From assembly GCA_016222805.1 (NCBI GenBank), contig JACRQG010000030.1, forward strand, positions 5,101-69,100: a stretch of DNA of 64,000 bases, read 5' to 3'. The translations under genes were made by a program, and so were the position numbers. Of this stretch, positions 1 to 64,000 are shown in pieces. Each line of letters opens with the position of its first letter. Positions within the stretch are counted from its first letter, which is position 1. A model generated the notes under the pieces. The model was not told the DNA's origin. It made no database searches and was given only the letters and a program-made list of their open reading frames with translations. The stretch is from Verrucomicrobiota bacterium (lineage in GTDB: Bacteria > Verrucomicrobiota > Verrucomicrobiia > Opitutales > Opitutaceae).

Positions 1-705
1 GTAAACTTCGCACCAGGCATGGAGGTCGGTGAAGTCCCGGTCGGTCCCGCTGGGGCCGTCGAGGGACTTCACGTCCGGTGTGAGCTGAATCAGGTACCCC
101 GAGACAAAGCGCGCCGCGAGACCGAGGTGACGCAGCACCTGGACCAGCAGCCAGCCCGAATCGCGGCAGGAGCCCGAACCGAGCGTCAGGGTCTGCTCGG
201 GGGTCTGGACGCCGGGTTCCAGCCGGATGAGATAACGGACCTCGCGACAGAGGCGCTGGTTGAGCTGGACGAGAAAGTCGATCGTACGCGCCTCGCTTCG
301 CGGAATGGTGGCGAGAAAATCTCGCAGGCGCGGCGTCAGCGGGCCCGGAACCAGGAATGGCTTGAGGTCCTGGGCGAGGGCGGGTTCGTAGATGAAGGGA
401 AAACGGTCCGCTCCGGGTTCGAGGAAGAAATCGAACGGGTTGTACACGGCCATTTCCGCGACCAGGCCAACCTCGATCAGGAGCTCGCGCGCCGGTTCGG
501 GGAAGACGAGGCGGGCGAGGTAATTGCCGAAGGGATCCTGCTGCCAGTTGAGAAAGTGCCGCGAGGGCTGCACCTGCAGCGAATAGGCCAGGATGCGCGT
601 GCGACAATGCGGGGCCGGGCGGAGGCGGACCACGTGGGGGGCGTGGCCCACCGGGCGATCGTAGCGGTAATGGGAACGGTGGTGAAGGGAGACGTGGATC
701 GACAT
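1..705 (-). CDS. Transglutaminase-like protein, C-terminus cut by window edge
   Basis: This is the first 235 residues of a transglutaminase-family protein that runs off the left edge. The frame opens at ATG 703-705 and stays open to base 1. The N-terminal half (about residues 1-100) fits the beta-sandwich domain seen before bacterial transglutaminase-like cores. A catalytic cysteine lies in LGSGSCRDSGWLL (Cys180) and the catalytic histidine in DLHAWCEVY (His229). The third residue of the triad, an aspartate, would lie outside the window. The gene is last in a minus-strand operon, 12 bases after the alpha-E gene. Bacterial members next to ATP-grasp and alpha-E genes are thought to act as peptidases or peptide-crosslinking enzymes on a tagged protein or peptide. 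That role is inferred from the family and context, not shown here. Confidence 0.85.
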   Translation of the reverse strand, partial: MSIHVSLHHRSHYRYDRPVGHAPHVVRLRPAPHCRTRILAYSLQVQPSRHFLNWQQDPFGNYLARLVFPEPARELLIEVGLVAEMAVYNPFDFFLEPGADRFPFIYEPALAQDLKPFLVPGPLTPRLRDFLATIPRSEARTIDFLVQLNQRLCREVRYLIRLEPGVQTPEQTLTLGSGSCRDSGWLLVQVLRHLGLAARFVSGYLIQLTPDVKSLDGPSGTDRDFTDLHAWCEVY

Positions 706-717
706 GACGCTCCGGGT

Positions 718-1707
718 TCACTGACCGTGCCGGTGCAGCGTGGATTTCTTGCCGGATTCCGGCATGCGCCGGGCGAAGAACGTGTCGAACACGCCCTGGC
801 TGACGCGGTTCATGCGGGTTTGGAGGTCGTCGAGGTATTCGTGCAAGCCGTGCTGGACGATTTCCTTCACGCTGGCGTACGCGAGGTCGGAGCAAAGCTG
901 CCCGAGCAGGCGCTCGGGGGGGTGCTTGAAGCTGTCGAGCGGCGTCGCGGAGATGGCGTGGAGCGAATCGCGGGCGCTGTTGAGGCAGAAACGGATGGCG
1001 CGGGGAAACTCGGGATCGAGGAGGAGGAACTGCACCACGCCTTCGGGTGAGAGGCGCCCGTGGCGCTTGCGGTACATCTCGAACGCGCTCGCCGAGCGGA
1101 GCACGGCCGCCCACTGGATGTCGTCGAATGGGGTGCCGACGTCCGCCACGGAGCGCAGCAGGATGAAGTACTTGACGTCGAGGATGCGCGAGGTCTTGTC
1201 CGCGCGCTCGAGCATGCGGCCGAGTCGCAGAAAGTGCCACGCCTCGTTGCGCATGAGGGTCGCTTCCGCGAGGCCCTCGAAGAGGTGGCTGGCCTCCTTG
1301 ACCGCGGTGTAGAACCCGTGTTCGCCCTGGTCGCGCGGCGGGTTGGCCGCGGCCTCCCGCACCATGAGGTAGAAGCGGTTGATCTGCTCCCACATCTCGG
1401 ACGAGATGATCTCGCGGATGGAGCGGGCATTTTCCCGGGCGGAGCGCAGGCAGGAGAGGATCGAGTTGGGGTTCTCCGGATCGAACGTGAGAAAATGGAT
1501 GACGTTCTCGCGGGTGGCGGCGCCGTACCGGCGTGCGAAGCTCTCGTCGTCGCCGGTCGTCTGGATGAGGGGTTGCCACTGCTGCTCGAGGCCGGACGGC
1601 GAGTCGAGCATGAGGTTGAGATTTACGTCGACGAAGCGCGCGACATTCTCGGCGCGCTCGACGTAACGGCCCATCCAGCAGGTGGAGTCGGCAACCCGGC
1701 TCAGCAT
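718..1707 (-). CDS. Alpha-E domain protein (DUF403)
   Basis: This 329-residue protein begins [21 protein letters not shown], the hallmark start of the all-helical alpha-E family, and the whole length matches a single alpha-E domain. The R-Y-V-E-R-A-E-N stretch near residues 14-21 is the most conserved part of the family. Biochemical function is unknown. Its start overlaps the end of the upstream ATP-grasp gene in the seven bases ATGCTGA, so translation is probably coupled. It lies 12 bases before the transglutaminase-like gene. The trio ATP-grasp, alpha-E, transglutaminase is a recurrent bacterial gene set predicted to make or modify a peptide tag. Confidence 0.92.
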
Positions 1708-3212
1708 GACGATCCCTCCTCGCGTGGCGCACTGCCCGACGTCGTGAGGGCTTCCGCCTCCTCGTCGACGGGGGTGTTGCCCCGGGCCAGGACCCAGGTG
1801 TCTTTGCTGCCGCCGCCCTGCGACGAGTTGACGACGAGGGAACCGCGACGCAGGGCGACGCGGGTGAGTCCCCCCGGGAGCACGAACACGTCCTTGCCGT
1901 AGAGAATATAGGGGCGCAGGTCAACGTGGCGCCCCTCGAGGAGGTCGCCACAGATGGTGGGAACGCGGGAAAGCGAGAGGGTGGGCTGGGCGATATAGTT
2001 GCGGGGCTGCGCGCGGATCTTTTCGCGGAACTCGGCAAGGGCGGCGGCGGTGGCATGGGGTCCGACAAGCATGCCGTAGCCGCCCGATTCATTGGCCGCC
2101 TTGACGACCAGTTCCGGCAGGTGATCGAGCACGTAGGCGAGGTCCTTCTCCTCGGAGCAGAGGTAAGTGGGCACGTTTGGAATCAGGGCTTCCTCCCCGA
2201 GGTAGTACTTGATGATGCGGGGCACGTAGGCGTAGACGACCTTGTCGTCGGCCACGCCCGTCCCGGGTGCGTTGGCGAGCGCGACGTTGCCGGCCTGATA
2301 CACCTTCATCAGGCCGGGCACGCCCAGCAGGGAGTCGGGCCGGAAGGTCTCGGGATCAAGGAAGTCGTCGTCGATGCGGCGGTAGATGACGTCCACGCGC
2401 TCGAAACCCTGGGTGGTTCGCATCCAGACGTAGCCGTCGTGCACGACGAGATCGCCGCCCTCGACCAGTTCGATGCCCATCTGCTGGGCGAGGAACGAGT
2501 GCTCGAAATAGGCGGAGTTGTACATGCCCGGGGTCAGCAGGACGACGCGGGGGGCGGTGACGCTGTCGGGGGCGAGATACTCGAGCAGGTCGCGCAGCTT
2601 GTGGGGATACTGGGAGACCGGCCGTACTCGCGCCGCGGAAAACACCTCGGGAAACAGCTTCTTCATCAGACTGCGGTTCTCGAGCACGTAGGAGACGCCG
2701 GACGGGCAGCGGAGGTTGTCCTCGAGGACATACAGCTGACCGTCGCGGTGGCGGACGAGGTCGGTGCCGGTGATGTGGCACCAGATGCCGCGCGGCGGCT
2801 TCCAGCCGAGGCACTCCCGGCGAAAACCCTTGGAGGAGGCGATGATCTCCCGGGGGACCACCCCGTCCTTCACGATCTTCTGGTCGTGGTAGAGATCGTT
2901 GATGAAGAGGTTGAGGGCGGTGATGCGCTGGACGAGGCCCCGGTCGATGCGCGCCCATTCGGCGCCGCCGATGATCCGGGGGATGAGATCGAACGGGAGG
3001 GTCTTCTCCACCCCCTGGTTGTCGTTGTAGACATTGAAGGTGATGCCGGCCTGGATCAGCGCGCGTTCGGCCGCCTGCTGGCGCAGCTGCAGTTCCCCGG
3101 GTGGCAGTCGCTCGATGTCCTGCACGAGGGGACGGGCGGCGGGATGCGGCCGGCCGTTCCCGGCGATCAGCTCGTCGAAGAAGCCTGTGGTGTCGTAACC
3201 GGAAAAGTTCAT
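1701..3212 (-). CDS. Circularly permuted ATP-grasp type 2 protein (DUF404/DUF407)
   Basis: This 503-residue protein belongs to the circularly permuted ATP-grasp family that pairs with alpha-E proteins. Visible family motifs are [20 protein letters not shown] at about residues 160-179, SGGYGMLVG (nucleotide-binding loop) near residue 375, and [14 protein letters not shown] near the C-terminus. By family knowledge these enzymes form amide bonds between a carboxylate and an amine using ATP, probably making a short peptide or peptide tag. The substrate is unknown. It is the first gene of the minus-strand operon and overlaps the next gene by seven bases. It is divergent from valS, with 186 bases between the two starts, so both promoters should lie in 3213-3398. 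I could not pick a convincing -35/-10 pair there. Confidence 0.92.
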
Positions 3213-3398
3213 CGCTGGGTTTCCCGCGCTCCGGTCGCCCGGGTGGGCGCAGGGGTTTCCCGGTCAATGCAGGAGCTGTGCCAGCCGGGCGGCGGATTCG
3301 AACGGAAGCTGCCGTGCGCCCACCGGTGGAAACTACTAAACCACTTGCCTCGCGCCGTGGCGGGGCGTTGTGTCGCGGCGCACCTTTCACCCTTTCCG

Positions 3399-6131
3399 AT
3401 GGCCGAGATTTCCAAGAGCTACGAACCGCGCGACGTGGAGAAGAAGTGGTACGCCCGCTGGCTGGCGGCGAAGGCGTTTGCCGGCAAAATCGATGCCGGC
3501 AAGGAGGCGTACTCCATCGTGATCCCGCCTCCGAACGTCACCGGCGTGCTAACCATGGGGCACGTGCTGAACAACACCCTGCAGGACATCCTCATCCGCC
3601 GGGCGCGCCTTGAGGGTCGCTCGGCGCTGTGGATCCCGGGCACGGACCACGCGGGCATTGCGACGCAGACGGTGGTGGAAAGGGAGCTTCGGAAGCAGAA
3701 GAAGACCCGGCACGATTTTGGTCGGGAGAAGTTCCTGGAGAAGGTCTGGGAGTGGCGGCAGGAGAAGGGGGGGATCATCCTGGAGCAACTGCGGCGCCTC
3801 GGGGCCTCGTGCGATTGGGATCGCACGCAGTTCACGATGGACCCGCATTACTCGAAGGCCGTGCTGACGGTGTTCGTCGATCTCTTCCGCAAGGGGCACA
3901 TCTACCGCGGCAAGCGGATGGTGAACTGGTGCCCGGTCTCGCAGACGGCGCTCAGCGACGAGGAGGTGATCATGAAGCCGGTCAGCGGCATGATCTACCG
4001 GGTGCGCTACGAGCGGGTGGATGCGCCGGGGACCTACATCGAGGTGAAGACCACGCGGCCGGAGACCATCCCGGGCGACGTGGCGATCGCCGTGCATCCC
4101 GACGATCCGCGCTATGCCGGCTGGATCGGCCGGAAAGTGCGCCGCGCCCTCGGGCCGGCGGCGGAGATTCCGATCATCGGCGATGCGGCGGTGGACCGGG
4201 AGTTCGGCACCGGAGCGTTGAAGATCACCCCGGCGCACGACAAGGCCGACCTCGAAATTGGCGGGCGGCACCGGCTGCCCATCGTCGATGTGCTGGACGC
4301 CAACGGCGTGCTCAACGATCTCGCCGGGCCGGAGCTGGCCGGGATGGATCGCTTCGCGGGCCGCAAAAAGGCCGCCGAACTGCTCAAGGCGTCCGGGGCG
4401 CTGGTGGCGGAGGAACCCTACGCGAACAACGTGGGCTACTCGGAGCGCGCCGACGTGCCGATCGAGCCGCGGCTGACCTGGCAGTGGTGGCTGCGCTATC
4501 CCCGCGTGGAGGAGGCGAAGGCGGCGGTGCGCGACGGGCACATCAAGTTTCACCCCGAGCGCTGGAGCAAGGTCTACCTGCACTGGCTGGAGAACATCCA
4601 GGATTGGTGCATCAGCCGGCAGTTGTGGTGGGGGCACCGCATCCCGGTCTGGTATCGCAAGGGCGTGAACCGCGAGCAGCTGACCGAGGCGGATCTGCGC
4701 GATCCGTCCAAGGTGCACGTTTCCCTCGAGGGCCCGGCGGACCCGGAGAACTGGGTGCAGGAGGACGACGTCCTCGACACCTGGGCCTCCTCCTGGCTGT
4801 GGCCGTTCGCGACGATGGGCTGGCCCGAGGCGGAGGCGCAGAAGCAGGCCGGCATCGATTATTTCTATCCGACGACCACGCTGGTCACCGGCCCGGACAT
4901 CATCTTCTTCTGGGTGGCGCGGATGATTATGGCGGGGCTCGAATTCATGCGGCCGGGCGAGCCGCTCGAGCGGCGCATTCCCTTCCGCCACGTGTATTTC
5001 ACCGGCATCATCCGTGATGCCAAGGGCCGGAAGATGTCGAAGTCGCTGGGCAACTCGCCCGATCCCCTCGACCTCATCGACAAGTACGGGGCGGACGGTC
5101 TGCGCTTCGGAATCGTGTCGATCGCGCCGCAGGGGCAGGACATCCGCTTCCAGGAGGACCGGATCGAGGGCGGGAAGAACTTTTGCAACAAGCTGTGGAA
5201 CGCCTGCCGCTTCCGGCAGATGAGCGGCGAGGCGGGCGACAACTCCTCGCTGCCGGCGATCCTTGACCGGCTCGACGCGGCCCGGTTCGACGCCGACGAC
5301 CACGCGATCCTCGATCGGCTCCTGGCGACGAAGCGCGACGTGAACCGTTGTTTCTACGAGTTCGAGTTCAGCGCGGCGGTGCAGGCCCTGTACGGTTTTT
5401 TCTGGAACGACTTCTGCGACTGGTACGTCGAGGTGTCGAAGGCGAAGCTCCAGGATCCCGCGACCAAGGCGAACTGCCTCGCCATCCAGGACCTGGTGCT
5501 CCGGCAGACCCTGCTGCTGCTGCATCCCTTCATCCCGTTCATCACCGAGGAGCTGTGGCACGAACTCGGATACGGTGCGCCCGACACCTCGATCGAGGAC
5601 GTGCGTGTCGAAAACGCCTCGCAGATCGCCACGACCTCGCTGGCGCGCGGGCTCACCCTCGATCGCGAGGCGGTCGTGGCCGTGGAGCGCCTGAAGACCT
5701 TCGTCTCCCAGGCGCGGGCCCTCAAGGCCGAGCGCGGCCTCGCCAGCCGCCGGGACGTGAAGCTACTCGTCAGCACCACGGACGCCGATTGGGCCACGAT
5801 TGGCGCGAACCTGGCGAAGATCAGCCGCATGGCCGGGGCATCCAGCATCACCCGGCAGGCCGTGGTGGAGGGGGCGCCGGCCGTGGTGACACCGCTGGGC
5901 ACCGTCTACCTCGATCTCGCCAGTTCCGTGGATGCCGGAGCCGAGCGGGCGCGGCTGCAGAAGGAGCTGGAGCAACTGGCCCGGCACATCGCGGGCACCG
6001 AGGCGCGGCTGGCCAACCCGGCCTTTGTCAGCAAGGCGCCCCCGGCCGTCCTCGAAGGGGCGAAGAAGCAGCTGGCCGAACAGCAGGCGAAGCGCGGCGA
6101 ACTGGAGCGACTGCTCAAGGCGCTGGGCTAG
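3399..6131 (+). CDS. valS: Valine--tRNA ligase
   Basis: This 910-residue class I aminoacyl-tRNA synthetase charges tRNA-Val with valine in the cytoplasm. The HIGH-equivalent motif is PPPNVTGVLTMGH (residues 43-55) and the second signature is KMSKSLGNSPDP (from residue 545). The valine type is supported by GTDHAGIATQTVVE near residue 85, the large editing domain between about residues 200 and 340, and a C-terminal coiled-coil arm (about 845-910) rich in Leu, Glu, Lys and Arg. An open frame continues upstream to about 1926, but it is antisense to the ATP-grasp gene. The ATG at 3399, beginning MAEISKSYEPRDVEKKWY, gives the family's normal N-terminus and length. Confidence 0.97.
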   Translation: MAEISKSYEPRDVEKKWYARWLAAKAFAGKIDAGKEAYSIVIPPPNVTGVLTMGHVLNNTLQDILIRRARLEGRSALWIPGTDHAGIATQTVVERELRKQKKTRHDFGREKFLEKVWEWRQEKGGIILEQLRRLGASCDWDRTQFTMDPHYSKAVLTVFVDLFRKGHIYRGKRMVNWCPVSQTALSDEEVIMKPVSGMIYRVRYERVDAPGTYIEVKTTRPETIPGDVAIAVHPDDPRYAGWIGRKVRRALGPAAEIPIIGDAAVDREFGTGALKITPAHDKADLEIGGRHRLPIVDVLDANGVLNDLAGPELAGMDRFAGRKKAAELLKASGALVAEEPYANNVGYSERADVPIEPRLTWQWWLRYPRVEEAKAAVRDGHIKFHPERWSKVYLHWLENIQDWCISRQLWWGHRIPVWYRKGVNREQLTEADLRDPSKVHVSLEGPADPENWVQEDDVLDTWASSWLWPFATMGWPEAEAQKQAGIDYFYPTTTLVTGPDIIFFWVARMIMAGLEFMRPGEPLERRIPFRHVYFTGIIRDAKGRKMSKSLGNSPDPLDLIDKYGADGLRFGIVSIAPQGQDIRFQEDRIEGGKNFCNKLWNACRFRQMSGEAGDNSSLPAILDRLDAARFDADDHAILDRLLATKRDVNRCFYEFEFSAAVQALYGFFWNDFCDWYVEVSKAKLQDPATKANCLAIQDLVLRQTLLLLHPFIPFITEELWHELGYGAPDTSIEDVRVENASQIATTSLARGLTLDREAVVAVERLKTFVSQARALKAERGLASRRDVKLLVSTTDADWATIGANLAKISRMAGASSITRQAVVEGAPAVVTPLGTVYLDLASSVDAGAERARLQKELEQLARHIAGTEARLANPAFVSKAPPAVLEGAKKQLAEQQAKRGELERLLKALG

Positions 6132-6137
6132 CCTGCC

Positions 6138-6215
6138 CTGTGGGCGGGGCGACCGCGCCCCGCGCGAGGCGGCTTCGGAACCGACGGATGCGGGGCGCGG
6201 TCGCCCCGTCTACAG
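6138..6215. repeat. REP-like palindromic repeat, copy 1
   Basis: Two arms face each other: 6138-6163 and 6190-6215 are inverted copies of 26 bases with two mismatches. Each arm is itself a hairpin of the form GCGGGGCG-CGGT-CGCCCCGT followed by CTACAG. The element sits between the convergent 3' ends of valS and the propeller gene. Related units occur near 40385-40410 and 47714-47738. The pattern matches the general design of bacterial REP/RAYT repeats, but no RAYT transposase is in the window. Confidence 0.75.
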
Positions 6216-6265
6216 GCACGTGACCGAGGAGAGTTGGCGCCCCGAACCTGCGCCTGCCGCCGAGG

Positions 6266-7585
6266 TCAGGACTTCCGGACGTCGTAGGCGAGGAGCACGT
6301 CCTGGTCGCGCAGGTAGAGACGTCCGTTGGCGATCACGGGATGGGGCCAGCTGTTCTTGTCACTGCGATCCGGGGGATCGAACCGGCCCTTCTCGTTCCA
6401 TCCTACCGTGGCTCCGTCGAGCAGGACCACGGTGCCGGCCCGGCTCTCCAGTCGGAGGTAAAGCATGCCGTCGGCAGCGGTGATCGAACCCTTGCCGAGT
6501 TTTGTCATCTCCGCCTTGAAGGCGACTTCGCCGGTCTTGAAATTCTGCCAGGTCCAGCCGCCGCCATCATTGAAGCCCACCAGGTTCTCGCCGATCTTCA
6601 CCACGCCACCATGGTGGTTGGTCATGGCCTTGTTGGCGTAGACCTCGGTGGCGGTGAACTGTCCGCCCGCTGCGTCGATGCGGAACAGGTTGCAGCCCGC
6701 GCCGTAGCCAGAGGTCACATACACGAGGTTGCCGTCGACGATTGGGGTGGGAATGACGGCGGTGCGCCCGCTGCGACTGGCCTTCCACAACACCTTGCCA
6801 TCGGTGGTGCGCACGCCGGCCACATGGTTGAGCGTGGGGGCATCGCGGCCGCGGCCGCCCTCGGTCGCGTCGGCGATCTGCACATACTGCCGTACCCCGC
6901 CGATGGTGGCGACCACTACGGACGAGTAGCTCGCCTTGTCGGTCCAGTCCTTCGTGCGCCAGATCACGGCGCCGGTAAGTTTGTTGAGCGCGACCATGGT
7001 TCCGTCCGTTCCGCCGGGGCAGCAGAGGAGCATCTCCCCGTCGATCAGGGGCGATTCGGAGTAACCCCAGACCGACATCATCCGGCCTTTGAAGTCCTTG
7101 GCCAGGTTGCGCCGCCACACGATCTTGCCGGTGGCGGTCTCGGCACAGACGAGTTCTCCCCACTGCCCGAGAGTGTACACGCGCGCGCCATCGACGGTGG
7201 GGGTGCAGCGGGTGCCCGGGTACTTGTTGGACGACTCGCCGCCGGTTTCGCCGACCTTGGTGGACCAGAGCACCTTGCCGGACTTTTCGTCCAGGGCGTG
7301 CAGGTAGCTCGCGTCGGCGCCGTCTCCCATCGTGTAGATTCGTCCGGCGGCGACGGAAACACCACTGTAGCCACTCCCGATTCCACGGGCCTTCCAGGCG
7401 AGGGCGGGACCTCCGGCGGGCCAGGCGCGCAGGAGTCCGGTTTCCTTGGAAATGCTGTCGCGGTCGGGGCCGCGCCACTGCGGCCAGTCCGTCGCGAGGG
7501 CGGGTGAGGCGGCAGCGAGGAGGATCGCGACGGCGACGAGCTTCGGGGATGCCAAGGGAGGATTCGAGGTTCGGGAAGAAAGCAT
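6266..7585 (-). CDS. Secreted PQQ-like beta-propeller protein
   Basis: This 439-residue protein has an N-terminal signal peptide (LVAVAILLAAASPALA, cleavage near residue 31) followed by TDWPQWRGPDRDSISKETGL. That W-P-Q-W-R-G-P opening is typical of PQQ-binding-like repeat proteins of planctomycetes and verrucomicrobia. Blades carry Ala/Leu-rich strands with G-K-V-L-W, G-K-I-V-W-R and similar repeat signatures. There is no obvious catalytic domain beyond the propeller, so it may bind another protein or a quinone. It is divergent from a second propeller gene, with 106 bases between the starts, which suggests paired expression or a local duplication. Function is not known. Confidence 0.85.
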   Translation of the reverse strand: MLSSRTSNPPLASPKLVAVAILLAAASPALATDWPQWRGPDRDSISKETGLLRAWPAGGPALAWKARGIGSGYSGVSVAAGRIYTMGDGADASYLHALDEKSGKVLWSTKVGETGGESSNKYPGTRCTPTVDGARVYTLGQWGELVCAETATGKIVWRRNLAKDFKGRMMSVWGYSESPLIDGEMLLCCPGGTDGTMVALNKLTGAVIWRTKDWTDKASYSSVVVATIGGVRQYVQIADATEGGRGRDAPTLNHVAGVRTTDGKVLWKASRSGRTAVIPTPIVDGNLVYVTSGYGAGCNLFRIDAAGGQFTATEVYANKAMTNHHGGVVKIGENLVGFNDGGGWTWQNFKTGEVAFKAEMTKLGKGSITAADGMLYLRLESRAGTVVLLDGATVGWNEKGRFDPPDRSDKNSWPHPVIANGRLYLRDQDVLLAYDVRKS

Positions 7586-7691
7586 GGTCGGAGCGAGTTT
7601 CGCGGGAGAGGGGAATCAGTATTGTCTCGGCGTTCAACCCTTATCCCCCGTAGGTTTGCGGGCTGTGAGGACGGTGCTTCGAAACAACAGC

Positions 7692-9071
7692 ATGATGATC
7701 CCGGCAGGGGTGGCGATGGCCGCGACCCTGGTGCTGGCGGTCTGGCTCTCACGCCGGGCCGAGAGCGAGTTGAAGGTGCGCATGCCCGGCACCGACCACC
7801 CTCCGGGGGTGGATGCCGCCGCCGTGATGAACCCCGCGGCCGGTGGCAAGGTGGTGCCGGGCGAGGGGACCGCCGCGGCCTTGCCCGGCGCTTGGCCGGG
7901 CTTCCGCGGTGCGGGGCTGACCGGTATCAATGCCGAAGCCACGAAGCTCGCACGAAGCTGGCCCGCGGGGGGGCCGCGGGAGTTGTGGGCGATCGCGGCG
8001 GGCGAGGGCTACGGTGGCGTGGCGGTGCAGGAGGGACGGGTGTACCTGATGGATTACCACCAGGAGCGCCGGGTGAGCATGCTGCGCTGCCTCTCCTTGG
8101 CGGATGGCCGCGAAATCTGGCGTTACGAGTACCCTCTTTCCGTGAAACGGAATCACGGGATGACCCGCACCGTGCCGACCGTGGCGGGCCGATGGGTCGT
8201 GGCGATGGACCCCAAGTGCAACGTGCTGTGCGTGGATCGGGAAACCGGCGAACTGCGCTGGGCCCTCAACCTGGTGCGCGAATACGGCGCGACCGTGCCG
8301 CCGTGGTACACCGGGCAGTGCCCGCTGGTGGAAGGGGATGCGGTCATCCTGGCGCCCGGCGGCAAGGACGCCCTTTTCCTGGCGGTGTCACTGTCGACCG
8401 GCAAGCCGCTCTGGACGACCCCGAATCCTCGCGGCTGGAAGATGACGCACGCGTCGATCTCACCGGTCGAGTTCGCGGGCCGGCGGATGTTCGTGTATCC
8501 GGCCAGCGGCGGCGTGGCCGCGGCCGCGGAGAAAGATGGCGCGCTGCTCTGGGAAACCACTGACTGGAAGATCAGCATCGCCACGGTGCCGACCCCGCTC
8601 GTCCTCCCGGAGGGCCGGATCTTCCTTTCCGGGGGCTACAACGCGGGCAGCGTGATGCTGCAGCTGCGCGAGCAAGACGGGCGCATCGTGACGGGCACCT
8701 TGTACCGGCTGGCGCCGGAGGTCTTCGGGGCCACGCAGCACTCTCCGCTGCTGCTCGACGGGAAGATCTACGGGATCCGTCCCAACGGCCACTTCGTCTG
8801 CCTCGACGCGAGCGGGAAGATCCGCTGGTCCAGCGGTCCGGCCGCGCAGTTCGGGCTGGGCCCCTTCCTGATCGCCGACGGGTTGATCTTCGCGATGAAC
8901 GACACCGGCGTGCTCAGCCTGATGGAGCTTTCGCCGGACAAGTATGTGCCGCTGGCCAAGGCGCAGGTCCTGAAAGGTCGCGAGTCGTGGGGCCCGATGG
9001 CCCTGGTCGGAGGCCGGCTGATCGTGCGCGACCTCACGCGGGTCGCCTGTCTCGACGTGGCGGCGAAGTAG
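7692..9071 (+). CDS. PQQ-like beta-propeller protein with N-terminal membrane anchor
   Basis: This 459-residue protein starts MMIPAGVAMAATLVLAVWLS, an uncleaved signal or single membrane anchor, then a low-complexity linker and a beta-propeller. Repeat signatures include DGREIWRYEYP, TGELRWALN, TGKPLWTTPN and DGALLWETTDW. An in-frame GTG at 7665 would add nine residues and cannot be excluded. The propeller probably sits in the periplasm. It is divergent from the secreted paralogue at 6266-7585, and the two share the opening pattern W-P-x-(W/F)-R-G. A hairpin at 9128-9149 follows the stop. Function is unknown. Confidence 0.8.
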   Translation: MMIPAGVAMAATLVLAVWLSRRAESELKVRMPGTDHPPGVDAAAVMNPAAGGKVVPGEGTAAALPGAWPGFRGAGLTGINAEATKLARSWPAGGPRELWAIAAGEGYGGVAVQEGRVYLMDYHQERRVSMLRCLSLADGREIWRYEYPLSVKRNHGMTRTVPTVAGRWVVAMDPKCNVLCVDRETGELRWALNLVREYGATVPPWYTGQCPLVEGDAVILAPGGKDALFLAVSLSTGKPLWTTPNPRGWKMTHASISPVEFAGRRMFVYPASGGVAAAAEKDGALLWETTDWKISIATVPTPLVLPEGRIFLSGGYNAGSVMLQLREQDGRIVTGTLYRLAPEVFGATQHSPLLLDGKIYGIRPNGHFVCLDASGKIRWSSGPAAQFGLGPFLIADGLIFAMNDTGVLSLMELSPDKYVPLAKAQVLKGRESWGPMALVGGRLIVRDLTRVACLDVAAK

Positions 9072-9117
9072 CTGGCGTTCGCTGCGGCCCGCGGCGACCC
9101 CGCGAAAGCCCGCGGCA

Positions 9118-9149
9118 GAAAAGAAAAACGCCCGGCCGGAGCCGGGCGT
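9118..9149 (-). terminator. Intrinsic terminator of the VPDSG-type gene
   Basis: A perfect 9-bp stem, ACGCCCGGC (9128-9136) and GCCGGGCGT (9141-9149), closes a CGGA loop. The A-rich run at 9118-9128 becomes a U tract on the minus-strand transcript, giving a classical terminator 35 bases after the stop of the gene at 9184-9924. The same stem may also end transcription of the plus-strand propeller gene. Confidence 0.75.
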
Positions 9150-9183
9150 ACGAGGGTGGGCGTGAGTTCGGAACCGCGGGCAA

Positions 9184-9924
9184 TCAGAGGCGGCGGCGTC
9201 CCAGGGCGAGCGCGACGAGGCCCATGGCGACGAGCAGAACGGCCGAGGCGGAATCCGGCACCGTGCCGAAGACCTGGACGTTTACGTCGGACGCCTTGTC
9301 CCATCCGTTTCCGAGCGAGGTCCAGCTTTCGAGGGTGGAGGCGACCCCATTGACGATGTTGAGCCCCAGCATGGAGTTGTCGGCACCTTGCTGCAGAGAA
9401 CCGGCGAGGGCGGCGTTGGCGGCATGCGCAAAGGGGACGAACGGCGAAGTGGACCGGCTGCCGTCGAGGAAGAAGTTATACGTCTGGCCGGCACCAAGGT
9501 TGATGTTTACCGCGAAATCGAGCTGGTACATGGAGATCGGCCCGCCGGCGGATCCCTGGTAGGTGGATCCTCCGGAGTATAGCGCGGTGGAGATGGAGGC
9601 AGTCGAGGGGAGCAGGGAAATCGGGTCACCGGCGACTCCACCCCAGAGCAACGCCAGATCGGTCGCGCCGACCGACCACAGCCGAATGGTGTCGATGTGG
9701 TAGTTCGAGCCTGTGGTGTTCGTGAAGGTATCGCCGACCAGCCAATAATTGTTCAGGTTGGATTTCACGTCGTAGGCCCAAGCGACGTTGCTGCGATTGG
9801 CGCCGGCGGCGTTGTTGAGGTTGGCGGTTGGCAGTCCCCGGTCGACAAGGAGCGTGTTGGCATTAAGGCCCAAGGCTCCGGCGAGACACAGTGTCGTGAA
9901 CGTCAGTCGATAGCCAAGTTTCAT
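9184..9924 (-). CDS. Secreted protein with VPDSG/PEP-CTERM-like sorting tail
   Basis: This 246-residue protein has a signal peptide (MKLGYRLTFTTLCLAGALGL) and a C-terminal sorting tail: VPDSASAVLLVAMGLVALAL followed by GRRRL. The motif V-P-D-S, a hydrophobic helix and a basic end match the VPDSG variant of PEP-CTERM signals known in Verrucomicrobia. The usual glycine after VPDS is alanine here. The middle is Thr/Ser/Asn/Gly-rich beta structure of unknown function. Such proteins are exported and then processed by an exosortase, which is not in this window. The gene has visibly lower G+C than its neighbours and ends in an intrinsic terminator. Confidence 0.85.
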   Translation of the reverse strand: MKLGYRLTFTTLCLAGALGLNANTLLVDRGLPTANLNNAAGANRSNVAWAYDVKSNLNNYWLVGDTFTNTTGSNYHIDTIRLWSVGATDLALLWGGVAGDPISLLPSTASISTALYSGGSTYQGSAGGPISMYQLDFAVNINLGAGQTYNFFLDGSRSTSPFVPFAHAANAALAGSLQQGADNSMLGLNIVNGVASTLESWTSLGNGWDKASDVNVQVFGTVPDSASAVLLVAMGLVALALGRRRL

Positions 9925-10273
9925 ATATAAGATAAGAAGAGTTAATCAATCGAACTTTCATCAAGTTCTTGCATGGGCGATGCCAACCTTCCAAAGAGAT
10001 TCACATTAAGTCATAAAAAGATGTATAATAGCTAGAAAGGAGAGTGAAATAGATCGGGTGTTTGGAGGCTGAAGACCGAACTGTAAAGAAAGACGACGGT
10101 AATGGGTGTCGCCTCGGCCTGCGTTAACTCAAAGATATCTTATACTAGGACGAAAGGGAGACATGACCATCCCGCCGCGTTTTCCCTGATTCCGGCATCG
10201 ACGAAAACTCGGCAAACACGAGGCTCGCCATTGGCGGGATACGCAGGGAAGAGAATCACGAGGAATCGCGAGA
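9925..10273. other. AT-rich gap between divergent genes
   Basis: These 349 bases hold no convincing gene and are much richer in A+T than the rest of the window. They should carry the promoters of the VPDSG-type gene (minus) and mpl (plus). The best plus-strand promoter candidate is at 10000-10029. A second -10-like hexamer TATACT is at 10141-10146 without a good -35. No RNA gene was recognised. Confidence 0.6.
10000..10029 (+). promoter_or_regulatory. Candidate sigma-70 promoter
   Basis: TTCACA (10000-10005) and a consensus TATAAT (10024-10029) are separated by 18 bases. It points toward mpl, about 240 bases upstream of its start. That leaves a long leader or an unseen short transcript. Confidence 0.45.
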
Positions 10274-11731
10274 ATGAAAATTTACTTCATGGGCATCGGG
10301 GGAACGGCGATGGGCAACGCGGCGGTCCTCGCCCGCGCGGCCGGGCACGAGGTCTCCGGGGCCGATGTCGGGGTCTACCCGCCGATGAGCACCATGCTGG
10401 CGGAAGCCGGGATTCCGATTGTGGAGGGGTACGACCCGACCCGCCTGGAGCGAATGGCTCCAGACCTCGTCGTCGTGGGCAACGCGATGTCGCGTGGAAA
10501 TCCCGAGGTGGAGTGGCTGCTTGATACGCGGGCCCTCCCGTTCACCTCGTTGCCAGCCCTCCTGCACGACTTGATCCTGAAGGGCCGGCGCAACCTTGTG
10601 ATCTGCGGCACGCACGGTAAGACGACGACCACGGCGCTGACCGCGTACCTGTTGCGCCAGGCCGGGTGCGATCCGGGGTTTCTGATCGGCGGCGTGCCGC
10701 AGGACCCGCCGGTGGGCGCCCATCTCGGTCGGGCCGAGGATCCGTTTGTGATCGAGGGGGACGAATACGACAGCGCGTTCTTCGACAAGCGGAGCAAGTT
10801 CATCCATTACGCGCCGCACTTCGCGATCCTGAACAACCTCGAGTTCGACCACGTCGACATCTTCCGTGATCTGGCGGACGTGCAGCGGACCTTCACCCAC
10901 CTGGTTCGCATCGTGCCGCGGAATGGCGGCGTGATCCTGAACGGCGATGACCCCAACCTGCGCGCGTTGGGTCCGATGGCGTGGACGCGCGTCATCCGGG
11001 TCGGCGTGGCGGAGGCCAACGACGTCCGGATCGCCGACTTCACGGAGCACGAGCAGGGGTCGCGCTTCACGCTCCTGTGGCGCGGCGCGCCGTGGGCGAC
11101 CGTCGAGTGGACCCTCGGCGGGTTGTTCAACGCCCGCAACGCCGCGATGGCGGCGACAGCGGCAGGCCTCTCCCTCGACCGGGAGAAGCCGACGGGGCTG
11201 GCCCTCGGGGCCCTGGCGGGCTTTCGGGGTGTGCGGCGGCGCCAGGAGGCGCGTTGTCGGACCGACGCGGTGCTGGTGCTGGAGGACTTCGGCCACCATC
11301 CCACGGCGCTCGCCGAAACGCTGCAGGCGTTGCGCGCCCGGCACGGAGGCGCGCTGCTGACCGCGGTGTTCGAGGCCCGCAGCAATACGGCGCGCACCAA
11401 GACGATGCAGGCAGGTTTCACCCGCGCGCTCGCCCAGGCGGACGAGGTTTACCTGGGGCCGGTCTCGCGCGCCGATCGCATTCCCGCCGCGGAGCGGTTC
11501 GATCCGGAAGGTGTGGCCCAGAATCTCGAGGCCCAGGGCATCGAGGCCCATTTCGCCGCCAACAACGCCGCGTTGCTGGAACGGCTCGTGGCGAATACCC
11601 TGGCCGCGCCCGCGTCGGGGACGGGGCGCCGCCGCGTGGTGGTCTTCTTTTCGAACGGAAGTTTCGATGGCATCATCGACGGCTACGTCGCCGCCGTGCG
11701 ACAGCGACACGCAGATGCCGGCACCCGTTGA
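10274..11731 (+). CDS. mpl: UDP-N-acetylmuramate:L-alanyl-gamma-D-glutamyl-meso-diaminopimelate ligase
   Basis: This 485-residue Mur ligase re-attaches the recycled tripeptide L-Ala-gamma-D-Glu-meso-DAP to UDP-MurNAc, saving cell-wall peptide for new murein. The start MKIYFMGIGGTAMGNAAVLA is the Mpl/MurC Rossmann motif. The ATP loop is GTHGKTTTTAL (about residues 112-122), followed by VIEGDEYDSAFFDKRSKF and NNLEFDHVDIF, which separate Mpl from MurC. The C-terminal domain contains LEDFGHHPTA. The length is normal for the family. It is convergent with the histidine kinase gene, with only 23 bases between them. Confidence 0.95.
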   Translation: MKIYFMGIGGTAMGNAAVLARAAGHEVSGADVGVYPPMSTMLAEAGIPIVEGYDPTRLERMAPDLVVVGNAMSRGNPEVEWLLDTRALPFTSLPALLHDLILKGRRNLVICGTHGKTTTTALTAYLLRQAGCDPGFLIGGVPQDPPVGAHLGRAEDPFVIEGDEYDSAFFDKRSKFIHYAPHFAILNNLEFDHVDIFRDLADVQRTFTHLVRIVPRNGGVILNGDDPNLRALGPMAWTRVIRVGVAEANDVRIADFTEHEQGSRFTLLWRGAPWATVEWTLGGLFNARNAAMAATAAGLSLDREKPTGLALGALAGFRGVRRRQEARCRTDAVLVLEDFGHHPTALAETLQALRARHGGALLTAVFEARSNTARTKTMQAGFTRALAQADEVYLGPVSRADRIPAAERFDPEGVAQNLEAQGIEAHFAANNAALLERLVANTLAAPASGTGRRRVVVFFSNGSFDGIIDGYVAAVRQRHADAGTR

Positions 11732-11754
11732 CGGCGGAGCGGCGGCGAACGCCT

Positions 11755-13293
11755 TCAGCCCGCCGCGACGGGAGCTTCGAGCATCGAATGGAGGAAGCGG
11801 CGGAACTTCGGCAGGTCGATCGGCTTCGTGAGGTGCTCGTCCATGCCGGCGGCGAGACATTTCTCCCGCGTTCCCTTCGCGAGCGAGGCGGTCAGGGCGA
11901 TGATGGGAGTGCGGCGTCCCGGCGGTTCCGCGGCGCGGATCCGGGCGGTGGCGAGGTAACCGTCCACCTCGGGCATCTGGAGATCCATCAGGATGGCGTC
12001 GTAGTGGCGCGCACCGGCCAACTGGACGGCCTCTTCCCCGCCGCGGGCCAGTTCCGGTTCGAAGCCATGGCGCCGGAGGAATACCTCCAGGAGGAAACGG
12101 TTGGTTTCGAGGTCGTCGACGACGAGGACGCGCGGAGGCCGGGCAAATGAGGGTTCCGGGGCGAGGCAGGCCGGGGCCGCGGCGAGTTCGAGCGGCGCCA
12201 GCGGAAGGGAAAAGCGAAACTCGGAACCCTGCCCGCGCACACTGGTGAAGGTGATTTCGCCGTCCATCAACTTCACGAGACGCTGGCAGATCGCGAGCCC
12301 AAGGCCGGCGCCGCCGTAGCTGCGATTGGAGGACGAGTCCGCCTGGCTGAAGAGCTGGAAGATCTTGCCCTGTTTCTCCGGGGGGATGCCGATCCCCGTG
12401 TCGCGCACGCGCGCGGTGAGACGGCCGTGGGGGTCGCGATTCCGGGGGGCGGTCCAGGTTAGAAAGAGCGTGACCGAGCCGGCGGGCGTGAACTTCAGCG
12501 CGTTGTCGATGAGATTGACCAGCAGCTGGCGGAAGCGGGCGGGATCGCCGGTGACGAGGAGAGGATCGGCCAGCTGCGCTTCGAAACGAAGTTCCAGCCG
12601 GGCCTCGGTCGCCCGGGCGGAGAAGAGCTTCAACACCTCGTGGGCGATGTCCGCGGGGGAAAAGGGCACACGTTCGAGTGCCAGTTGGCCGCTTTCAATC
12701 CGCGTCAGGTCCAGGATGTCGTTGATCAGTCCGGCCAGGCGATCCCCTTCACTGGAAATGGTGGTGAGGTACCCGCGTTGCACGCTGTCGAGGCGGGTGT
12801 CGGCCAGCAGGCGGGCGAAACCCATCACGGCGTTCAGCGGCGTGCGAATCTCGTGGCTGACCACCGCAAGGAAGTCCGACTTGGCGCGGCTGGCTTCATC
12901 CGACGCGAGTTTGGCGGCCTGCAGTTCCTGTTCGAGCAAACCCTGGCGGCGCAGCTGCGCGCGCAGGAGAGCGAGACGCGTGGAGGTCCAGGCCGTGAGC
13001 CCTGCGGCAAAGGCCGCGGATCCCAGCACCACCAGCCGGCACAACAGATGCGCTTCGGTCCCGAGGGAGGCCGCCGACGTGAGCATGCGCGTGGCGGCCT
13101 CGGCGGCGAACCCGCCCACCAGCAGCAGCAGGAACGCGATCGCGAAACCGGCGGTCGGCTGGTCCACCCCGGCCGCCTGCCGGCGCAGCCAGCGGCGGCA
13201 ACCCAGGGCGCCGACCGCCGCTACGACGAACAGCGCGAGCACGTCGAGACGCCAGGCGACAAGGAAGCGCAGAAGGTCGGAGGCGGAGTGCAT
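11755..13293 (-). CDS. Membrane hybrid histidine kinase with receiver domain
   Basis: This 512-residue protein has about three hydrophobic helices in the first 105 residues and no extracellular sensor domain of note. Then come a HisKA domain with the phospho-acceptor in VVSHEIRTPLNAVMGFAR (His near residue 145), an HATPase domain with DNALKFTPAGS, DTGIGIPPEKQGKIFQLF and GGAGLGLAICQRLV, and a C-terminal receiver with VLVVDDLETNRFLLE and phospho-acceptor ILMDLQMPEVDG (about residue 435). ATG 13293 is preferred over TTG 13305. The signal and output partner are unknown, since no response regulator gene is adjacent. Confidence 0.92.
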   Translation of the reverse strand: MHSASDLLRFLVAWRLDVLALFVVAAVGALGCRRWLRRQAAGVDQPTAGFAIAFLLLLVGGFAAEAATRMLTSAASLGTEAHLLCRLVVLGSAAFAAGLTAWTSTRLALLRAQLRRQGLLEQELQAAKLASDEASRAKSDFLAVVSHEIRTPLNAVMGFARLLADTRLDSVQRGYLTTISSEGDRLAGLINDILDLTRIESGQLALERVPFSPADIAHEVLKLFSARATEARLELRFEAQLADPLLVTGDPARFRQLLVNLIDNALKFTPAGSVTLFLTWTAPRNRDPHGRLTARVRDTGIGIPPEKQGKIFQLFSQADSSSNRSYGGAGLGLAICQRLVKLMDGEITFTSVRGQGSEFRFSLPLAPLELAAAPACLAPEPSFARPPRVLVVDDLETNRFLLEVFLRRHGFEPELARGGEEAVQLAGARHYDAILMDLQMPEVDGYLATARIRAAEPPGRRTPIIALTASLAKGTREKCLAAGMDEHLTKPIDLPKFRRFLHSMLEAPVAAG

Positions 13294-13472
13294 CGGGGAG
13301 GACAACGGCCGACGACGCTGCCCGGGCCCCGCGGGAAGGACAAACGGAGGACTTACGTAACTTTTACAGCGCGCAAACCCGTAGGGCGGGGGGATTTCTA
13401 CGCAGCGCCCGCCCGCGCTCGAGGCGGCTCGTTTCGACCCGACGCGCCGGGCGCCGACGTGCCGAAGGAGAT

Positions 13473-14888
13473 CTACTGCGCCGGTCGCGGCGTCTTGCGG
13501 GTGACCGGGGCCTGCCCGGCCGGCAGCGCCAGGAGGTCGTAGTCCTCGTGACCCGTGATTTTCACCGCGGCGAACTCCCCGACGGGCACCGTGATCGGGA
13601 CGTAAACCCGGCCGTCGATGTCTGGGGCGTCGGCCTCGCCGCGGGCGACCCCGGGTTCCTCGACCAGGACCTTCAGTGTGCGGCCGACCTGGGCGCGGCT
13701 GACCTCGGCGGCGATCTCGCGCTGCAATCGCATGACGCGGTGCCAGCGGGCCTCCTTGACCTTGGCCGGAATCTGGCCGTCGAGCCGCGCGGCGCGGGTG
13801 CCTTGTTCCTGAGAGTAGCGGAAGACGCCCAGGCGCTCAAAGCGCGTGGCGCGGATGAACTCGCACAGTTCATCCACGTCCGCATCGGTCTCACCGGGGA
13901 AGCCGACGATAAACGTGGTCCGCACGGCGATGCCAGGCAGGCCCGCGCGGATCCGGCCGATCAGGTCGCGGATATAGGCGCCGCTGGTTTCGCGCTGCAT
14001 CTCCCCCAGCATGTGGTCGCTGATGTGCTGGAGCGGCATGTCGATGTAGCGCGCGACCTTTGGACACTCCGCCATCGTGCGGATCAGCTCGTCACTCCAG
14101 TGGGCCGGATGCGTGTAGAGGAGCCGGATCCAGAAATCGCCCTCGATGGCGTTGAGCTCCCGGAGTAGGGTGGTAAGCGCGGTGCCGCGGGAGGAATCGA
14201 CCGGGGTCCGCGGGCTCGGCCGCTGCTCCCAGGTGTCCATGCCGAAGAAGGTGGTATCCTGGGAAATGAGGTTCAGCTCGCGGACCCCTTCCCGCACGAG
14301 TTGTCGCGCCTCGGCGACGACGCTCTCCACCGTGCGGCTCCGGTGCCGCCCACGAATCTGCGGAATGATGCAGAACGTGCACGGGTGGTTGCAGCCCTCG
14401 GCGATCTTCACGTAGGCGAAGTGTCGCGGCGTCAGGCGGAACCTCGGGGTGTCGTAATCCGGAATGAAAGTGGAGCGTCCGGCGACGAACGAGGCGGGCC
14501 CCTCGGCGGTGCCGCGGTCGCGGGCATAGATCTCCTCGATGATCGGCGCGACCTTCGTCACCTGGTCGAGCCCGATGAAGGCGTCGACCTCGTCGTGAAA
14601 CTCCGTCTGCAGATCCCGGGAGAAGCGCTGCGCCATGCAGCCGGCGACGATCAGCTTCTGGTGCGACCGGCGCTTCTTCATGCCGCGCTGCTGATGCACC
14701 TCCAGGATGTGGTCGATGGACTCCTCCTTCGAGGAGTCGATGAAGGAGCAGGTGTTGACGATGACCACGTCGGCCTGATCCGCCTCGGGCACCACCGCCA
14801 TGCCGGCCTGGTGCAGGTGGCCGACCATGATCTCGGAGTCCACGAGGTTTTTCGCGCACCCGAGCGAGATGAGACTGACCTTGATCAT
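13473..14888 (-). CDS. rimO: Ribosomal protein S12 methylthiotransferase RimO
   Basis: This 471-residue radical-SAM enzyme adds a methylthio group to the conserved aspartate of ribosomal protein S12. The N-terminal domain starts MIKVSLISLGCAKNLVDSEI with the first cluster-binding cysteine. The radical-SAM motif is EGCNHPCTFCIIP, followed by QIRGRHRSRTVE. A C-terminal TRAM domain (about residues 400-460) includes DGRVYVPITVPVGEFAAVKI. The ATG at 14886-14888 fits the family start; an upstream in-frame ATG at 14900 would add only four residues and sits in a terminator's U tract. It follows a 32-residue basic gene on the same strand, whose terminator lies just before this start. Confidence 0.95.
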   Translation of the reverse strand: MIKVSLISLGCAKNLVDSEIMVGHLHQAGMAVVPEADQADVVIVNTCSFIDSSKEESIDHILEVHQQRGMKKRRSHQKLIVAGCMAQRFSRDLQTEFHDEVDAFIGLDQVTKVAPIIEEIYARDRGTAEGPASFVAGRSTFIPDYDTPRFRLTPRHFAYVKIAEGCNHPCTFCIIPQIRGRHRSRTVESVVAEARQLVREGVRELNLISQDTTFFGMDTWEQRPSPRTPVDSSRGTALTTLLRELNAIEGDFWIRLLYTHPAHWSDELIRTMAECPKVARYIDMPLQHISDHMLGEMQRETSGAYIRDLIGRIRAGLPGIAVRTTFIVGFPGETDADVDELCEFIRATRFERLGVFRYSQEQGTRAARLDGQIPAKVKEARWHRVMRLQREIAAEVSRAQVGRTLKVLVEEPGVARGEADAPDIDGRVYVPITVPVGEFAAVKITGHEDYDLLALPAGQAPVTRKTPRPAQ

Positions 14889-14891
14889 CCG

Positions 14892-14923
14892 CAGAAACAA
14901 AAGCGGCGGTCGGAGACCGCCGC
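14892..14923 (-). terminator. Intrinsic terminator between the small basic gene and rimO
   Basis: The 9-bp stem GCGGCGGTC (14903-14911) and GACCGCCGC (14915-14923) has a 3-base loop. On the minus strand it is followed by the U-rich run CUUUUGUUUCU. It ends the 32-codon gene and lies directly against the start of rimO, so rimO transcription depends on read-through or on another promoter. Confidence 0.7.
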
Positions 14924-14948
14924 CTCAGAGGGAAACGTGTCGGGCGCC

Positions 14949-15047
14949 TTACTTCTTCTTGGCCGCGGTGTTGGCGCGGGCCTTCTTGCGCTTCAGATAA
15001 GCTGCGCGACGACGGCGTTTGATGACCTTGTTCAATTGTTGGCTCAT
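14949..15047 (-). CDS. Very basic 32-residue protein, possible ribosome-associated
   Basis: A complete short frame starts MSQQLNKVIKRRRRAAYLK and ends in three lysines. Fourteen of 32 residues are Lys or Arg and none is acidic. That composition, together with a strong terminator right after the stop and rimO (a ribosomal-protein modifier) directly downstream, argues for a real gene. It may encode a small ribosomal or rRNA-binding protein similar in style to bacterial Thx or AURKAIP1/COX24-like peptides. I do not recognise the family with certainty. No clear Shine-Dalgarno sequence precedes the ATG. Confidence 0.75.
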   Translation of the reverse strand: MSQQLNKVIKRRRRAAYLKRKKARANTAAKKK

Positions 15048-15140
15048 GGCGGATGGGAAGGAAGGGGCGATGTTTCAGACGCCTCCCGGTGAGTCAAGCA
15101 CCCCGGCGGAGCAACCTCGGGTGGTGCCGGCCGGGGCGGC

Positions 15141-16373
15141 TCAGTCGGTACGCAGGGCTTCGACGGGGCTGAGGCGCGAGGCCCGGATGGCGGGATACAG
15201 GCCGGCCAGCACTCCGACGATGCCGCTGAAGAAGACGCCGATGAAGAGGGCGGCGGGGGAGAGCTCCGGGCGATTGGAGGCCACGACCACCTTCTGCAGC
15301 CCCGCGATCAACCCGACACTCGCCACCATGCCGACGATGCCTCCCGCGACCGCGATGGTGAGGGATTCGGCGAGGATCTGCACGAGGATGTCGGTGCGCT
15401 TCGCCCCCAGGGCCCGGCGCACCCCGATCTCGCGCACCCGCTCGCTGATGGACGCCAGCATCACGTTCATGATGCCGATGCCTCCGACGATCAGGCCGAT
15501 GGCCGCCACGCCGCCGAGGGAGTAGACGTAGCTCTTGCGGGTGTCCTCAAAGCGCTGGAGCAGGTCCTCCCGCGTCTCGAGCCGGGTGTCCATGATGCCG
15601 CGATGCGTGTGGGTCAGGACGTTGGAGATCTGTTCCAGCGCGTGCGGCATGTCCGCGATGTCCGCGAGCTGGACGTTGATGACGTCGACGTTTTCGTCGA
15701 TGCGGTAGAGGGTCTGGGCGGTGGTGAGGGGGATGAAGACCGCGGAGTTCTTGGAGTTGAACCGGCCGCCGCCCATCGAGAACTGGTACTCACGGAGCAC
15801 CCCCACCACGGTGAAGGGCTGTCCGTTGATGGTGATCACTTGGCCAACCGGGTCCAGGCCGCGGGGAATCAGGGCTTCGGCCACCGCCGCGCCGAGCACG
15901 ACCGTCTGCAACTGCAACTCCAGGTCGAGTTCGCCGAGGAGCCGGCCGTACGCGACGTCGAAGCGGTCCATGATGAACGTAGCTGGGAGGACACCGCGGA
16001 CGTTCTGGCTGCTCGCGCGTCCCTGGAAGTACAGTCGGGCGCCACCGGGGATGTAGATCTCGGCGGTGGCCCGTCGGGCGAGGGGGACGGCGGCCAGGAT
16101 GGCGTCGACGTCATTGACGGTGCGCCCCGGGGAAAGCATGGCCTTGTCCCGCTGGGATTCCGGCGCACGGCGCGGCTGGACGGTGATGCGTTCGATGCCG
16201 CCGGTCTCGTAAATCATCGCCTCCCAGCCGCGGAGCAGGCCCTTGACCACGCCGAGCATGCCGACGAGGGCGGCCGCCCCCAGGACGATGCCGAAAAGCG
16301 TCAGGAACGACCGCAGCTTGTGCGCGAGCACCTCGCGCCAGCCGCTGACCACACCCATGAGCAACAGACGCAT
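15141..16373 (-). CDS. MacB-type ABC transporter permease
   Basis: This 410-residue membrane protein has the MacB/FtsX permease layout. An N-terminal helix (about residues 20-45, in LRSFLTLFGIVLGAAALVGM) is followed by a large periplasmic domain (about 50-270) and three more helices near 280-390. The end YPAIRASRLSPVEALRTD is the typical permease C-terminus. Family members move antibiotics, lipoproteins or peptides by mechanotransmission driven by a separate or fused ATPase. There is no ATPase domain in this protein and none next to it. It lies 15 bases after an HlyD-type adaptor gene on the same strand and is surely co-transcribed with it. Confidence 0.9.
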   Translation of the reverse strand: MRLLLMGVVSGWREVLAHKLRSFLTLFGIVLGAAALVGMLGVVKGLLRGWEAMIYETGGIERITVQPRRAPESQRDKAMLSPGRTVNDVDAILAAVPLARRATAEIYIPGGARLYFQGRASSQNVRGVLPATFIMDRFDVAYGRLLGELDLELQLQTVVLGAAVAEALIPRGLDPVGQVITINGQPFTVVGVLREYQFSMGGGRFNSKNSAVFIPLTTAQTLYRIDENVDVINVQLADIADMPHALEQISNVLTHTHRGIMDTRLETREDLLQRFEDTRKSYVYSLGGVAAIGLIVGGIGIMNVMLASISERVREIGVRRALGAKRTDILVQILAESLTIAVAGGIVGMVASVGLIAGLQKVVVASNRPELSPAALFIGVFFSGIVGVLAGLYPAIRASRLSPVEALRTD

Positions 16374-16388
16374 CGCGGGGAGGGTGGT

Positions 16389-17741
16389 TCAGGGGCCGCG
16401 GGAAGATTTGCCGGAGGAGCTGCGGTCCCCGCGCCGCGGAGGAGGTGGGGCATCGGACGGTGCGGCACCCGTCTTGGCGCCGGGTCCGCCGTCCTTCTTG
16501 CTGCTCTTGGTGACGACGGGCGGCGGCGTGGGCACCGGGAGCTCACCCTCGAACTCGACCGGGCGGGTGCGGGCGACCTCGTCGCCCACCTGGAGCCCGG
16601 TCAGAATCTCGACGTAGCGGGTGTCCGCGATGCCGATCTCGACCGGTCGGACCTCAAAGCCGGTCGGCTTCTTGAAAAAGACATAGCGGACGGCCTCGGG
16701 AGTGGAAAAGACCGCCGAGAGCGCCACCGCGGTGGCGTTTTCCACGCGCGCGAGCGTGAACATGACCGTGGCCGACATGCCCGGGCGCAGGCGCTCGTCG
16801 GGATCGTCGAGCACGACATCGACCGGGAAGACGCGCGTGCGATCGACGCCGCTTTCCAGCGCGCTGGTGGCGATGCGCTTCACCCTGCCGGTCATCAGGA
16901 CGCTCCGCATGGCGTCGACCCGGACTCGGGCCACGTCACCGACCTTCAGGCGGGCGACGTCGATTTCGTTGATGTTGGTGCGAATCATCAACTGGGCGAG
17001 ATCCGCAACTTCGCCGAGGAGGGTGCCGCCGTTTTGCGCGGCTGCGCCGGTGATGACCTGCCCTTCCGTGAGGTCACGGAGGAGGAGCGTGCCGTCGTGG
17101 GGGGCGCGGATGATGGTCTTGGTCAACTTGTCGCGCAGGTTGGCGGCCCGGGCTTCGGCGATGGAGTGGTCGTTTTCGCTCAGGGAAAGAGTGATGCGCG
17201 AGTCCTCCATGTCCTTGGAGGTAACCACTCCGCGCTTCTGCAGTTCGAGGAGACGCTCGTGGTCGCGGCGGGCGCGCTGGGTCTTGAGCTTGGCGGCCTC
17301 GATGGTGCGCTCCATCTCCTGGAGCTGGGTAAGGATGTCCTGCTGGTCGAGCCGGAGGATTTCATTGTCGCGCTTGAGGCGCTGGCCATCGGCCGCGATG
17401 ATTTTGATGATCCGCCCGTTGATCTCGGACTTGAGGTCCGTGGAAAAGACCGCGCGAAGCCGGCCGACAGCGATGATCTCCTCGGCAATCGTGGCGGTGC
17501 GCACCTTGGTGATGGGCACGGATTCCTCGCGCTTGTTTCCAAACAGGGTGGGGCTGAGCTGTTTCCAGATGGCGCGTGCCCCCCACCCGGCTCCGGCGAG
17601 CACAACGAGGGCAATGACGATGCGCGGGATGGATTTGGACCAGCGGGAGGACTTCACAACGAGAGGTTTCGGGGTTGAAGACGTAACTGGGGACTCTTGG
17701 GAAACACGCGGTCTAGCAGAGGCGCGAGAAGAAAAGGCCAC
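16389..17741 (-). CDS. HlyD/MacA-type periplasmic adaptor
   Basis: This protein of about 450 residues has an N-terminal membrane helix (IPRIVIALVVLAGAGWGARA, about residues 38-57), a biotinyl-lipoyl hairpin region starting near EEIIAVGRLRAVFSTDLKSE, and a long alpha-helical coiled coil (about 120-200) rich in Glu, Lys and Arg. Beta-barrel segments follow, and a disordered Pro/Ser/Lys-rich tail. It resembles MacA-like adaptors that join an inner-membrane permease to an outer-membrane channel. The start at 17741 is GTG; another GTG at 17657 is possible and would remove a Ser/Pro-rich leader. The partner permease follows 15 bases downstream. No TolC-like channel gene is in the window. Confidence 0.85.
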   Translation of the reverse strand: MAFSSRASARPRVSQESPVTSSTPKPLVVKSSRWSKSIPRIVIALVVLAGAGWGARAIWKQLSPTLFGNKREESVPITKVRTATIAEEIIAVGRLRAVFSTDLKSEINGRIIKIIAADGQRLKRDNEILRLDQQDILTQLQEMERTIEAAKLKTQRARRDHERLLELQKRGVVTSKDMEDSRITLSLSENDHSIAEARAANLRDKLTKTIIRAPHDGTLLLRDLTEGQVITGAAAQNGGTLLGEVADLAQLMIRTNINEIDVARLKVGDVARVRVDAMRSVLMTGRVKRIATSALESGVDRTRVFPVDVVLDDPDERLRPGMSATVMFTLARVENATAVALSAVFSTPEAVRYVFFKKPTGFEVRPVEIGIADTRYVEILTGLQVGDEVARTRPVEFEGELPVPTPPPVVTKSSKKDGGPGAKTGAAPSDAPPPPRRGDRSSSGKSSRGP

Positions 17742-17956
17742 TATTAGACCCGCGCCGGAAGGGGCGAAAAAGATGTTGTTGACGGTTGGTTCACCGGCGA
17801 ATCCCCCGGTCGTCGCGCGCGTCCGGTGGTCCGAGGTGATCTCCGGGCGCGGCCGGCGTGAACGCCGCGCAAAGGGTGGGCGTCGACCGGGCGCGAGCGC
17901 GGGGGATCACGAGCGGTGGCGGCACCGCAGGTCGCGCGAACTGCGACCGGCGCGGC

Positions 17957-20900
17957 TCAATGGGCGGCGCCGGCGGCTGCCTCGGCCTCCCGTTCGTATT
18001 CCTCGACCGGTTTCGGGGTGAGGTGCCTCGCGAATCGCTCCAGGTAGATGTAGAAGACCGGCGTGATGTAGAGGGTGAGCATCTGCGAGACAACGAGGCC
18101 GCCCACCACGGCGAGGCCGAGGGTGCGGCGCGAGTCGGCGCCGGCGCCCCAGCCGAGTGCGATCGGCAGGGTGCCGGCGAGGGCCGCGAACGTGGTCATC
18201 ATGATGGGGCGGAAGCGCACGAGGCAGGCTTCGAAAATCGCGGACTCGGCCGGTTTCCGCAGGCGGCGCTGGGCGTCGAGGGCGAAGTCGATCATCATGA
18301 TCGCGTTCTTCTTCACGATGCCGATGAGCATGATCAGGCCGACGTAACCGTAGATGTTGAGCTCCTGCTGGAACGCGATGAGCGTGAGCAGCGCGCCAAA
18401 CGTGGCGGCCGGCAGGCCGGAGAGAATCGTGACGGGGTGGACGAAGTCCTCGTAAAGGATTCCCAGCACCAGGTAGATCACCAGGACCGCGACCAGCAGC
18501 AGCCATCCGAGCCCCTGGAGGGAGCTGGTGAACGCCGCGGCCGTGCCTTGGAAGGTGCCGCCGATCGTGGGGGGCAGCACTTCGCGGGCGACGCGTTCGA
18601 TTTCGGTCGTCGCTTCGCTCAGGGCGGTACCGGCGGCGAGGTTGAAGGTGATCGTCACCGCCGGAACCTGACCCATGTGGGCGACCGTCAGCGGGCCGAC
18701 CGTGGGGCGAATCTTCGAAACCGCCTCGAGCGGGATGAGCTTTCCTTCGCGGTTGCGGAGATAAAGGAGCGACAGGGCCGCGGGATCCCGCTGGTACTTC
18801 GGATCCAGCTCGAGGATGACCGCGTATTGGTTGGTCGAAGTGTAGATGGTGGACACCTGGCGTGAGCCGAAGGCGCTATAGAGGGTATCCTCCACCAGCT
18901 GGGCATTGAGGCCGAGCGAGGATGCCTTGTCCCGGTCGATCTCGATGATGAGTTGCGGGCTGGTGATCTGGAGGTCGGAGTTGACGTCGATGAGGCCGGG
19001 GATGGCACGCACCCGTTCGAGCATGAGCGGGGTGATGCGGTAGAGTTCCTGCAGGTCGGTCCCGTAAAGCGTGTATTGGTAGACGGACGTGGAGCCGCGT
19101 CCGCCAATGCGGATCGCCGGGGGGACCTGGGGGAACACCTTGATCCCGGGAATTCCGGAAGTCTGCTGGCGCAGTTGCTGGGCGACCACGCTGGCGTGGG
19201 GCCGCACGCTGCGATCGACAAGGGCGATGTACATCCGCCCCGTGTTGCCGGAACCGCTGCCACTGCGACCAAACGAGCCAATGGAGGCCGATGCGCTTGC
19301 CACGTACGGGTTCTTCTTCACGGCCGCCATCACCGCCCGCTGGTGGCGCATCATCGCCTCGAAGGAGGCATCCTGTGCGCCCTCCAGGGAGACCATCAGC
19401 CGTCCCGTGTCCTCCGTGGGAATGAACCCTTTCGGAACAATAATGAGCAGCCAGAGGGTCAGGCCGACGGTGGAGAACGCCACCAGCAAGACGGTGCGCT
19501 TGTACCGCAGCGAGGCCCGGAGCGTGCGTTCGTAGAAATTCAGCTGTGCCTGAAAGACCCGCTCCATGAAGGTGTAGAACCGACCGTGCACCCGCTGGTG
19601 ATCGACGGGCCGGAGGAAGCGGCTGCACAACATCGGGGTCAGGGTGAGGGAGACGAAGCCGGATACGAGGATGGCCGCGCCAATGGTGACGGCGAACTCG
19701 TGCAACAGGCGCCCGAGGATGCCGCCCATGAACAGGACGGGGATGAAGACCGCGACCAGCGACACCGTCATCGAAAGGATGGTGAAGCCGATTTCCCGCG
19801 AGCCCTTGAGGGCGGCGGCCATCGGGGTGTCGCCGAGCTCGATGTGCCGGACGATGTTCTCGAGCATCACGATCGCGTCGTCGACGACGAAGCCGACCGA
19901 CAGGGTGAGGGCGAGCAGCGACACGTTGTTGATGCTGAAGCCGCAGAAGTACATCACCGCAAAGGTGCCGATGATGGCGATGGGCATCGCGAAGCTCGGG
20001 ATGATCGTGGCGGACAGCGTGCGGAGGAAAAGGAAGATGACCAGGACGACGAGCAGGATGGCGAGGACGAGGGTGAACTTGACGTCGTGCACGGACTCAC
20101 GGATGGCGATCGAGCGGTCGAGGTAGATGTCGAGCCGGATGGAGGCCGGCAGCTGCGAGCGGAAGGCGGGGAGCAGTTCCTTGATGCCATCGACGACCTT
20201 GATCGTGTTGGTGCCGGGCTGCCGCTGGATCGAGAGGATGATGGAGCGGCTGGTCCTGCTGCCACTGGCGAACTCGAGATCCTCGACGCCGTCGATGAAG
20301 CGTTGGTCGAACCAGCTGGCGGACTTGTCGTTCTCCACCCCGTCGACGACGTTTGCGATGTCGGCGAGGCGGACGGCGGCGCCGTTGCGGTACGCGACGA
20401 TGACCTTGCGGAAGCCGTTGGCGTCCTTCAGCTGGCCGGTCGCGGTCAGCGTCGTCGACTTGTGGGCGCCGTCCAGCATGCCGGCGGGCAGATTGACGTT
20501 GTTGTTGTCGAGGGCCGCGCGCACCTCGTCGATGCCGATCCCGCGGGCGGCGAGCGCGCGGGGATCGAGCCGCACCCGCACGGCGTATTTCTGGGCGCCG
20601 AACACCCCGACCTGCGAGACGCCGTCGACCGTTGAGATCCGCTGGGCGAGCATGGTCTCGGCGTATTCATTCACCTCGGACAGGGTCAGGGAGTCCGAGG
20701 TGAGGGCCAGGAGCATGATCGAGTCGTCCGCCGGGTTGTTCTTCCGGAAGGTCGGCGGATTCGGCATATCGCGCGGCAGGCGGCGCTGGACGGCGGCGAT
20801 CGCGGACTGCACATCCTGGGCGGCGGCGTCGATGTTGCGATCGAGGTTGAACTGGAGGGTGATCTGCGTGCTGCCGAGCGAGCTCGTCGACGTCATCGAG

Positions 20901-21133
20901 TCGATGCCGGCGATGCTGGAGAACTGCTGTTCGAGGGGCGTGGCCACCGAGGCGGCCATGGTCTCCGGGCTGGCCCCCGGGAGGCTGGCCGACACCGAGA
21001 TGGTGGGGAAGTCGACGTTGGGCAGGTCGCTGACGGGCAGTTTCTGGTACGCCATCCAGCCGAAGATCGTCACGGCGGCGGTGACGAGGGTGGTCATCAC
21101 CGGGCGGCGGATGAAGGGCTCCGGGATGTTCAT
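17957..21133 (-). CDS. RND efflux transporter, inner-membrane pump
   Basis: This 1058-residue protein is a full-length AcrB/MdtB/MdtC-family pump. It starts MNIPEPFIRRPVMTTLVTAA with the first helix, has two large periplasmic loops, and contains TM4 with the proton-relay aspartates in GFVVDDAIVMLENIVRHIE (about residues 405-423). It uses the proton gradient to expel drugs or other small molecules. The MdtB/C flavour is suggested by SDLPNVDFPTISVSASLPGA. It overlaps the upstream adaptor gene by four bases (ATGA), so the two are translationally coupled. A 215-base gap separates it from the MacA-like operon downstream. Confidence 0.95.
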   Translation of the reverse strand: MNIPEPFIRRPVMTTLVTAAVTIFGWMAYQKLPVSDLPNVDFPTISVSASLPGASPETMAASVATPLEQQFSSIAGIDSMTSTSSLGSTQITLQFNLDRNIDAAAQDVQSAIAAVQRRLPRDMPNPPTFRKNNPADDSIMLLALTSDSLTLSEVNEYAETMLAQRISTVDGVSQVGVFGAQKYAVRVRLDPRALAARGIGIDEVRAALDNNNVNLPAGMLDGAHKSTTLTATGQLKDANGFRKVIVAYRNGAAVRLADIANVVDGVENDKSASWFDQRFIDGVEDLEFASGSRTSRSIILSIQRQPGTNTIKVVDGIKELLPAFRSQLPASIRLDIYLDRSIAIRESVHDVKFTLVLAILLVVLVIFLFLRTLSATIIPSFAMPIAIIGTFAVMYFCGFSINNVSLLALTLSVGFVVDDAIVMLENIVRHIELGDTPMAAALKGSREIGFTILSMTVSLVAVFIPVLFMGGILGRLLHEFAVTIGAAILVSGFVSLTLTPMLCSRFLRPVDHQRVHGRFYTFMERVFQAQLNFYERTLRASLRYKRTVLLVAFSTVGLTLWLLIIVPKGFIPTEDTGRLMVSLEGAQDASFEAMMRHQRAVMAAVKKNPYVASASASIGSFGRSGSGSGNTGRMYIALVDRSVRPHASVVAQQLRQQTSGIPGIKVFPQVPPAIRIGGRGSTSVYQYTLYGTDLQELYRITPLMLERVRAIPGLIDVNSDLQITSPQLIIEIDRDKASSLGLNAQLVEDTLYSAFGSRQVSTIYTSTNQYAVILELDPKYQRDPAALSLLYLRNREGKLIPLEAVSKIRPTVGPLTVAHMGQVPAVTITFNLAAGTALSEATTEIERVAREVLPPTIGGTFQGTAAAFTSSLQGLGWLLLVAVLVIYLVLGILYEDFVHPVTILSGLPAATFGALLTLIAFQQELNIYGYVGLIMLIGIVKKNAIMMIDFALDAQRRLRKPAESAIFEACLVRFRPIMMTTFAALAGTLPIALGWGAGADSRRTLGLAVVGGLVVSQMLTLYITPVFYIYLERFARHLTPKPVEEYEREAEAAAGAAH

Positions 21134-22356
21134 GACGACGGCTGCTCCTTCTCGGCGGACTTCTTCTTTTTCTTCGCGCCGCCGCCGCCTTCACCCTCCC
21201 GCGACGGAGGGGCGCCGGCCGGGGACTTGATGTCGACCGGGGCGCCGGCGATCACGCGGAGCTGTCCCTCGATGACGACGGTCTCCCCGGCGGTGAGCCC
21301 GCGGGTGATGACGGCGTCGCCCTCATGCTGCCGCTCGATGACGACCGGCCGCAGTTCCGCGGTGCGGTCGGGTTTCACGACGTAGACGTACTGGCCGCTC
21401 TGGGAGTTCTGGATCGCGCTCCCCGGGATCGCGAGCACCTGGGGTGTGGCGAGGGTGAGGGTGACGGTGGCGAATTGTCCGGGCCAGAGCCGGTGGCTGC
21501 TGTTCGGAAACGTTCCCTTGAGCTTGAGGGTGCCGGTGGCGGAGTCGACGGTGTTGTCGAGGAAGGTCAGCTCGCCCTGCTCCGGTTTTTCATCGAGCCC
21601 GGGCGGGACCACGGCGACCCGCAACGTGCCGGTGGAGCGATAGCGGGTGAGGGCGGCGAGGTACTGCTGCGGGACGCCAAAGGTGACGTAGATGGGACTC
21701 AGCTGGTTGATGGTGACGAGCGGGGTGCCGCTGTCGTTGGCGCGGACGATGTCGCCCTCGTGGACGTTGATGTTGCCGGTGCGGCCGGCGAGGGGGGCGC
21801 GGATCGAGCAGTACTCGAGTTGCAGGCGGGCGTTCGCGACCCGGGACTCGTCGGCCGTCACCTCGGCCTCGAGGGCGCGGGCGGCATCCGTGATCTTCTC
21901 GAACTGCTCCTTCGACACCATCTGGTCGGTGGTGAGGCTGCGGTAGCGCTCCACCTGGGCGCGGGCGGTCTCGAGCTGGACGCGGGCCTTCTGAAGGTCG
22001 GCCTCCGCGGAGAGCAGGGCGTTGCGGAAGGGGCGCGGGTCGATCTCGAACAGCAGATCGCCCTCCTTCACGTCCTGGCCTTCCCGAATCACGCGTTTCA
22101 GGAGAATGCCGGTAACCTGCGAGCGGATGGCGGTGGTTCGGATGGGCTCGACCGCCCCGATGGCCTCGATGACGAGGGGGACGACCTTGTTCTGGGCCTG
22201 GGTGACCAGGACGGGCGCGGCTCCTCCTCCCTTGCCGCCCTTCGCCGCCTTGCCGCCGCCCGCCTTGGGTGCCGAGTCGCCGCATCCGGCAGTGACCAGC
22301 AAGGAGCCGAGAAGGAGCGTGGCGGTGGCAGGGAAACGGCGGACGATTCGGAACAT
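21130..22356 (-). CDS. RND efflux periplasmic adaptor lipoprotein
   Basis: This protein of about 408 residues carries a lipoprotein signal peptide ending LLVTAGC (lipidated cysteine near residue 23), then a Gly/Lys-rich linker and the usual adaptor core. The lipoyl domain begins near VIEAIGAVEPIRTTAIRSQV, the coiled-coil hairpin runs about residues 105-170, and the beta-barrel contains YVTFGVPQQYLAAL. It ties the RND pump to an outer-membrane channel. An open frame continues 32 codons upstream to 22452, but ATG 22356 gives the normal signal peptide start MFRIVRRFPATATLLLGSL. It overlaps the pump gene by four bases and is divergent from serA. Confidence 0.92.
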   Translation of the reverse strand: MFRIVRRFPATATLLLGSLLVTAGCGDSAPKAGGGKAAKGGKGGGAAPVLVTQAQNKVVPLVIEAIGAVEPIRTTAIRSQVTGILLKRVIREGQDVKEGDLLFEIDPRPFRNALLSAEADLQKARVQLETARAQVERYRSLTTDQMVSKEQFEKITDAARALEAEVTADESRVANARLQLEYCSIRAPLAGRTGNINVHEGDIVRANDSGTPLVTINQLSPIYVTFGVPQQYLAALTRYRSTGTLRVAVVPPGLDEKPEQGELTFLDNTVDSATGTLKLKGTFPNSSHRLWPGQFATVTLTLATPQVLAIPGSAIQNSQSGQYVYVVKPDRTAELRPVVIERQHEGDAVITRGLTAGETVVIEGQLRVIAGAPVDIKSPAGAPPSREGEGGGGAKKKKKSAEKEQPSS

Positions 22357-22594
22357 AGGAAACGGGAGGAAGAAAACGAACCAGGGAGCGCGCCCGCGAC
22401 GGGCGCTGAGGTACCGGGTCCCAGCTTGGGCAAGCGCGGAGGCCATTGTCAAAGGTGTGCAGCAGGACGGATGAAAATATCCAAACGTGACTTTCCGGGA
22501 CCCGGTGGACTCCCGAATCGGGCCTCGTCATATGGCGAACCTTTTCCTTGCTTGGCGGGGTGGGGGGGGATTCCCTCGACCGCATTTTTCCTCA

Positions 22595-24184
22595 ATGAAA
22601 GTCCTCGTCGCCGACAAGATCTCACCGAAGGGAGTCGCCTACCTGCGCCAGCAGCCGGGTTTTGAAGTGGTTGAGGCTTACGGCTCCTCTCCCGAAAAGG
22701 TGCTGGAACTCGTCAAGGATGTGCATGCGATCGCCGTTCGCTCGGAGACCAAGATCACGGCGGCGGTTTTTGCGGCGGCCCCGTTGCTGAAGGTCGTGGG
22801 CCGGGCCGGTGTGGGGGTGGACAACGTCGACGTCGAGGCGGCGACCAACCACGGCGTGGTGGTGATGAACACCCCGGCGGGCAACACCATCGCGACCGCG
22901 GAGCTGACGTTCACGCATTTGCTCTGCGGGGCGCGCCCGGTGCCCCAGGCCGCGGCGTCCATGAAGGCCGGGCAGTGGGATCGGAAGAGCTTCTCCGGCA
23001 TCGAGCTTTTCAAGAAGACGCTGGGCATCGTCGGCCTCGGCCGCATCGGCGGCGAGGTGGCGAAGCGGGCGCAGGCGTTCGGCATGCGCGTGCTGGCGTT
23101 TGACCCGTACCTCGCCCCCAGCCGGGCCAAGGCCATGCAGGTCGAGGCGGTGACTCTGGATGAACTGCTGGCCCAGGCGGACTACATCACGGTGCACATG
23201 CCGCTGACCGAGGACACGAAGTACATGATCGACGAGGCGGCCTTCGCGAAGTGCCGGAAGGGTGTGCGGATCTTCAATTGCGCCCGGGGCGGCATCATCC
23301 AGGAGTCGGCGTTGCTGGCGGCCTTGAAGAGCGGAAAGGTCGCGGCGGCCGGTCTCGATGTCTTCGAGGACGAGCCGCTGGCCAAGGACAGCGAGTTCCG
23401 CACGCTGCCCAACGTGGTGCTCACGCCGCACCTGGGCGCCTCCACCGCGGAGGCCCAGGAGTCGGTCGGCATCGAGATCGCGGAACAGATCGCGGACGTG
23501 CTCAAAGGCGGGTCGATTCGCAACGCCGTGAACGTGCCGTCGATCGATGCGGCGACGATGCGCGTGCTGGGGCCCTATCTCGATCTTGGGGCCAAGCTGG
23601 GCACGCTGGTGCAACAGATCGCGCCGGCGCAGGTCGCGCAGCTGCGGATCACCTATTGGGGAAAGCTTGTCGACCTCGACACCAACGCCGTGACGCGCGC
23701 GATCGAGCGGGGCTACCTGCGGCGGATCAGCGGGGAAGACGTGAACTTCGTGAACGCCCCGGTGATCCTGGAGCGGCTCGGCATCCGTGCCGAAGTGGTG
23801 AAGTCGACCGACGAGGCCGACTACAGCGAGCTGATCCAGGTCGAGGCGGTGGCGGCGGATGGTACCCAGCACTCCGCGATGGGGACCTTGATCGGCAAGG
23901 GCAACCAGCCGCGCGTCGTGGGCATCAACGGCCGCGAGGTCGAAGTCGCTGCCGAGGGCAAGCTGCTGGTGCTCGAGAACGTCGACCAACCCGGAATGGT
24001 CGGCACCATCGGCACCATCCTGGGGCGCGCCAACGTCAACATTGCCGACATGTCCCTCTCCCGCCTGACACCCGGCGGCACCGCCTACATGGTCGTGCGT
24101 GTCGACACCGAGCCCGGCGAAGGGGCCCGCCGCGAAATCAAGGGCAATGCCGCGATCAAGATGGCCAAGTTTGTGCATCTTTGA
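22595..24184 (+). CDS. serA: D-3-phosphoglycerate dehydrogenase
   Basis: This 529-residue enzyme oxidises 3-phosphoglycerate to 3-phosphohydroxypyruvate with NAD, the first step of serine synthesis. It is the long type. The substrate domain starts MKVLVADKISPKGVAYL, and the NAD motif is GIVGLGRIGGEVAKRA (about residues 144-159). The active-site histidine lies in VVLTPHLGASTAEAQ (about 278), followed by an intervening domain (about 315-450) and a C-terminal ACT domain with LENVDQPGMVGTIGTILG. ATG 22595 is chosen because the upstream extension does not fit the family. It heads a plus-strand run with plsY, hom, lysC and thrC. Confidence 0.96.
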   Translation: MKVLVADKISPKGVAYLRQQPGFEVVEAYGSSPEKVLELVKDVHAIAVRSETKITAAVFAAAPLLKVVGRAGVGVDNVDVEAATNHGVVVMNTPAGNTIATAELTFTHLLCGARPVPQAAASMKAGQWDRKSFSGIELFKKTLGIVGLGRIGGEVAKRAQAFGMRVLAFDPYLAPSRAKAMQVEAVTLDELLAQADYITVHMPLTEDTKYMIDEAAFAKCRKGVRIFNCARGGIIQESALLAALKSGKVAAAGLDVFEDEPLAKDSEFRTLPNVVLTPHLGASTAEAQESVGIEIAEQIADVLKGGSIRNAVNVPSIDAATMRVLGPYLDLGAKLGTLVQQIAPAQVAQLRITYWGKLVDLDTNAVTRAIERGYLRRISGEDVNFVNAPVILERLGIRAEVVKSTDEADYSELIQVEAVAADGTQHSAMGTLIGKGNQPRVVGINGREVEVAAEGKLLVLENVDQPGMVGTIGTILGRANVNIADMSLSRLTPGGTAYMVVRVDTEPGEGARREIKGNAAIKMAKFVHL

Positions 24185-24235
24185 TCCGGGCGGCCCGCTG
24201 CGAACGATTCCCGCCCGTCCTTACCACCCCTGCGG

Positions 24236-24883
24236 ATGATGCTTTCCCTCCTGATTGCTGCGGCCGCCGGCTACGTGCTGGGGGCGTTGCCGTTTGGCTA
24301 CCTGGTGGCGCGGGCCCGGGGGGTGAACATCTTCGAAGTGGGCAGCAAGAACCCCGGCGCGACCAACGTGCGGCGCGTGCTCGGCCACGGGGCGGGCAAC
24401 GTCGTGCTTCTCCTCGACGTGGCCAAGGGGGCGCTGGCGGCCGGCTGGCCGCTGCTCGCCGCGAAACTCGGGGGACCGGGTTGCGACTGCGGCGCGGACC
24501 AGGTGCAGGCGATGGGAATCGCCGGCCTGATCGCCTCGATTCTGGGGCATAGCTTCTCCTGCTTCACCGGTTTCCGGGGCGGCAAGAGCGTCGCGACCGC
24601 CGCGGGAGCCTTCGCCCTCCTGTTCCCGGCCGGGATGGGCGTGGCGCTGGTGGTCTTCCTGGCGACCCTGGGGTTGTCGCGCTACGTCTCGCTGTCCTCG
24701 ATGCTGGGCGCCGTTTCGCTGGTCGTGGCGACCCTGGTGTTGCGGCAGTCCATCCCGGTGATCGTGGTGGGCGCCGCGGCCGCGGCCTTCGTGCTCTTCC
24801 GCCATCGCAGCAACATTTCCCGCCTGCTCGCCGGTACCGAAACCAAGGTCGGACGAAAGCCGGCCCCGCCGGCCGGAACCTGA
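24236..24883 (+). CDS. plsY: Glycerol-3-phosphate acyltransferase PlsY
   Basis: This 215-residue membrane protein uses acyl-phosphate to acylate glycerol-3-phosphate, the first step of phospholipid synthesis. Family motifs are ALPFGYLVARARGVNIFEVG near residue 17, SKNPGATNVRRVLG near residue 37, and TGFRGGKSVATAAGAFALL near residue 115. About five to six helices are visible. It lies 51 bases after serA and only 4 bases before hom, so it is in an amino-acid biosynthesis operon with no direct metabolic link. Confidence 0.95.
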   Translation: MMLSLLIAAAAGYVLGALPFGYLVARARGVNIFEVGSKNPGATNVRRVLGHGAGNVVLLLDVAKGALAAGWPLLAAKLGGPGCDCGADQVQAMGIAGLIASILGHSFSCFTGFRGGKSVATAAGAFALLFPAGMGVALVVFLATLGLSRYVSLSSMLGAVSLVVATLVLRQSIPVIVVGAAAAAFVLFRHRSNISRLLAGTETKVGRKPAPPAGT

Positions 24884-24887
24884 GACC

Positions 24888-26210
24888 ATGACCGGAACCG
24901 AGGTCTTCAACATCGGCCTCTGCGGCTTTGGAACCGTGGGGCAGGGGGTCTGGCAGCATCTGGCCGCCCACCGGGCGGGACTCGAGGCCCGGCTCGGTGT
25001 CCGCCTCGCCGTCACCCGCGTGGCCGTGCGCGACCGGCGCAAGGCCCGCGATGTGGCGATCCCGGCCCGGCTCCTGACCGAGGATCCCCTTTCCATCGCC
25101 ACCGATCCGGCGATCCCGATCGTGTGCGAGCTGATCGGCGGCACGACGTTGGCGCGTGAAGTGACCCTGGCCGCCCTGCGCGCAGGCAAGGTGGTGGTCT
25201 CGGCGAACAAGGCGCTGATTTGCGACCACGGACCGGAGATCATCCGGACGGCGGCGCGCCACGGCGGGCACTTCTTCTTCGAGGCCTCGGTGGCCGGGGG
25301 CATCCCGATCATCAAGGCGCTTCGCGAGGGGCTCGTCGCCAACCGGTTTCCGCGTATCTACGGCATCCTGAACGGCACCTGCAATTACATCCTCACGCGC
25401 ATGCAGGAGGAGAATGCTCCCTATGCCCAGGTGCTCGCCGAGGCCAAGCGGCTCGGCTACGCGGAGGCTGACGAATCCCTCGATGTCGACGGGTGGGACA
25501 CCGCCCACAAGGCCTCGGTGCTGGCCTGGCTGGCCCACGGGGCCTGGGTGCGATCGGATCAGATGATCGTGGAGGGCATCAGCCGGCTGACGCCGGAGGA
25601 TTTTCGGAACGCCGCGCTGCTGGGTTACGGCATCAAGCTGCTCGCCGTGATCACGCGCGACTTTGCCCGGAATGAACTGTGCGTGCGGGTCCATCCGACC
25701 TTGCTGCCGCGCGGCAACGTCGTGGCCAACGTCCACGGCGTCTTCAACGCCGTCTCCGTCACCGGCGACGTCGTGGGCACCACGTTTTACAGTGGCCGGG
25801 GTGCCGGACGCGACGCCACCGCCAGCGCGGTGATCGCGGACCTGGCCGACGCCGCTTCGCTCCTCAAGTACGGCAAGGGCGCCCACCTCCTCGGAGAGGT
25901 CACGGCCCCGCCGAGTTCCGGCTGCCGCCTCGCCCCGGCCGAGCACATCCGGAGCCGCTACTACCTGCGCCTTGCCGTGGCGGATCGCCCCGGGGTGCTG
26001 GCCCGGATCGCCTCGGTGATGGCCCGGCACCACGTCAGCATCGCCAGCGTCATCCAGAACCCGGCGACCGAGCCCGGCCTGGCCTCCCTGGTGCTCACGA
26101 CCCACGAAAGCAACGAGCGGGCCACCGCCGCGACCCTGCGCGATCTGCGCCGTTTGGCGGTTGTCCGCGCCGAACCGGTCTTGCTTCGGCTCGGTGATTT
26201 CGATTCCTGA
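24888..26210 (+). CDS. hom: Homoserine dehydrogenase
   Basis: This 440-residue enzyme reduces aspartate semialdehyde to homoserine in the threonine/methionine branch. The NAD(P)-binding motif is GLCGFGTVGQGVWQHL (about residues 9-24). The catalytic domain includes KALICDHGPEII, GILNGTCNYILTRM and EADESLDVDGWDTAHK. A C-terminal ACT domain (about 355-435), with LAVADRPGVLARIASVMARH, indicates feedback control by threonine. It starts 4 bases after plsY and is followed 18 bases later by lysC. Confidence 0.96.
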   Translation: MTGTEVFNIGLCGFGTVGQGVWQHLAAHRAGLEARLGVRLAVTRVAVRDRRKARDVAIPARLLTEDPLSIATDPAIPIVCELIGGTTLAREVTLAALRAGKVVVSANKALICDHGPEIIRTAARHGGHFFFEASVAGGIPIIKALREGLVANRFPRIYGILNGTCNYILTRMQEENAPYAQVLAEAKRLGYAEADESLDVDGWDTAHKASVLAWLAHGAWVRSDQMIVEGISRLTPEDFRNAALLGYGIKLLAVITRDFARNELCVRVHPTLLPRGNVVANVHGVFNAVSVTGDVVGTTFYSGRGAGRDATASAVIADLADAASLLKYGKGAHLLGEVTAPPSSGCRLAPAEHIRSRYYLRLAVADRPGVLARIASVMARHHVSIASVIQNPATEPGLASLVLTTHESNERATAATLRDLRRLAVVRAEPVLLRLGDFDS

Positions 26211-26228
26211 TTCAACCTTCCTCCTGCC

Positions 26229-27443
26229 ATGGCACGCATCGTCCAAAAATACGGCGGCACCTCCGTGGGTGACGTCGACCGCATCAAGAACGTCGCCGCC
26301 CGCGTGAAGGCGGCGCGCGACGCCGGCAACGAACTCGTCGTGGTCGTCTCCGCCCGCGCGGGGGTCACCAACGAGCTGATCGCCAAGGCCAAGGCCGTCT
26401 GCCCCCTCCCGAGCGAGCGCGAAATGGACCAGCTGCTCGCCATCGGCGAACAGGAAACCATCGCCCTGACCGCCATGGCGCTGCACGGCATCGGCGTCGA
26501 CGCCGTGAGCTACACCGGCGCCCAGGCCGGCATCTTCACCGACAAGGTCCACACCAAGGCGAAGATCAAGACCATCAACGCCCGCCCGATCGAGCGGGAC
26601 CTCAGGGCCGGCAAGGTGATCATCGTCGCCGGCTTCCAGGGCATCGACGACGAGGGCCAGGTGACGACCCTGGGCCGCGGTGGCTCCGACCTCACCGCCA
26701 TCGCGCTCGCCGCCGCCATCAAGGCCGACAAGTGCGAAATCTACACCGACGTCGACGGCGTCTATACCGCCGATCCGCGGGTGGTGAAGGACGCCAAGAA
26801 GCTCGAGGAGATCAGCTACGACGAGATGCTCGAGCTCGCCTCCCTCGGCTCCAAGGTGATGCAGACCCGCTCGGTGGAGTTCGCCGCGAAGTACGGCGTC
26901 GTCTTTGAAGTCCGCTCCTCTTTCAACAACAACCCAGGAACCATCGTGAAACAAGAAGTCGCCTACATGGAGAAGGTCGTCGTCCGCGGCGTGGCCGTGG
27001 ACAAGGACCAGGCCAAGGTCGTCGTGAGCAACATTGCCGACAAGCCCGGCACCGCCGCCAAGGTCTTCCGGGCCCTCGCCGATGCCAACATCAACGTCGA
27101 CATGATCGTGCAGAACGTCGGCCGGGGCGGCGTGGCCAACCTCACGTTCACGGTGCCGCTCTCCGAGAAGGACAAGGCGGTCAAGGCCCTGGCCCCCGCG
27201 CTGAAGGAGGTCGGCGGCGAAGCCACCTTCGACGAGAAGATCGCCAAGCTCTCCGTCGTCGGCGTCGGCATGAAGACCCACAGCGGCGTCGCGGCCTCAC
27301 TCTTCGAGGCGCTCGCGCGCGCCAGCATCAACATCGAGCTCATCAGCACGTCGGAGATCAAGATCTCGGTCGTGCTCTCCAAGGACAACGCCGACGAGGC
27401 CGCGCGCGTCGCCCACAAGGCGTTTGCGCTGGAGAAGCTCTAA
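26229..27443 (+). CDS. lysC: Aspartate kinase
   Basis: This 404-residue enzyme phosphorylates aspartate, the entry step to lysine, threonine and methionine. The start MARIVQKYGGTSVGDVDRIK carries the KYGGTS kinase motif. TTLGRGGSDLTAIALAAAI and EIYTDVDGVYTADPRVV are typical of the ATP/aspartate site. Two ACT domains follow: about residues 265-335 (SNIADKPGTAAKVFRALADA) and 345-404 (VGMKTHSGVAASLFEALARA). This is the monofunctional, roughly 400-residue type. It lies between hom and thrC; asd is not in the window. Confidence 0.97.
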   Translation: MARIVQKYGGTSVGDVDRIKNVAARVKAARDAGNELVVVVSARAGVTNELIAKAKAVCPLPSEREMDQLLAIGEQETIALTAMALHGIGVDAVSYTGAQAGIFTDKVHTKAKIKTINARPIERDLRAGKVIIVAGFQGIDDEGQVTTLGRGGSDLTAIALAAAIKADKCEIYTDVDGVYTADPRVVKDAKKLEEISYDEMLELASLGSKVMQTRSVEFAAKYGVVFEVRSSFNNNPGTIVKQEVAYMEKVVVRGVAVDKDQAKVVVSNIADKPGTAAKVFRALADANINVDMIVQNVGRGGVANLTFTVPLSEKDKAVKALAPALKEVGGEATFDEKIAKLSVVGVGMKTHSGVAASLFEALARASINIELISTSEIKISVVLSKDNADEAARVAHKAFALEKL

Positions 27444-27489
27444 GCCTGCCGGAAGACCGGCCTCCGGGCCGGCTCGGCTTCGGTCCTCG

Positions 27490-28848
27490 ATGAAGTTCCT
27501 CAGCACCCGCGGCCAGACGCCCGCGCTCGGATTCTCCGACGCGGTCGCGACCGGCCTGGCTCCCGACGGCGGCCTTTACCTGCCGGAGACGTTGCCCGAT
27601 CTGTCGGGCGAGCTCGCCCGCTTCGAAGGGCTAGACTACCCGGCGCTCTGCTTCGAGTTCCTGCGGATCTTCGCCACCGACATCCCGCCCGAGACCCTGC
27701 GGGGCCTGGTGGCGGCGAGCTACACGCGGTTTTCCGATCCGGCAATCGCACCGCTGAAACCGCTGGCGAAGAACCTCTACGTGCTCGAGCTCTTCCACGG
27801 CCCGACGCTCGCGTTCAAGGACTTTGCCCTCCAGCTGCTCGGCAACCTCTACGCGCACCAGTGCCAGGTGCGGAAGGAGGTCATCAACGTGCTCGGCGCC
27901 ACCTCGGGCGACACGGGGGCGGCCGCGATCCACGGTCTCATCGGGCGGCCGCGGACCGTCATCTTCATCCTTTATCCGGACGGGCGCGTGTCGCCCCTGC
28001 AGGAGCGGCAGATGACCTGCACCGGGGCGGACAACGTCTTCGCCATCGCGGTGGACGGCACCTTTGACGACGCGCAGGCGGTGGTGAAGCAGGTGTTCGG
28101 CGATCAGGGCTTCCGTACCCGGCATCACCTGTCGGCGGTCAACTCGATCAACCTGGCGCGCGTCCTGGCACAGTGTGTTTATTACCTCCATGCCTGGCTG
28201 CGGTTGCCCGCCGCGGAGCGGGGCAACGTGGAGTTCGTGGTGCCCACCGGCAATTTCGGTAACGTGCTCGCGGGGTGGATGCTCCAGAAGATGGGCGTGC
28301 CGATTCGCGGATTCCGCGTGGCGACGAACCAGAACGACATCCTGTACCGCCTCTTCACCACCGGCGAATATCGGGTCGGCCAGGTGCAGCCCAGCCTCGC
28401 GCCCTCGATGGATATCCAGGTGGCGTCGAACTTCGAGCGCTTCATTTATTACTCGGTTGGGCGCGATCCGGAGCGGGTGCGGCAGGTGATGCAGACCTTC
28501 AGGGACACCGGCGCCTACCAGTTCGAGAACTTCGACCGCGACACCTTCAGTGCGTCACGGACCAGCGACGCGGAGATCGCCGAAATCATTGGCCGCGTCC
28601 ACCGGGACTACGGCTATGTCGCCGATCCGCACACGGCCTGCGGGTTTAAGGATGTCAATCCGGACCGCGTGCAGGTCGTCCTTTCGACGGCAAGCCCGGC
28701 GAAGTTCCCGGAAACGATCCAGGCGGCGATTGGGGTCACGCCGACGCACCCCAGCCTGGAGGAGCTGAAGGCGCGCACCGTGGTGAAGTACCGCCTCAAG
28801 GCCACGGCGTCCGCCATCCGCAGCTTCATCGTGGCCCGGGCCGGGTAG
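27490..28848 (+). CDS. thrC: Threonine synthase
   Basis: This 452-residue PLP enzyme converts O-phosphohomoserine to threonine. It starts MKFLSTRGQTPALGFSDAVA, the usual start of the longer bacterial ThrC. The PLP lysine lies in FHGPTLAFKDFALQLLG (about residue 109), with TSGDTGAAAIHGL and PTGNFGNVLAGWML for phosphate and cofactor binding. ATG 27490 is selected over an open extension from 27424, which is non-conserved GC-rich sequence. The 46-base lysC-thrC spacer can form two mutually exclusive GC hairpins. A hairpin directly after the stop probably marks the end of the cluster. Confidence 0.96.
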   Translation: MKFLSTRGQTPALGFSDAVATGLAPDGGLYLPETLPDLSGELARFEGLDYPALCFEFLRIFATDIPPETLRGLVAASYTRFSDPAIAPLKPLAKNLYVLELFHGPTLAFKDFALQLLGNLYAHQCQVRKEVINVLGATSGDTGAAAIHGLIGRPRTVIFILYPDGRVSPLQERQMTCTGADNVFAIAVDGTFDDAQAVVKQVFGDQGFRTRHHLSAVNSINLARVLAQCVYYLHAWLRLPAAERGNVEFVVPTGNFGNVLAGWMLQKMGVPIRGFRVATNQNDILYRLFTTGEYRVGQVQPSLAPSMDIQVASNFERFIYYSVGRDPERVRQVMQTFRDTGAYQFENFDRDTFSASRTSDAEIAEIIGRVHRDYGYVADPHTACGFKDVNPDRVQVVLSTASPAKFPETIQAAIGVTPTHPSLEELKARTVVKYRLKATASAIRSFIVARAG

Positions 28849-28869
28849 GCGGGACCGCTTTGGTCTCGC
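28849..28869 (+). terminator. Hairpin at the end of thrC, possible terminator
   Basis: GCGGGACC (28849-28856) pairs with GGTCTCGC (28862-28869) around a 5-base loop, with one G-U pair. It starts immediately after the stop codon of thrC. There is no U tract, so it may be a weak or Rho-assisted end or an mRNA-protecting hairpin. Confidence 0.4.
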
Positions 28870-28998
28870 GATGGTGGATTTCCTGGTTTCGGGTGTCGTA
28901 ACCGAGACGATGCCGCGCGGACCTGGAGAGAAGATCAATCCTGCATGCGAGCGGAGCGGGCAGACCGCTCCGGCCGCCCGTGGTCCGTGAAGTGACCA

Positions 28999-29580
28999 AT
29001 GGCGCAGGAATCCCAGCCAACCTCGAGGGACTTCGCCGGGTTTTACCGGGCGACCCTCGCTCCCTTGCGCCGGTACCTGGCCGGGTTGGTGGGATGCCGG
29101 ACGGAGGCGCAGGACCTGGCTCACGATGCCTACGCCCGCGTCTACCCGGCCATGTCCAATGGTCGGGTAGAGGAGCCGCAGGCTTTTCTCTACACCACGG
29201 CGCGGCGACTGGCGATCAATCGACTGCGCCACCGGGACCGGGTCTCAACCCAGACGGTGGCGAATGAGTCCCTGGACGCTGAGGCTTCGCGCGAGCCCGG
29301 AGTGACGCAGACCGTGATGGCCCGGCAGGAACTGGCCGACCTTGAGCGCGCCGTGGCGGCGCTGCCACCGGGTTGCCGGGCGGTGCTGCTGCTGCGAAAG
29401 GTCGAGCTCTTGTCGCACAAGGAAATCGCCCGGCGCCTGGGCGTGACCTGTAGCACGGTGGAGAAACAGCAAATGCGGGCGCTGCGGCTGTTGAGCGAAG
29501 CACTCGCGAAAGGACCGGGCGAGCAGCGAAACGCGAACTCCCGCGCCGTGGGGGAACGCGCGGCCCGGGGTACCCCATGA
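28999..29580 (+). CDS. ECF sigma factor, FecI-like
   Basis: This 193-residue sigma-70 family protein has region 2 at about residues 15-80 (RDFAGFYRATLAPLRRYLAG, then EAQDLAHDAYARVY and FLYTTARRLAINRLR) and region 4 at about 115-170 (ALPPGCRAVLLLRKVELL, then HKEIARRLGVTCSTVEKQQM). It should direct RNA polymerase to the promoter of the TonB receptor operon after a signal from FecR. Its stop overlaps the start of the FecR gene in ATGA. This sigma/FecR/receptor order is the standard cell-surface signalling arrangement. Confidence 0.94.
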   Translation: MAQESQPTSRDFAGFYRATLAPLRRYLAGLVGCRTEAQDLAHDAYARVYPAMSNGRVEEPQAFLYTTARRLAINRLRHRDRVSTQTVANESLDAEASREPGVTQTVMARQELADLERAVAALPPGCRAVLLLRKVELLSHKEIARRLGVTCSTVEKQQMRALRLLSEALAKGPGEQRNANSRAVGERAARGTP

Positions 29581-30554
29581 AGTCGCGCGACCAGTCCGAA
29601 CTTCGCGACGAAGCGATCCGCTGGGCAGTCCGCCTGGAAGGGGAGCCGTTGACCGTGGCGGAACAGGGGGAACTCGATCGCTGGCTCGCCGGCGGACCTG
29701 AACCCCGGGCGGAACTCTCCCGCTATTGCCAGTTGTCCGCGGACCTCGAGCGGCACCTGCCGGGGTTGGTGGCCGCCGGGGCCTTTGCAGTGGAAAAAGA
29801 GACGATGCAGGCGCGGCGGCCGTGGTGGCGGCGGCCTGTCTCTGCCATTGGTCTCGCGGCTGCGGCCGCCGCGCTATTCTGGATCGGTTGGCCCCGGCCC
29901 CAGCCGCAGACGGTGTCCACCCCGGCTGCCCACCGGCAGTCGATCGCGCTGGCGGATGGCAGCCGCGCGGATCTCAACGCCCGCACCAGCCTGCAGGTCG
30001 ACTTCAGCGGGAGGGGGCGTCGGTTGGTCCGCCTTGAGCAGGGTGAGGCGCTTTTCCAGGTGGCGAATGATCCTACCAGACCGTTTATCGTGGAGACCCC
30101 CGGGGGGATTGTGCGCGTGACCGGCACGATCTTCAACGTGCGGACCGGCCTCTCCGGTCATCTGGAGGTCACGGTGCTGCAAGGGGCGGTGGAAGTGGTC
30201 CCCTTGGTCGGCCCCGCGGCGGCGTCCGAGACCCTGCGACTTCGGCCGGGGGACCAGTTGACGCTGGAAGCCGGGGCTCTGAGCTACCGGCAGGTGCAGC
30301 CAGAGACGGTGGCGGCCTGGCGAGACGGCTGGGTGGTCTTTGACGCCGCCCCCTTGCGCGAGGTGCTGGGACGATTTGCGGATTTTCACCGGCGTCCGAT
30401 CGCCGTGGCCCCGGAGGTCGCCGAGTTGCGCCTCAGTGGGCGCTTCGGCCTCGATGACTTGGAGGGCTTTCTCTTTGCGGACTTGGAGCGGGCGCTGCCA
30501 GCGGTGCGCGTCGAGCGGCGGCCCGATGGTTCCGCCCATGTCGCCCGTCGTTAA
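29577..30554 (+). CDS. FecR-type anti-sigma/transmembrane signal protein
   Basis: This 325-residue protein has an N-terminal cytoplasmic anti-sigma domain (DEAIRWAVRLEGEPLTVAEQ), one transmembrane helix near residues 86-103 (AIGLAAAAAALFWIGW), a FecR periplasmic domain (about 115-220, SIALADGSRADLNARTSLQV) and a C-terminal secretin/TonB-short-like segment (about 255-320, VFDAAPLREVLGRFADFHRR). It holds the sigma factor inactive until the receptor reports ligand. The start overlaps the sigma gene by four bases. Confidence 0.94.
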   Translation: MKSRDQSELRDEAIRWAVRLEGEPLTVAEQGELDRWLAGGPEPRAELSRYCQLSADLERHLPGLVAAGAFAVEKETMQARRPWWRRPVSAIGLAAAAAALFWIGWPRPQPQTVSTPAAHRQSIALADGSRADLNARTSLQVDFSGRGRRLVRLEQGEALFQVANDPTRPFIVETPGGIVRVTGTIFNVRTGLSGHLEVTVLQGAVEVVPLVGPAAASETLRLRPGDQLTLEAGALSYRQVQPETVAAWRDGWVVFDAAPLREVLGRFADFHRRPIAVAPEVAELRLSGRFGLDDLEGFLFADLERALPAVRVERRPDGSAHVARR

Positions 30555-30593
30555 GGGATCCAGGTTGCGCCGGTACGGGCGAGCGTGGCGGCG

Positions 30594-30601
30594 TTTTTTT
30601 T
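30594..30601 (+). promoter_or_regulatory. Run of eight T after weak GC stem, possible attenuator
   Basis: Eight consecutive T bases lie between fecR and the receptor start. The sequence before it (30565-30593) can form a short CGCC/GGCG stem with a long loop. It could lower read-through into the receptor gene, but the stem is weak. Confidence 0.25.
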
Positions 30602-30653
30602 CTCACGGATGGTGGATTCGGCCGCCGCAGGTGTCCCAGTCCGCGACTACGCC

Positions 30654-33600
30654 ATGATCCTCCCGCCCCTTCGTGATCTGTCCCGGCGTCTTTTTGCCGC
30701 CGCTCTCGCCGCCTGGCTCCCGTCTCTCTCCGCAGCTCCCGTGCGGTTTGAGATTCCCGCGCAGCCCGCCGCCTCCGCCCTGCTGGCCTTTTCCGCGCAA
30801 GCCGGCGCGGAGGTCTTGTTCGCGACCGACCAAGTGTCCGGAAAAAAGGCCAACGCCGTGACCGGCGCCCACGAGCCTGCCGAGGCGATGATCCGGCTGC
30901 TCGCCGACACCGGCCTGGCTGCTTCGCGCGGCGCCAATGGGAAGTGGATCGTGGCGGCGGCTGCGCCGACACCCGTCACGCCCGCCCGGCCGGCACCGGC
31001 TGCGGTGGCCCCCGCGGTGCCGTCGTCCGCTGCCGCCCGGCCTGTGCCGGCCCCGGCCGGCGGCGAGGCGGCCGTGAAGATGGACGTGTTCGAGGTCACC
31101 GGCTCGCACATCAAGCGGCTGGAGGCCGAGGGCCCGCAGCCGGTGGCCGCCTATGCACGGGCCGACATCGATGCGCGCGGCTTCCTCAACACGGGTGATT
31201 TCCTGCAGAGCCTGTCGTTCAACAACGGCAGCGCGAATTCCATCGGGGTTCCGGCGGCCAACCCCGTGAGCAACGTCCCGTACGCCCGCGCCGCCGTGAC
31301 GATGAACCCGCGCGGCCTGGGCGCGAACCGCTTCCTCGTGCTCCTGGATGGCAAGCGACCCTCGAGCTACGGCTTGCCGGACAACCGCGGCGGGTCGGTC
31401 TTCGACTTCAACAGCATCCCGACCGAGGCCATCGGCAGCATCGAGTACCTCAAGGACGGCGCCTCCGCCATTTACGGTTCCGATGCCATCGCCGGCGTGA
31501 TGAACATCAAACTGCGGCCCAGCTTTTCCGGGTTCTCCACCAGTGCGATGCTCGGCAACACCCTGGGGCACGATACGTTCACCCGCACCCTCAGCCTCCT
31601 CGCGGGCGGCACGGCTCCCCGCGGCTCCTACCTGCTGAGCGTGAATTGGTTCAAGCAGAACGGGAACTTCGCGCAGGATTACGACCGCTCCCGGAGCACC
31701 GATTACACGTCGTTCGGGCCGGTCAAGGGCCAGAACAACAACAGCCCGAGCAATTTTCCTTTCAATATCACGCTCACGGCGGCCCAGGCGGCCTCCGCCG
31801 GGTTCAGCACCGGAGCGGGTTTCTATGTGATCAACGGTGGTTCGCCCGTGGCGGCGCCGCAGCGCACGAACTTCGTCCTGGCTGGTGCAAACCAGAATGC
31901 CGCCACGAACGCCAATCGCTACGATTTCGCCCCCACGACGCAGCTTGCGCCGGATCAGGAGAACTTCGGCGTCCTGTTCGGCATGAAGCACGACTTGTCC
32001 GACACGCTGCGGGCCTCCGCCCGGTTGCTGGCCAACAAAAACCTGACCGGCATCGTCTACACGCCGATCTCGATCAACAGCCAGTCGATCCTCAATGCCG
32101 ACGGTTCGTTCCTCACCGTTCCGGCGAACAATCCGTACAACCCGTTTGGATTCGCCCTGAACAATTTTCGCGGGCGGGGAAATTTCGGTCCCACGCGCAC
32201 CTTCAACGTCGAGACCAACGGGCTGACCACGATTCTGGGTCTGGAGGGGGCACTCGGTGCGGACTGGACCTGGTCGGCGAGTTTCATCTACGGCACCAGT
32301 GTTTTTGATCAGGTGGCGGGCAACCAGGTGCGCACGTCCGACATGCAGGCCGCGCTCAACGGCGCGCTGAGCGGCTTCTCCGGACAGTACTTCAATCCAT
32401 TTGGACCGTCGAATCCGGCGCTGGTGAATGCGCTCTTCGTGTCGTCGACGGCCAACTCCAAGAGCACGACGCTCGGCGGTGATTTTTCCGTGGCGGGGCC
32501 CGTGCTCGAAATGCCGGCGCTGTTCGGCGGCCGTTCCCCCGGGCGCGTGGCGCTGGCCGCCGGAGTCGAAAGTCGCAAGGACAACCTCGACAACCATGCC
32601 GATCCCATTCCGTACCTCGTGACGGTGGGCGACCTGCCGTACTCTGGGAACCGCTCGGTGGATTCCGCGTTCGCCGAACTTGATGTGCCGCTCGTCGCCA
32701 AGGCGCTGTCCGCGCAACTGGCGGCGCGTTACGATCGGTACGATACCTTCGGATCGACGGTGAATCCGAAGTTCGCGCTGCTGGCGCAGCCGGCCGGGTT
32801 CCTCAAACTGCGCGCGTCCTATTCGCGTTCTTTCAAGGCGCCCGACATTGGCCAGCTCTACCAGCCGGCGGTCACGACTTTCACCGCGGCTGTCACGGAT
32901 CCGCGGAATCCAACCCTGGGGCTGAACACCTACCCGTTTGTGGCTGCCGGCAATCGCGGACTGCAGCCGGAAAAGGGCCGCGTCTGGTATGGAGGCATCG
33001 TGGTCGATTTGGATCGGTGGGCGAAGGGACTCAGTTTCTCGGCGGACTACTTCGACATCGCGATCACCAACGTGATCACGACCTTCACGACGCCGACGGT
33101 GTTCTTCAATTTCTTCCCCGAGCGGGTGGTGCGGAACAGCGCCGGGGTGATCCAGTACTTCGACGCCAAGACGATCAATGCGGCCGGGTACCAGTGGAAG
33201 GGCCTCGATTTGGGCGCCGACTATCGGCTGCGCGGGACGCGGCTGGGAGACTTCGCCTTCAGCGGTCAGGTGACCTACACGGACTATTTCGCGCTCAATG
33301 CGGGCAGCGGTGCGGGGTACATCAACACCGCCGGGCGGTACAACACCCCGCGCCTGGCCGGATCCTCCCAGATCGGCTGGAAGCGCGGCCCGCTCGCGGC
33401 GTCCCTTGGGACGCAGTTCAAGGGCACCTACCTGATGGATCAGTTTGCCCCGGCTTGGCAGGAGAACGCCCAGTTCCTTTTCAACGGCACCTTCTCCTTC
33501 GATACCCCGTGGCGCACCCGGCTCACGCTCGGCTGCAACAATCTCCTCGATTCCGACCCTCCCAAGAACGGCAAGGCGATCCCGAGCTACGGCTATGACG

Positions 33601-33665
33601 TTGCGACCTACTCTGCCTGGTCGATGGGGCGATTCGTCTATCTCCGGGTAAAAAAGGACTTCTGA
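30654..33665 (+). CDS. TonB-dependent receptor with N-terminal STN signalling domain
   Basis: This 1003-residue outer-membrane receptor has a signal peptide (about residues 1-24), an STN domain (about 25-100, from VRFEIPAQPAASALLAFSAQ), a Pro/Ala-rich linker, a plug starting near VFEVTGSHIKRLEAEGPQPV, and a 22-strand barrel ending in FVYLRVKKDF with the C-terminal phenylalanine needed for barrel assembly. The STN domain talks to FecR, so ligand binding should induce this operon. ATG 30654 is preferred over earlier in-frame starts because it opens the signal peptide. The ligand is unknown, but the downstream genes point to a phosphorylated organic compound. Confidence 0.93.
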   Translation: MILPPLRDLSRRLFAAALAAWLPSLSAAPVRFEIPAQPAASALLAFSAQAGAEVLFATDQVSGKKANAVTGAHEPAEAMIRLLADTGLAASRGANGKWIVAAAAPTPVTPARPAPAAVAPAVPSSAAARPVPAPAGGEAAVKMDVFEVTGSHIKRLEAEGPQPVAAYARADIDARGFLNTGDFLQSLSFNNGSANSIGVPAANPVSNVPYARAAVTMNPRGLGANRFLVLLDGKRPSSYGLPDNRGGSVFDFNSIPTEAIGSIEYLKDGASAIYGSDAIAGVMNIKLRPSFSGFSTSAMLGNTLGHDTFTRTLSLLAGGTAPRGSYLLSVNWFKQNGNFAQDYDRSRSTDYTSFGPVKGQNNNSPSNFPFNITLTAAQAASAGFSTGAGFYVINGGSPVAAPQRTNFVLAGANQNAATNANRYDFAPTTQLAPDQENFGVLFGMKHDLSDTLRASARLLANKNLTGIVYTPISINSQSILNADGSFLTVPANNPYNPFGFALNNFRGRGNFGPTRTFNVETNGLTTILGLEGALGADWTWSASFIYGTSVFDQVAGNQVRTSDMQAALNGALSGFSGQYFNPFGPSNPALVNALFVSSTANSKSTTLGGDFSVAGPVLEMPALFGGRSPGRVALAAGVESRKDNLDNHADPIPYLVTVGDLPYSGNRSVDSAFAELDVPLVAKALSAQLAARYDRYDTFGSTVNPKFALLAQPAGFLKLRASYSRSFKAPDIGQLYQPAVTTFTAAVTDPRNPTLGLNTYPFVAAGNRGLQPEKGRVWYGGIVVDLDRWAKGLSFSADYFDIAITNVITTFTTPTVFFNFFPERVVRNSAGVIQYFDAKTINAAGYQWKGLDLGADYRLRGTRLGDFAFSGQVTYTDYFALNAGSGAGYINTAGRYNTPRLAGSSQIGWKRGPLAASLGTQFKGTYLMDQFAPAWQENAQFLFNGTFSFDTPWRTRLTLGCNNLLDSDPPKNGKAIPSYGYDVATYSAWSMGRFVYLRVKKDF

Positions 33666-33695
33666 GCGCGCCCGGCGCCGGCGACTGTCTATCGC

Positions 33696-34835
33696 ATGAA
33701 TCGGCGATCCGGCCTGCGATGTGGTGCGCGATGGCTCGCACTGCTTCTGGCCGCCACCGCGGCGGGTCGCGCGGACTCCGGCGTCCGCACGCTCCGCCTG
33801 ATCGGGGTCGCCAGCCTGCCGGCGGGCACCCGTTGCGACGGCGAACGGGTCGGCGGACTTTCCGGCCTCGATTACGACGCGGCTCACGACCAGTGGCTCG
33901 CGGTCAGTGACGACAAGGGAGAGTTCGGTCCCGCCCGCTGTTTTGTGATCCGGCTCGCCTACGACGCCGCGGCGGTGGGGGCGGTCGCGGTGACCGGGGT
34001 AATCCGGTTGCAGCCAGCCGGTGGTGATCCCAATGGCGGCGCTCCGGTACCGGGCGGCCGGGTGCAGGGTGAGGTTCCGGACCTGGAGTCGATCCGGATC
34101 GATCCGCGCGATGGCAGTCTGTGGGTGGCGACCGAAGGCGAGGCGAAGTGGGGCCATCCACCGATCGTGCGGCAGCTGGAGCGCGATGGTCGGCATCGGC
34201 GGGATCTCCCGCTTCCTTCGGTGTTGGCCCATGATCCCTCGCGGCGCACCGGACCCCGTCCGAATCTGTCCTTTGAGGGCCTGGCCTTCTGCCCTGCCGG
34301 GGACGCGGTGTGGCTCGCCCTGGAGGCTCCCCTCTGGCAGGACGGCGATGTGGCGGGCGCAGGAAAGGGAGCGGTGGTCCGGCTGACGTGCCTGGAGCGC
34401 GACGGTCGAATGGGGCGACAGGTGGCCTATCGACTGGAACCGCGGCCTCTGGTCCCCGCGCCGCGTCGACTGGCGGACAACGGTGTCGCCGAAGTGCTGG
34501 CGGTGAGTGACCGCGAACTGCTCGTGCTGGAGCGCGGCGGCGCGCAGCAGGCCGACGGGACCTGGCGCTTCGCGGCGCGTCTCTTTCTCGCCAGTGTCGC
34601 GTCAGCGAGTGAGGTAGGGGGCATGGCCGCGTTGCCGGCCGCCAGTTTCACGCCGGCGAGCAAGCGACTGCTGCTGGAACTGGGGACGGCTGCCGGAGAG
34701 CGGGTGGACAACCTCGAGGGCCTGGCATGGGGCCGGGTGCTCGCCAACGGCCGTCGCAGCCTCGTGCTGGTTTCCGACGACAACTTTTCCGTTTCGCAGC
34801 AGACCCAGTTCTGGGTCTTCGAAGTTCAACCCTGA
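33696..34835 (+). CDS. Secreted phytase-like/esterase-like propeller protein
   Basis: This 379-residue protein has a signal peptide (GARWLALLLAATAAGRADS, cleavage near residue 28) and a phytase-like/esterase-like propeller domain. Family signatures are VGGLSGLDYDAAHDQWLAVS, PDLESIRIDPRDGSLWVATE, NLSFEGLAFCPAGDAVWLAL and VDNLEGLAWGRVLANGRRSL. The acidic residues in these loops are probable metal or substrate ligands. Activity in this family is poorly characterised; names refer to phytase-like fold and esterase-like activity. It starts 30 bases after the receptor and 14 bases before the NADAR gene, so it is very likely in the same operon. Confidence 0.85.
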   Translation: MNRRSGLRCGARWLALLLAATAAGRADSGVRTLRLIGVASLPAGTRCDGERVGGLSGLDYDAAHDQWLAVSDDKGEFGPARCFVIRLAYDAAAVGAVAVTGVIRLQPAGGDPNGGAPVPGGRVQGEVPDLESIRIDPRDGSLWVATEGEAKWGHPPIVRQLERDGRHRRDLPLPSVLAHDPSRRTGPRPNLSFEGLAFCPAGDAVWLALEAPLWQDGDVAGAGKGAVVRLTCLERDGRMGRQVAYRLEPRPLVPAPRRLADNGVAEVLAVSDRELLVLERGGAQQADGTWRFAARLFLASVASASEVGGMAALPAASFTPASKRLLLELGTAAGERVDNLEGLAWGRVLANGRRSLVLVSDDNFSVSQQTQFWVFEVQP

Positions 34836-34849
34836 TTCCCTCCGCGCCC

Positions 34850-35413
34850 ATGAAATTCACTCACGTTCTTCTCTTGCTTCTTTCTGTCGGCGCCAGCGTG
34901 GCGTCCGAGACGCCGCCGGCCAAGAAACCGAAATGGGACGACACCTTTGACGGCGTCGTCCACAACGAGAAGAAGATCGGCGGGTTCGTCGGTGAGTACC
35001 GTTGGTTGAGCAACTTTTTCCCGTGCCGGGTGGAATGGGAAGGTCGGATCTACGGCTCGTCGGAGGCGGCGTATCAGTCGGGCAAATATCCGCCGGCGGA
35101 GCGGGAGGTCTTCACGACGCTCGATCCCGATGCCGCGAAGAAACTCTCGCGAACGAAGCCTTACGATACCGCCGCGTGGGAGCAGCGGAAAGAGCGGACG
35201 ATGCGGGAGGTGCTGTGGGCGAAGTTTTCGCAACACCCGGATCTGGCGGCGAAGTTGCGGGCCACGGGCGATCGGTTGCTGGAGGAAACCAATTGGTGGG
35301 GGGACGAGATTTGGGGTGTGTTCAAGGGCAAGGGGCGGAACCTGCTCGGGCAGATCCTGATGGACATTCGCGAGCGATTGAAGACCGAGGCGCCAGCCAG
35401 CCGGAAGCCGTGA
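34850..35413 (+). CDS. NADAR-domain N-glycosidase-like protein with signal peptide
   Basis: This 187-residue protein has a clear signal peptide (MKFTHVLLLLLSVGASVAS, cleavage around residues 18-19) followed by a complete NADAR domain (about 45-178). Family motifs are YRWLSNFFPCRVEWEGRIYG (50-69), SSEAAYQSGKYP (70-81), TNWWGDEIWGV (147-157) and GKGRNLLGQILMDIRERL (160-177). Known NADAR proteins (YbiA/RibX type) cleave the N-glycosidic bond of riboflavin intermediates, releasing ribose 5-phosphate, or remove ADP-ribose from guanine in DNA. They work in the cytoplasm. The signal peptide puts this copy in the periplasm, which is unusual. It stands between a secreted phytase-like gene and an organophosphate-transporter gene. 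Confidence 0.88.
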   Translation: MKFTHVLLLLLSVGASVASETPPAKKPKWDDTFDGVVHNEKKIGGFVGEYRWLSNFFPCRVEWEGRIYGSSEAAYQSGKYPPAEREVFTTLDPDAAKKLSRTKPYDTAAWEQRKERTMREVLWAKFSQHPDLAAKLRATGDRLLEETNWWGDEIWGVFKGKGRNLLGQILMDIRERLKTEAPASRKP

Positions 35414-35456
35414 GGCCGCGCTTTTCCGGCCAAGCGTGGCCGGCCGCTCCGCCGCC

Positions 35457-36806
35457 ATGAGCTTCCTCCGTCAGATTTCGTCCGCCCTGCGGGCGCAGCC
35501 GCCGGCCCCGCCGGTGACTGATCCCGCGGAAGTGGACCGACTTTACCGCTACTGGCGCGTGCGCGTGATGTACGCGATGACGACGGGGTACGCGTTGTTC
35601 TATTGCGTGAGGAAGAACCTCTCCATGGCGGCGAAGGCGATCACGGACGAATTCCAGTTCAGCAACACGCAGTGGGGGGTGGTCTTGAGCGTCTCGACGA
35701 TCGTGTATGCCCTATCGAAGTTCCTCAGCGGCGTCGTCGGGGATCGCGCCAACCCGCGGTACCTATTGTCGATTGGCCTGCTACTGTCGGCGGTTGTGAA
35801 CTTGGTCTTCGGCCTCGGCGCCAGCCTGGCCTTCTTTATCGTCTTCTGGGCGCTGAACAACCTCTTCCAGGGAACGGGGGTTCCGCCGTGCGTGCGGCTG
35901 CTCACGAGTTGGTACAGCCCGACCGAGATCGGCCGCGCCTGGGGGATCTGGAACGCCTCGCACCAGATCGGGGGCGCCGTCATCGCCGTCTGGGCCGCTT
36001 GGCTCGTGAGCCACTATGGTTGGCGCTCGGCGTTCTGGGTGCCGGGCATCGTGGGAGTCGTGGGCGCGATTTGGCTGCACAACCGGCTCACCGACTCGCC
36101 GGAGTCGAAGGGGCTGCCCGCGGTCGAGACCTACCGCGAAGGCACGGTCGCCGGCACGGTGGCGGACACGACCGCTCCGTTCTGGGGTGTCTTCCGAAGA
36201 TACATTCTCTCGAACCCGTGGGTCTGGATCGTGAGTATCGCGAACTTCTTCGTCTACGTGGTCCGCATCGGCATCCTGGACTGGGCACCCAAGTACCTGC
36301 AGGAGGCCAAGGGCTTCAATTTGAAGGAGGCGGGGTATTCGCTCTCCGGATTCGAGGTGGCCGGAATCTTCGGCGCCTACGCCTCGGGCTGGTTGTCGGA
36401 CCGGGTGTTTCGCGGGCGGCGGGGTCCGGTTTCGGTCGCCTTCATGCTCTTCCTCATCGTCTTCGTGGTCGCCCTGTTTTTCGTGCCGCGCGGAAGCCTG
36501 GGGACGATGAGTGCGGTCTTCATTGCGATTGGCTTCTTTGTCTACGGTCCGCAGATGCTGATCGCGGTGGCGGCCGCCGATTTTGCGACGAAGGCGGCCG
36601 CCTCTAGCGCCGTCGGACTAACCGGGCTCTTTGGCTACCTCGGCGCCACCCTCTGCGGCGTGGCGACGGGCTTGATCGCTGACCACCTCGGCTGGGATGG
36701 GGTCCTGTGGTTCTACGGCCTGGCGGCGGTGGCCGGCGCGGCCCTGCTCGCCACCACATGGTCCAAGCGTCCGGGCCATGATGCCCGGGCGCCTGCCGCC
36801 CGCTGA
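35457..36806 (+). CDS. MFS organophosphate transporter, GlpT/UhpC-like
   Basis: This 449-residue protein has about 12 transmembrane helices and GlpT/UhpT/UhpC-family features: YYCVRKN-like GYALFYCVRKNLSMAAKAIT after the first helix, LSKFLSGVVGDRANPRYLLS in loop 2-3, and GWRSAFWVPGIVGVVGAIWL. Family members exchange glycerol-3-phosphate, hexose-phosphate or other sugar phosphates for phosphate. UhpC-like proteins can be sensors instead. It starts 43 bases after the NADAR gene and is probably the last gene of the receptor operon. An AT-rich 25-base palindrome follows the stop by 10 bases. Confidence 0.9.
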   Translation: MSFLRQISSALRAQPPAPPVTDPAEVDRLYRYWRVRVMYAMTTGYALFYCVRKNLSMAAKAITDEFQFSNTQWGVVLSVSTIVYALSKFLSGVVGDRANPRYLLSIGLLLSAVVNLVFGLGASLAFFIVFWALNNLFQGTGVPPCVRLLTSWYSPTEIGRAWGIWNASHQIGGAVIAVWAAWLVSHYGWRSAFWVPGIVGVVGAIWLHNRLTDSPESKGLPAVETYREGTVAGTVADTTAPFWGVFRRYILSNPWVWIVSIANFFVYVVRIGILDWAPKYLQEAKGFNLKEAGYSLSGFEVAGIFGAYASGWLSDRVFRGRRGPVSVAFMLFLIVFVVALFFVPRGSLGTMSAVFIAIGFFVYGPQMLIAVAAADFATKAAASSAVGLTGLFGYLGATLCGVATGLIADHLGWDGVLWFYGLAAVAGAALLATTWSKRPGHDARAPAAR

Positions 36807-36816
36807 GACCCACCCG

Positions 36817-36841
36817 AAATGTAACCCAATAGGTTACATTT
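36817..36841. promoter_or_regulatory. Perfect 25-bp palindrome, candidate operator
   Basis: AAATGTAACC (36817-36826) and GGTTACATTT (36832-36841) form a perfect 10-bp inverted repeat around CAATA. It is strongly AT-rich in a 70% GC region. It lies 10 bases after the MFS stop and about 240 bases before the next receptor start. The geometry suits a dimeric repressor; the lack of a T tract makes a terminator less likely. Confidence 0.5.
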
Positions 36842-37082
36842 TACTTCGACGAGAGGAGGGGGCGGAGGCGCGGTCGATCTTGGGGAATGGGCTACCGCGG
36901 ATTGCGCCCGTCCTCTGGTCACCGGCCTGATTTCTCGTGAGGCGTCCGATGTTTCGAATCCTGAAGATCGCGATTGCGTGGGGCGGCGATTCTCGTTGGC
37001 TCATCGCAACCCCGTGCGCTCCAGCCGCTGCGATCGAACTGCCTGCGCTTCACGCGTATCGGAGCCATTTTCTGCGCTCCCT

Positions 37083-40000
37083 ATGTCCTCGCCCCTCCCG
37101 GTCTCCTCCGTCCTTGTCCGGCGCGCCCTGCGCGCCACGGCCACCTGCCTGGCCGTCGCGTTGTCGATCGCCTTCCTTGCCCCGCACCTCCGGGCCCAGT
37201 CGCCCGCCACCGGCGGAATCACCGGGCGGGTGCAAAACGAGGCCACCGGCCAGTATCTCAACAACGCCAGCGTGGTCGTGAAGGGCACGGACCTCGTCAC
37301 CTTCACCGACGAGACCGGCACCTTCGTCTTCGCTCGCGTGCCAGCCGGACCGGTGGTCCTCGAGGTGGTCTACTCGGGCCTCGATCCGCAGCAGGTGCCG
37401 TTGCAGGTGGCCGCCGGCCAGCGCGTCGAGCGCGATGTCTTCCTCAGCAGTCGCGAGCGTTATGGCGCGGCGTCGGCCGCGGGCCCGGGCGTGGTGAAGC
37501 TCGACCCCTTCGTGCTCTCCTCGTCGAAGCTTACCGAAGGCGAGGCGCTGGCGACGAACGAGCAGCGCTTTGCCCGCAATATCAAGAATGTCGTCGCCAC
37601 GGATGCGTTTGGCGACGTGACCGAGGGCAACGTGGCCGAGTTCATGAAGTTCATGCCCGGCGTGACGATCGAGTACTCTGACGCCTCGCCCAACGCCGTC
37701 GCGGTGCGCGGCTTCGATCCCAACATGACCGCCGTGGCCGCCGACGGCGCGCAGCTCGCCAATGCTTCCGGCAGCGCCGCCAACCGCGGCTTCCTCTTCA
37801 CCCAGGTCTCGATCAACAACGTCTCCCGGATCGAGGTCACGAAGGTGCCCACGCCCGCCTCCCCGGCGGATGGCATTTCCGGCACCGTGAACATGATCAG
37901 CAAGAGCTCCTTCGAGCGGAGCCGCATGCAGTTCAACTATCGCGTCTTCCTCTCCGCGAGCAGCGACGGCATGCAACTGAAGCGGCAGCCTTTCCCCTTC
38001 GACACGCGCGAGTATCGCGTGCACCCCGGCTTCGACTTCGACCTCACCCTGCCGCTCACGAAGAACTTCGGCATCGTCTTCACCGGCCTGCGCTCCAAGC
38101 AGTGGAACGAGCAGAACATCTCCTCGATGACCTGGAATGCCACCGCGGCCGGCACCGGCGCGACGCCGGCGACTCCGTTCCTCCAGAGTCACGCCATCAT
38201 CGACGCCCCGAAGTGGTACACGCGCGACTCGACGAGCCTCAAGGCCGACTGGCGCATCACGCGCCACTCCGTCCTCTCCTTCGGCGGCCAGGCGAGCTAC
38301 TACCGGGACAAGAACGGCAACGTCACCCGCACCGCCACCGCCGGCACCAACGCAACCCCGAGCGTGGCCGGGGGCGTGCCGCTGAGCTACAACGGCGAGC
38401 GGACAAACGGCGCCACCGGCCGCGGCGGCGTGACCTTCAGCGGGAACTTCCTGCACATCGACGCGCGCACGCTCGGTCTCAATTCCCGCTACCGCTACGA
38501 CGACGGGACCTGGCTGCTCGACTCCGCCGTCAGCGCCTCGACTTCCAAGACCTGGCGCCGGTACGAGGAGAAAGGCAGCTTCCAGTCGCTGACCACGGCG
38601 CTTCTCGTGCCCGTGCGCGTCACCTTCGAGGGCATCACCGCCGTGCGGCCGACGACGACGCGCGCCTTCGACAACTCCAACCGCGAGATCGACCTGTACG
38701 ACATCAACAACTACCGCCTCAACACGGCCGCGCAGACCGACTACCGGGACCACCACGAGGACGTCTATGGCTACAACGTGGACCTGCGTCGCGGGTTCAG
38801 CGTTTTCGAGATCCCGGGCAACGTCCAGATCGGTGGCCGTTACCGTTCGCAGGATCGCGATCGGCGCTCCTACAGCCGCTCGTACACGTACACGCCGCCG
38901 GACGGCAACCTCTCGCCGGCCCCGTTTGTCGGGCAGGTCTACAAGAACCGGCCGAACTACTTCGGCTTCGACAACATCCCGTGGCTTTCGAACAACCGCG
39001 CGGTGGACGCCTGGCGGAAGAACCCGGCGCTCTTCACCATGACGCCCGCGCAGATCGTCGCGGAGCAGCAGAGCCGCATCGTCGGTTCCGAGCAGATTCT
39101 CGAGACCGTCACCGGGCTCTACGCGCAGACCGAGGTGCGCTTCTTCCACAATCGCCTCACGCTGCTGACCGGCGTGCGTTACGAGAAGACCCACGACAAG
39201 GGCGTGGGGCCGCTCTACGAGCCGGCCAATGTCTGGCAGCGTACCGCCAGCGGGGCGTTTGTACGCAACGCCGCGGGCCAGCGCATCCGCCGGCCGGAGG
39301 CGGGCGCCGCCGGCTCCCTCGAGGAACTGCGTCTCACGCGCTTCGAGCGCGCCAACCTCGGCAACCGCGCCTACGACGGCTACTACCCGAGCGCCCACCT
39401 CAACTACCAGGCGACGGAGAAGCTCCTGTTCCGCGCGGCCTACGCACGGACCTACGGCCGGCCGGATTTCGCCAGCATCGTCCCCAACGCCACCATCACG
39501 GAGGCGGATCTCCCGGAGGGCGCCGATCCGTCGGCCATCCCGGGCAACATCTCGGTGCGCAACACCGGACTCAAGCCGTGGACGGCGGAGAACTACGATC
39601 TCAGCGCGGAATACTACACGGCGAGCGGCGGGCTCATCACCGGCGGCGTCTTCCGCAAGGACATCACGGATTTCTTCGGCACCCTGCAGACGCGCGCGAC
39701 CGCCGAGATTCTCGACGAGTTCGGACTGGATCAGCGTTACGTCGGCTGGTTCCTCGACACGACGATCAACTCGGGCGACGCGCGGGTGTCGGGCGTGGAG
39801 CTTAACGTGCGGCAGGCGTTGGCACCCCTCGGCGGTATCGGCCGGTATTTCAGTGTCTTTGCCAACGCGACCAAGCTGAAGCTCGAGGGCAGCCGCAGCG
39901 CGGCGTTCACGCGCTTCGTGCCGACGAGCGCCAACTGGGGCGTCACCTTCACCCGGCGCCCCCTCACGCTGATGGCCAACTGGCATCATCGCGGTGAGCA

Positions 40001-40247
40001 GGATCGCGGGGCCTCGACCGGTCGCGGCCCACTGGCAAAGGTGTACCAGAACTCGCGCACCACGCTCGATCTCAGCCTGAGCTGGCAGTTTCGGCGCACG
40101 CTTACCGTCTTCGCCAACGCGCGCAACGTGACCAACGTGTGGTTCAACCAGTCGAGCTACCAGTTCGACACGCCGGTTTACGCCCGCCGCAGTTCGACCA
40201 ACTCCTACGGCGCCCAGTGGGCCTTCGGCCTGAAGGGTACTTTCTAG
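37083..40247 (+). CDS. TonB-dependent receptor with CarboxypepD_reg-like N-terminus
   Basis: This 1054-residue outer-membrane receptor begins MSSPLPVSSVLVRRALRATA with a signal peptide ending LRAQ near residue 39. A carboxypeptidase-regulatory-like beta domain follows (about 42-118, ITGRVQNEATGQYLNNASVV), then a plug (about 130-260; EGNVAEFMKFMPGVTIEYSD, AVRGFDPNMTAVAADGAQLA) and a barrel ending WAFGLKGTF. This architecture is typical of glycan or oligomer receptors in Opitutaceae and Bacteroidetes. It has no adjacent sigma/FecR pair and no SusD-like partner. ATG 37083 is chosen because the open extension from 36978 lacks signal-peptide features. The 36817-36841 palindrome may be its operator. 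Confidence 0.92.
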   Translation: MSSPLPVSSVLVRRALRATATCLAVALSIAFLAPHLRAQSPATGGITGRVQNEATGQYLNNASVVVKGTDLVTFTDETGTFVFARVPAGPVVLEVVYSGLDPQQVPLQVAAGQRVERDVFLSSRERYGAASAAGPGVVKLDPFVLSSSKLTEGEALATNEQRFARNIKNVVATDAFGDVTEGNVAEFMKFMPGVTIEYSDASPNAVAVRGFDPNMTAVAADGAQLANASGSAANRGFLFTQVSINNVSRIEVTKVPTPASPADGISGTVNMISKSSFERSRMQFNYRVFLSASSDGMQLKRQPFPFDTREYRVHPGFDFDLTLPLTKNFGIVFTGLRSKQWNEQNISSMTWNATAAGTGATPATPFLQSHAIIDAPKWYTRDSTSLKADWRITRHSVLSFGGQASYYRDKNGNVTRTATAGTNATPSVAGGVPLSYNGERTNGATGRGGVTFSGNFLHIDARTLGLNSRYRYDDGTWLLDSAVSASTSKTWRRYEEKGSFQSLTTALLVPVRVTFEGITAVRPTTTRAFDNSNREIDLYDINNYRLNTAAQTDYRDHHEDVYGYNVDLRRGFSVFEIPGNVQIGGRYRSQDRDRRSYSRSYTYTPPDGNLSPAPFVGQVYKNRPNYFGFDNIPWLSNNRAVDAWRKNPALFTMTPAQIVAEQQSRIVGSEQILETVTGLYAQTEVRFFHNRLTLLTGVRYEKTHDKGVGPLYEPANVWQRTASGAFVRNAAGQRIRRPEAGAAGSLEELRLTRFERANLGNRAYDGYYPSAHLNYQATEKLLFRAAYARTYGRPDFASIVPNATITEADLPEGADPSAIPGNISVRNTGLKPWTAENYDLSAEYYTASGGLITGGVFRKDITDFFGTLQTRATAEILDEFGLDQRYVGWFLDTTINSGDARVSGVELNVRQALAPLGGIGRYFSVFANATKLKLEGSRSAAFTRFVPTSANWGVTFTRRPLTLMANWHHRGEQDRGASTGRGPLAKVYQNSRTTLDLSLSWQFRRTLTVFANARNVTNVWFNQSSYQFDTPVYARRSSTNSYGAQWAFGLKGTF

Positions 40248-40339
40248 GGCGGCTTTTTCTTCGAGGGGTGGCGGCGTGGACGCGCAGCCACCGAGGCACC
40301 GAAGGCGCTGCAGGTCGACGTACTTCGTCCTGGAGGTCT

Positions 40340-40410
40340 TGTGGGCGGGGTCGCCTCTCGTCCCTCGTTTCGGAGTTGCAGCGCGCGGGGCGGGGTCGCC
40401 CCGCCTACAG
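40340..40410. repeat. REP-like palindromic repeat, copy 2
   Basis: The unit at 40385-40410 reads GCGGGGCGGGGTCGCCCCGC then CTACAG and folds as a perfect 8-bp hairpin with a GGGT loop. A degenerate inverted arm (TGTGGGCGGGGTCGCC) is at 40340-40355. Like copy 1, it lies between convergent genes. Confidence 0.72.
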
Positions 40411-40428
40411 GAACACCCCGAAGTGAGG

Positions 40429-41202
40429 TCACTTCAGGCGCACTTCCGCGATGATCGGGAGGTGATCGGAGGCCTCCGTGTGCAGAACCTGCATCGAAAT
40501 CGGTTCCACGCTGGCCGGAGTGACGAAGAGGTAGTCGATTCGGCGGTTCGGCTTCTTCACGGGAATGGTGAATCCGTCTCCCTGGCCGACCGCTTCCCAG
40601 GCATCACGGAGGAAGGCTTTGACGCCTTCATGGGTGGGCGTGCCGGGGCGGGTGTTGAAGTCTCCGACCAGAAGGACCGGGCGCCGGCCGGCGGCGGCGA
40701 CGATTTGCTGGATTTCGGCGACGTTGCTCAGGCGCTCGGCGTCGTCGGGACGATAGTCGAGGTGAGTGTTGAGAAACAGGATCTCGCGGCCGTGAACGTC
40801 GAGCACGAGCTGCTGGATCCCGCGCTGCTCCCCAGGACGGAGCATCCGGTAATGGGTGTTCTTTGCCGAACGGATCGGGAAACGGGAGAGCACGGCGTTG
40901 CCGTATTCTCCGCCTTGATAGGCGATGTTCTTCTCGAAGTAGACGGTCAGGCCGGTGAGCCGGGCGAGTTCGGCGGGCAGGTCGCGGCCCTGGGTGCGCT
41001 GGACGCCGCGGTCGACTTCCTGGAGGCCCACGATGTCCGCCCGGGCCTCGGTGATCACCAGGGCAATGCGTGCCAGGTCGACTTTGCCGTCGAGACCCTC
41101 GCCGTGGTGGATGTTGTAGGACATCACCCGGAGAGTGATCGGCGCCGGAGCGGCGCCGGCGGCGGCAGTGAGGAGCAAGGCGCAGAAAAGCGAGCGGAGC
41201 AT
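40429..41202 (-). CDS. Secreted endonuclease/exonuclease/phosphatase-family protein
   Basis: This 257-residue protein has a signal peptide (MLRSLFCALLLTAAAGAAPA) and a complete EEP domain. Catalytic motifs are RVMSYNIHHGEG (metal-binding Asn), VGLQEVDRGV (Glu), LNTHLDYRPDD (His, Asp), LLVGDFNTRPGTPTHEGV (Asp, Asn), RRIDYLFV and a terminal EASDHLPIIAEV (Asp-His). Such enzymes cut phosphodiester or phosphomonoester bonds with Mg2+; substrates range from DNA to inositol phosphates and sphingomyelin. The short form and secretion fit an extracellular or periplasmic phosphodiesterase. It follows a TonB receptor gene on the same strand by 81 bases, so the two may act together in nutrient use. Confidence 0.9.
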   Translation of the reverse strand: MLRSLFCALLLTAAAGAAPAPITLRVMSYNIHHGEGLDGKVDLARIALVITEARADIVGLQEVDRGVQRTQGRDLPAELARLTGLTVYFEKNIAYQGGEYGNAVLSRFPIRSAKNTHYRMLRPGEQRGIQQLVLDVHGREILFLNTHLDYRPDDAERLSNVAEIQQIVAAAGRRPVLLVGDFNTRPGTPTHEGVKAFLRDAWEAVGQGDGFTIPVKKPNRRIDYLFVTPASVEPISMQVLHTEASDHLPIIAEVRLK

Positions 41203-41283
41203 TGCGCCACGCCAACCGGAAACGGCGCCGGGGTAAAGCCGGGGATGCGGGTGGGGGAACGCGGCGCGGAGGCGGTCGTCGCC

Positions 41284-44200
41284 TCAGAGGCGCGTCGTGA
41301 GCGTGAGGTTGTAGCTGATCGGCTGCTTGAGGGCGTAGTAGCGCGGCACCGTCTCGCGGGCGGGGGAGGTGTAGTCGTTGTTCAGCGGCCGCATCACGTG
41401 GGCGTTCTGCGCGGTCGAGGAATAGGCCGGCCCGCGATCGTTCAGCAGGTTGTTGATCACGAGATTGGCCTGGAGTTCGCGGCGGTTCTTGAAGCGCCAG
41501 GTGTAGGCCAGGGTCGCCGTGACGATGACGTAGTCGTCGGGCGTGTAGGCCGGAGTGTAGGCATCCTTGGTCGGATCGTCGATCGCCACGCGCGGGTTGT
41601 CCGGATTGGGAATGGTGTCTTCCACCTTCGACCAGAAGATCTGCTTCCCGCGGTAGCGCGCGCCGGCGCCGAGGCGCAGGCCTTTCAGGCGTCCCGATTG
41701 AAGGGTGTAGTCTCCGAAGACATTGGCGACGGGTTGATCCTGCTGCAGGCGTTTTCCGTCCACGATGTTCCGGCGGTACGAGTAGATGTTGTTGTACGCG
41801 TTCATCGCGTTGGTCGCATCGGACGAGCGCTGGTTGATGGGGATTGATTCGTCGATGCGGGCGATGTTGTCGGGTCCGATGATCACGCCGGCATCGTTGG
41901 CGATCTGCTTGAAGAGGGCGCCGTTCTTGTCGATGTAGGCGCGCACGTCGGGATTGGCGTTGGCCTCGTAGAGGCGGGGGAATCCCAGGTTGCCGGTGAG
42001 GCGGAAAGCCCGGGATGGGTTGAAGGTGATTTCGATTTCGTAGCCGTCGCCGGTGCGGGTGCGGGTGTCGCGGTACTGGTTGGGCAGGCGGCCGATGCCG
42101 CGGATGTTGCGGCCGGTGGCGCTCGTGTCGCCGACGACGTTGGAGTCGTAGAGCGCGTTGAAGTAGGCCGGGCCGTCCTGGGGGATGACGTTGTTCGCCT
42201 CCTCGGTCCGGTAGTAGACGAAGTTGAGGTTGAGCTTGTTCTCGAACAGCTCCATCCGCACCGAGTAGTCGGTTCCCTTGGCGACGGTCGGCTCGAGGGA
42301 GCGGCCGTCGATGCGCACGATCGAGCCCGGCGGGTTGAAGGTCTCGGAAAAGTTGATCGCGGGGTTGAACCACGAGGCGACGTGGAGGACGGTGCCGACG
42401 CTGTGGGTCACCTGCCGGCCGCGGACGGGCGGCGGGTTGAAGTCGTCCTTGAAGCGGTCGTTGGCGTACTGGGGCAGACGGGCTCCGACGGAGTCGCGCG
42501 GTCGGATGTCCGCTTCCTGGGTGGGGCCGACGGGTCGCCCTTGCGCATCTTTCGGTGTGTAGGCGAGCGTGGCGTAGTCGGCCGGGGCGGGCGGGCGCAG
42601 GATGCGGTAGGTGGCGGGCCAGTCGGCCGGGTAGTCGCCCTGGTTGATCTGCTGCTCGGACTTGAAGTTGAACGTGTCGCGCCGGACGGCGCCGAGCACG
42701 ACCCAGCGGCCGCGGAGGAGCTTGGCGTTCAGGGAGGCGAGGGCGTAGTTGAACTTGCTCGTGCTGATGTTCTGGGTGTCGCGCCGGTCGGCCTCGATGG
42801 CCCAGACCGGCCGGATGGTCTCGGGCGCGTTGGTGTTGGGGTCGAAATACGTGATGGGCTGGCCGGCGATGTCCGGGGACGGGCGGCTGGTGGTGTTCCA
42901 GTAACGCCGGATGCGAATCCGCTGGTTGCTGTAGGCCCAGAGGTGCTGGTCGGCGCCGCGGGCGACGCTGAGGTAGCGGTGGTCGCTGGTGTTCTGGCTG
43001 TTGTTGGAGCCGCCGAGGGAATTGAAGGTGAAGTGGCCGAAACGCGTCGGCCAGACGTAGGCGACCGCGGATCGGGCGTTGTTCTCGGAGAAGGTGCGGT
43101 AGCCGCGCATGTACTGGCCATCCCCATACGGCACGAGGAAGTTGGGATTGGGGGCGCCGTTGGGCAGCACGCGGTTGATGTCGATGTAGACATTGGGGAG
43201 GTCGCGGTTGGGTTCGCCGTTGGTGAGGGCCCAGGAACGGTTGAGGTCGCCGGCGATCTCGAAATGCAGGCGGCCCCAGCGCTGGTGGTAGGTGAGCTGG
43301 AGGTCGCGAAACCGCTGTCGGAGGATCGGCAGGTCGGGTGAGAGGGTGAACTCCTCGGTGGGCGTGCGGAAGGAGGAGAAGCGCTCCGCCAGCGCAAAGC
43401 GGTCGGCGGGGACGTTGATCTCGTAGAGCAGGTTGGCCCCGGCGGTGTTGAAGGTGACGTTGCCGGCGTTGGCCCAGGTGTAGCCCGCGATGGGGGTCTG
43501 GGCGGTGTTGCCGCCGGCCACGGTGATCGGATCGTTCTGGTAGTTGAAGACGATGCCCGGGGCGGCGAAGGGGAGGTAGATGAAGTAGTTCGCGCCGCGC
43601 CGATTCACGCCGATGGCATTGGCGTTGGAGGGCAGGGTCGCGAGGGCGCGCGGGGCGCTGTAGGTCGTGCCGTTCCAGCCGGAGAAACGGTCGTTGAGGA
43701 AGGTCACCGCGGACTGGCGGGAGTTGGCGCCGTATTCCCCCTCGAGGCGGATCTCGGCATCGCGCCAGGGCTTGTACGTGCCGGTGAGAAAGACCGCCTC
43801 GCGCTTGTCGAAGTCCTTGAGGCGCCAGCCGCCGGCGTCGCCCCAGAGCCCCGCGGCACGGACGGCAAAGCGCTCGTTGAGCGGCTGGTTCACGTCAAAG
43901 GTGCTGCGGAAGTTCTCCCACGAGCCGACGGCGAACTGGAGCTGGCGGATCGGGCGGTTCGTCTGGGCGCGCTTGGTCGTCGCGGAACTGATCCCGCCGA
44001 GGGATCCGTTGCCGAAGAGGATGGCGTTGGGGCCGCGGCCGAAGTCGTAGCGCTCGAGGTTGTAGGAGTCGCCGCTGTTGAATTGTGGAAAAAAATTCCG
44101 CTGCGGGCGTCCGCCGCCGGCGCCGCGCACGGTGTACTGGATCGGGTTGAAGAAGAAATTCTGCTGGCCGTTGTCGACGGCCACGGTGCTGGACGTGGTC

Positions 44201-44505
44201 CATTCGGCGGCGGACTGCAGGTCGGTGAGGCCGAGCGCGTCGATGAAATCGCGCGTGATGACCGAGTACGCCACCGGGGTGTCGCGCAGGTCGGAGGCGA
44301 GGCGCCCGCCGGCGAGCGAGCTCGCGGCGGCGAAGCCGGTGTCGCGGTCCGAGCTCACTTCGAACGGAGAGAGCCGGACCGCGTCATCCGTCACCACCGA
44401 CGTTCGGGTCGGGGCCGCGGGTGGCGGAGGCAGGGTCTGGGCCGGAAGGCTGACGCCGGCGAGGCCAAGCAACAGCAGGAGGGCGCGCGAAGTGGGAAGG
44501 GGCAT
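41284..44505 (-). CDS. TonB-dependent receptor
   Basis: This 1073-residue outer-membrane receptor starts MPLPTSRALLLLLGLAGVSL with a signal peptide ending LPAQ. The TonB-box-like segment is VRLSPFEVSSDRDTGF. The plug (about 50-180) includes DLRDTPVAYSVITRDFIDAL, QYTVRGAGGGRPQRNFFPQF and DFGRGPNAILFGNGSLGGIS. The barrel ends with ISYNLTLTTRL; the last residue is Leu rather than Phe, an acceptable variation. It has no STN or regulatory-like N-terminal domain. The open frame extends 65 codons upstream of ATG 44505 without signal-peptide features. It is first in a probable operon with the secreted EEP enzyme and is divergent from the RidA operon. Confidence 0.92.
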   Translation of the reverse strand: MPLPTSRALLLLLGLAGVSLPAQTLPPPPAAPTRTSVVTDDAVRLSPFEVSSDRDTGFAAASSLAGGRLASDLRDTPVAYSVITRDFIDALGLTDLQSAAEWTTSSTVAVDNGQQNFFFNPIQYTVRGAGGGRPQRNFFPQFNSGDSYNLERYDFGRGPNAILFGNGSLGGISSATTKRAQTNRPIRQLQFAVGSWENFRSTFDVNQPLNERFAVRAAGLWGDAGGWRLKDFDKREAVFLTGTYKPWRDAEIRLEGEYGANSRQSAVTFLNDRFSGWNGTTYSAPRALATLPSNANAIGVNRRGANYFIYLPFAAPGIVFNYQNDPITVAGGNTAQTPIAGYTWANAGNVTFNTAGANLLYEINVPADRFALAERFSSFRTPTEEFTLSPDLPILRQRFRDLQLTYHQRWGRLHFEIAGDLNRSWALTNGEPNRDLPNVYIDINRVLPNGAPNPNFLVPYGDGQYMRGYRTFSENNARSAVAYVWPTRFGHFTFNSLGGSNNSQNTSDHRYLSVARGADQHLWAYSNQRIRIRRYWNTTSRPSPDIAGQPITYFDPNTNAPETIRPVWAIEADRRDTQNISTSKFNYALASLNAKLLRGRWVVLGAVRRDTFNFKSEQQINQGDYPADWPATYRILRPPAPADYATLAYTPKDAQGRPVGPTQEADIRPRDSVGARLPQYANDRFKDDFNPPPVRGRQVTHSVGTVLHVASWFNPAINFSETFNPPGSIVRIDGRSLEPTVAKGTDYSVRMELFENKLNLNFVYYRTEEANNVIPQDGPAYFNALYDSNVVGDTSATGRNIRGIGRLPNQYRDTRTRTGDGYEIEITFNPSRAFRLTGNLGFPRLYEANANPDVRAYIDKNGALFKQIANDAGVIIGPDNIARIDESIPINQRSSDATNAMNAYNNIYSYRRNIVDGKRLQQDQPVANVFGDYTLQSGRLKGLRLGAGARYRGKQIFWSKVEDTIPNPDNPRVAIDDPTKDAYTPAYTPDDYVIVTATLAYTWRFKNRRELQANLVINNLLNDRGPAYSSTAQNAHVMRPLNNDYTSPARETVPRYYALKQPISYNLTLTTRL

Positions 44506-44644
44506 GCCGTGGGCGGGGTGTCGCGGGAGTGTGGGTGAAGGCGGAAGGGCGTCTATGCGAAAACGTACGGCCGGGGGGCAGGCGAAACAGGGTTGTTTGC
44601 GCGGCGTTTTTTCCCTAGCAACCAGCCTGCTTTCCTCGATCCCC

Positions 44645-45109
44645 ATGGATGCCGAATCCCGCCTGGTTGAACTTCGCCTCCAACTTCCGCCTGCGCCCAA
44701 GCCGGGCGGCGTTTACCAGCCGGTAGTCGTCGTCAACCAGATCGCGTATGTGTCGGGCCACGGTCCCCTGCGGCCGGACGGGACGCTGGTCTCCGGTCGT
44801 GTGGGGGCGGATCTCACTCTCGACGAGGGCCGGGCGGCGGCGCGGCAAACCGGCCTGGCGATTCTCGCCACGCTGCGCGCGCACCTCGGGAGCCTCAACC
44901 GCGTGAAGCGCCTGGTGAAGTCGCTCGGGATGGTGAACGCGACGCCGGAGTTCGCGCAGCATCCGCAGGTGATCAATGGCTACAGTGAGCTGATGGCGGA
45001 GGTCTTCGGTGCGGAAGCGGGAGTCGGCGCACGCAGCGCGGTCGGGATGGGATCGCTGCCGGGGAACATCGCGGTCGAGATTGAGGCAATCTTCGAGTTG
45101 CACGCGTGA
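44645..45109 (+). CDS. RidA-family protein
   Basis: This 154-residue protein belongs to the RidA/YjgF superfamily, which removes reactive enamine/imine intermediates made by PLP enzymes. Family segments are VVVVNQIAYVSGHGPLRPDG, DLTLDEGRAAARQTGLAILA, NRVKRLVKSLGMVNATPEF and ARSAVGMGSLPGNIAVEIEA. It is about 25 residues longer than E. coli RidA, like the other bacterial Rid subgroups, and the arginine of the RidA active site is not in its usual S-R-x-x-V context. Its stop overlaps the GTG start of the GntP gene (GTGA), so the two are co-translated. It likely protects amino-acid breakdown carried out by the following genes. Confidence 0.88.
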   Translation: MDAESRLVELRLQLPPAPKPGGVYQPVVVVNQIAYVSGHGPLRPDGTLVSGRVGADLTLDEGRAAARQTGLAILATLRAHLGSLNRVKRLVKSLGMVNATPEFAQHPQVINGYSELMAEVFGAEAGVGARSAVGMGSLPGNIAVEIEAIFELHA

Positions 45110-46473
45110 CGCCGGACGGCACGCGCCTGTGGATCGCGCTCGGCGGGGTGATCGTGTTGATCGTCCTCGTGGTGCGCGGACGCCTGCATGCGTTCCTGGC
45201 GTTGACGATGGTCTCGCTCGGAGTCGGGCCCGCCCTGGGGCTGGAGCCCGTGCAAACGGTGCGCGCGTTTGGCGAGGGGGTGGGAGGGGTGCTGCGCGGC
45301 ATCGCCGTGGTCGTCGGCCTGGGGTCGGTGCTCGGCAAGTTGCTCGCGGAGTCGGGGGGCGCCGAGGTGCTGGCCCATACCCTGATTCGGGCGATGGGGC
45401 GGCACCGGCTTCCGTGGGCGATGCTGGTAATCGGTTTCGTGGTCGGACTGCCGACGTGGTTCACCGTGGGCCTCGTGCTGCTGATGCCGGTGGTGCTCGC
45501 CGTGCGCGGGGCGGCAGGGGTGGCCCTGATGCCGCTGGGCCTGCCGATGCTGGCGGGCCTGGCCCTGGCGCATGGGCTGGTGCCGCCGCACCCCGGTCCG
45601 ATGGCGGCGATTGGCACCCTCGGAGCGTTGGCCGGCGGGACGGACGCCGGGCGGGTGATCCTGCTGGCCATCGTGGTGGCAGTGCCGGTGGGCCTGCTTG
45701 CGCTGGGCGTGGCGGGGCCGTTGGCGCGGCACATCCCGGAGACGCCGGTCCCTGCCCCGGCCAGTCCGACGAAGGAGTCGACCGGGCCGGAGCGACGGGT
45801 CCCGGGTTTCGGTCTCACGCTTGCCACGATCCTCCTGCCGCTGGGCCTGATGCTGCTGGCGACGGTCGCGGGGGTGGCGCTGCCGCCGGGGCAGGGACTG
45901 CGCGGGGTGCTGGAATTCGCCGGGGATCCGGTCGTGGCCATGGTGGTGGGAGTGCTGGTGGCGTGCTGGTCCATTGGCACGCGGTGCGGTTTTGACCGGG
46001 CCCGGCTGGCGGGATTCACGGAGGAGTGCCTGGGTCCGGTGGCCGCGGTGCTGCTCGTGGTCGGCGCCGGCGGAGGTTTCAGCAAGGTTCTCGCGGCCGC
46101 CGGAGTGGGCGATGCCGTGGCGGCGATGGCGCGCCATGGCGGAGTGTCCCCGCTGGTGCTGGGCTGGGGGCTGGCGGCGGCGGTCCGGGTGGCGACCGGA
46201 TCCTCAACGGTGGGCATCACCATGGCGGCCGGGATGGTCGCGCCGCTCGCGGCGGCCGCACCGGGCACCAGCCCGGAGTTGCTCGTCGTCGCCATGGGGG
46301 CCGGGTCGCTCTTCCTGTCCCACGTCAACGACGGCGGATTCTGGTTCGTGAAGGAGTACTTCCAGCTCAGCGTGGCGCAGACGTTGCGCACCTGGTCCGT
46401 GCTGGTCTCGGTCGTGGCGGTGGCGGCCCTGCCGGCGATCTTACTGCTCGATTGGCTGCGGGGACTGGTCTGA
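45106..46473 (+). CDS. GntP-family permease
   Basis: This 455-residue membrane protein has about 12-14 hydrophobic segments and matches the gluconate:H+ symporter (GntP) family. Visible family parts are LWIALGGVIVLIVLVVRGRL at the start, FGEGVGGVLRGIAVVVGLGS, LPTWFTVGLVLLMPVVLAVR, GLVPPHPGPMAAIGTLGALA, ATGSSTVGITMAAGMVAPLA and SHVNDGGFWFVKEYF. Members import gluconate, other sugar acids or D-serine. The start codon is GTG at 45106, overlapping the RidA stop. The operon context (RidA, dipeptidase) favours an amino-acid-like or hydroxy-acid substrate, but this is inference. Confidence 0.92.
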   Translation: MTPDGTRLWIALGGVIVLIVLVVRGRLHAFLALTMVSLGVGPALGLEPVQTVRAFGEGVGGVLRGIAVVVGLGSVLGKLLAESGGAEVLAHTLIRAMGRHRLPWAMLVIGFVVGLPTWFTVGLVLLMPVVLAVRGAAGVALMPLGLPMLAGLALAHGLVPPHPGPMAAIGTLGALAGGTDAGRVILLAIVVAVPVGLLALGVAGPLARHIPETPVPAPASPTKESTGPERRVPGFGLTLATILLPLGLMLLATVAGVALPPGQGLRGVLEFAGDPVVAMVVGVLVACWSIGTRCGFDRARLAGFTEECLGPVAAVLLVVGAGGGFSKVLAAAGVGDAVAAMARHGGVSPLVLGWGLAAAVRVATGSSTVGITMAAGMVAPLAAAAPGTSPELLVVAMGAGSLFLSHVNDGGFWFVKEYFQLSVAQTLRTWSVLVSVVAVAALPAILLLDWLRGLV

Positions 46474-46497
46474 GATTCCGGACTGCGCCCTTCGCCC

Positions 46498-47601
46498 ATG
46501 TTCATCCTCGACGCCCATCTCGACCTCAGCATGAACGCGCTCGAGTGGAACCGCGATCTCACGCGGCCACTCGAGGAAATCCGCGCCCGCGAAGCCGGCC
46601 AGCGCGACAAGCGGGATCGGGGCAACAACACCGTCTGCCTGCCGGAGTTGCGGCGCGGCGGCGTGGGCGTGGTGGTGGCGACGCAGATTGCGCGGTATGC
46701 CAAGCCGACTCACCCGCTCGGGGGCTGGCATTCGCCGGCGCAGGCTTGGGCGCAGACGCAGGGGCAGCTCGCCTGGTACCGCGCCATGGAGGAACAGGGG
46801 CAGATGGTGGCGATCCGCACCCGGGGCGAACTGGAACGGCATCTCGCGCGGTGGGGCCGGCGGGCGGACGGAAGCATCGTCGTCCCGGAAGATACGTCGC
46901 GCCTCCCGGTGGGGTACGTCCTCTCGCTCGAAGGGGCGGATTCGATGCTCACCCTCGGTCACGTGGAGCGGGCGCACGCGCAGGGCCTGCGGGCCATCGG
47001 ACCCGCCCACTACGGCCCCGGCACTTATGCGCAGGGGACGGACGCCACCGGCGGCATTGGCGCCCGCGGACGGGACTTGTTGCGGGAAATGGAGCGACTG
47101 GGCCTCATCCTCGATGCCACGCACCTGTGCGACGACAGTTTCCGGGAGGCGCTGGATCATTTCGGCGGGCGGGTTTGGGCGAGCCATTCCAACTGCCGGG
47201 CGCTGGTGCCGCACAACCGGCAGTTTGCCGACGATCAGATCCGGGAACTCATCGCGCGCGGCGCGGTGATCGGCGGCGCGCTCGACGCCTGGATGATGGT
47301 GCCGGGGTGGGTGAAATACACGACGCGGGCGGAGGACACCGGCGTGGGCTTGCGGCATCTCGTCGACCACATGGATCACATCTGCCAACTCGCCGGCAAC
47401 GCGCGGCACGTAGGGCTGGGAACGGATCTCGATGGGGGCTTCGGGCGTGAACAAAGCCCGCTCGACGTGGACTCGATCGCCGACCTGCAGAAACTGCCGG
47501 GGCTCTTCCGGGCCCGGGGGTATTCCGAGGCCGACATCGCCGGGATCCTGCATGGAAACTTCCTGCGCTTCCTGTCCGAGGCGCTGCCTCGGGGGGAGTA
47601 G
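46498..47601 (+). CDS. Membrane dipeptidase-family (peptidase M19) protein
   Basis: This 367-residue zinc dipeptidase has the M19 metal ligands: His7 and Asp9 in ILDAHLDLSMNALEW, the bridging Glu in VLSLEGADSM, and later histidines in ASHSNCRAL. The acidic substrate-site residue lies in GLGTDLDGGFG. There is no signal peptide, so it is cytoplasmic. Bacterial M19 enzymes often cut L,D-dipeptides with a C-terminal D-residue. That would suit a locus producing D-Glu-containing peptides. It starts 24 bases after the GntP gene. Confidence 0.92.
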   Translation: MFILDAHLDLSMNALEWNRDLTRPLEEIRAREAGQRDKRDRGNNTVCLPELRRGGVGVVVATQIARYAKPTHPLGGWHSPAQAWAQTQGQLAWYRAMEEQGQMVAIRTRGELERHLARWGRRADGSIVVPEDTSRLPVGYVLSLEGADSMLTLGHVERAHAQGLRAIGPAHYGPGTYAQGTDATGGIGARGRDLLREMERLGLILDATHLCDDSFREALDHFGGRVWASHSNCRALVPHNRQFADDQIRELIARGAVIGGALDAWMMVPGWVKYTTRAEDTGVGLRHLVDHMDHICQLAGNARHVGLGTDLDGGFGREQSPLDVDSIADLQKLPGLFRARGYSEADIAGILHGNFLRFLSEALPRGE

Positions 47602-47625
47602 GGTGGGGCGGACTACGACGGTCGT

Positions 47626-48807
47626 ATGAGACGATGCACAGCGCCGGAATTCGGTGTCGGCGGTGGGAGCGGCGCCCTCGCCGCGCGGGCGGGCCTGTCG
47701 CCGGTGGAAAATTGCGGGGCGGGGTCGCCCCGCCCACATCGTACCGCGTCAGGGTGGACGTTCTGGAGAAATCCGATCCCCCGGGGCCTTGGTTTCAGAC
47801 GGCAGGCGACCTGGCTGTTGGTGGCGGTCCTGGCCGGGGCCGGCCTGCTCCGCACCGGGCAGGCAGCGGAGGCGGGGCGCGAGGCGCTGCCGGCTTGGCT
47901 CGCGGGCAAGGAGGAGGTGACGGTGGCGGTAACCGATTCCGGACTCGGTGGGCTCGCAATCGCCGCCGACCTGGCGGCGCGGTTGGAGACCGCGCGGGTC
48001 GCGAAGCGTGTGCGGCTGGTCTTCTTCAACGCGCTCTTCGCGAATGACAGCGGCTACAACAGCCTGCCGAACCGCCCGGCCAAGCTGCGGGTCTTTGATC
48101 GGGCGCTCCGCGCGCTGGAGGAGAAGGTGCGGCCGGATCTGATCGTCATCGGGTGCAACACGCTGTCGGTGATTTATCCCGACACGGCGTTTGCCCGCCG
48201 CACCCGCGTGCCGGTCCAGGGAATCGTGGAGCCGGGAGTGACGCTGTTTCGCCGCGAGCTGGCCCGCCATCCGGGCGCGCGGTTGGTGCTGTTTGGCACG
48301 GAAACGACCATCGCGGAGGATTCCCATCGGGCGGCCCTCCTGGCGGCGGGCGTGCCCGCGAACCGGCTCGTGGCGAAGGCATGCCCCGAGCTGGCGTCCT
48401 ACATCGAAACCAACTGGCAGGGCGACGACACCGAGTTGATGATTGCGGCCATGGTGGGGGATGCACTGGGCGGCGGGCCGGAACCACGCGCGCCGGTGCT
48501 GGCGGGACTGGTGTGCTCGCATTACGGCTACGCGCGGGAGGCTTGGGTGCGGGCGATGGCGGAGAACCGCGTGCCCCTGGCTGGGGTGCTCGACCCCAAC
48601 CGCGAGCTCGCGGAGACGATTGTGCCGAGCGGCTGCCGCGGCGAGTTCGCGGCCACGACGGTCACGGCCGAGGTCTGGTCGATGGTGGAAGTTTCGCCGG
48701 CCAAGCGCCGCACCTTGGGAACCTGGCTGGCGCGGGTCTCGCCCGCGGTCGCCCGGGCGCTGGAGGATCACGCGGTCCGGCCCGGGCTCTTCGAATGGCG
48801 CGACTGA
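47626..48807 (+). CDS. Exported aspartate/glutamate racemase-like protein
   Basis: The C-terminal 300 residues form a complete MurI-like racemase: AVTDSGLGGLAIAADLA near the start, first catalytic cysteine in VIGCNTLSVIYP (about residue 177) and second in LVCSHYGYA (about 297). By family, it interconverts L- and D-glutamate (or aspartate). A hydrophobic stretch with basic residues before it (FRRQATWLLVAVLAGAGLL, about 57-75) is a signal peptide or anchor, so the enzyme is probably periplasmic, unlike normal MurI. The start is uncertain: ATG 47626 or GTG 47704 are the only usual starts that keep the basic region. Both place a REP-like hairpin (47714-47738) inside the translated leader. It comes 130 bases before pgsB. 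Confidence 0.82.
   Translation: MRRCTAPEFGVGGGSGALAARAGLSPVENCGAGSPRPHRTASGWTFWRNPIPRGLGFRRQATWLLVAVLAGAGLLRTGQAAEAGREALPAWLAGKEEVTVAVTDSGLGGLAIAADLAARLETARVAKRVRLVFFNALFANDSGYNSLPNRPAKLRVFDRALRALEEKVRPDLIVIGCNTLSVIYPDTAFARRTRVPVQGIVEPGVTLFRRELARHPGARLVLFGTETTIAEDSHRAALLAAGVPANRLVAKACPELASYIETNWQGDDTELMIAAMVGDALGGGPEPRAPVLAGLVCSHYGYAREAWVRAMAENRVPLAGVLDPNRELAETIVPSGCRGEFAATTVTAEVWSMVEVSPAKRRTLGTWLARVSPAVARALEDHAVRPGLFEWRD
47714..47738. repeat. REP-like palindromic repeat, copy 3
   Basis: GCGGGGCG-GGGT-CGCCCCGC (47714-47733) followed by CCACA is an 8-bp perfect hairpin nearly identical to copy 2. It lacks the second inverted arm. It lies in the leader part of the racemase-like gene. Confidence 0.7.
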
Positions 48808-48937
48808 ACGGCGCCGATCGGCTGCGGGTCCGCCAGGAGAATGGAGCGGCCTCGCTGCCGCCGGCCGGTCAGGTGCGAGACGGCGGCGGGCAAATGAGAT
48901 CGTTGCGTCGCGGACGGGCGCGCGGTTCTCTCGCGCC

Positions 48938-50074
48938 ATGCTGGCGTTGATCGGTGGCGCGACGGGCCTGGTGGCCCTTCACCTCGCGGTGGAGGCGGCC
49001 GGGCATGCCCGCCGGCTGCGTCGGATTCCGGTGCGGATCCACGTCAACGGGACGCGAGGCAAGACCTCGGTGACCCGACGGCTGGCCGCGGCTTTGCGGG
49101 CGGCCGGTGTGCGGACGATGGGGAAGATCACCGGCGATGAGCCGCGGATCATCCTTCCGGACGGCACCGAGGAGCCGATTGTGCGGCGGGGGCCGGCGCG
49201 GATTCAGGAACAGGTGCGGTTTGTGCGCCAGGCGGAGGCCCGCCAGGTGCAGGCGATCGTGGTCGAGTGCATGGCCCTGGCTCCCGAGCTGCAGCGCGTG
49301 GCGGAGGAGCGGATGATGCGGTCCACCCACGGCATCATCACCAACGTGCGTCCGGATCATTTCGAGGTGATGGGCGATTCCCTGGCGGAGGTGGCGGACG
49401 CGCTCGCAGCCACCATCCCGCACCGCGGGGTGCTGGTGACGGCTGAGCGCCGCTTCTTTTCGTCTCTGGCCGCACGCGCCGCGGAACGCGGCAGCCGCAT
49501 CGTGCCGGTGGCAGCGGGTGAAGGGGCTGGGGGGAGCGCCCCGGAAGCGGAGCACGCCGCCATCGTGGCGACGGTGCTGCGCGAAATGGGACTGTCGGTG
49601 CCCGGTGGCGAACCCGTCCCCGCGGAGCACCAACGGCTCTGGCGCTGGGGCCGCGCCGAGGGGCGGGCGTTGCTGCTGGACGCTTTCTCCGCCAACGACC
49701 CGGTGTCGACGCGGCTGCTCGTGCACGGGATCGAGTCGCACTTCGGGCTGCCCGGACCGCGGATTGCGCTCTTCAACCACCGGGCGGACCGACCCTGCCG
49801 GCTGCAGTCGTTCGCCGCGGATCTTCGGGCCGCGGGCGGTTTCGCGGCCGTGGCCCTGATCGGGGAACAGTCGTCCCTGGCCCGCCGGCAGTTCCGCGGG
49901 GTCGGCGGGGAGATTTGGGATGTCGCCAGGCTGGGAGCCACGGAGGCGGCATTGGGGGCAATCTCGACCCGGGTGGGCGGCGGTGATTTCACCCTGGTCG
50001 GGATGGGAAACGCCAAGGGTCCCGGGCTCCAATGGGCGCGGCTTTTCGCGGAGAAAGGGGAGCCATGCCGGTAG
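48938..50074 (+). CDS. pgsB: Poly-gamma-glutamate synthase PgsB/CapB
   Basis: This 378-residue Mur-ligase-like amide ligase adds glutamate through gamma-carboxyl linkage to build poly-gamma-glutamate. An N-terminal membrane helix (LALIGGATGLVALHLAVEAA) is followed by the ATP loop VNGTRGKTSVTRRLA (Gly38-Ser44). Other PgsB signatures are QAIVVECMALAPELQRVAEE, STHGIITNVRPDHFEVMG and LLDAFSANDPVST. The length is close to the roughly 393 residues of Bacillus PgsB/CapB. Its last 10 bases overlap the start of pgsC. The enzyme works at the inner membrane with PgsC. Confidence 0.93.
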   Translation: MLALIGGATGLVALHLAVEAAGHARRLRRIPVRIHVNGTRGKTSVTRRLAAALRAAGVRTMGKITGDEPRIILPDGTEEPIVRRGPARIQEQVRFVRQAEARQVQAIVVECMALAPELQRVAEERMMRSTHGIITNVRPDHFEVMGDSLAEVADALAATIPHRGVLVTAERRFFSSLAARAAERGSRIVPVAAGEGAGGSAPEAEHAAIVATVLREMGLSVPGGEPVPAEHQRLWRWGRAEGRALLLDAFSANDPVSTRLLVHGIESHFGLPGPRIALFNHRADRPCRLQSFAADLRAAGGFAAVALIGEQSSLARRQFRGVGGEIWDVARLGATEAALGAISTRVGGGDFTLVGMGNAKGPGLQWARLFAEKGEPCR

Positions 50075-50511
50075 TCGAGGCGATTGCGATCGGGCTGGTC
50101 GCGGGTTTTTTCCTGTACGAGTGGTTCGGGCTTTCGCCGGGGGGCTTCGTCGTGCCCGGGTATGTGGCCCTCTACCTGGACCGGCCCGGGGTGCTCGTGG
50201 CCACGGCCGGGGCCAGCGTCCTCGCCTGGGGCGCCGTGCGTCTGGCGTCGCGTTGGTTGATTCTCTACGGGCGCCGGCGGTTCGCCCTGATGGTGCTGGT
50301 GGGGTTCGGGGCCCAGTGGCTGGTGGAAACGGTTGCCGCCCACCACCGCGGCGCGCTCCCGCCTGGCGAGGTGATCGGGTACATCATTCCCGGCCTGATC
50401 GCAAATGAGGCGGAGCGGCAGGGCGTGCTGCCTACCGTATCGGCGTTGGCGGTACTTTCGGTGGGCGTGCGCCTCGTCCTCGTGGCCGCGGGCTGGCTGG
50501 AGGTGTGGTGA
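50065..50511 (+). CDS. pgsC: Poly-gamma-glutamate biosynthesis protein PgsC/CapC
   Basis: This 148-residue membrane protein has four to five helices and the length of Bacillus PgsC (about 149). The start MPVVEAIAIGLVAGFFLYEW and LSPGGFVVPGYVALYLDRP are conserved family features, as is GEVIGYIIPGLIANEAERQG. It forms the membrane part of the ligase complex with PgsB. It overlaps pgsB by 10 bases, with GGAGAAAGGGGAG upstream as a good ribosome-binding site. The stop TGA is directly followed by the ATG of the next gene. Confidence 0.93.
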   Translation: MPVVEAIAIGLVAGFFLYEWFGLSPGGFVVPGYVALYLDRPGVLVATAGASVLAWGAVRLASRWLILYGRRRFALMVLVGFGAQWLVETVAAHHRGALPPGEVIGYIIPGLIANEAERQGVLPTVSALAVLSVGVRLVLVAAGWLEVW

Positions 50512-51624
50512 ATGGCACGCCAGCTCGAGTCGCGCGGCTGGTGGGTGCTCGCCCTGGGGGCGGTGGGCATCTGGATTGCGGTGGACCGTGCGCGCTGGCT
50601 CGGCGACGATCCGGCGCAGGCTGTCCGGGTGGAGGCGGCCCGCACGATGGCGCGCGGGATCGAGGTGTTGCGGGAGGAGCGGATCCGGCGCGCCGGGCCG
50701 ATTGACGCCCGAAACGATCCCAATCGCACCGCACTCATCGGGAAGGCGTACACCGATCTGACCACGACACTGGGGGATCTGGAGGCGAAACGAACCTCCA
50801 CGAATCCCAACCTCGCGGGGCTCGTGGCCGAACTGCTGCAACAAGCCGGGGCGCGGCCGGGCGACCCGGTGGCGGTCGCCTGCTCGGGGTCGTTTCCGGC
50901 ACTGAACCTGGCGGTGTTCGCGGCGGTGCAGGCGCTCGAGTTGCAGCCGACCATCATCAGTTCGGTGGGCGCCTCGAGTTTCGGCGCCAACGAGCCGGGC
51001 TGGACCTGGCTTGATCTCGAGCAGGTTCTCGCGGAGCGCGGTGTGCTGCGGCATCGCTCCGACTGGGTGGCGCTGGGCGGGATTGTCGATGAGGGAGGGG
51101 GGCTCGATGGGACGGGGCTCCTTGAGGGGGCGGCCGCAATCCGGCGCAGCGGGCGGCCGGTGCTCGAGGAGGGCGGCCGGAAGTCCCTCGTCGCCGATGT
51201 GCGACGGCGCCTGGAACTGCTGGGCGCGGGCGAGCGGCGACCGCGCGTCTTTGTCAATGTGGGCGGCGGTCTCACCTCGCTCGGAGGCGTAAGCGAAGGC
51301 GCGATGTTTCCTCCCGGCCTGATCCGGCGCGCGCTTGCACCGCCTGATCCGCGCGATGGCGTGATCGCCCGCATGCTGGAGGCGGGGATTCCGGTGGTGC
51401 ACCTGCTGGACCTGCGGCGGCTGGCGCGGGCCCACGGCCTGCCCTGGGATCCCATGCCCTTGCCCGCGGTGCCATCCGGGACCGTCATGCGCCCGCGCGG
51501 CCTCGGCCGATGGGCGGCCGGGGTCGGCTTGGTCGCGTTAGGAGCCCTGCTACTGATGGCTAGTCGGTGCTGGCAAAAACGGCCGCGGCCGGAGGAAATC
51601 GCCTCGATCCGAATTCATGGGTGA
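50512..51624 (+). CDS. Poly-gamma-glutamate system protein (PgsW-like)
   Basis: This 370-residue protein belongs to the family that accompanies PgsB and PgsC in non-Bacillus systems. There is an N-terminal helix (WWVLALGAVGIWIAVDRARW) and a C-terminal one (GVGLVALGALLLMASRCW). Between them a soluble region contains DPVAVACSGSFPALNLAVFA, TIISSVGASSFGANEPGWTW and VFVNVGGGLTSLGGVSEGA. That G-G-G-L-T-S-L-G loop is suggestive of nucleotide or phosphate binding. The role is unknown; it may help export or length control. It starts right after the pgsC stop. Confidence 0.85.
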   Translation: MARQLESRGWWVLALGAVGIWIAVDRARWLGDDPAQAVRVEAARTMARGIEVLREERIRRAGPIDARNDPNRTALIGKAYTDLTTTLGDLEAKRTSTNPNLAGLVAELLQQAGARPGDPVAVACSGSFPALNLAVFAAVQALELQPTIISSVGASSFGANEPGWTWLDLEQVLAERGVLRHRSDWVALGGIVDEGGGLDGTGLLEGAAAIRRSGRPVLEEGGRKSLVADVRRRLELLGAGERRPRVFVNVGGGLTSLGGVSEGAMFPPGLIRRALAPPDPRDGVIARMLEAGIPVVHLLDLRRLARAHGLPWDPMPLPAVPSGTVMRPRGLGRWAAGVGLVALGALLLMASRCWQKRPRPEEIASIRIHG

Positions 51625-51661
51625 GCTTCGCTCGCGCCCGACCCCTCAAGATCCTTTGTCC

Positions 51662-52213
51662 ATGAGTCCTCGCCTTCTCTTCCTCCTGGGTGCCTCGCTG
51701 GCCTCCATTTCCGTCCTGCGGTCCGAAATCAAGCTGACGGCTCCGGAACCTGTGCTGCTGACTTCGGCCGGTCAGAGCGCCGACGTGCAGATCCTGAAGA
51801 CACTGTTCGACCGCAGCAAGGTGTCGGCCCGCACTCTGCCGCTGGCCAAACCCGAGGATCTGGCGGGGGCGAAGACCCTCGTGGTGGCGGTCGGTGGCAG
51901 TGCCAAGGGCCTCGGGGCGGCGGGCATCGATGCCGACAAGGAGACGGCGCGCCTGAAGGCGGTGCTGGCGAAAGCCAAGGAGATGAAGCTGCCGGTGGTG
52001 GCGATGCACGTCGGCGGGGAGTCCAAGCGGGGCGACCTCTCGGACGGTCTCTACAAGCTGGTCGTGGGCGCCGCGGCCCAGGTGGTCGTGGTGAAGGACG
52101 GCGACAAGGATGGTTTCCTCACCAAGGCGGCAGAGGCGGCCGGAGTGCCAGTGGAAAAGGTGGAGAAACTTGTCGGGGTCATCGATCCGATCAAAAAGAT
52201 CTTTGGCAAATGA
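51662..52213 (+). CDS. Exported small protein, DUF6305-like
   Basis: This 183-residue protein has a signal peptide (MSPRLLFLLGASLASISVLR, cleavage near residue 21) and a single alpha/beta domain. Its parts are LTAPEPVLLTSAGQSADVQI, GAKTLVVAVGGSAKGLGAAG, MKLPVVAMHVGGESKRGDLS and AAQVVVVKDGDKDGF. It resembles the DUF6305 family, from memory of its opening motif; function is unknown. It may bind a substrate for the nearby DctM-like permease or assist PGA export. ATG 51662 is chosen because it opens the signal peptide; an in-frame ATG at 51617 would overlap the previous gene. A long stem-loop starts 9 bases after the stop. Confidence 0.75.
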   Translation: MSPRLLFLLGASLASISVLRSEIKLTAPEPVLLTSAGQSADVQILKTLFDRSKVSARTLPLAKPEDLAGAKTLVVAVGGSAKGLGAAGIDADKETARLKAVLAKAKEMKLPVVAMHVGGESKRGDLSDGLYKLVVGAAAQVVVVKDGDKDGFLTKAAEAAGVPVEKVEKLVGVIDPIKKIFGK

Positions 52214-52221
52214 CCCACGGA

Positions 52222-52274
52222 GGCGGCCGTCCGGGAATGAGACCGGGCGGTTTCCACCCGGAGGTTCGGCCGCC
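52222..52274 (+). other. Extended 20-bp stem-loop between pgs genes and ggt
   Basis: Three stacked stems fold together: GGCGGCCG/CGGCCGCC (52222-52229, 52267-52274), TCCGGG/CCCGGA (52230-52235, 52257-52262) and GAGACC/GGTTTC (52239-52244, 52249-52254), closed by GGGC. There is no T tract. It may protect or process the upstream pgs mRNA, or end it with Rho. Confidence 0.6.
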
Positions 52275-52432
52275 GGCAGTCGATCCGCGAATTCGCCGTT
52301 GAAACCACCGAGGAGACGAATGGCCAAGCCAGCGAGTATGCCGGGGTGTCCAGCAGGGAGGGAAGATCCGGAGGGACAGACGGGATGGCCGATCCCCGCG
52401 TGGGGAAGGTCGGCGGAGACGCACTTGGAACC

Positions 52433-54139
52433 ATGAAGACGACGACACTGACGAGGGTGGAAACTCACGGGTGGCTGGGGATGGCCCTGGGGCTGCTGGC
52501 CGTCCCACTGTCCGGTGCGACTTCGGGCAATCCGCTGCCGGCCAAGCCGGTGGAAGGCCGCTCCGGCATGGTGGCTTCGGCCCATCCGCTCGCGACGCAG
52601 GCCGGACTCGAGATTCTGCGCCAGGGCGGCAACGCGGTGGACGCGGCGGTGGCGACCGCGTTCGCCCTGGGCGTGGTGGAGCCCAACGCCTCCGGGCTCG
52701 GGGGCGGAGGCTACATCGTCTTCTACCACGCGAAGACCGGCAAGGCGGAGGCGATCGACTACCGGGAAAAGGCGCCGCGGAAGGCGACGGCGGACATGTA
52801 TCCGCTCTCTCCGGACGGCAAGGGCGTGCTGAACAAGGCGAGCACCGTGGGGCACCGGGCCTGCGCGGTGCCCGGGAATCTGGCCGGCCTGAGCCTGGCG
52901 CTGCAGCGCTGGGGCACGAAACGGCTGCCGGAGGTGCTGGCGCCGGCGATCCGGCTGGCGGAGGAGGGTTATCCGGTGACCAAGACGCTGGCCGACATGA
53001 TGAACACTTACTACGACCGGCTGGCCCAGTTCCCGGAGGCTTCGCGGGTGTACCTGAAGGACGGCCTTGCCTATGAACCGGGCGAGAAGCTGGTGCTGAA
53101 GGACCTCGCGAAGACGCTGCGGTTGATTGCCGCGCGGGGACCGGAGGTTTTCTACCGCGGGGAGATCGCCGAGGCGATCGTCCGGGAGATGGCGGCCGGT
53201 GGCGGGTTAATCACCCGGGAGGATCTCGCCGACTACCAGCCGGTGGTGCGCGAGCCGGTGCGCGGCACTTACCGGGGTCACGAGTTGATCTCGATGCCGT
53301 CGTCGAGTTCGGGCGGCACCCACGTCATCCAGCTGCTGAACATCCTCGAGGGCTACGACCTCGCCGCGCTCGGCCACAACACCGCGGCGGCGCTGCACGT
53401 GCAGGCGGAGGCCGCGAAGCGGGTCTTTGCGGACCGCGCAAAGTATTCCGGCGACGCCGACTTCGTAAAGGTGCCGACGGCGGGTCTGCTCTCGAAAGAG
53501 TACGCGGCGGAGCTGCGCAAGGGCATCAACCCGGAGAAGGCGACGGAGAAGGTCGCCGCGGGCAACCCCTACTCGGTGATGTCGGGAAACACGACACATG
53601 CGTCCTTCGTCGACCGCGAGGGCAACCTCGTGGCGCTCACGCAGACGATCAACCTCTTCTTCGCTTCCGGCGTGGTGGTGCCGGGGTACGGGATCCTGCT
53701 GAACGATGAGATGGACGACTTCATGCCGGTGCCAGGGAACGCGAATTCGATTGCGCCGGGCAAGCGGCCGGCGAGCAGCATGTCGCCGACGATTGTGCTG
53801 AAGGACGGGCGGCCGTTCCTGAGTCTCGGCTCGCCGGGCTCGGCGCGGATCATCACCGCGCTGCCGCAGATCCTGATGAACGTGATCGATCACCGGATGG
53901 ACCTGCAGCAGGCGATCAATGCGCCGCGCGCCCATTGCATGGGCGGGGCGATCGAAGTCGAGTCGCGGATTCCGGAGACGGTGCGGGCCGAACTCCAGTC
54001 CCGGGGCCACAAGCTCAGCGTGCGAGGGGCGGTCGACCTGCACTTTGGCGGGGCCCAGGCGGTGATGATCGAGCCGGGCTCGGGCCGCCTCCTCGGGGCG
54101 GCGGATCCGCGGCGTGACGGCGTTGCCGCCGGATACTGA
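52433..54139 (+). CDS. ggt: Gamma-glutamyltransferase
   Basis: This 568-residue enzyme is exported (hydrophobic leader GWLGMALGLLAVPLSGATSG) and self-cleaves into large and small subunits. The N-terminal nucleophile is Thr387 in SGNTTHASFVDREGNLVALT. Other family motifs are GMVASAHPLATQAGLEILRQ, GGNAVDAAVATAFALGVVEP, SGLGGGGYIVFY and LGSPGSARIITALPQILMNV. It hydrolyses or transfers gamma-glutamyl groups, here probably releasing glutamate from poly-gamma-glutamate (PGA) in the periplasm. ATG 52433 is preferred because the upstream extension is not family-like. A 219-base gap with a stem-loop separates it from the previous gene. Confidence 0.95.
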   Translation: MKTTTLTRVETHGWLGMALGLLAVPLSGATSGNPLPAKPVEGRSGMVASAHPLATQAGLEILRQGGNAVDAAVATAFALGVVEPNASGLGGGGYIVFYHAKTGKAEAIDYREKAPRKATADMYPLSPDGKGVLNKASTVGHRACAVPGNLAGLSLALQRWGTKRLPEVLAPAIRLAEEGYPVTKTLADMMNTYYDRLAQFPEASRVYLKDGLAYEPGEKLVLKDLAKTLRLIAARGPEVFYRGEIAEAIVREMAAGGGLITREDLADYQPVVREPVRGTYRGHELISMPSSSSGGTHVIQLLNILEGYDLAALGHNTAAALHVQAEAAKRVFADRAKYSGDADFVKVPTAGLLSKEYAAELRKGINPEKATEKVAAGNPYSVMSGNTTHASFVDREGNLVALTQTINLFFASGVVVPGYGILLNDEMDDFMPVPGNANSIAPGKRPASSMSPTIVLKDGRPFLSLGSPGSARIITALPQILMNVIDHRMDLQQAINAPRAHCMGGAIEVESRIPETVRAELQSRGHKLSVRGAVDLHFGGAQAVMIEPGSGRLLGAADPRRDGVAAGY

Positions 54140-54159
54140 GGGGTTGTCGGCCGATCGCC

Positions 54160-55437
54160 ATGGAGTTCGAGCTGATCATCCTGCTGGTGATGGTGGCGGT
54201 GTTTGTGGGGGCGTTCTTCCTCCTGCGCCTGCCGGTCGCGATTGGCCTGATGGTGGCGGCAGTCGCGGGCGCGCTGGTGGGAGGGGAAGGGGTGCCGCTC
54301 CGCCAGCTGGTCGAGGGCATGTTCGCGTTCTTCGACCTCATCCTGATCATCGCGACGGCGATGGTGTACATGAAGGTGCTCGAGCACTCCGGGGTCCTGC
54401 ACACGCTTGGCCGGCAGGTGACCGAGGCCTTTCACCGCCGGCCGACCGTGCTGCTGATGGCGCTGATGCTGCTGGTGATGTTTCCCGGCATGATCACCGG
54501 GGCCTGCGCGACGGCGATCTTCACCACCGGGGCGCTGGTCGCTCCGGTGATGCTCAACCTGGGCATTCCCCGCGTGCAAACCGCGGCCATCATCGCGATG
54601 GGTTCCTTGATTGGAATGATCGCCCCGCCCGTGTGCATCCCGGCAATGATTATCGCGGAAGGGATCGACATGCCGTACGTGGGGTTTTTCTGGCCCCTGT
54701 TCCTGCTGACGATTCCCACCGGGTTGGTGGTCGCCTGGGCGATGGGCCGGCGGCACCTGCGCCACGACTTGGATCCCGCGGCGCTGGCGGCGGCGATGCA
54801 ACCGTCCGTCTTTCCCGCCCACGGCTGGAAACTCTACCTGCCGCTGGTCGTGCTCTTCGTGCTGATGGTGGCGCCCAAGGTCGCGCCGCGCCATGTGTAT
54901 GACATCGGCCTGCCGCTCATGCTGACGATTTCCGCCGGCATCGGCCTGTTCACCGGCGAGAAGGTCCGGCTCCGCGAGGCCGTGCAGACCGGGATGAAGG
55001 AGGCCATTCCCGTGATGGCGCTGATGGTGGGCGTGGGCATGTTCATCGAGGTGATGACCCTCACCGGGGCGCGCGGCTACTTTGTCGCGGCCTCGCTGGC
55101 GCTCCCGAAGGTCTGGCTGGTGGTGACGGCGGCGGTGGCGCTGCCGGCCTTTGGCATCATCTCGGCCTTTGGCGGTGCCAGCGTGCTCGGAGTGCCGATG
55201 ACCCTGGCGCTCCTGGGCAAGGACCAGATCCTCGCGCTGTCGTCGATTGCGTTGATCGTGGGCGTGGGGGAGATGGTGCCGCCGACGGCGGTGGCGGCGT
55301 TGTTTTCGGCGCAGCTGCTGGGCCTCGAGAGTCACTTCCCGGTGGTGCGGCGCTGCGTCCTCCCGACACTCGCCGTCCTGGCGCTGGCGGTGGCCATGCT
55401 CGTGTGGGCGAACTGGGTCGGAAAACTCACCCCATGA
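54160..55437 (+). CDS. DctM-like TRAP transporter large permease
   Basis: This 425-residue protein has about 12 helices and fits the DctM family of TRAP transporters: LRLPVAIGLMVAAVAGALVG, FPGMITGACATAIFTTGALV, AAIIAMGSLIGMIAPPVCIP and GVGEMVPPTAVAALFSAQLL. Normal TRAP systems also need a DctQ small permease (about 160 residues) and a DctP binding protein; neither is next to it. Instead a 53-residue two-helix protein overlaps its stop (ATGATG), and an exported DUF6305-like protein lies upstream. The likely substrate is glutamate or short gamma-glutamyl oligomers freed by Ggt. Confidence 0.88.
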   Translation: MEFELIILLVMVAVFVGAFFLLRLPVAIGLMVAAVAGALVGGEGVPLRQLVEGMFAFFDLILIIATAMVYMKVLEHSGVLHTLGRQVTEAFHRRPTVLLMALMLLVMFPGMITGACATAIFTTGALVAPVMLNLGIPRVQTAAIIAMGSLIGMIAPPVCIPAMIIAEGIDMPYVGFFWPLFLLTIPTGLVVAWAMGRRHLRHDLDPAALAAAMQPSVFPAHGWKLYLPLVVLFVLMVAPKVAPRHVYDIGLPLMLTISAGIGLFTGEKVRLREAVQTGMKEAIPVMALMVGVGMFIEVMTLTGARGYFVAASLALPKVWLVVTAAVALPAFGIISAFGGASVLGVPMTLALLGKDQILALSSIALIVGVGEMVPPTAVAALFSAQLLGLESHFPVVRRCVLPTLAVLALAVAMLVWANWVGKLTP

Positions 55438-55595
55438 TGCACGAACTCCTCACCCTGGCCTACCGCGGGATCACGCTGCTGGTCCTCGCGGCCGTCGTGC
55501 GGGCGGCCCTGGCCCGCGAGAACAGCAGCTCCTACCAGGTGATGGCGGTCGTGCTCACGATCCCGCTCCTCCTGCGCGTGTTGATGATCAAATGA
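55434..55595 (+). CDS. 53-residue two-helix membrane protein
   Basis: This short protein begins MMHELLTLAYRGITLLVLAA and has two hydrophobic helices (about residues 10-25 and 34-50) joined by an ENSSSYQ turn. It overlaps the DctM-like gene by four bases (ATGA) and the following peptidase gene by four bases (ATGA). Such coupling on both sides shows that it is a real gene. It may replace DctQ as a minimal small subunit of the permease, but I know no characterised relative. Confidence 0.82.
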   Translation: MMHELLTLAYRGITLLVLAAVVRAALARENSSSYQVMAVVLTIPLLLRVLMIK

Positions 55596-56749
55596 ACCTG
55601 CGCACCTGGTGGAACGACAAGACCCGCCGCGGCGGCGTCCTGCTCGCCGCCGCCGTCCTCGTGGCGGCGGTGACGGGCCGCGATTTCGTGGCCCAGCGGA
55701 AGCACTTTGCGGTTCACCGCGGCCCGGGAGTGACGCAGGTCTGGCGCCTGAGCGACTTCCTTCCGTCGCTGGCCGGGACCAGGGGCGACACCGAGGTGTT
55801 CGTCCTGGCCGGTCGGAAACCGGGTGCCACCGTGCTGGTGATGGGGGGCATCCACGCCAACGAGCCGGCGGGACATGTGGCGGCGGTGACGTTGGTCGAG
55901 TCGGCCGTGATGGAGGCCGGGCGCCTGATCGTGATTCCAACCACCAACGCGAGTGGCTTCACCGCCGGGGATCCGCAGGAAGCCAACCCGCCGGCCTTCA
56001 GCCTCGCCACGCGCACCGGCCTCCGTTGGTTCCGCTACGGCGGGAGGGGATCCGCGGCCGTCGACCAGTGGCCGGATCCGGATATCTACCTCCATCATCC
56101 CTCGGGTCAGTCGCTGTCCGGCAATCAGACGCGGAACATGAATCGCGCCTTTCCGGGGCGGGCGGACGGGAACTTCACGGAACGTTGCGCGTTTGCCGTG
56201 ACTGAACTGGTGCGCCGCGAAAAGGTGGATCTCGTCATCGATCTCCACGAGGCATCGCCGGAGTACCCGGTGATCAACACCATCGTCGCCCACGAGCGGG
56301 CGATGGCGCTGGCCGTCAGCGTGGCGATGGGCTTGGAGCTGCGCGGAATCAAGATTGGCCTGGAAGCCTCGCCCCCGAACCTGCGCGGCCTGTCGCATCG
56401 CGAGCTGGGCGACCACACGCCGGCGCTGGCCGTGCTGATGGAAACCGCCAACGCCGCGGAAGGGCGGATCCGGGGGCGCATGACACCGGAGTTGATCGTG
56501 ACCGGCCGCGACAAGATGTATGTCAAGGCGGCGAAGGCGGGCCGGCTGTTCGTGAGCTACGACGAGCGGGGGCACCCGCTGGAACAGGAGCGCGTGTTGC
56601 GGCACCTTGCCGGCATCGAGGAGTTCATGAAGGCGTGGACGGAAGAGAACAAGGAACGCCCGCTCCTGCCGGCGACCTACCCGGAGCAGGCGATCATCGA
56701 GAAAGAAGGACTGGCCCCGTACCTGCGGGCGTCGGCGGACGCACTCTGA
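55592..56749 (+). CDS. Succinylglutamate desuccinylase/aspartoacylase-family metallopeptidase
   Basis: This 385-residue protein has an N-terminal membrane anchor (RGGVLLAAAVLVAAVTG) and an M14-like zinc domain. Zinc ligands are His and Glu in MGGIHANEPAGHVAAV (about residues 84-99) and a later His in VIDLHEASPEYP (about 218). NMNRAFPGRADGNFTERCAF carries the substrate-carboxylate arginine. AstE/AspA enzymes remove acyl groups from glutamate or aspartate; this membrane-anchored form may cut the end of gamma-glutamyl peptides. It is the last gene of the poly-gamma-glutamate (PGA) locus and overlaps the 53-residue gene. Confidence 0.9.
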   Translation: MNLRTWWNDKTRRGGVLLAAAVLVAAVTGRDFVAQRKHFAVHRGPGVTQVWRLSDFLPSLAGTRGDTEVFVLAGRKPGATVLVMGGIHANEPAGHVAAVTLVESAVMEAGRLIVIPTTNASGFTAGDPQEANPPAFSLATRTGLRWFRYGGRGSAAVDQWPDPDIYLHHPSGQSLSGNQTRNMNRAFPGRADGNFTERCAFAVTELVRREKVDLVIDLHEASPEYPVINTIVAHERAMALAVSVAMGLELRGIKIGLEASPPNLRGLSHRELGDHTPALAVLMETANAAEGRIRGRMTPELIVTGRDKMYVKAAKAGRLFVSYDERGHPLEQERVLRHLAGIEEFMKAWTEENKERPLLPATYPEQAIIEKEGLAPYLRASADAL

Positions 56750-56774
56750 CGCCTCCGCGGCGAGAGCGGGCGAC

Positions 56775-59162
56775 TCAGCCGCGGGCTTCGCGGAGTGCGC
56801 GCTGCAGCGCCTCGACCGTGAACGGTTTCGGCAGGGCGCTCTTGAAACCGTGACTGCGGTAGTCGCGCAGCGCCTCGCTGTCCGCGTAGCCGCTCATCAC
56901 GATGGCCACGATTTCGGAGTCGATCTTGCGCAGTTCGGTGAGGGCCTCCTGGCCGCCCATGGCGCCCCGCACGGTCAGGTCGAGCAGCACGACGTCGAAC
57001 GGCGCCCGGGCGATGAGCGCGGCGCGATAGGCGGCAATCGCGGCCGCGCCATCGGAGGCCTCGGTCACGCCGAAACCGAGCTGGCGCAAGGTGGCGGCGA
57101 CCGCCGTGCGCAACCCAGGCTCATCGTCCATGACCAGGGCCCGGGCGGTCTGCGTCCCCGGGGCTCCGACGGCCGGGGTCGGCGGAGAGGTGGGTTCCGG
57201 CTGCGGCGATAGGCAGGCCGGCAGGTAGACGTGGAACACGCTGCCCCGGCCCGGGGCGGAGTCCACGGTGATGGCGCCGTGGTGCTGCTTGGCCACGGAA
57301 AGGCAGATGGTGAGGCCCAGCCCCATGCCCTTTTGCGAGCCACGCTGTTTGGTGGAAAAATAGGGATCGAAGATCCGGGCGACGAGTTCCGGCGGGATGC
57401 CCGGTCCCTGGTCAGCGACGGAGATCCGGACGTATTTCCCGGCGGGCAGCCCGCGCACTGCCTGCTCGGGCAGGGTCACATTGGCGGCGGTGACGGTGAC
57501 GGTGCCCGCGGCGGGCATCGCCTCGCGGGCATTGAGGACGAGGTTGCGCAGCACCTGGCCGATTTGCGTCGGGTCCACCTCCGCCGGCCAGAGCTGCGGG
57601 TCGAGATCGAACAAGGCGACGGTCGAGGAGCCGCTGAGCGCCAGCTGGGTCGATTCCCGAATCAGTCCCTGCAAGGCACTCGGCCGGCGGATGGCGGCAC
57701 CGCCGCGGGCAAAGGTAATGAGCTGTTGGGTGAGGTCGTGGGCCGCCATCGCGGCCTTCCGGGCGTCGCCAAGGAACTCGGCCGCCTGTGCCCGGGTGAT
57801 GTCCGGCCATTGTGCCATGTCGAGGTTGAGCACCATGGTCGTGAGGAGGTTGTTGAAGTCGTGCGCAATCCCGCCGGCGAGGATGCCGGTGGACTCCAGC
57901 TTGCCGAGCACGAGCCGATCCTCCTCGGCCTGTTTCTGCAAGGTGAGGTCGGTATAGGTGCCGATGAGGCGCGTGGGTTGGGGGGATCCCTCCCCGCCGA
58001 CAGCGATGCCGCGGTTGAGCACCCATTTCCAGGAGCCGTCGCGGCAGCGCAGGCGCTGTTCAAGGGCGAACGGCACGCCGGGCTTCTCCCGGTGCGCCAT
58101 CAGGGTCTGGTCGACCCGGGCGCTGTCCTCGGGATGCAGGAGCCGGAACGAGTCCTCGAGCGTATCGCCAATCTCAGATTCGTCGTAACCGAGCAGGCGC
58201 TTCCAAGCGCGGGAATAGAAGACCCGGCCGTTGACCAGATCCCAGTCCCAGACCGCGGCGCCGGAACCATCCAGGGCAAAACGCCAGCGTTGTTCGCTCA
58301 CGCGCAACGCATCCGCCTGTTGGGCGAGGCGCCGGACCATGCGGCGCTGCCAGAGCATGAAAGCGGCGACGCCGGCCACCACGAGCGCGGCCGGAATGTA
58401 GTAGGGCTGAAGATCGGCGAGGCGAATCTCGCGCGGTTCGATCGGGCCGAGCCACTTCGCGTAGATGCGATCGAACTCCCCGTTCCGCATCAGCTGGGCC
58501 AGGGCCTCGTTGAGGATGCCCAGCGTCCGCAGGTCGTCCTTGCGTGTCCCGAAGTGGTAGCAGTTGACCAGATCCTCGACGAAGTTCCGCGCGAGGCCGC
58601 GCTCCGGCACGGGGAGGCGGTAGAACTGGTTGGTGAGGAGGACGGCATCGAACTCCCCGCGGCGCACCCCCTCCAGCGCCTCGATGCCCGAGGAAAAGGT
58701 CTGGATCTTTGCCCCCCAACCTTGGTTCAGGTGAGCCGCGACGTCGGCCGCCGTTCCCCTGATGGTGGCGATGCGTTTTCCGGAGAAATCGGCGATGCGT
58801 CGCAGGGCCGGCCGGTCGCGGCGGGAGTAGACGACCGCATGCAGGCGGGCGTGACCGATGGAGAGGTTGGTATCGGCGCGGTTGTTGGGGGTGTCGAGCA
58901 GGTTGCCGAAGGCATCGAGCTTGCCGGCCGGGAAATTGACGAAGTGCTCCTTCCAGTAGCCAGGGACGGCCTCCATCGGAACGCCGCTCACCCGCGACAT
59001 CTCGCGAATCAGGTCGACCATGAAGCCGGCCGGCTGCTGCTGTTCGTCGACAAACCCCAGGGGCGGGTTGCTGCGTTCCACCGCGATGCGCAGCGGCGTC
59101 GCAGCCGGCAGGAAGCCGGCCGCGATGAGCCAGAGGGCCACCCCGGATGGAAGACATTTCAT
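56775..59162 (-). CDS. Hybrid histidine kinase with periplasmic amino-acid-binding-like sensor
   Basis: This 795-residue protein has a signal peptide (LPSGVALWLIAAGFLPAAT) and a family-3 solute-binding domain (about residues 25-245, LRIAVERSNPPLGFVDEQQQ). A transmembrane helix follows (YYIPAALVVAGVAAFMLWQR), then a PAS domain (about 285-410), a kinase core with phospho-His in AGGIAHDFNNLLTTMVLNLD, HATPase motifs QVLRNLVLNAREAMP and GMGLGLTICLSVAKQHHG, and a C-terminal receiver with VVLLDLTVRGAMGG. It should sense an amino-acid-like ligand. It is convergent with the PGA locus, so it is a plausible regulator of it. ATG 59162 gives the signal peptide; 62 upstream codons are open but not family-like. 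Confidence 0.92.
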   Translation of the reverse strand: MKCLPSGVALWLIAAGFLPAATPLRIAVERSNPPLGFVDEQQQPAGFMVDLIREMSRVSGVPMEAVPGYWKEHFVNFPAGKLDAFGNLLDTPNNRADTNLSIGHARLHAVVYSRRDRPALRRIADFSGKRIATIRGTAADVAAHLNQGWGAKIQTFSSGIEALEGVRRGEFDAVLLTNQFYRLPVPERGLARNFVEDLVNCYHFGTRKDDLRTLGILNEALAQLMRNGEFDRIYAKWLGPIEPREIRLADLQPYYIPAALVVAGVAAFMLWQRRMVRRLAQQADALRVSEQRWRFALDGSGAAVWDWDLVNGRVFYSRAWKRLLGYDESEIGDTLEDSFRLLHPEDSARVDQTLMAHREKPGVPFALEQRLRCRDGSWKWVLNRGIAVGGEGSPQPTRLIGTYTDLTLQKQAEEDRLVLGKLESTGILAGGIAHDFNNLLTTMVLNLDMAQWPDITRAQAAEFLGDARKAAMAAHDLTQQLITFARGGAAIRRPSALQGLIRESTQLALSGSSTVALFDLDPQLWPAEVDPTQIGQVLRNLVLNAREAMPAAGTVTVTAANVTLPEQAVRGLPAGKYVRISVADQGPGIPPELVARIFDPYFSTKQRGSQKGMGLGLTICLSVAKQHHGAITVDSAPGRGSVFHVYLPACLSPQPEPTSPPTPAVGAPGTQTARALVMDDEPGLRTAVAATLRQLGFGVTEASDGAAAIAAYRAALIARAPFDVVLLDLTVRGAMGGQEALTELRKIDSEIVAIVMSGYADSEALRDYRSHGFKSALPKPFTVEALQRALREARG

Positions 59163-59326
59163 CGTGTTGCCCGCGAGGGCGCAGCAGTTCCCTATCGGCC
59201 CCGATGACCGGGAGTTGAGGAGGTACCGGGCGAATTTTTTTCGCGCCTTTCGCAACTTTGGCGGACTCCGTGCGTAGATCCCTGCCGCACGGGCTGGTTG
59301 CCCGTGGAACCGCACCATACCACTCC

Positions 59327-61222
59327 ATGAAATCCGCAGGGGAACCACGGGGTTCCAGCGGCACGGCTGCTGCCTGCCAGCGTTGCTGGGGGCGGTGGAC
59401 GCGCCGCTGGGTCACGATCACATTCGGGGTAGCCACCGTGGGGCTGGCGGCCTGGCTGGCGAGCGAGGCTTGGTGCCGGGGGATCGACCCGCAGGTCGAC
59501 TTCGGCGTGCAGGTCTATCTGCCCCAGCGAATTCTAGCCGGCGAACACCTGGGGCGTGATTTCGTGCACCCGTATGGGCCGTTGAGCAGTTACTACCACG
59601 CGGGGTTGTTTTGGGTTTTTGGGGGCTCGATTCGCACGTTGTTGTGGTCGAACGTCGTGGTGCTGGCGGCGGTGCTCGGGCTGCAATATGTCGTTCTGCG
59701 GAGGGCTTTCGGCTCCGTCCCGGCGGCGGTGGCGAGTGGGTTCGGCATCGCGGCAGTGGTGTTCGGGCACTACACGGGAACGAAGAACTACAGCTTCCTG
59801 GCGCCATATGCGCACGAGGGCACGCACGGGTTGTTGTTGCTTCTGGCACTGGTCGCGCGAGTGGGCGGACGCTCCGGGCACGCGTCGCTGCGGACGGGGC
59901 TCGGGGATGGTCTGCTGTTCGGCTTGGTGTGTCTGACCAAGGTGGAAATCGCCTTTGCCGCGGTTCTGCTCCTGACGACGATTGGGCTCCTTCAGTGCGC
60001 GCGGATTGACGGCCGCCGGGTCGTGGCGAGATGGGCGACGGGAGTGGCCGCGGCCTGGAGTGGCGTCCTGGCCGTGGCGTGGGGCGGGTTGGCGATCCTG
60101 ACCTCTGGCCGGGATGCCGGCGTGGCCGTCGGCAGTGGTTTTCTGTCGCCGTGGCTGTACCCGGCCTACGTGCAGAGCACGACCATCCTAAGTTATTTGG
60201 GGCTGGATCAGCCTCTCGTCCGCCTGGGCCGTCTGGCGGCTGGAGGAGGCGTGGCCGTGGGTGTGCTCGCTGCCGTCTTCGCTCCGATGGTGGCGGCGGA
60301 AAGGGTTCCGTGGCTCGGAGGGGCGGCGGGACGGGTCCTGTTGGTGGGCGGGGTCGGGGTGGTCCTGGCGGCTGTGCTGCCCTGGCCGCTCTACGAACTC
60401 GCCCTGGGCTATCCACTCCTGCTCCTGCTGGCCGGGATTTGGATGGCAGGGCGGACGCGACGGGCGCTCGAGAACGGCGAGCGAATCGGTCCCCGCCTTT
60501 GGGCACAGTGGGTTTCGTGGGTGACCGCAACCTCGCTGCTGGCCCGCATGGCACTGGCCCCGCGAATCTACCACTACGGTTTCCTTCAAGCCCTGGTGGC
60601 GACCGTGTGGCTGGCGGGTTTCCTCGTCGGCGAACTGCCGCGGTTGCTGTCAGCGCCGTGGTGCACTCGCCGGCTCGGATCCAGCCTGGCCGGGGTCCTG
60701 CTTGCGGTCATGGCCGGGCCGCTGGCGGAGGCGGCGGTGATCAACTACCGGGCGTCCACCCAACCGATCGGGGTGGGCGCGGATCGGATCTATGGCTTCG
60801 GACCGCGGGTGTTTGTCTGCCATGAAGACATCGAGGCGGCTCGCAGTTATCTGGTCACGCGCTTGAAACCCGGCGCCTCGTTGCTGGTGGTACCGGAGGG
60901 GCTGCTGTTCAACATCTGGACGCGAACGACGCACCCGTTGAGAATCACCAATCTTCTGCCGGCGACTCTACGCCTGAACCGCGGTGCGGTGGTCGACGAT
61001 TTGCAGCGCCATCCGCCGGACTATGTCGTGTTGATCACCCACCTGGTGGAGGATGACGGATATCCGGGGTTCGGAGCCGACGAGGCCAGTGGCCGGTCGA
61101 TTCTCCGCTGGATTGAGGCGAACTACATCGAAGAGGCGCACACCAAAGGCGATCCGCTGCGACCCTTCCGCGAAAATAACTTCGGCCTGCGGATCCTTCG
61201 CCACCGGAGCCGCGCCCCCTGA
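59327..61222 (+). CDS. GT-C-like polytopic membrane protein
   Basis: This 631-residue protein has about 11 transmembrane helices followed by a soluble C-terminal part (about residues 480-631). The loop after the first helix has DPQVDFGVQVYLPQRILAGE and GRDFVHPYGPLSSYYHAGLF, the pattern of GT-C glycosyltransferases in which an acidic residue in the first loop contacts the polyprenyl-phosphate sugar donor. By that likeness it may transfer sugars to a periplasmic acceptor. No close family was identified. ATG 59327 is preferred; the open extension to 59258 overlaps the leader of the divergent kinase. It is convergent with the ceramidase-like gene. Confidence 0.7.
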   Translation: MKSAGEPRGSSGTAAACQRCWGRWTRRWVTITFGVATVGLAAWLASEAWCRGIDPQVDFGVQVYLPQRILAGEHLGRDFVHPYGPLSSYYHAGLFWVFGGSIRTLLWSNVVVLAAVLGLQYVVLRRAFGSVPAAVASGFGIAAVVFGHYTGTKNYSFLAPYAHEGTHGLLLLLALVARVGGRSGHASLRTGLGDGLLFGLVCLTKVEIAFAAVLLLTTIGLLQCARIDGRRVVARWATGVAAAWSGVLAVAWGGLAILTSGRDAGVAVGSGFLSPWLYPAYVQSTTILSYLGLDQPLVRLGRLAAGGGVAVGVLAAVFAPMVAAERVPWLGGAAGRVLLVGGVGVVLAAVLPWPLYELALGYPLLLLLAGIWMAGRTRRALENGERIGPRLWAQWVSWVTATSLLARMALAPRIYHYGFLQALVATVWLAGFLVGELPRLLSAPWCTRRLGSSLAGVLLAVMAGPLAEAAVINYRASTQPIGVGADRIYGFGPRVFVCHEDIEAARSYLVTRLKPGASLLVVPEGLLFNIWTRTTHPLRITNLLPATLRLNRGAVVDDLQRHPPDYVVLITHLVEDDGYPGFGADEASGRSILRWIEANYIEEAHTKGDPLRPFRENNFGLRILRHRSRAP

Positions 61223-61251
61223 CCTTTGAGGCAGGCGGCGCCATCCGGGGT

Positions 61252-62616
61252 TCAGTCCTGCCGCTTGAGCAGCGTTTGCATGGCGTCCATCAGCACCTTC
61301 TCCACCTCCGGGGCGACATTCGAGGAGGTGGGGCCGGTTTCGTAGCCGCCTTCCGGGTACGCCGCCGCCGTGCCGATATACCCGGGGCTGTAATTCCCAT
61401 AGGCGGCCATCATGACCTGCAGGTCGGGGCGCATGGCCTTGGCGGCGAGCTGGTATTCCACGAAGAGCTCCCCCGGGAGATGCAGCATGCGCGTCCGGCC
61501 GACGCGAAGGCAGGTGATGTCGATGGTGGCTCCGGCCCGGGCGCGGCGCAGGAACGCAAGCTGGTCGGCAAACGAGATGTAGCCGCGGGCCGCGGTCGTG
61601 CGGATCTTGTTGACGAGGTCGGCCTCGTCGAGACGCGGGGAGACGGGAAGTGCGACCGGGACCCGGCTCCAGCCGATCTCCGCCGGCGTGAGCGGTTGTT
61701 TCTTGGTTTGCGCGTAGGCTTCGCGCATGCCGGCGGCCAGGCGGTTGGCGAGCACCATGCGGTTCGGCTCGGAGCCGTCGTTGTACTTGCCGGCGGCCAC
61801 GTTGCCTCCGGCACCGTTGAAATGAACGTGGAGGGCCGCGTTGACGTCCTGGCCGCGGATGAAGCGCGCGATTCCCGGGAAGTCCGGGCTTGGGATGCCG
61901 CGTCGGTAGTAGCTCTGGGGGTGGCACGCGTAGGAACTGAGGACGGCGACGGGTGTGTTTCCGTCCCAGAAACTCAGCAGGGAGACCACCGGGTCGATCA
62001 CACCCTCGGGCAGGACGATCAGGCCTTCGATCCGGCAGCTGCTGCCGCGCATGCGGCCGACTTTGCCGTCGGCGGTCCGCTCCACGCGCCGGTTGGAGGC
62101 GACCTCCTTCACGATCGCCTCGCCATAGCCGTAATGCGTGACGGATCGAGCCTGGGGGAGGGCGGACCGGATCGCCTCCGCCGCGCGCTGGATCACGACG
62201 CGGTGAAACGTGCCGTCGAAGCGCGAGTAGCCCTTGACCCCGAGTTCCTGGATGATCTTCTCCGCGGTGAAGTCGCAGCCCGGGGCGTCGTGCTGGTGCA
62301 GCGTGTGCACCGCGACGCGGTCCGGCGTGGTGCCGGCGGCCTCCGCCAGGGCGGCGCGGAAGGCGTCGTGCGCTTCGTTGGCGATGCCGATCCAGTCGAC
62401 GGCGCACAGCACGAGCGGACGCCCGGCGCCGAGCAGGACGATGCCGCGACAGCGGAGCGTGAGCTCATCGATGCGCTTCACCGGATCGTAGGCCATGGCG
62501 GATCCCAGTGCCGGCGTGGCGTCCACGTCGAAGGTGGCGAGGGTGATGCCGGCCGGGGCGGCGACACCGGACTGGAGGAAGCAGGTGAGCGCGAAGAGCA
62601 GGAAGAGGCGTCGCAT
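61252..62616 (-). CDS. Secreted neutral/alkaline ceramidase-like protein
   Basis: This 454-residue protein begins [20 protein letters not shown], a signal peptide, and then [20 protein letters not shown]. The rest matches the N-terminal domain of neutral/alkaline non-lysosomal ceramidases, with [18 protein letters not shown] (zinc-binding His pair), [20 protein letters not shown] (another His) and [16 protein letters not shown]. It lacks the ceramidase C-terminal immunoglobulin-like domain, as do many verrucomicrobial relatives, so the substrate may be another amide or ester. It lies 169 bases after the sulfatase gene on the same strand. Confidence 0.88.
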
Positions 62617-62785
62617 GGCGATGGATCGGGGTTGAAGGAGGTTGGGCCGTGGCCCGACGCAGGAGAAGCCCAGAGTTCCAGGGTGGCGATCGAATCGCGG
62701 CGTCCCGACGGCGGGAGCGCGCGGGCTCACGTCTGTCCACGCTTTCTCGTCGTTCAAGCGCGGCCGCAGAACGAGTGACCTCACC

Positions 62786-64000
62786 TCAGCCGTTGTCCGG
62801 TCCCTTGCGGCGGGCAGGGCGGGAGGGATCGTAGGTGGGATTGACCGAGGGCATCTGGGCTCCGGTCCTGGCCCGGAAGGTGGCAAGCTTCTCGAGCAGC
62901 GCGCGAACGCGCGCCGGGTCGGAGGCGGCGAGGTTCTGCGTCTCCGCGGGGTCGGTGCGCAGATTGAAGAGCTCCGGAGCCCGCCCGGTACCCGCGAGGG
63001 AATGCTCGTAATACTCGACGAGCTTCCAGTCCCCGGCCCGCACCGCCCCCGCGGGACCGCCGTCGCCGGCGCTGTGGTAGTGGGGATAATGCCAGAAGAC
63101 GGCGTCGCGAGCCGGCTCCGGTCCACCGCGCAGATGCGCCGCCAGGCTGATGCCGTCGACGGTCAGCGAAGGGCCGGCAGGCCGGCCGCTGAGTTCGAGG
63201 AGCGTGGGAAAGAAGTCGACAGTGGAAACTGGCGCCGCGCTCAGGCGCCCCGGCGCGATCACTCCCGGCCAGCGCATCAGGAGGGGCACCCGGATGCCGC
63301 CCTCGTGGAGCTGGGCCTTGCCACCCCGCCACGGGCTCTGGGAGGCGTCGCCGAGGAGGCCGCCGTTGTCACCCGTGAAGATCACGAGGGTGTTTTCCCG
63401 CAGGCCGAGTTCGTCGAGGCGCGCCAGGACCCGGCCGATTGAGAGGTCGAGCACTTCCATCATGGCGGCAATGACCGGGTTGTTGCCGGGGCGATCGGAG
63501 CCGGCGCGGGCACGGTGTTTCTCGACCAGGGTGCGAGGCGCCATGATGGGGGAGTGGATGGAATTGTGCGCCAGGTAGAGGAAGAACGGGCGCTGGCGGT
63601 GCCGGCCAAGGAAGTCGAGGGCCCGAGTGGTAATGGCCTCAACCCCGTGGGCGTCTTTCTCCGGATCGTCGGACTTGGCGGGCTTGTGGGTGATGAAGGT
63701 CTCCGCGAAGCCCTGGCGATCGGGCCCCTCGGGAATACTTTCGTCGCCGCGATAGGCGCGGGCGAGATGCCATTTGCCAAACAAAGCCGTGGCGTAGCCG
63801 CGGTCGGCCAGTTCCTCGGCGAGCGTGCGGGCGGACAGCGGCAGGTACTTCTGCCACTGCGGCTCCTGCAGGCGCGCATTGGGGAAGGCGCCGCCCGGGA
63901 TAAAGTCGGTGATGCGGGTTCGCGCCGGATACTGACCCGTCATAAAGGCGGCGCGGGTGGGAGAGCAGACCGGGCAGGCGGAGTAGGCGTCGGAGAAGCG
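62786..64000 (-). CDS. Sulfatase, N-terminus cut by window edge
   Basis: The window holds 404 codons of a type I sulfatase; the start lies beyond 64000. The formylglycine motif is CSPTR (Cys codon at 63965-63967) followed by [17 protein letters not shown]. Other family motifs are [49 protein letters not shown] and [13 protein letters not shown]. The cysteine is converted to formylglycine by a separate enzyme. Sulfatases of this type in Verrucomicrobia remove sulfate from algal or host glycans. The C-terminal end, with [17 protein letters not shown], resembles that of iduronate- or choline-like arylsulfatases with a disordered tail. Confidence 0.93.

Follow-up and report, generated by a model that had tools for sequence, protein, structure and literature searches.

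An exported-looking NADAR protein in a putative surface-signalled uptake operon of Opitutaceae

A six-gene locus in the window (the 64,000-nucleotide stretch of an Opitutaceae contig analysed here) joins surface-signalling genes and a TonB receptor to an exported-looking NADAR protein and a transporter of the organophosphate:phosphate antiporter group. We give about an even chance to the reading that it is a surface-signalled salvage operon, in which N-linked phosphoribosyl compounds (nucleotide- or ADP-ribose-like) would be taken up, stripped of their base in the periplasm and imported as sugar phosphate. All six genes, at 28,999–36,806 of the window, lie on the + strand and have no internal stops:

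28999..29580, + strand: ECF sigma factor with a FecI-like role (Pfam Sigma70_r2/r4_2)
29577..30554, + strand: FecR-type anti-sigma regulator (PF04773, DUF4880; FecR 76.9 bits, cut-off 24)
30654..33665, + strand: TonB receptor with an N-terminal STN-like signalling domain (PF00593 and PF07715 above cut-off)
33696..34835, + strand: PhyL, exported-looking PF13449 protein, predicted beta-propeller (PF13449 match)
34850..35413, + strand: NADAR (PF08719), exported-looking, 187 aa (Pfam and residue match)
34850..34903, + strand: signal-peptide-like N-terminus of NADAR, predicted cut after residue 18
35457..36806, + strand: MFS transporter (ATG 35457), organophosphate:phosphate antiporter group, GlpT/UhpC-like (profile scores, phosphate-site residues)

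The ECF sigma and FecR genes overlap by 4 bases, and the gaps 3' of the receptor are 30, 14 and 43 bases, in agreement with the original prediction of six co-directional genes with post-receptor gaps of 14–43 bases. ECF, FecR and STN-bearing receptor together form a Fec-type tandem; the STN domain (PF07660) scored 26.9 bits, slightly below the Pfam cut-off of 28.4, and the receptor frame is open from GTG 30585, with ATG 30654 as the likelier start. A promoter scan with the sigma-70 consensus, which does not cover ECF promoters, gave no match, and the repeat search gave short scattered matches only. The sole Rfam match in seven related loci was Acido-Lenti-1, in L013.

The NADAR protein, the sole one detected in this 7.9-Mb draft genome, scored 89.2 bits against PF08719 (cut-off 35.1). 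Its residues E72, K79, R101, W110, E146, D152 and W155 correspond to residues that contact ADP-ribose in chain 8bau, and K114 replaces R93, so that 7 of 8 contact or catalytic residues are identical to those of the Phytophthora enzyme (residue roles as given in excerpts of PMC11543638). The protein is a predicted N-glycosidase. Scores fell below the equivalog cut-offs of both TIGR02464 (riboflavin-intermediate N-glycosidase; 67.6 bits, cut-off 73.7) and NF053876 (NADAR anti-phage protein; 48.8 bits, cut-off 240). An AlphaFold2 model computed on 6 sequences was of low quality (mean pLDDT 50.9) and was left unused.

The mechanical NADAR ORF opens at ATG 34727, within PhyL, a start that would leave no signal peptide at the front; the first ATG past the PhyL stop is at 34850, and the protein read from there begins MKFTHVLLLLLSVGASVASE. 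By a home-made signal-peptide test (h-region plus small-x-small, not SignalP), in which a cytoplasmic control, homoserine dehydrogenase, was weakly positive (1.77 versus 2.49–3.32 for exported-looking proteins), an export-like start was found in all 8 members of the NADAR clade to which this protein belongs and in none of the 17 verrucomicrobial NADAR loci outside it (16 genomes; L043 and L046 match part of the domain only). The active-site motifs are kept in 8/8 clade members. Over 15 pairs from 6 proteins, mean identity was 35% in the N-terminal part and 78% in the mature part, the N-terminus changing fast while keeping its character.

This clade, counted at a bit score of at least 265, was found in 8 of 252 genomes of the family; 14 genomes matched, and 6 were left out as ordinary NADARs (five at 46–75 bits, one at 27.7). 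Loci L002–L006 and L025–L032 represent the same genomes again. In 387 genomes of the phylum, no match outside the family exceeded 70 bits, and the nearest non-clade NADARs found were from Ruminococcus (L017, 51%) and Bacillus phage SPbetaL3 (46%). The clade NADAR is accompanied by the TonB receptor and MFS genes in 8/8 genomes and by PhyL in 7/8, the 8/8 for NADAR itself being so by construction because the loci were found through it; the ECF-FecR pair is present in all 6 loci with enough upstream sequence. Receptor relatives beside NADAR in 7 other loci share 45–82% identity with that of the window, and ECF and FecR of L014, L019 and L048 just 32–38%. Fisher values (5e-12 and 6e-6) treat the genomes as independent, which these are not. 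NADAR and PhyL overlap by 4 bases in 4 loci, NADAR is fused behind a secreted-looking PhyL in genome G037, and the operon of G241 has no PhyL. An independent search with PhyL (E up to 1e-20) also returned 8/252 genomes, 7 of them with a clade NADAR. With its order found again across 8 genomes, the arrangement is more than chance. The original prediction had made its case depend on the order not being unique to one genome and on homologous NADARs having signal peptides, and it survives on both counts.

PhyL matches PF13449 strongly (234.6 bits, cut-off 27.6, E 2.9e-69), and its N-terminus is signal-peptide-like by the home-made test. Its AlphaFold2 model is a propeller (mean pLDDT 82.5), for which VIA-align listed first the C-terminal domain of YjiK (3qqz; 226 aligned, rmsd 2.9, Z 21.0), whereas paraoxonase scored 13.1–14.0; the best 50 Foldseek matches were generic propellers with TM up to 0.45. 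No phytase structure was among the listed structural matches, which excludes nothing. The fold indicates no function, and "phytase-like" is a Pfam family name only; a phytase reading, implied by the original label, was dropped given the generic propeller fold with YjiK nearest among the matches listed.

The closest models for the MFS transporter are UhpC, PgtP and GlpT, all NCBIfam scores being under cut-off (UhpC 396/564, GlpT 326/632–748, UhpT 229/497, PgtP 254/750), as was TIGR00881 (370, cut-off 408). Its R52, K53, H169 and R270 align with R45, K46, H165 and R269 of GlpT, which we take to be the phosphate-site residues, and it is placed by these residues in the organophosphate:phosphate antiporter group (GlpT/UhpT/UhpC). 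A close MFS occurs in 18 genomes, 10 of them without NADAR; in G006, which has no NADAR, the orthologue lies between a TonB receptor and a PF01663 phosphodiesterase/nucleotide pyrophosphatase.

Several of the related operons carry added nucleotide enzymes. An AMP nucleosidase (Amn) gene lies between NADAR and MFS in 4/8 operons; those of L013 and L014, the two covered by the NF005500 scan, scored 409 and 418 bits (equivalog cut-off 264), and those of L012 and L016 share 90% identity with the L014 copy. The operon gene is a second copy, since only 6/252 genomes show two. In G037, a second, exported-looking LOG gene starts 10 bases after MFS, two copies at the same threshold being found in only 3/252 genomes. 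It scored 181.4 bits against TIGR00730 (cut-off 96.35) and 151.8, below the cut-off of 300, against the CtkRMPhLog equivalog, and contains PGGVGTLDE, presumably the LOG phosphoribohydrolase motif PGGxGTxxE. AMP nucleosidase and LOG reactions each yield ribose 5-phosphate from a nucleotide. One or the other was thus added in 5/8 operons, the window and two other operons having neither. In G241, the protein 3' of NADAR (L048, 5618–6682) has the look by eye of an S1/P1-type metalloenzyme with a signal-peptide-like start; its Pfam match was weak (E 0.05, 13.9 of 29.5 bits) and a PDB sequence search gave nothing useful. G241 also has a DUF6282 protein.

The substrate, the periplasmic catalysis, the action of PhyL and the cargo of the transporter we infer as follows. 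The TonB receptor, controlled by ECF, FecR and STN, would take a compound resembling a nucleotide or ADP-ribose into the periplasm, where PhyL (in another genome a different exported protein) presumably cleaves a phosphoester or pyrophosphate bond. Hydrolysis of the N-glycosidic bond by the exported NADAR would then release the base but leave the sugar phosphorylated, and this sugar phosphate, in the simplest case ribose 5-phosphate, would be exchanged for phosphate by the antiporter. In the relatives, the added cytoplasmic AMP nucleosidase or the exported LOG would act on AMP or a similar nucleotide to give ribose 5-phosphate; since Amn is cytoplasmic, the MFS of those genomes may carry AMP or something else. 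The earlier idea that a phospho-sugar is cut out and then imported gains from the PhyL-NADAR fusion and from the extra nucleotide N-glycosidases of two unrelated types; a link to riboflavin intermediates in particular and a phytase function gained no support. A more specific scheme, possible but on the unlikely side, is salvage of ADP-ribose: the exported NADAR would free it from ADP-ribosylated guanine in nucleotides or nucleic-acid fragments, a second exported enzyme (PhyL, the S1/P1-like protein or a nucleotide pyrophosphatase) would cleave it to AMP plus ribose 5-phosphate, and the added AMP nucleosidase or exported LOG would split AMP, both sugars being gained via the antiporter. This scheme has a natural step for NADAR, Amn and LOG, assumes those of PhyL and the S1/P1-like protein, and has none for DUF6282.

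General scavenging of organic phosphorus, with PhyL a phosphoesterase for phytate-like compounds or phosphodiesters, MFS importing hexose or glycerol phosphate and NADAR clearing a minor side product, would suit the PF13449 name, the UhpC/GlpT-like transporter and the 10 genomes in which the latter occurs without NADAR. We think it unlikely, as 7 of the 8 PhyL genomes have the exported NADAR, once fused, the additional copies of AMP nucleosidase and LOG point towards nucleotides, and the nearest fold listed for PhyL is that of YjiK. The narrow distribution (8/252 genomes) and the fact that ECF/FecR/STN receptors usually have specific ligands would be expected if a particular nucleotide-bearing natural product (antibiotic, siderophore-like or cofactor-like) were taken up and opened or disarmed by NADAR in the periplasm; however, the operons contain no recognised gene for biosynthesis or resistance, and a sugar-phosphate-group antiporter with second AMP N-glycosidase copies fits nutrient use better, making this quite unlikely.

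A defence role, in which the exported NADAR would serve as an immunity or antitoxin protein by stripping guanine of ADP-ribose, draws on the NADARs tested so far, which take ADP-ribose off guanine in DNA and RNA (passages of PMC11543638, PMC11125620 and PMC11833690), and on a weak PADLOC match (PDC-M42C, 46.8 bits). It is improbable, since no ADP-ribosyltransferase was recognised among the operon genes, the window NADAR is flanked by PF13449 and MFS genes, the anti-phage model is far from its cut-off, the cell's own nucleic acids are absent from the periplasm and the neighbours are uptake genes. YbiA acts on riboflavin intermediates according to a passage of PMC11543638, and salvage of such intermediates was an option of the original prediction. 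The TIGR02464 score below cut-off and the lack of an FMN riboswitch at Rfam gathering thresholds in the window and 7 related loci leave this option unsupported. Riboflavin intermediates are also unstable outside cells, and we regard it as very improbable. The same holds for the view that the hydrophobic N-terminal stretch of NADAR anchors it in a membrane or arose by chance, the enzyme acting in the cytoplasm: export is argued from sequence, and there is the in-frame ATG at 34727, but the 8/8 versus 0/17 contrast, the G037 fusion behind a secreted-looking domain and the fast-changing N-terminus of constant character speak against it.

With YbiA/RibX-type and phage NADARs the window protein shares the PF08719 domain and the glutamate-type (YbiA) active site, these proteins aligning, among the matches listed, from about residue 35–52 of the query only; the NADAR of Ruminococcus (L017) and those of the other verrucomicrobial loci, unlike the window clade, have no signal peptide. 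The order of ECF, FecR and STN receptor is that of Fec-type systems, which couple surface-signalled TonB uptake to an iron ABC transporter, whereas here the cargo genes encode a protein of an N-glycosidase family plus an organophosphate antiporter. A ribose-scavenging locus of Bacteroides thetaiotaomicron reportedly has TonB-type uptake and nucleoside- and ADP-ribose-active enzymes, said to be of other families, with no NADAR and no organophosphate antiporter. The NADAR fold and catalytic residues are common to the DarT1-NADAR and YarT-YbiA toxin-antitoxin pairs described in parts of PMC11543638 and PMC11125620, but the window operon lacks a recognised transferase and has an exported-looking NADAR with uptake genes alongside. 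External nucleotide use is shared with extracellular-DNA users that have periplasmic 5'-nucleotidases; these, by the excerpts of PMC8289736, take the phosphate first, whereas in this operon it is apparently the base that is lost and the phosphate that stays, which would suit the antiporter.

NADARs are usually described as intracellular, acting on riboflavin intermediates or in guanine de-ADP-ribosylation in toxin-antitoxin pairs, and a passage of PMC11125620 calls their roles outside toxin-antitoxin operons unclear. Searches of open-licence papers listed no description of an exported NADAR. Some environmental bacteria appear, on sequence grounds, to send a NADAR of this clade into the cell envelope, and a testable nutritional role for the clade follows from its place in an uptake operon and from its fusion, in one case, to a secreted protein. 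The salvage logic suggested, in which the base is taken off before the inner membrane is crossed while the sugar retains its phosphate, would be the reverse of the 5'-nucleotidase route. If the ADP-ribose scheme is true, this would be the first NADAR known to us to serve nutrition, and products of ADP-ribosylation would serve as food.

The locus, at positions 28999-36806 of the window (G000:C6:5101-69100, from a 7.9-Mb draft genome), consists of six co-directional genes, where "phytase-like" is only the name of the Pfam family to which PhyL belongs.

28999-36806, co-directional: ECF sigma factor, FecR, STN-type TonB receptor, PhyL (PF13449), NADAR, MFS transporter of the GlpT/UhpC-like organophosphate antiporter group

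The intergenic gaps 3' of the receptor are 30, 14 and 43 bases, and the NADAR gene was the only copy found in a search of the genome. Genes resembling those for homoserine dehydrogenase, aspartate kinase and threonine synthase, named by eye from their translations with no search, lie 5' of the locus. On the other side, a second TonB receptor gene (36978-40247), with a carboxypeptidase-regulatory N-terminus and TIGR01782-like (309.8 vs 310 bits), begins 171 bases 3' of the MFS gene. It is followed by a convergent minus-strand region (40429-44700) encoding a TonB receptor and then a PF03372 endonuclease/exonuclease/phosphatase-family protein, which by eye has a signal-peptide-like start.

Read from the ATG at 34850, the window NADAR has the N-terminus MKFTHVLLLLLSVGASVASE, with the NADAR domain starting at about residue 49; an in-frame upstream ATG (34727), inside the PhyL gene, is a possible alternative start. 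A home-made export test, which looks for a charge-free hydrophobic stretch followed by a small-x-small site, detected signal-peptide-like starts in all 8 members of the clade, counting the G037 fusion by PhyL's own signal and the G241 protein by a TTG start; the original reading of this NADAR as exported is thus not contradicted by its homologues in the clade. With the same test, 0 of 17 other verrucomicrobial NADAR loci were positive, and the Ruminococcus and Simkaniaceae proteins were negative and ambiguous, respectively (1/19 in total); among the cytoplasmic controls one, homoserine dehydrogenase, gave a weak score. The N-terminal part shares a mean of 35% identity vs 78% for the mature part (15 pairs from 6 NADAR proteins), the pattern expected for a signal peptide preceding a conserved enzyme. 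In G037, PhyL and NADAR form one 527-residue protein, with PhyL N-terminal (PF13449, 226.9 bits) and the NADAR domain C-terminal (82.5 bits). Judged from these sequence features, the predicted export of this NADAR clade is well supported. No report of an exported NADAR was found in full-text searches of open-licence papers. The Simkaniaceae protein (L018 9500-10492) has 330 residues; its NADAR domain (64.6 bits) lies at the C-terminus, behind a long N-terminal region bearing hydrophobic stretches.

When aligned NADAR orthologues were searched against 252 family genomes, 14 had any NADAR and 8 the exported-looking clade (at least 265 bits); an earlier single-protein search had matched 10 of 200 genomes. 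In a sample of the phylum, 14 of 387 genomes had any NADAR, and none from outside the family scored above 70 bits. A scan of genome contigs for close relatives gave 7 loci, and the locus has named relatives in Opitutae, Opitutaceae and Verrucomicrobia assemblies. The gene order, which might have been unique to one genome, recurs in 8 of the 252 family genomes.

Operon loci (genomes in parentheses) and their particular features
Window (G000): neither AMP nucleosidase nor LOG phosphoribohydrolase (LOG) gene
L012 (G129): AMP nucleosidase gene between NADAR and MFS; PhyL/NADAR overlap of 4 bases; MFS cut by contig end; receptor split over two frames
L013 (G043): AMP nucleosidase gene between NADAR and MFS
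L014 (G213): AMP nucleosidase gene between NADAR and MFS; 4-base overlap
L015 (G217): neither added gene; 4-base overlap
L016 (G160): AMP nucleosidase gene between NADAR and MFS; 4-base overlap
L019 (G037): LOG-family gene 10 bases 3' of MFS
L048 (G241): neither added gene; no PhyL; between NADAR and MFS, a protein that looks exported and weakly resembles S1/P1 nucleases

Receptor and MFS genes accompany NADAR in 8/8 loci (receptors of the other 7 at 45-82% identity to the window's), PhyL is present in 7/8, and the ECF-FecR pair in 6/6 having upstream sequence, those of L014, L019 and L048 sharing just 32-38% identity with the window's. The constancy of NADAR itself carries no weight, since the loci were found through it, but separate searches do. 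Close PhyL relatives (E ≤1e-20) occur in 8 of the 252 genomes, namely 7 NADAR genomes and G182. In the latter (region L114 210-3683), a lone PhyL lies near a transposase-like remnant and is followed by genes resembling those 3' of the MFS gene in L049 (both by eye); this genome may have lost the rest of the operon. MFS orthologues (at least 60% identity) were found in 18 genomes, 8 of them with NADAR. One of the others, G006, has the MFS orthologue between genes for a TonB receptor and a PF01663 phosphodiesterase/nucleotide pyrophosphatase (L090 6641-12738); in fetched stretches of the remaining NADAR-free genomes, one on too short a contig, BLAST with the window's proteins recognised no adjoining receptor. 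When 27 NADAR domains were placed on a tree, those of the 8 loci clustered together, moderately supported (80/95), so a single origin is possible. Coverage of other phyla came from phages (499 records, best match 46%), plasmids (58 records, best match 45%) and the scan of genome contigs; the phage and plasmid matches listed align from query residue 35-52 on. Other features observed were another antiporter-group MFS in L015 (16290-17693; 40% identity to the window's), 4.5 kb downstream near TonB receptor genes, an Acido-Lenti-1 RNA match in L013 (18863-18907; 37.9 bits vs a gathering score of 37), and a DUF6282 protein 3' of the MFS gene in L048 (8166-9098; 204.4 bits), exported-looking by eye.

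In the Phytophthora NADAR, E43, K50, R79, W89, R93, E125, D130 and W133 contact ADP-ribose, according to PMC11543638. The YbiA branch is marked by a glutamate at the E125 position, as described in PMC11543638 and PMC11125620. By alignment to chain 8bau, whose numbers are two higher and in which all eight residue types agree, the window counterparts are E72, K79, R101, W110, K114, E146, D152 and W155, i.e. seven identities and one R to K change. The active-site motifs are kept in 8/8 clade members. In the MFS protein, R52, K53, H169 and R270 align with the GlpT phosphate-site residues R45, K46, H165 and R269.

The AMP nucleosidases of L012, L013, L014 and L016 match NF005500 (409 and 418 bits vs a cut-off of 264 in the two scanned), have 1ybf, named AMP nucleosidase, as the nearest solved chain, and lack signal peptides (two tested). 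AMP nucleosidase matches occur in 196/252 genomes, with two copies in just 6, including these four, where the operon gene is the second copy; the window's genome has a single copy, on a different contig. The G037 LOG (TIGR00730, 181.4 bits vs a cut-off of 96.35) carries the PGGxGTxxE motif and begins with a signal-peptide-like stretch. LOG matches occur in 182/252 genomes, with two copies in 3, and that of the G037 operon is a second copy; among the matches listed, the other genomic LOG proteins align just from residue 28-42 onward. LOG (PF03641) and AMP nucleosidase (PF01048) are unrelated families, and both convert a nucleotide to ribose 5-phosphate and base. Thus in 5 of the 8 operons an enzyme for this one kind of reaction has been added next to NADAR, which itself belongs to an N-glycosidase family.

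The locus probably serves uptake, periplasmic base removal and sugar-phosphate import. The surface-signalled receptor would import a compound bearing N-linked ADP-ribose or ribose 5-phosphate, a phosphoester would presumably be opened by PhyL or, in relatives, by the proteins that replace it, NADAR would take the base off outside the inner membrane, and the antiporter would import the resulting sugar phosphate. A bolder form of this scheme, though a rather unlikely one, is salvage of ADP-ribose. The compounds on which NADARs are known to act, riboflavin intermediates and ADP-ribosylated guanine, apparently all carry ribose on an exocyclic nitrogen, and ADP-ribose would give AMP and ribose 5-phosphate, which fits the added AMP N-glycosidases. 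Since AMP nucleosidase is cytoplasmic, the MFS protein of genomes bearing it in the operon may carry AMP, or both AMP and sugar phosphate. In the proposed route of uptake, base removal and import, the phosphate would stay on the sugar, whereas in users of extracellular DNA 5'-nucleotidases act first, outside the inner membrane, according to PMC8289736.
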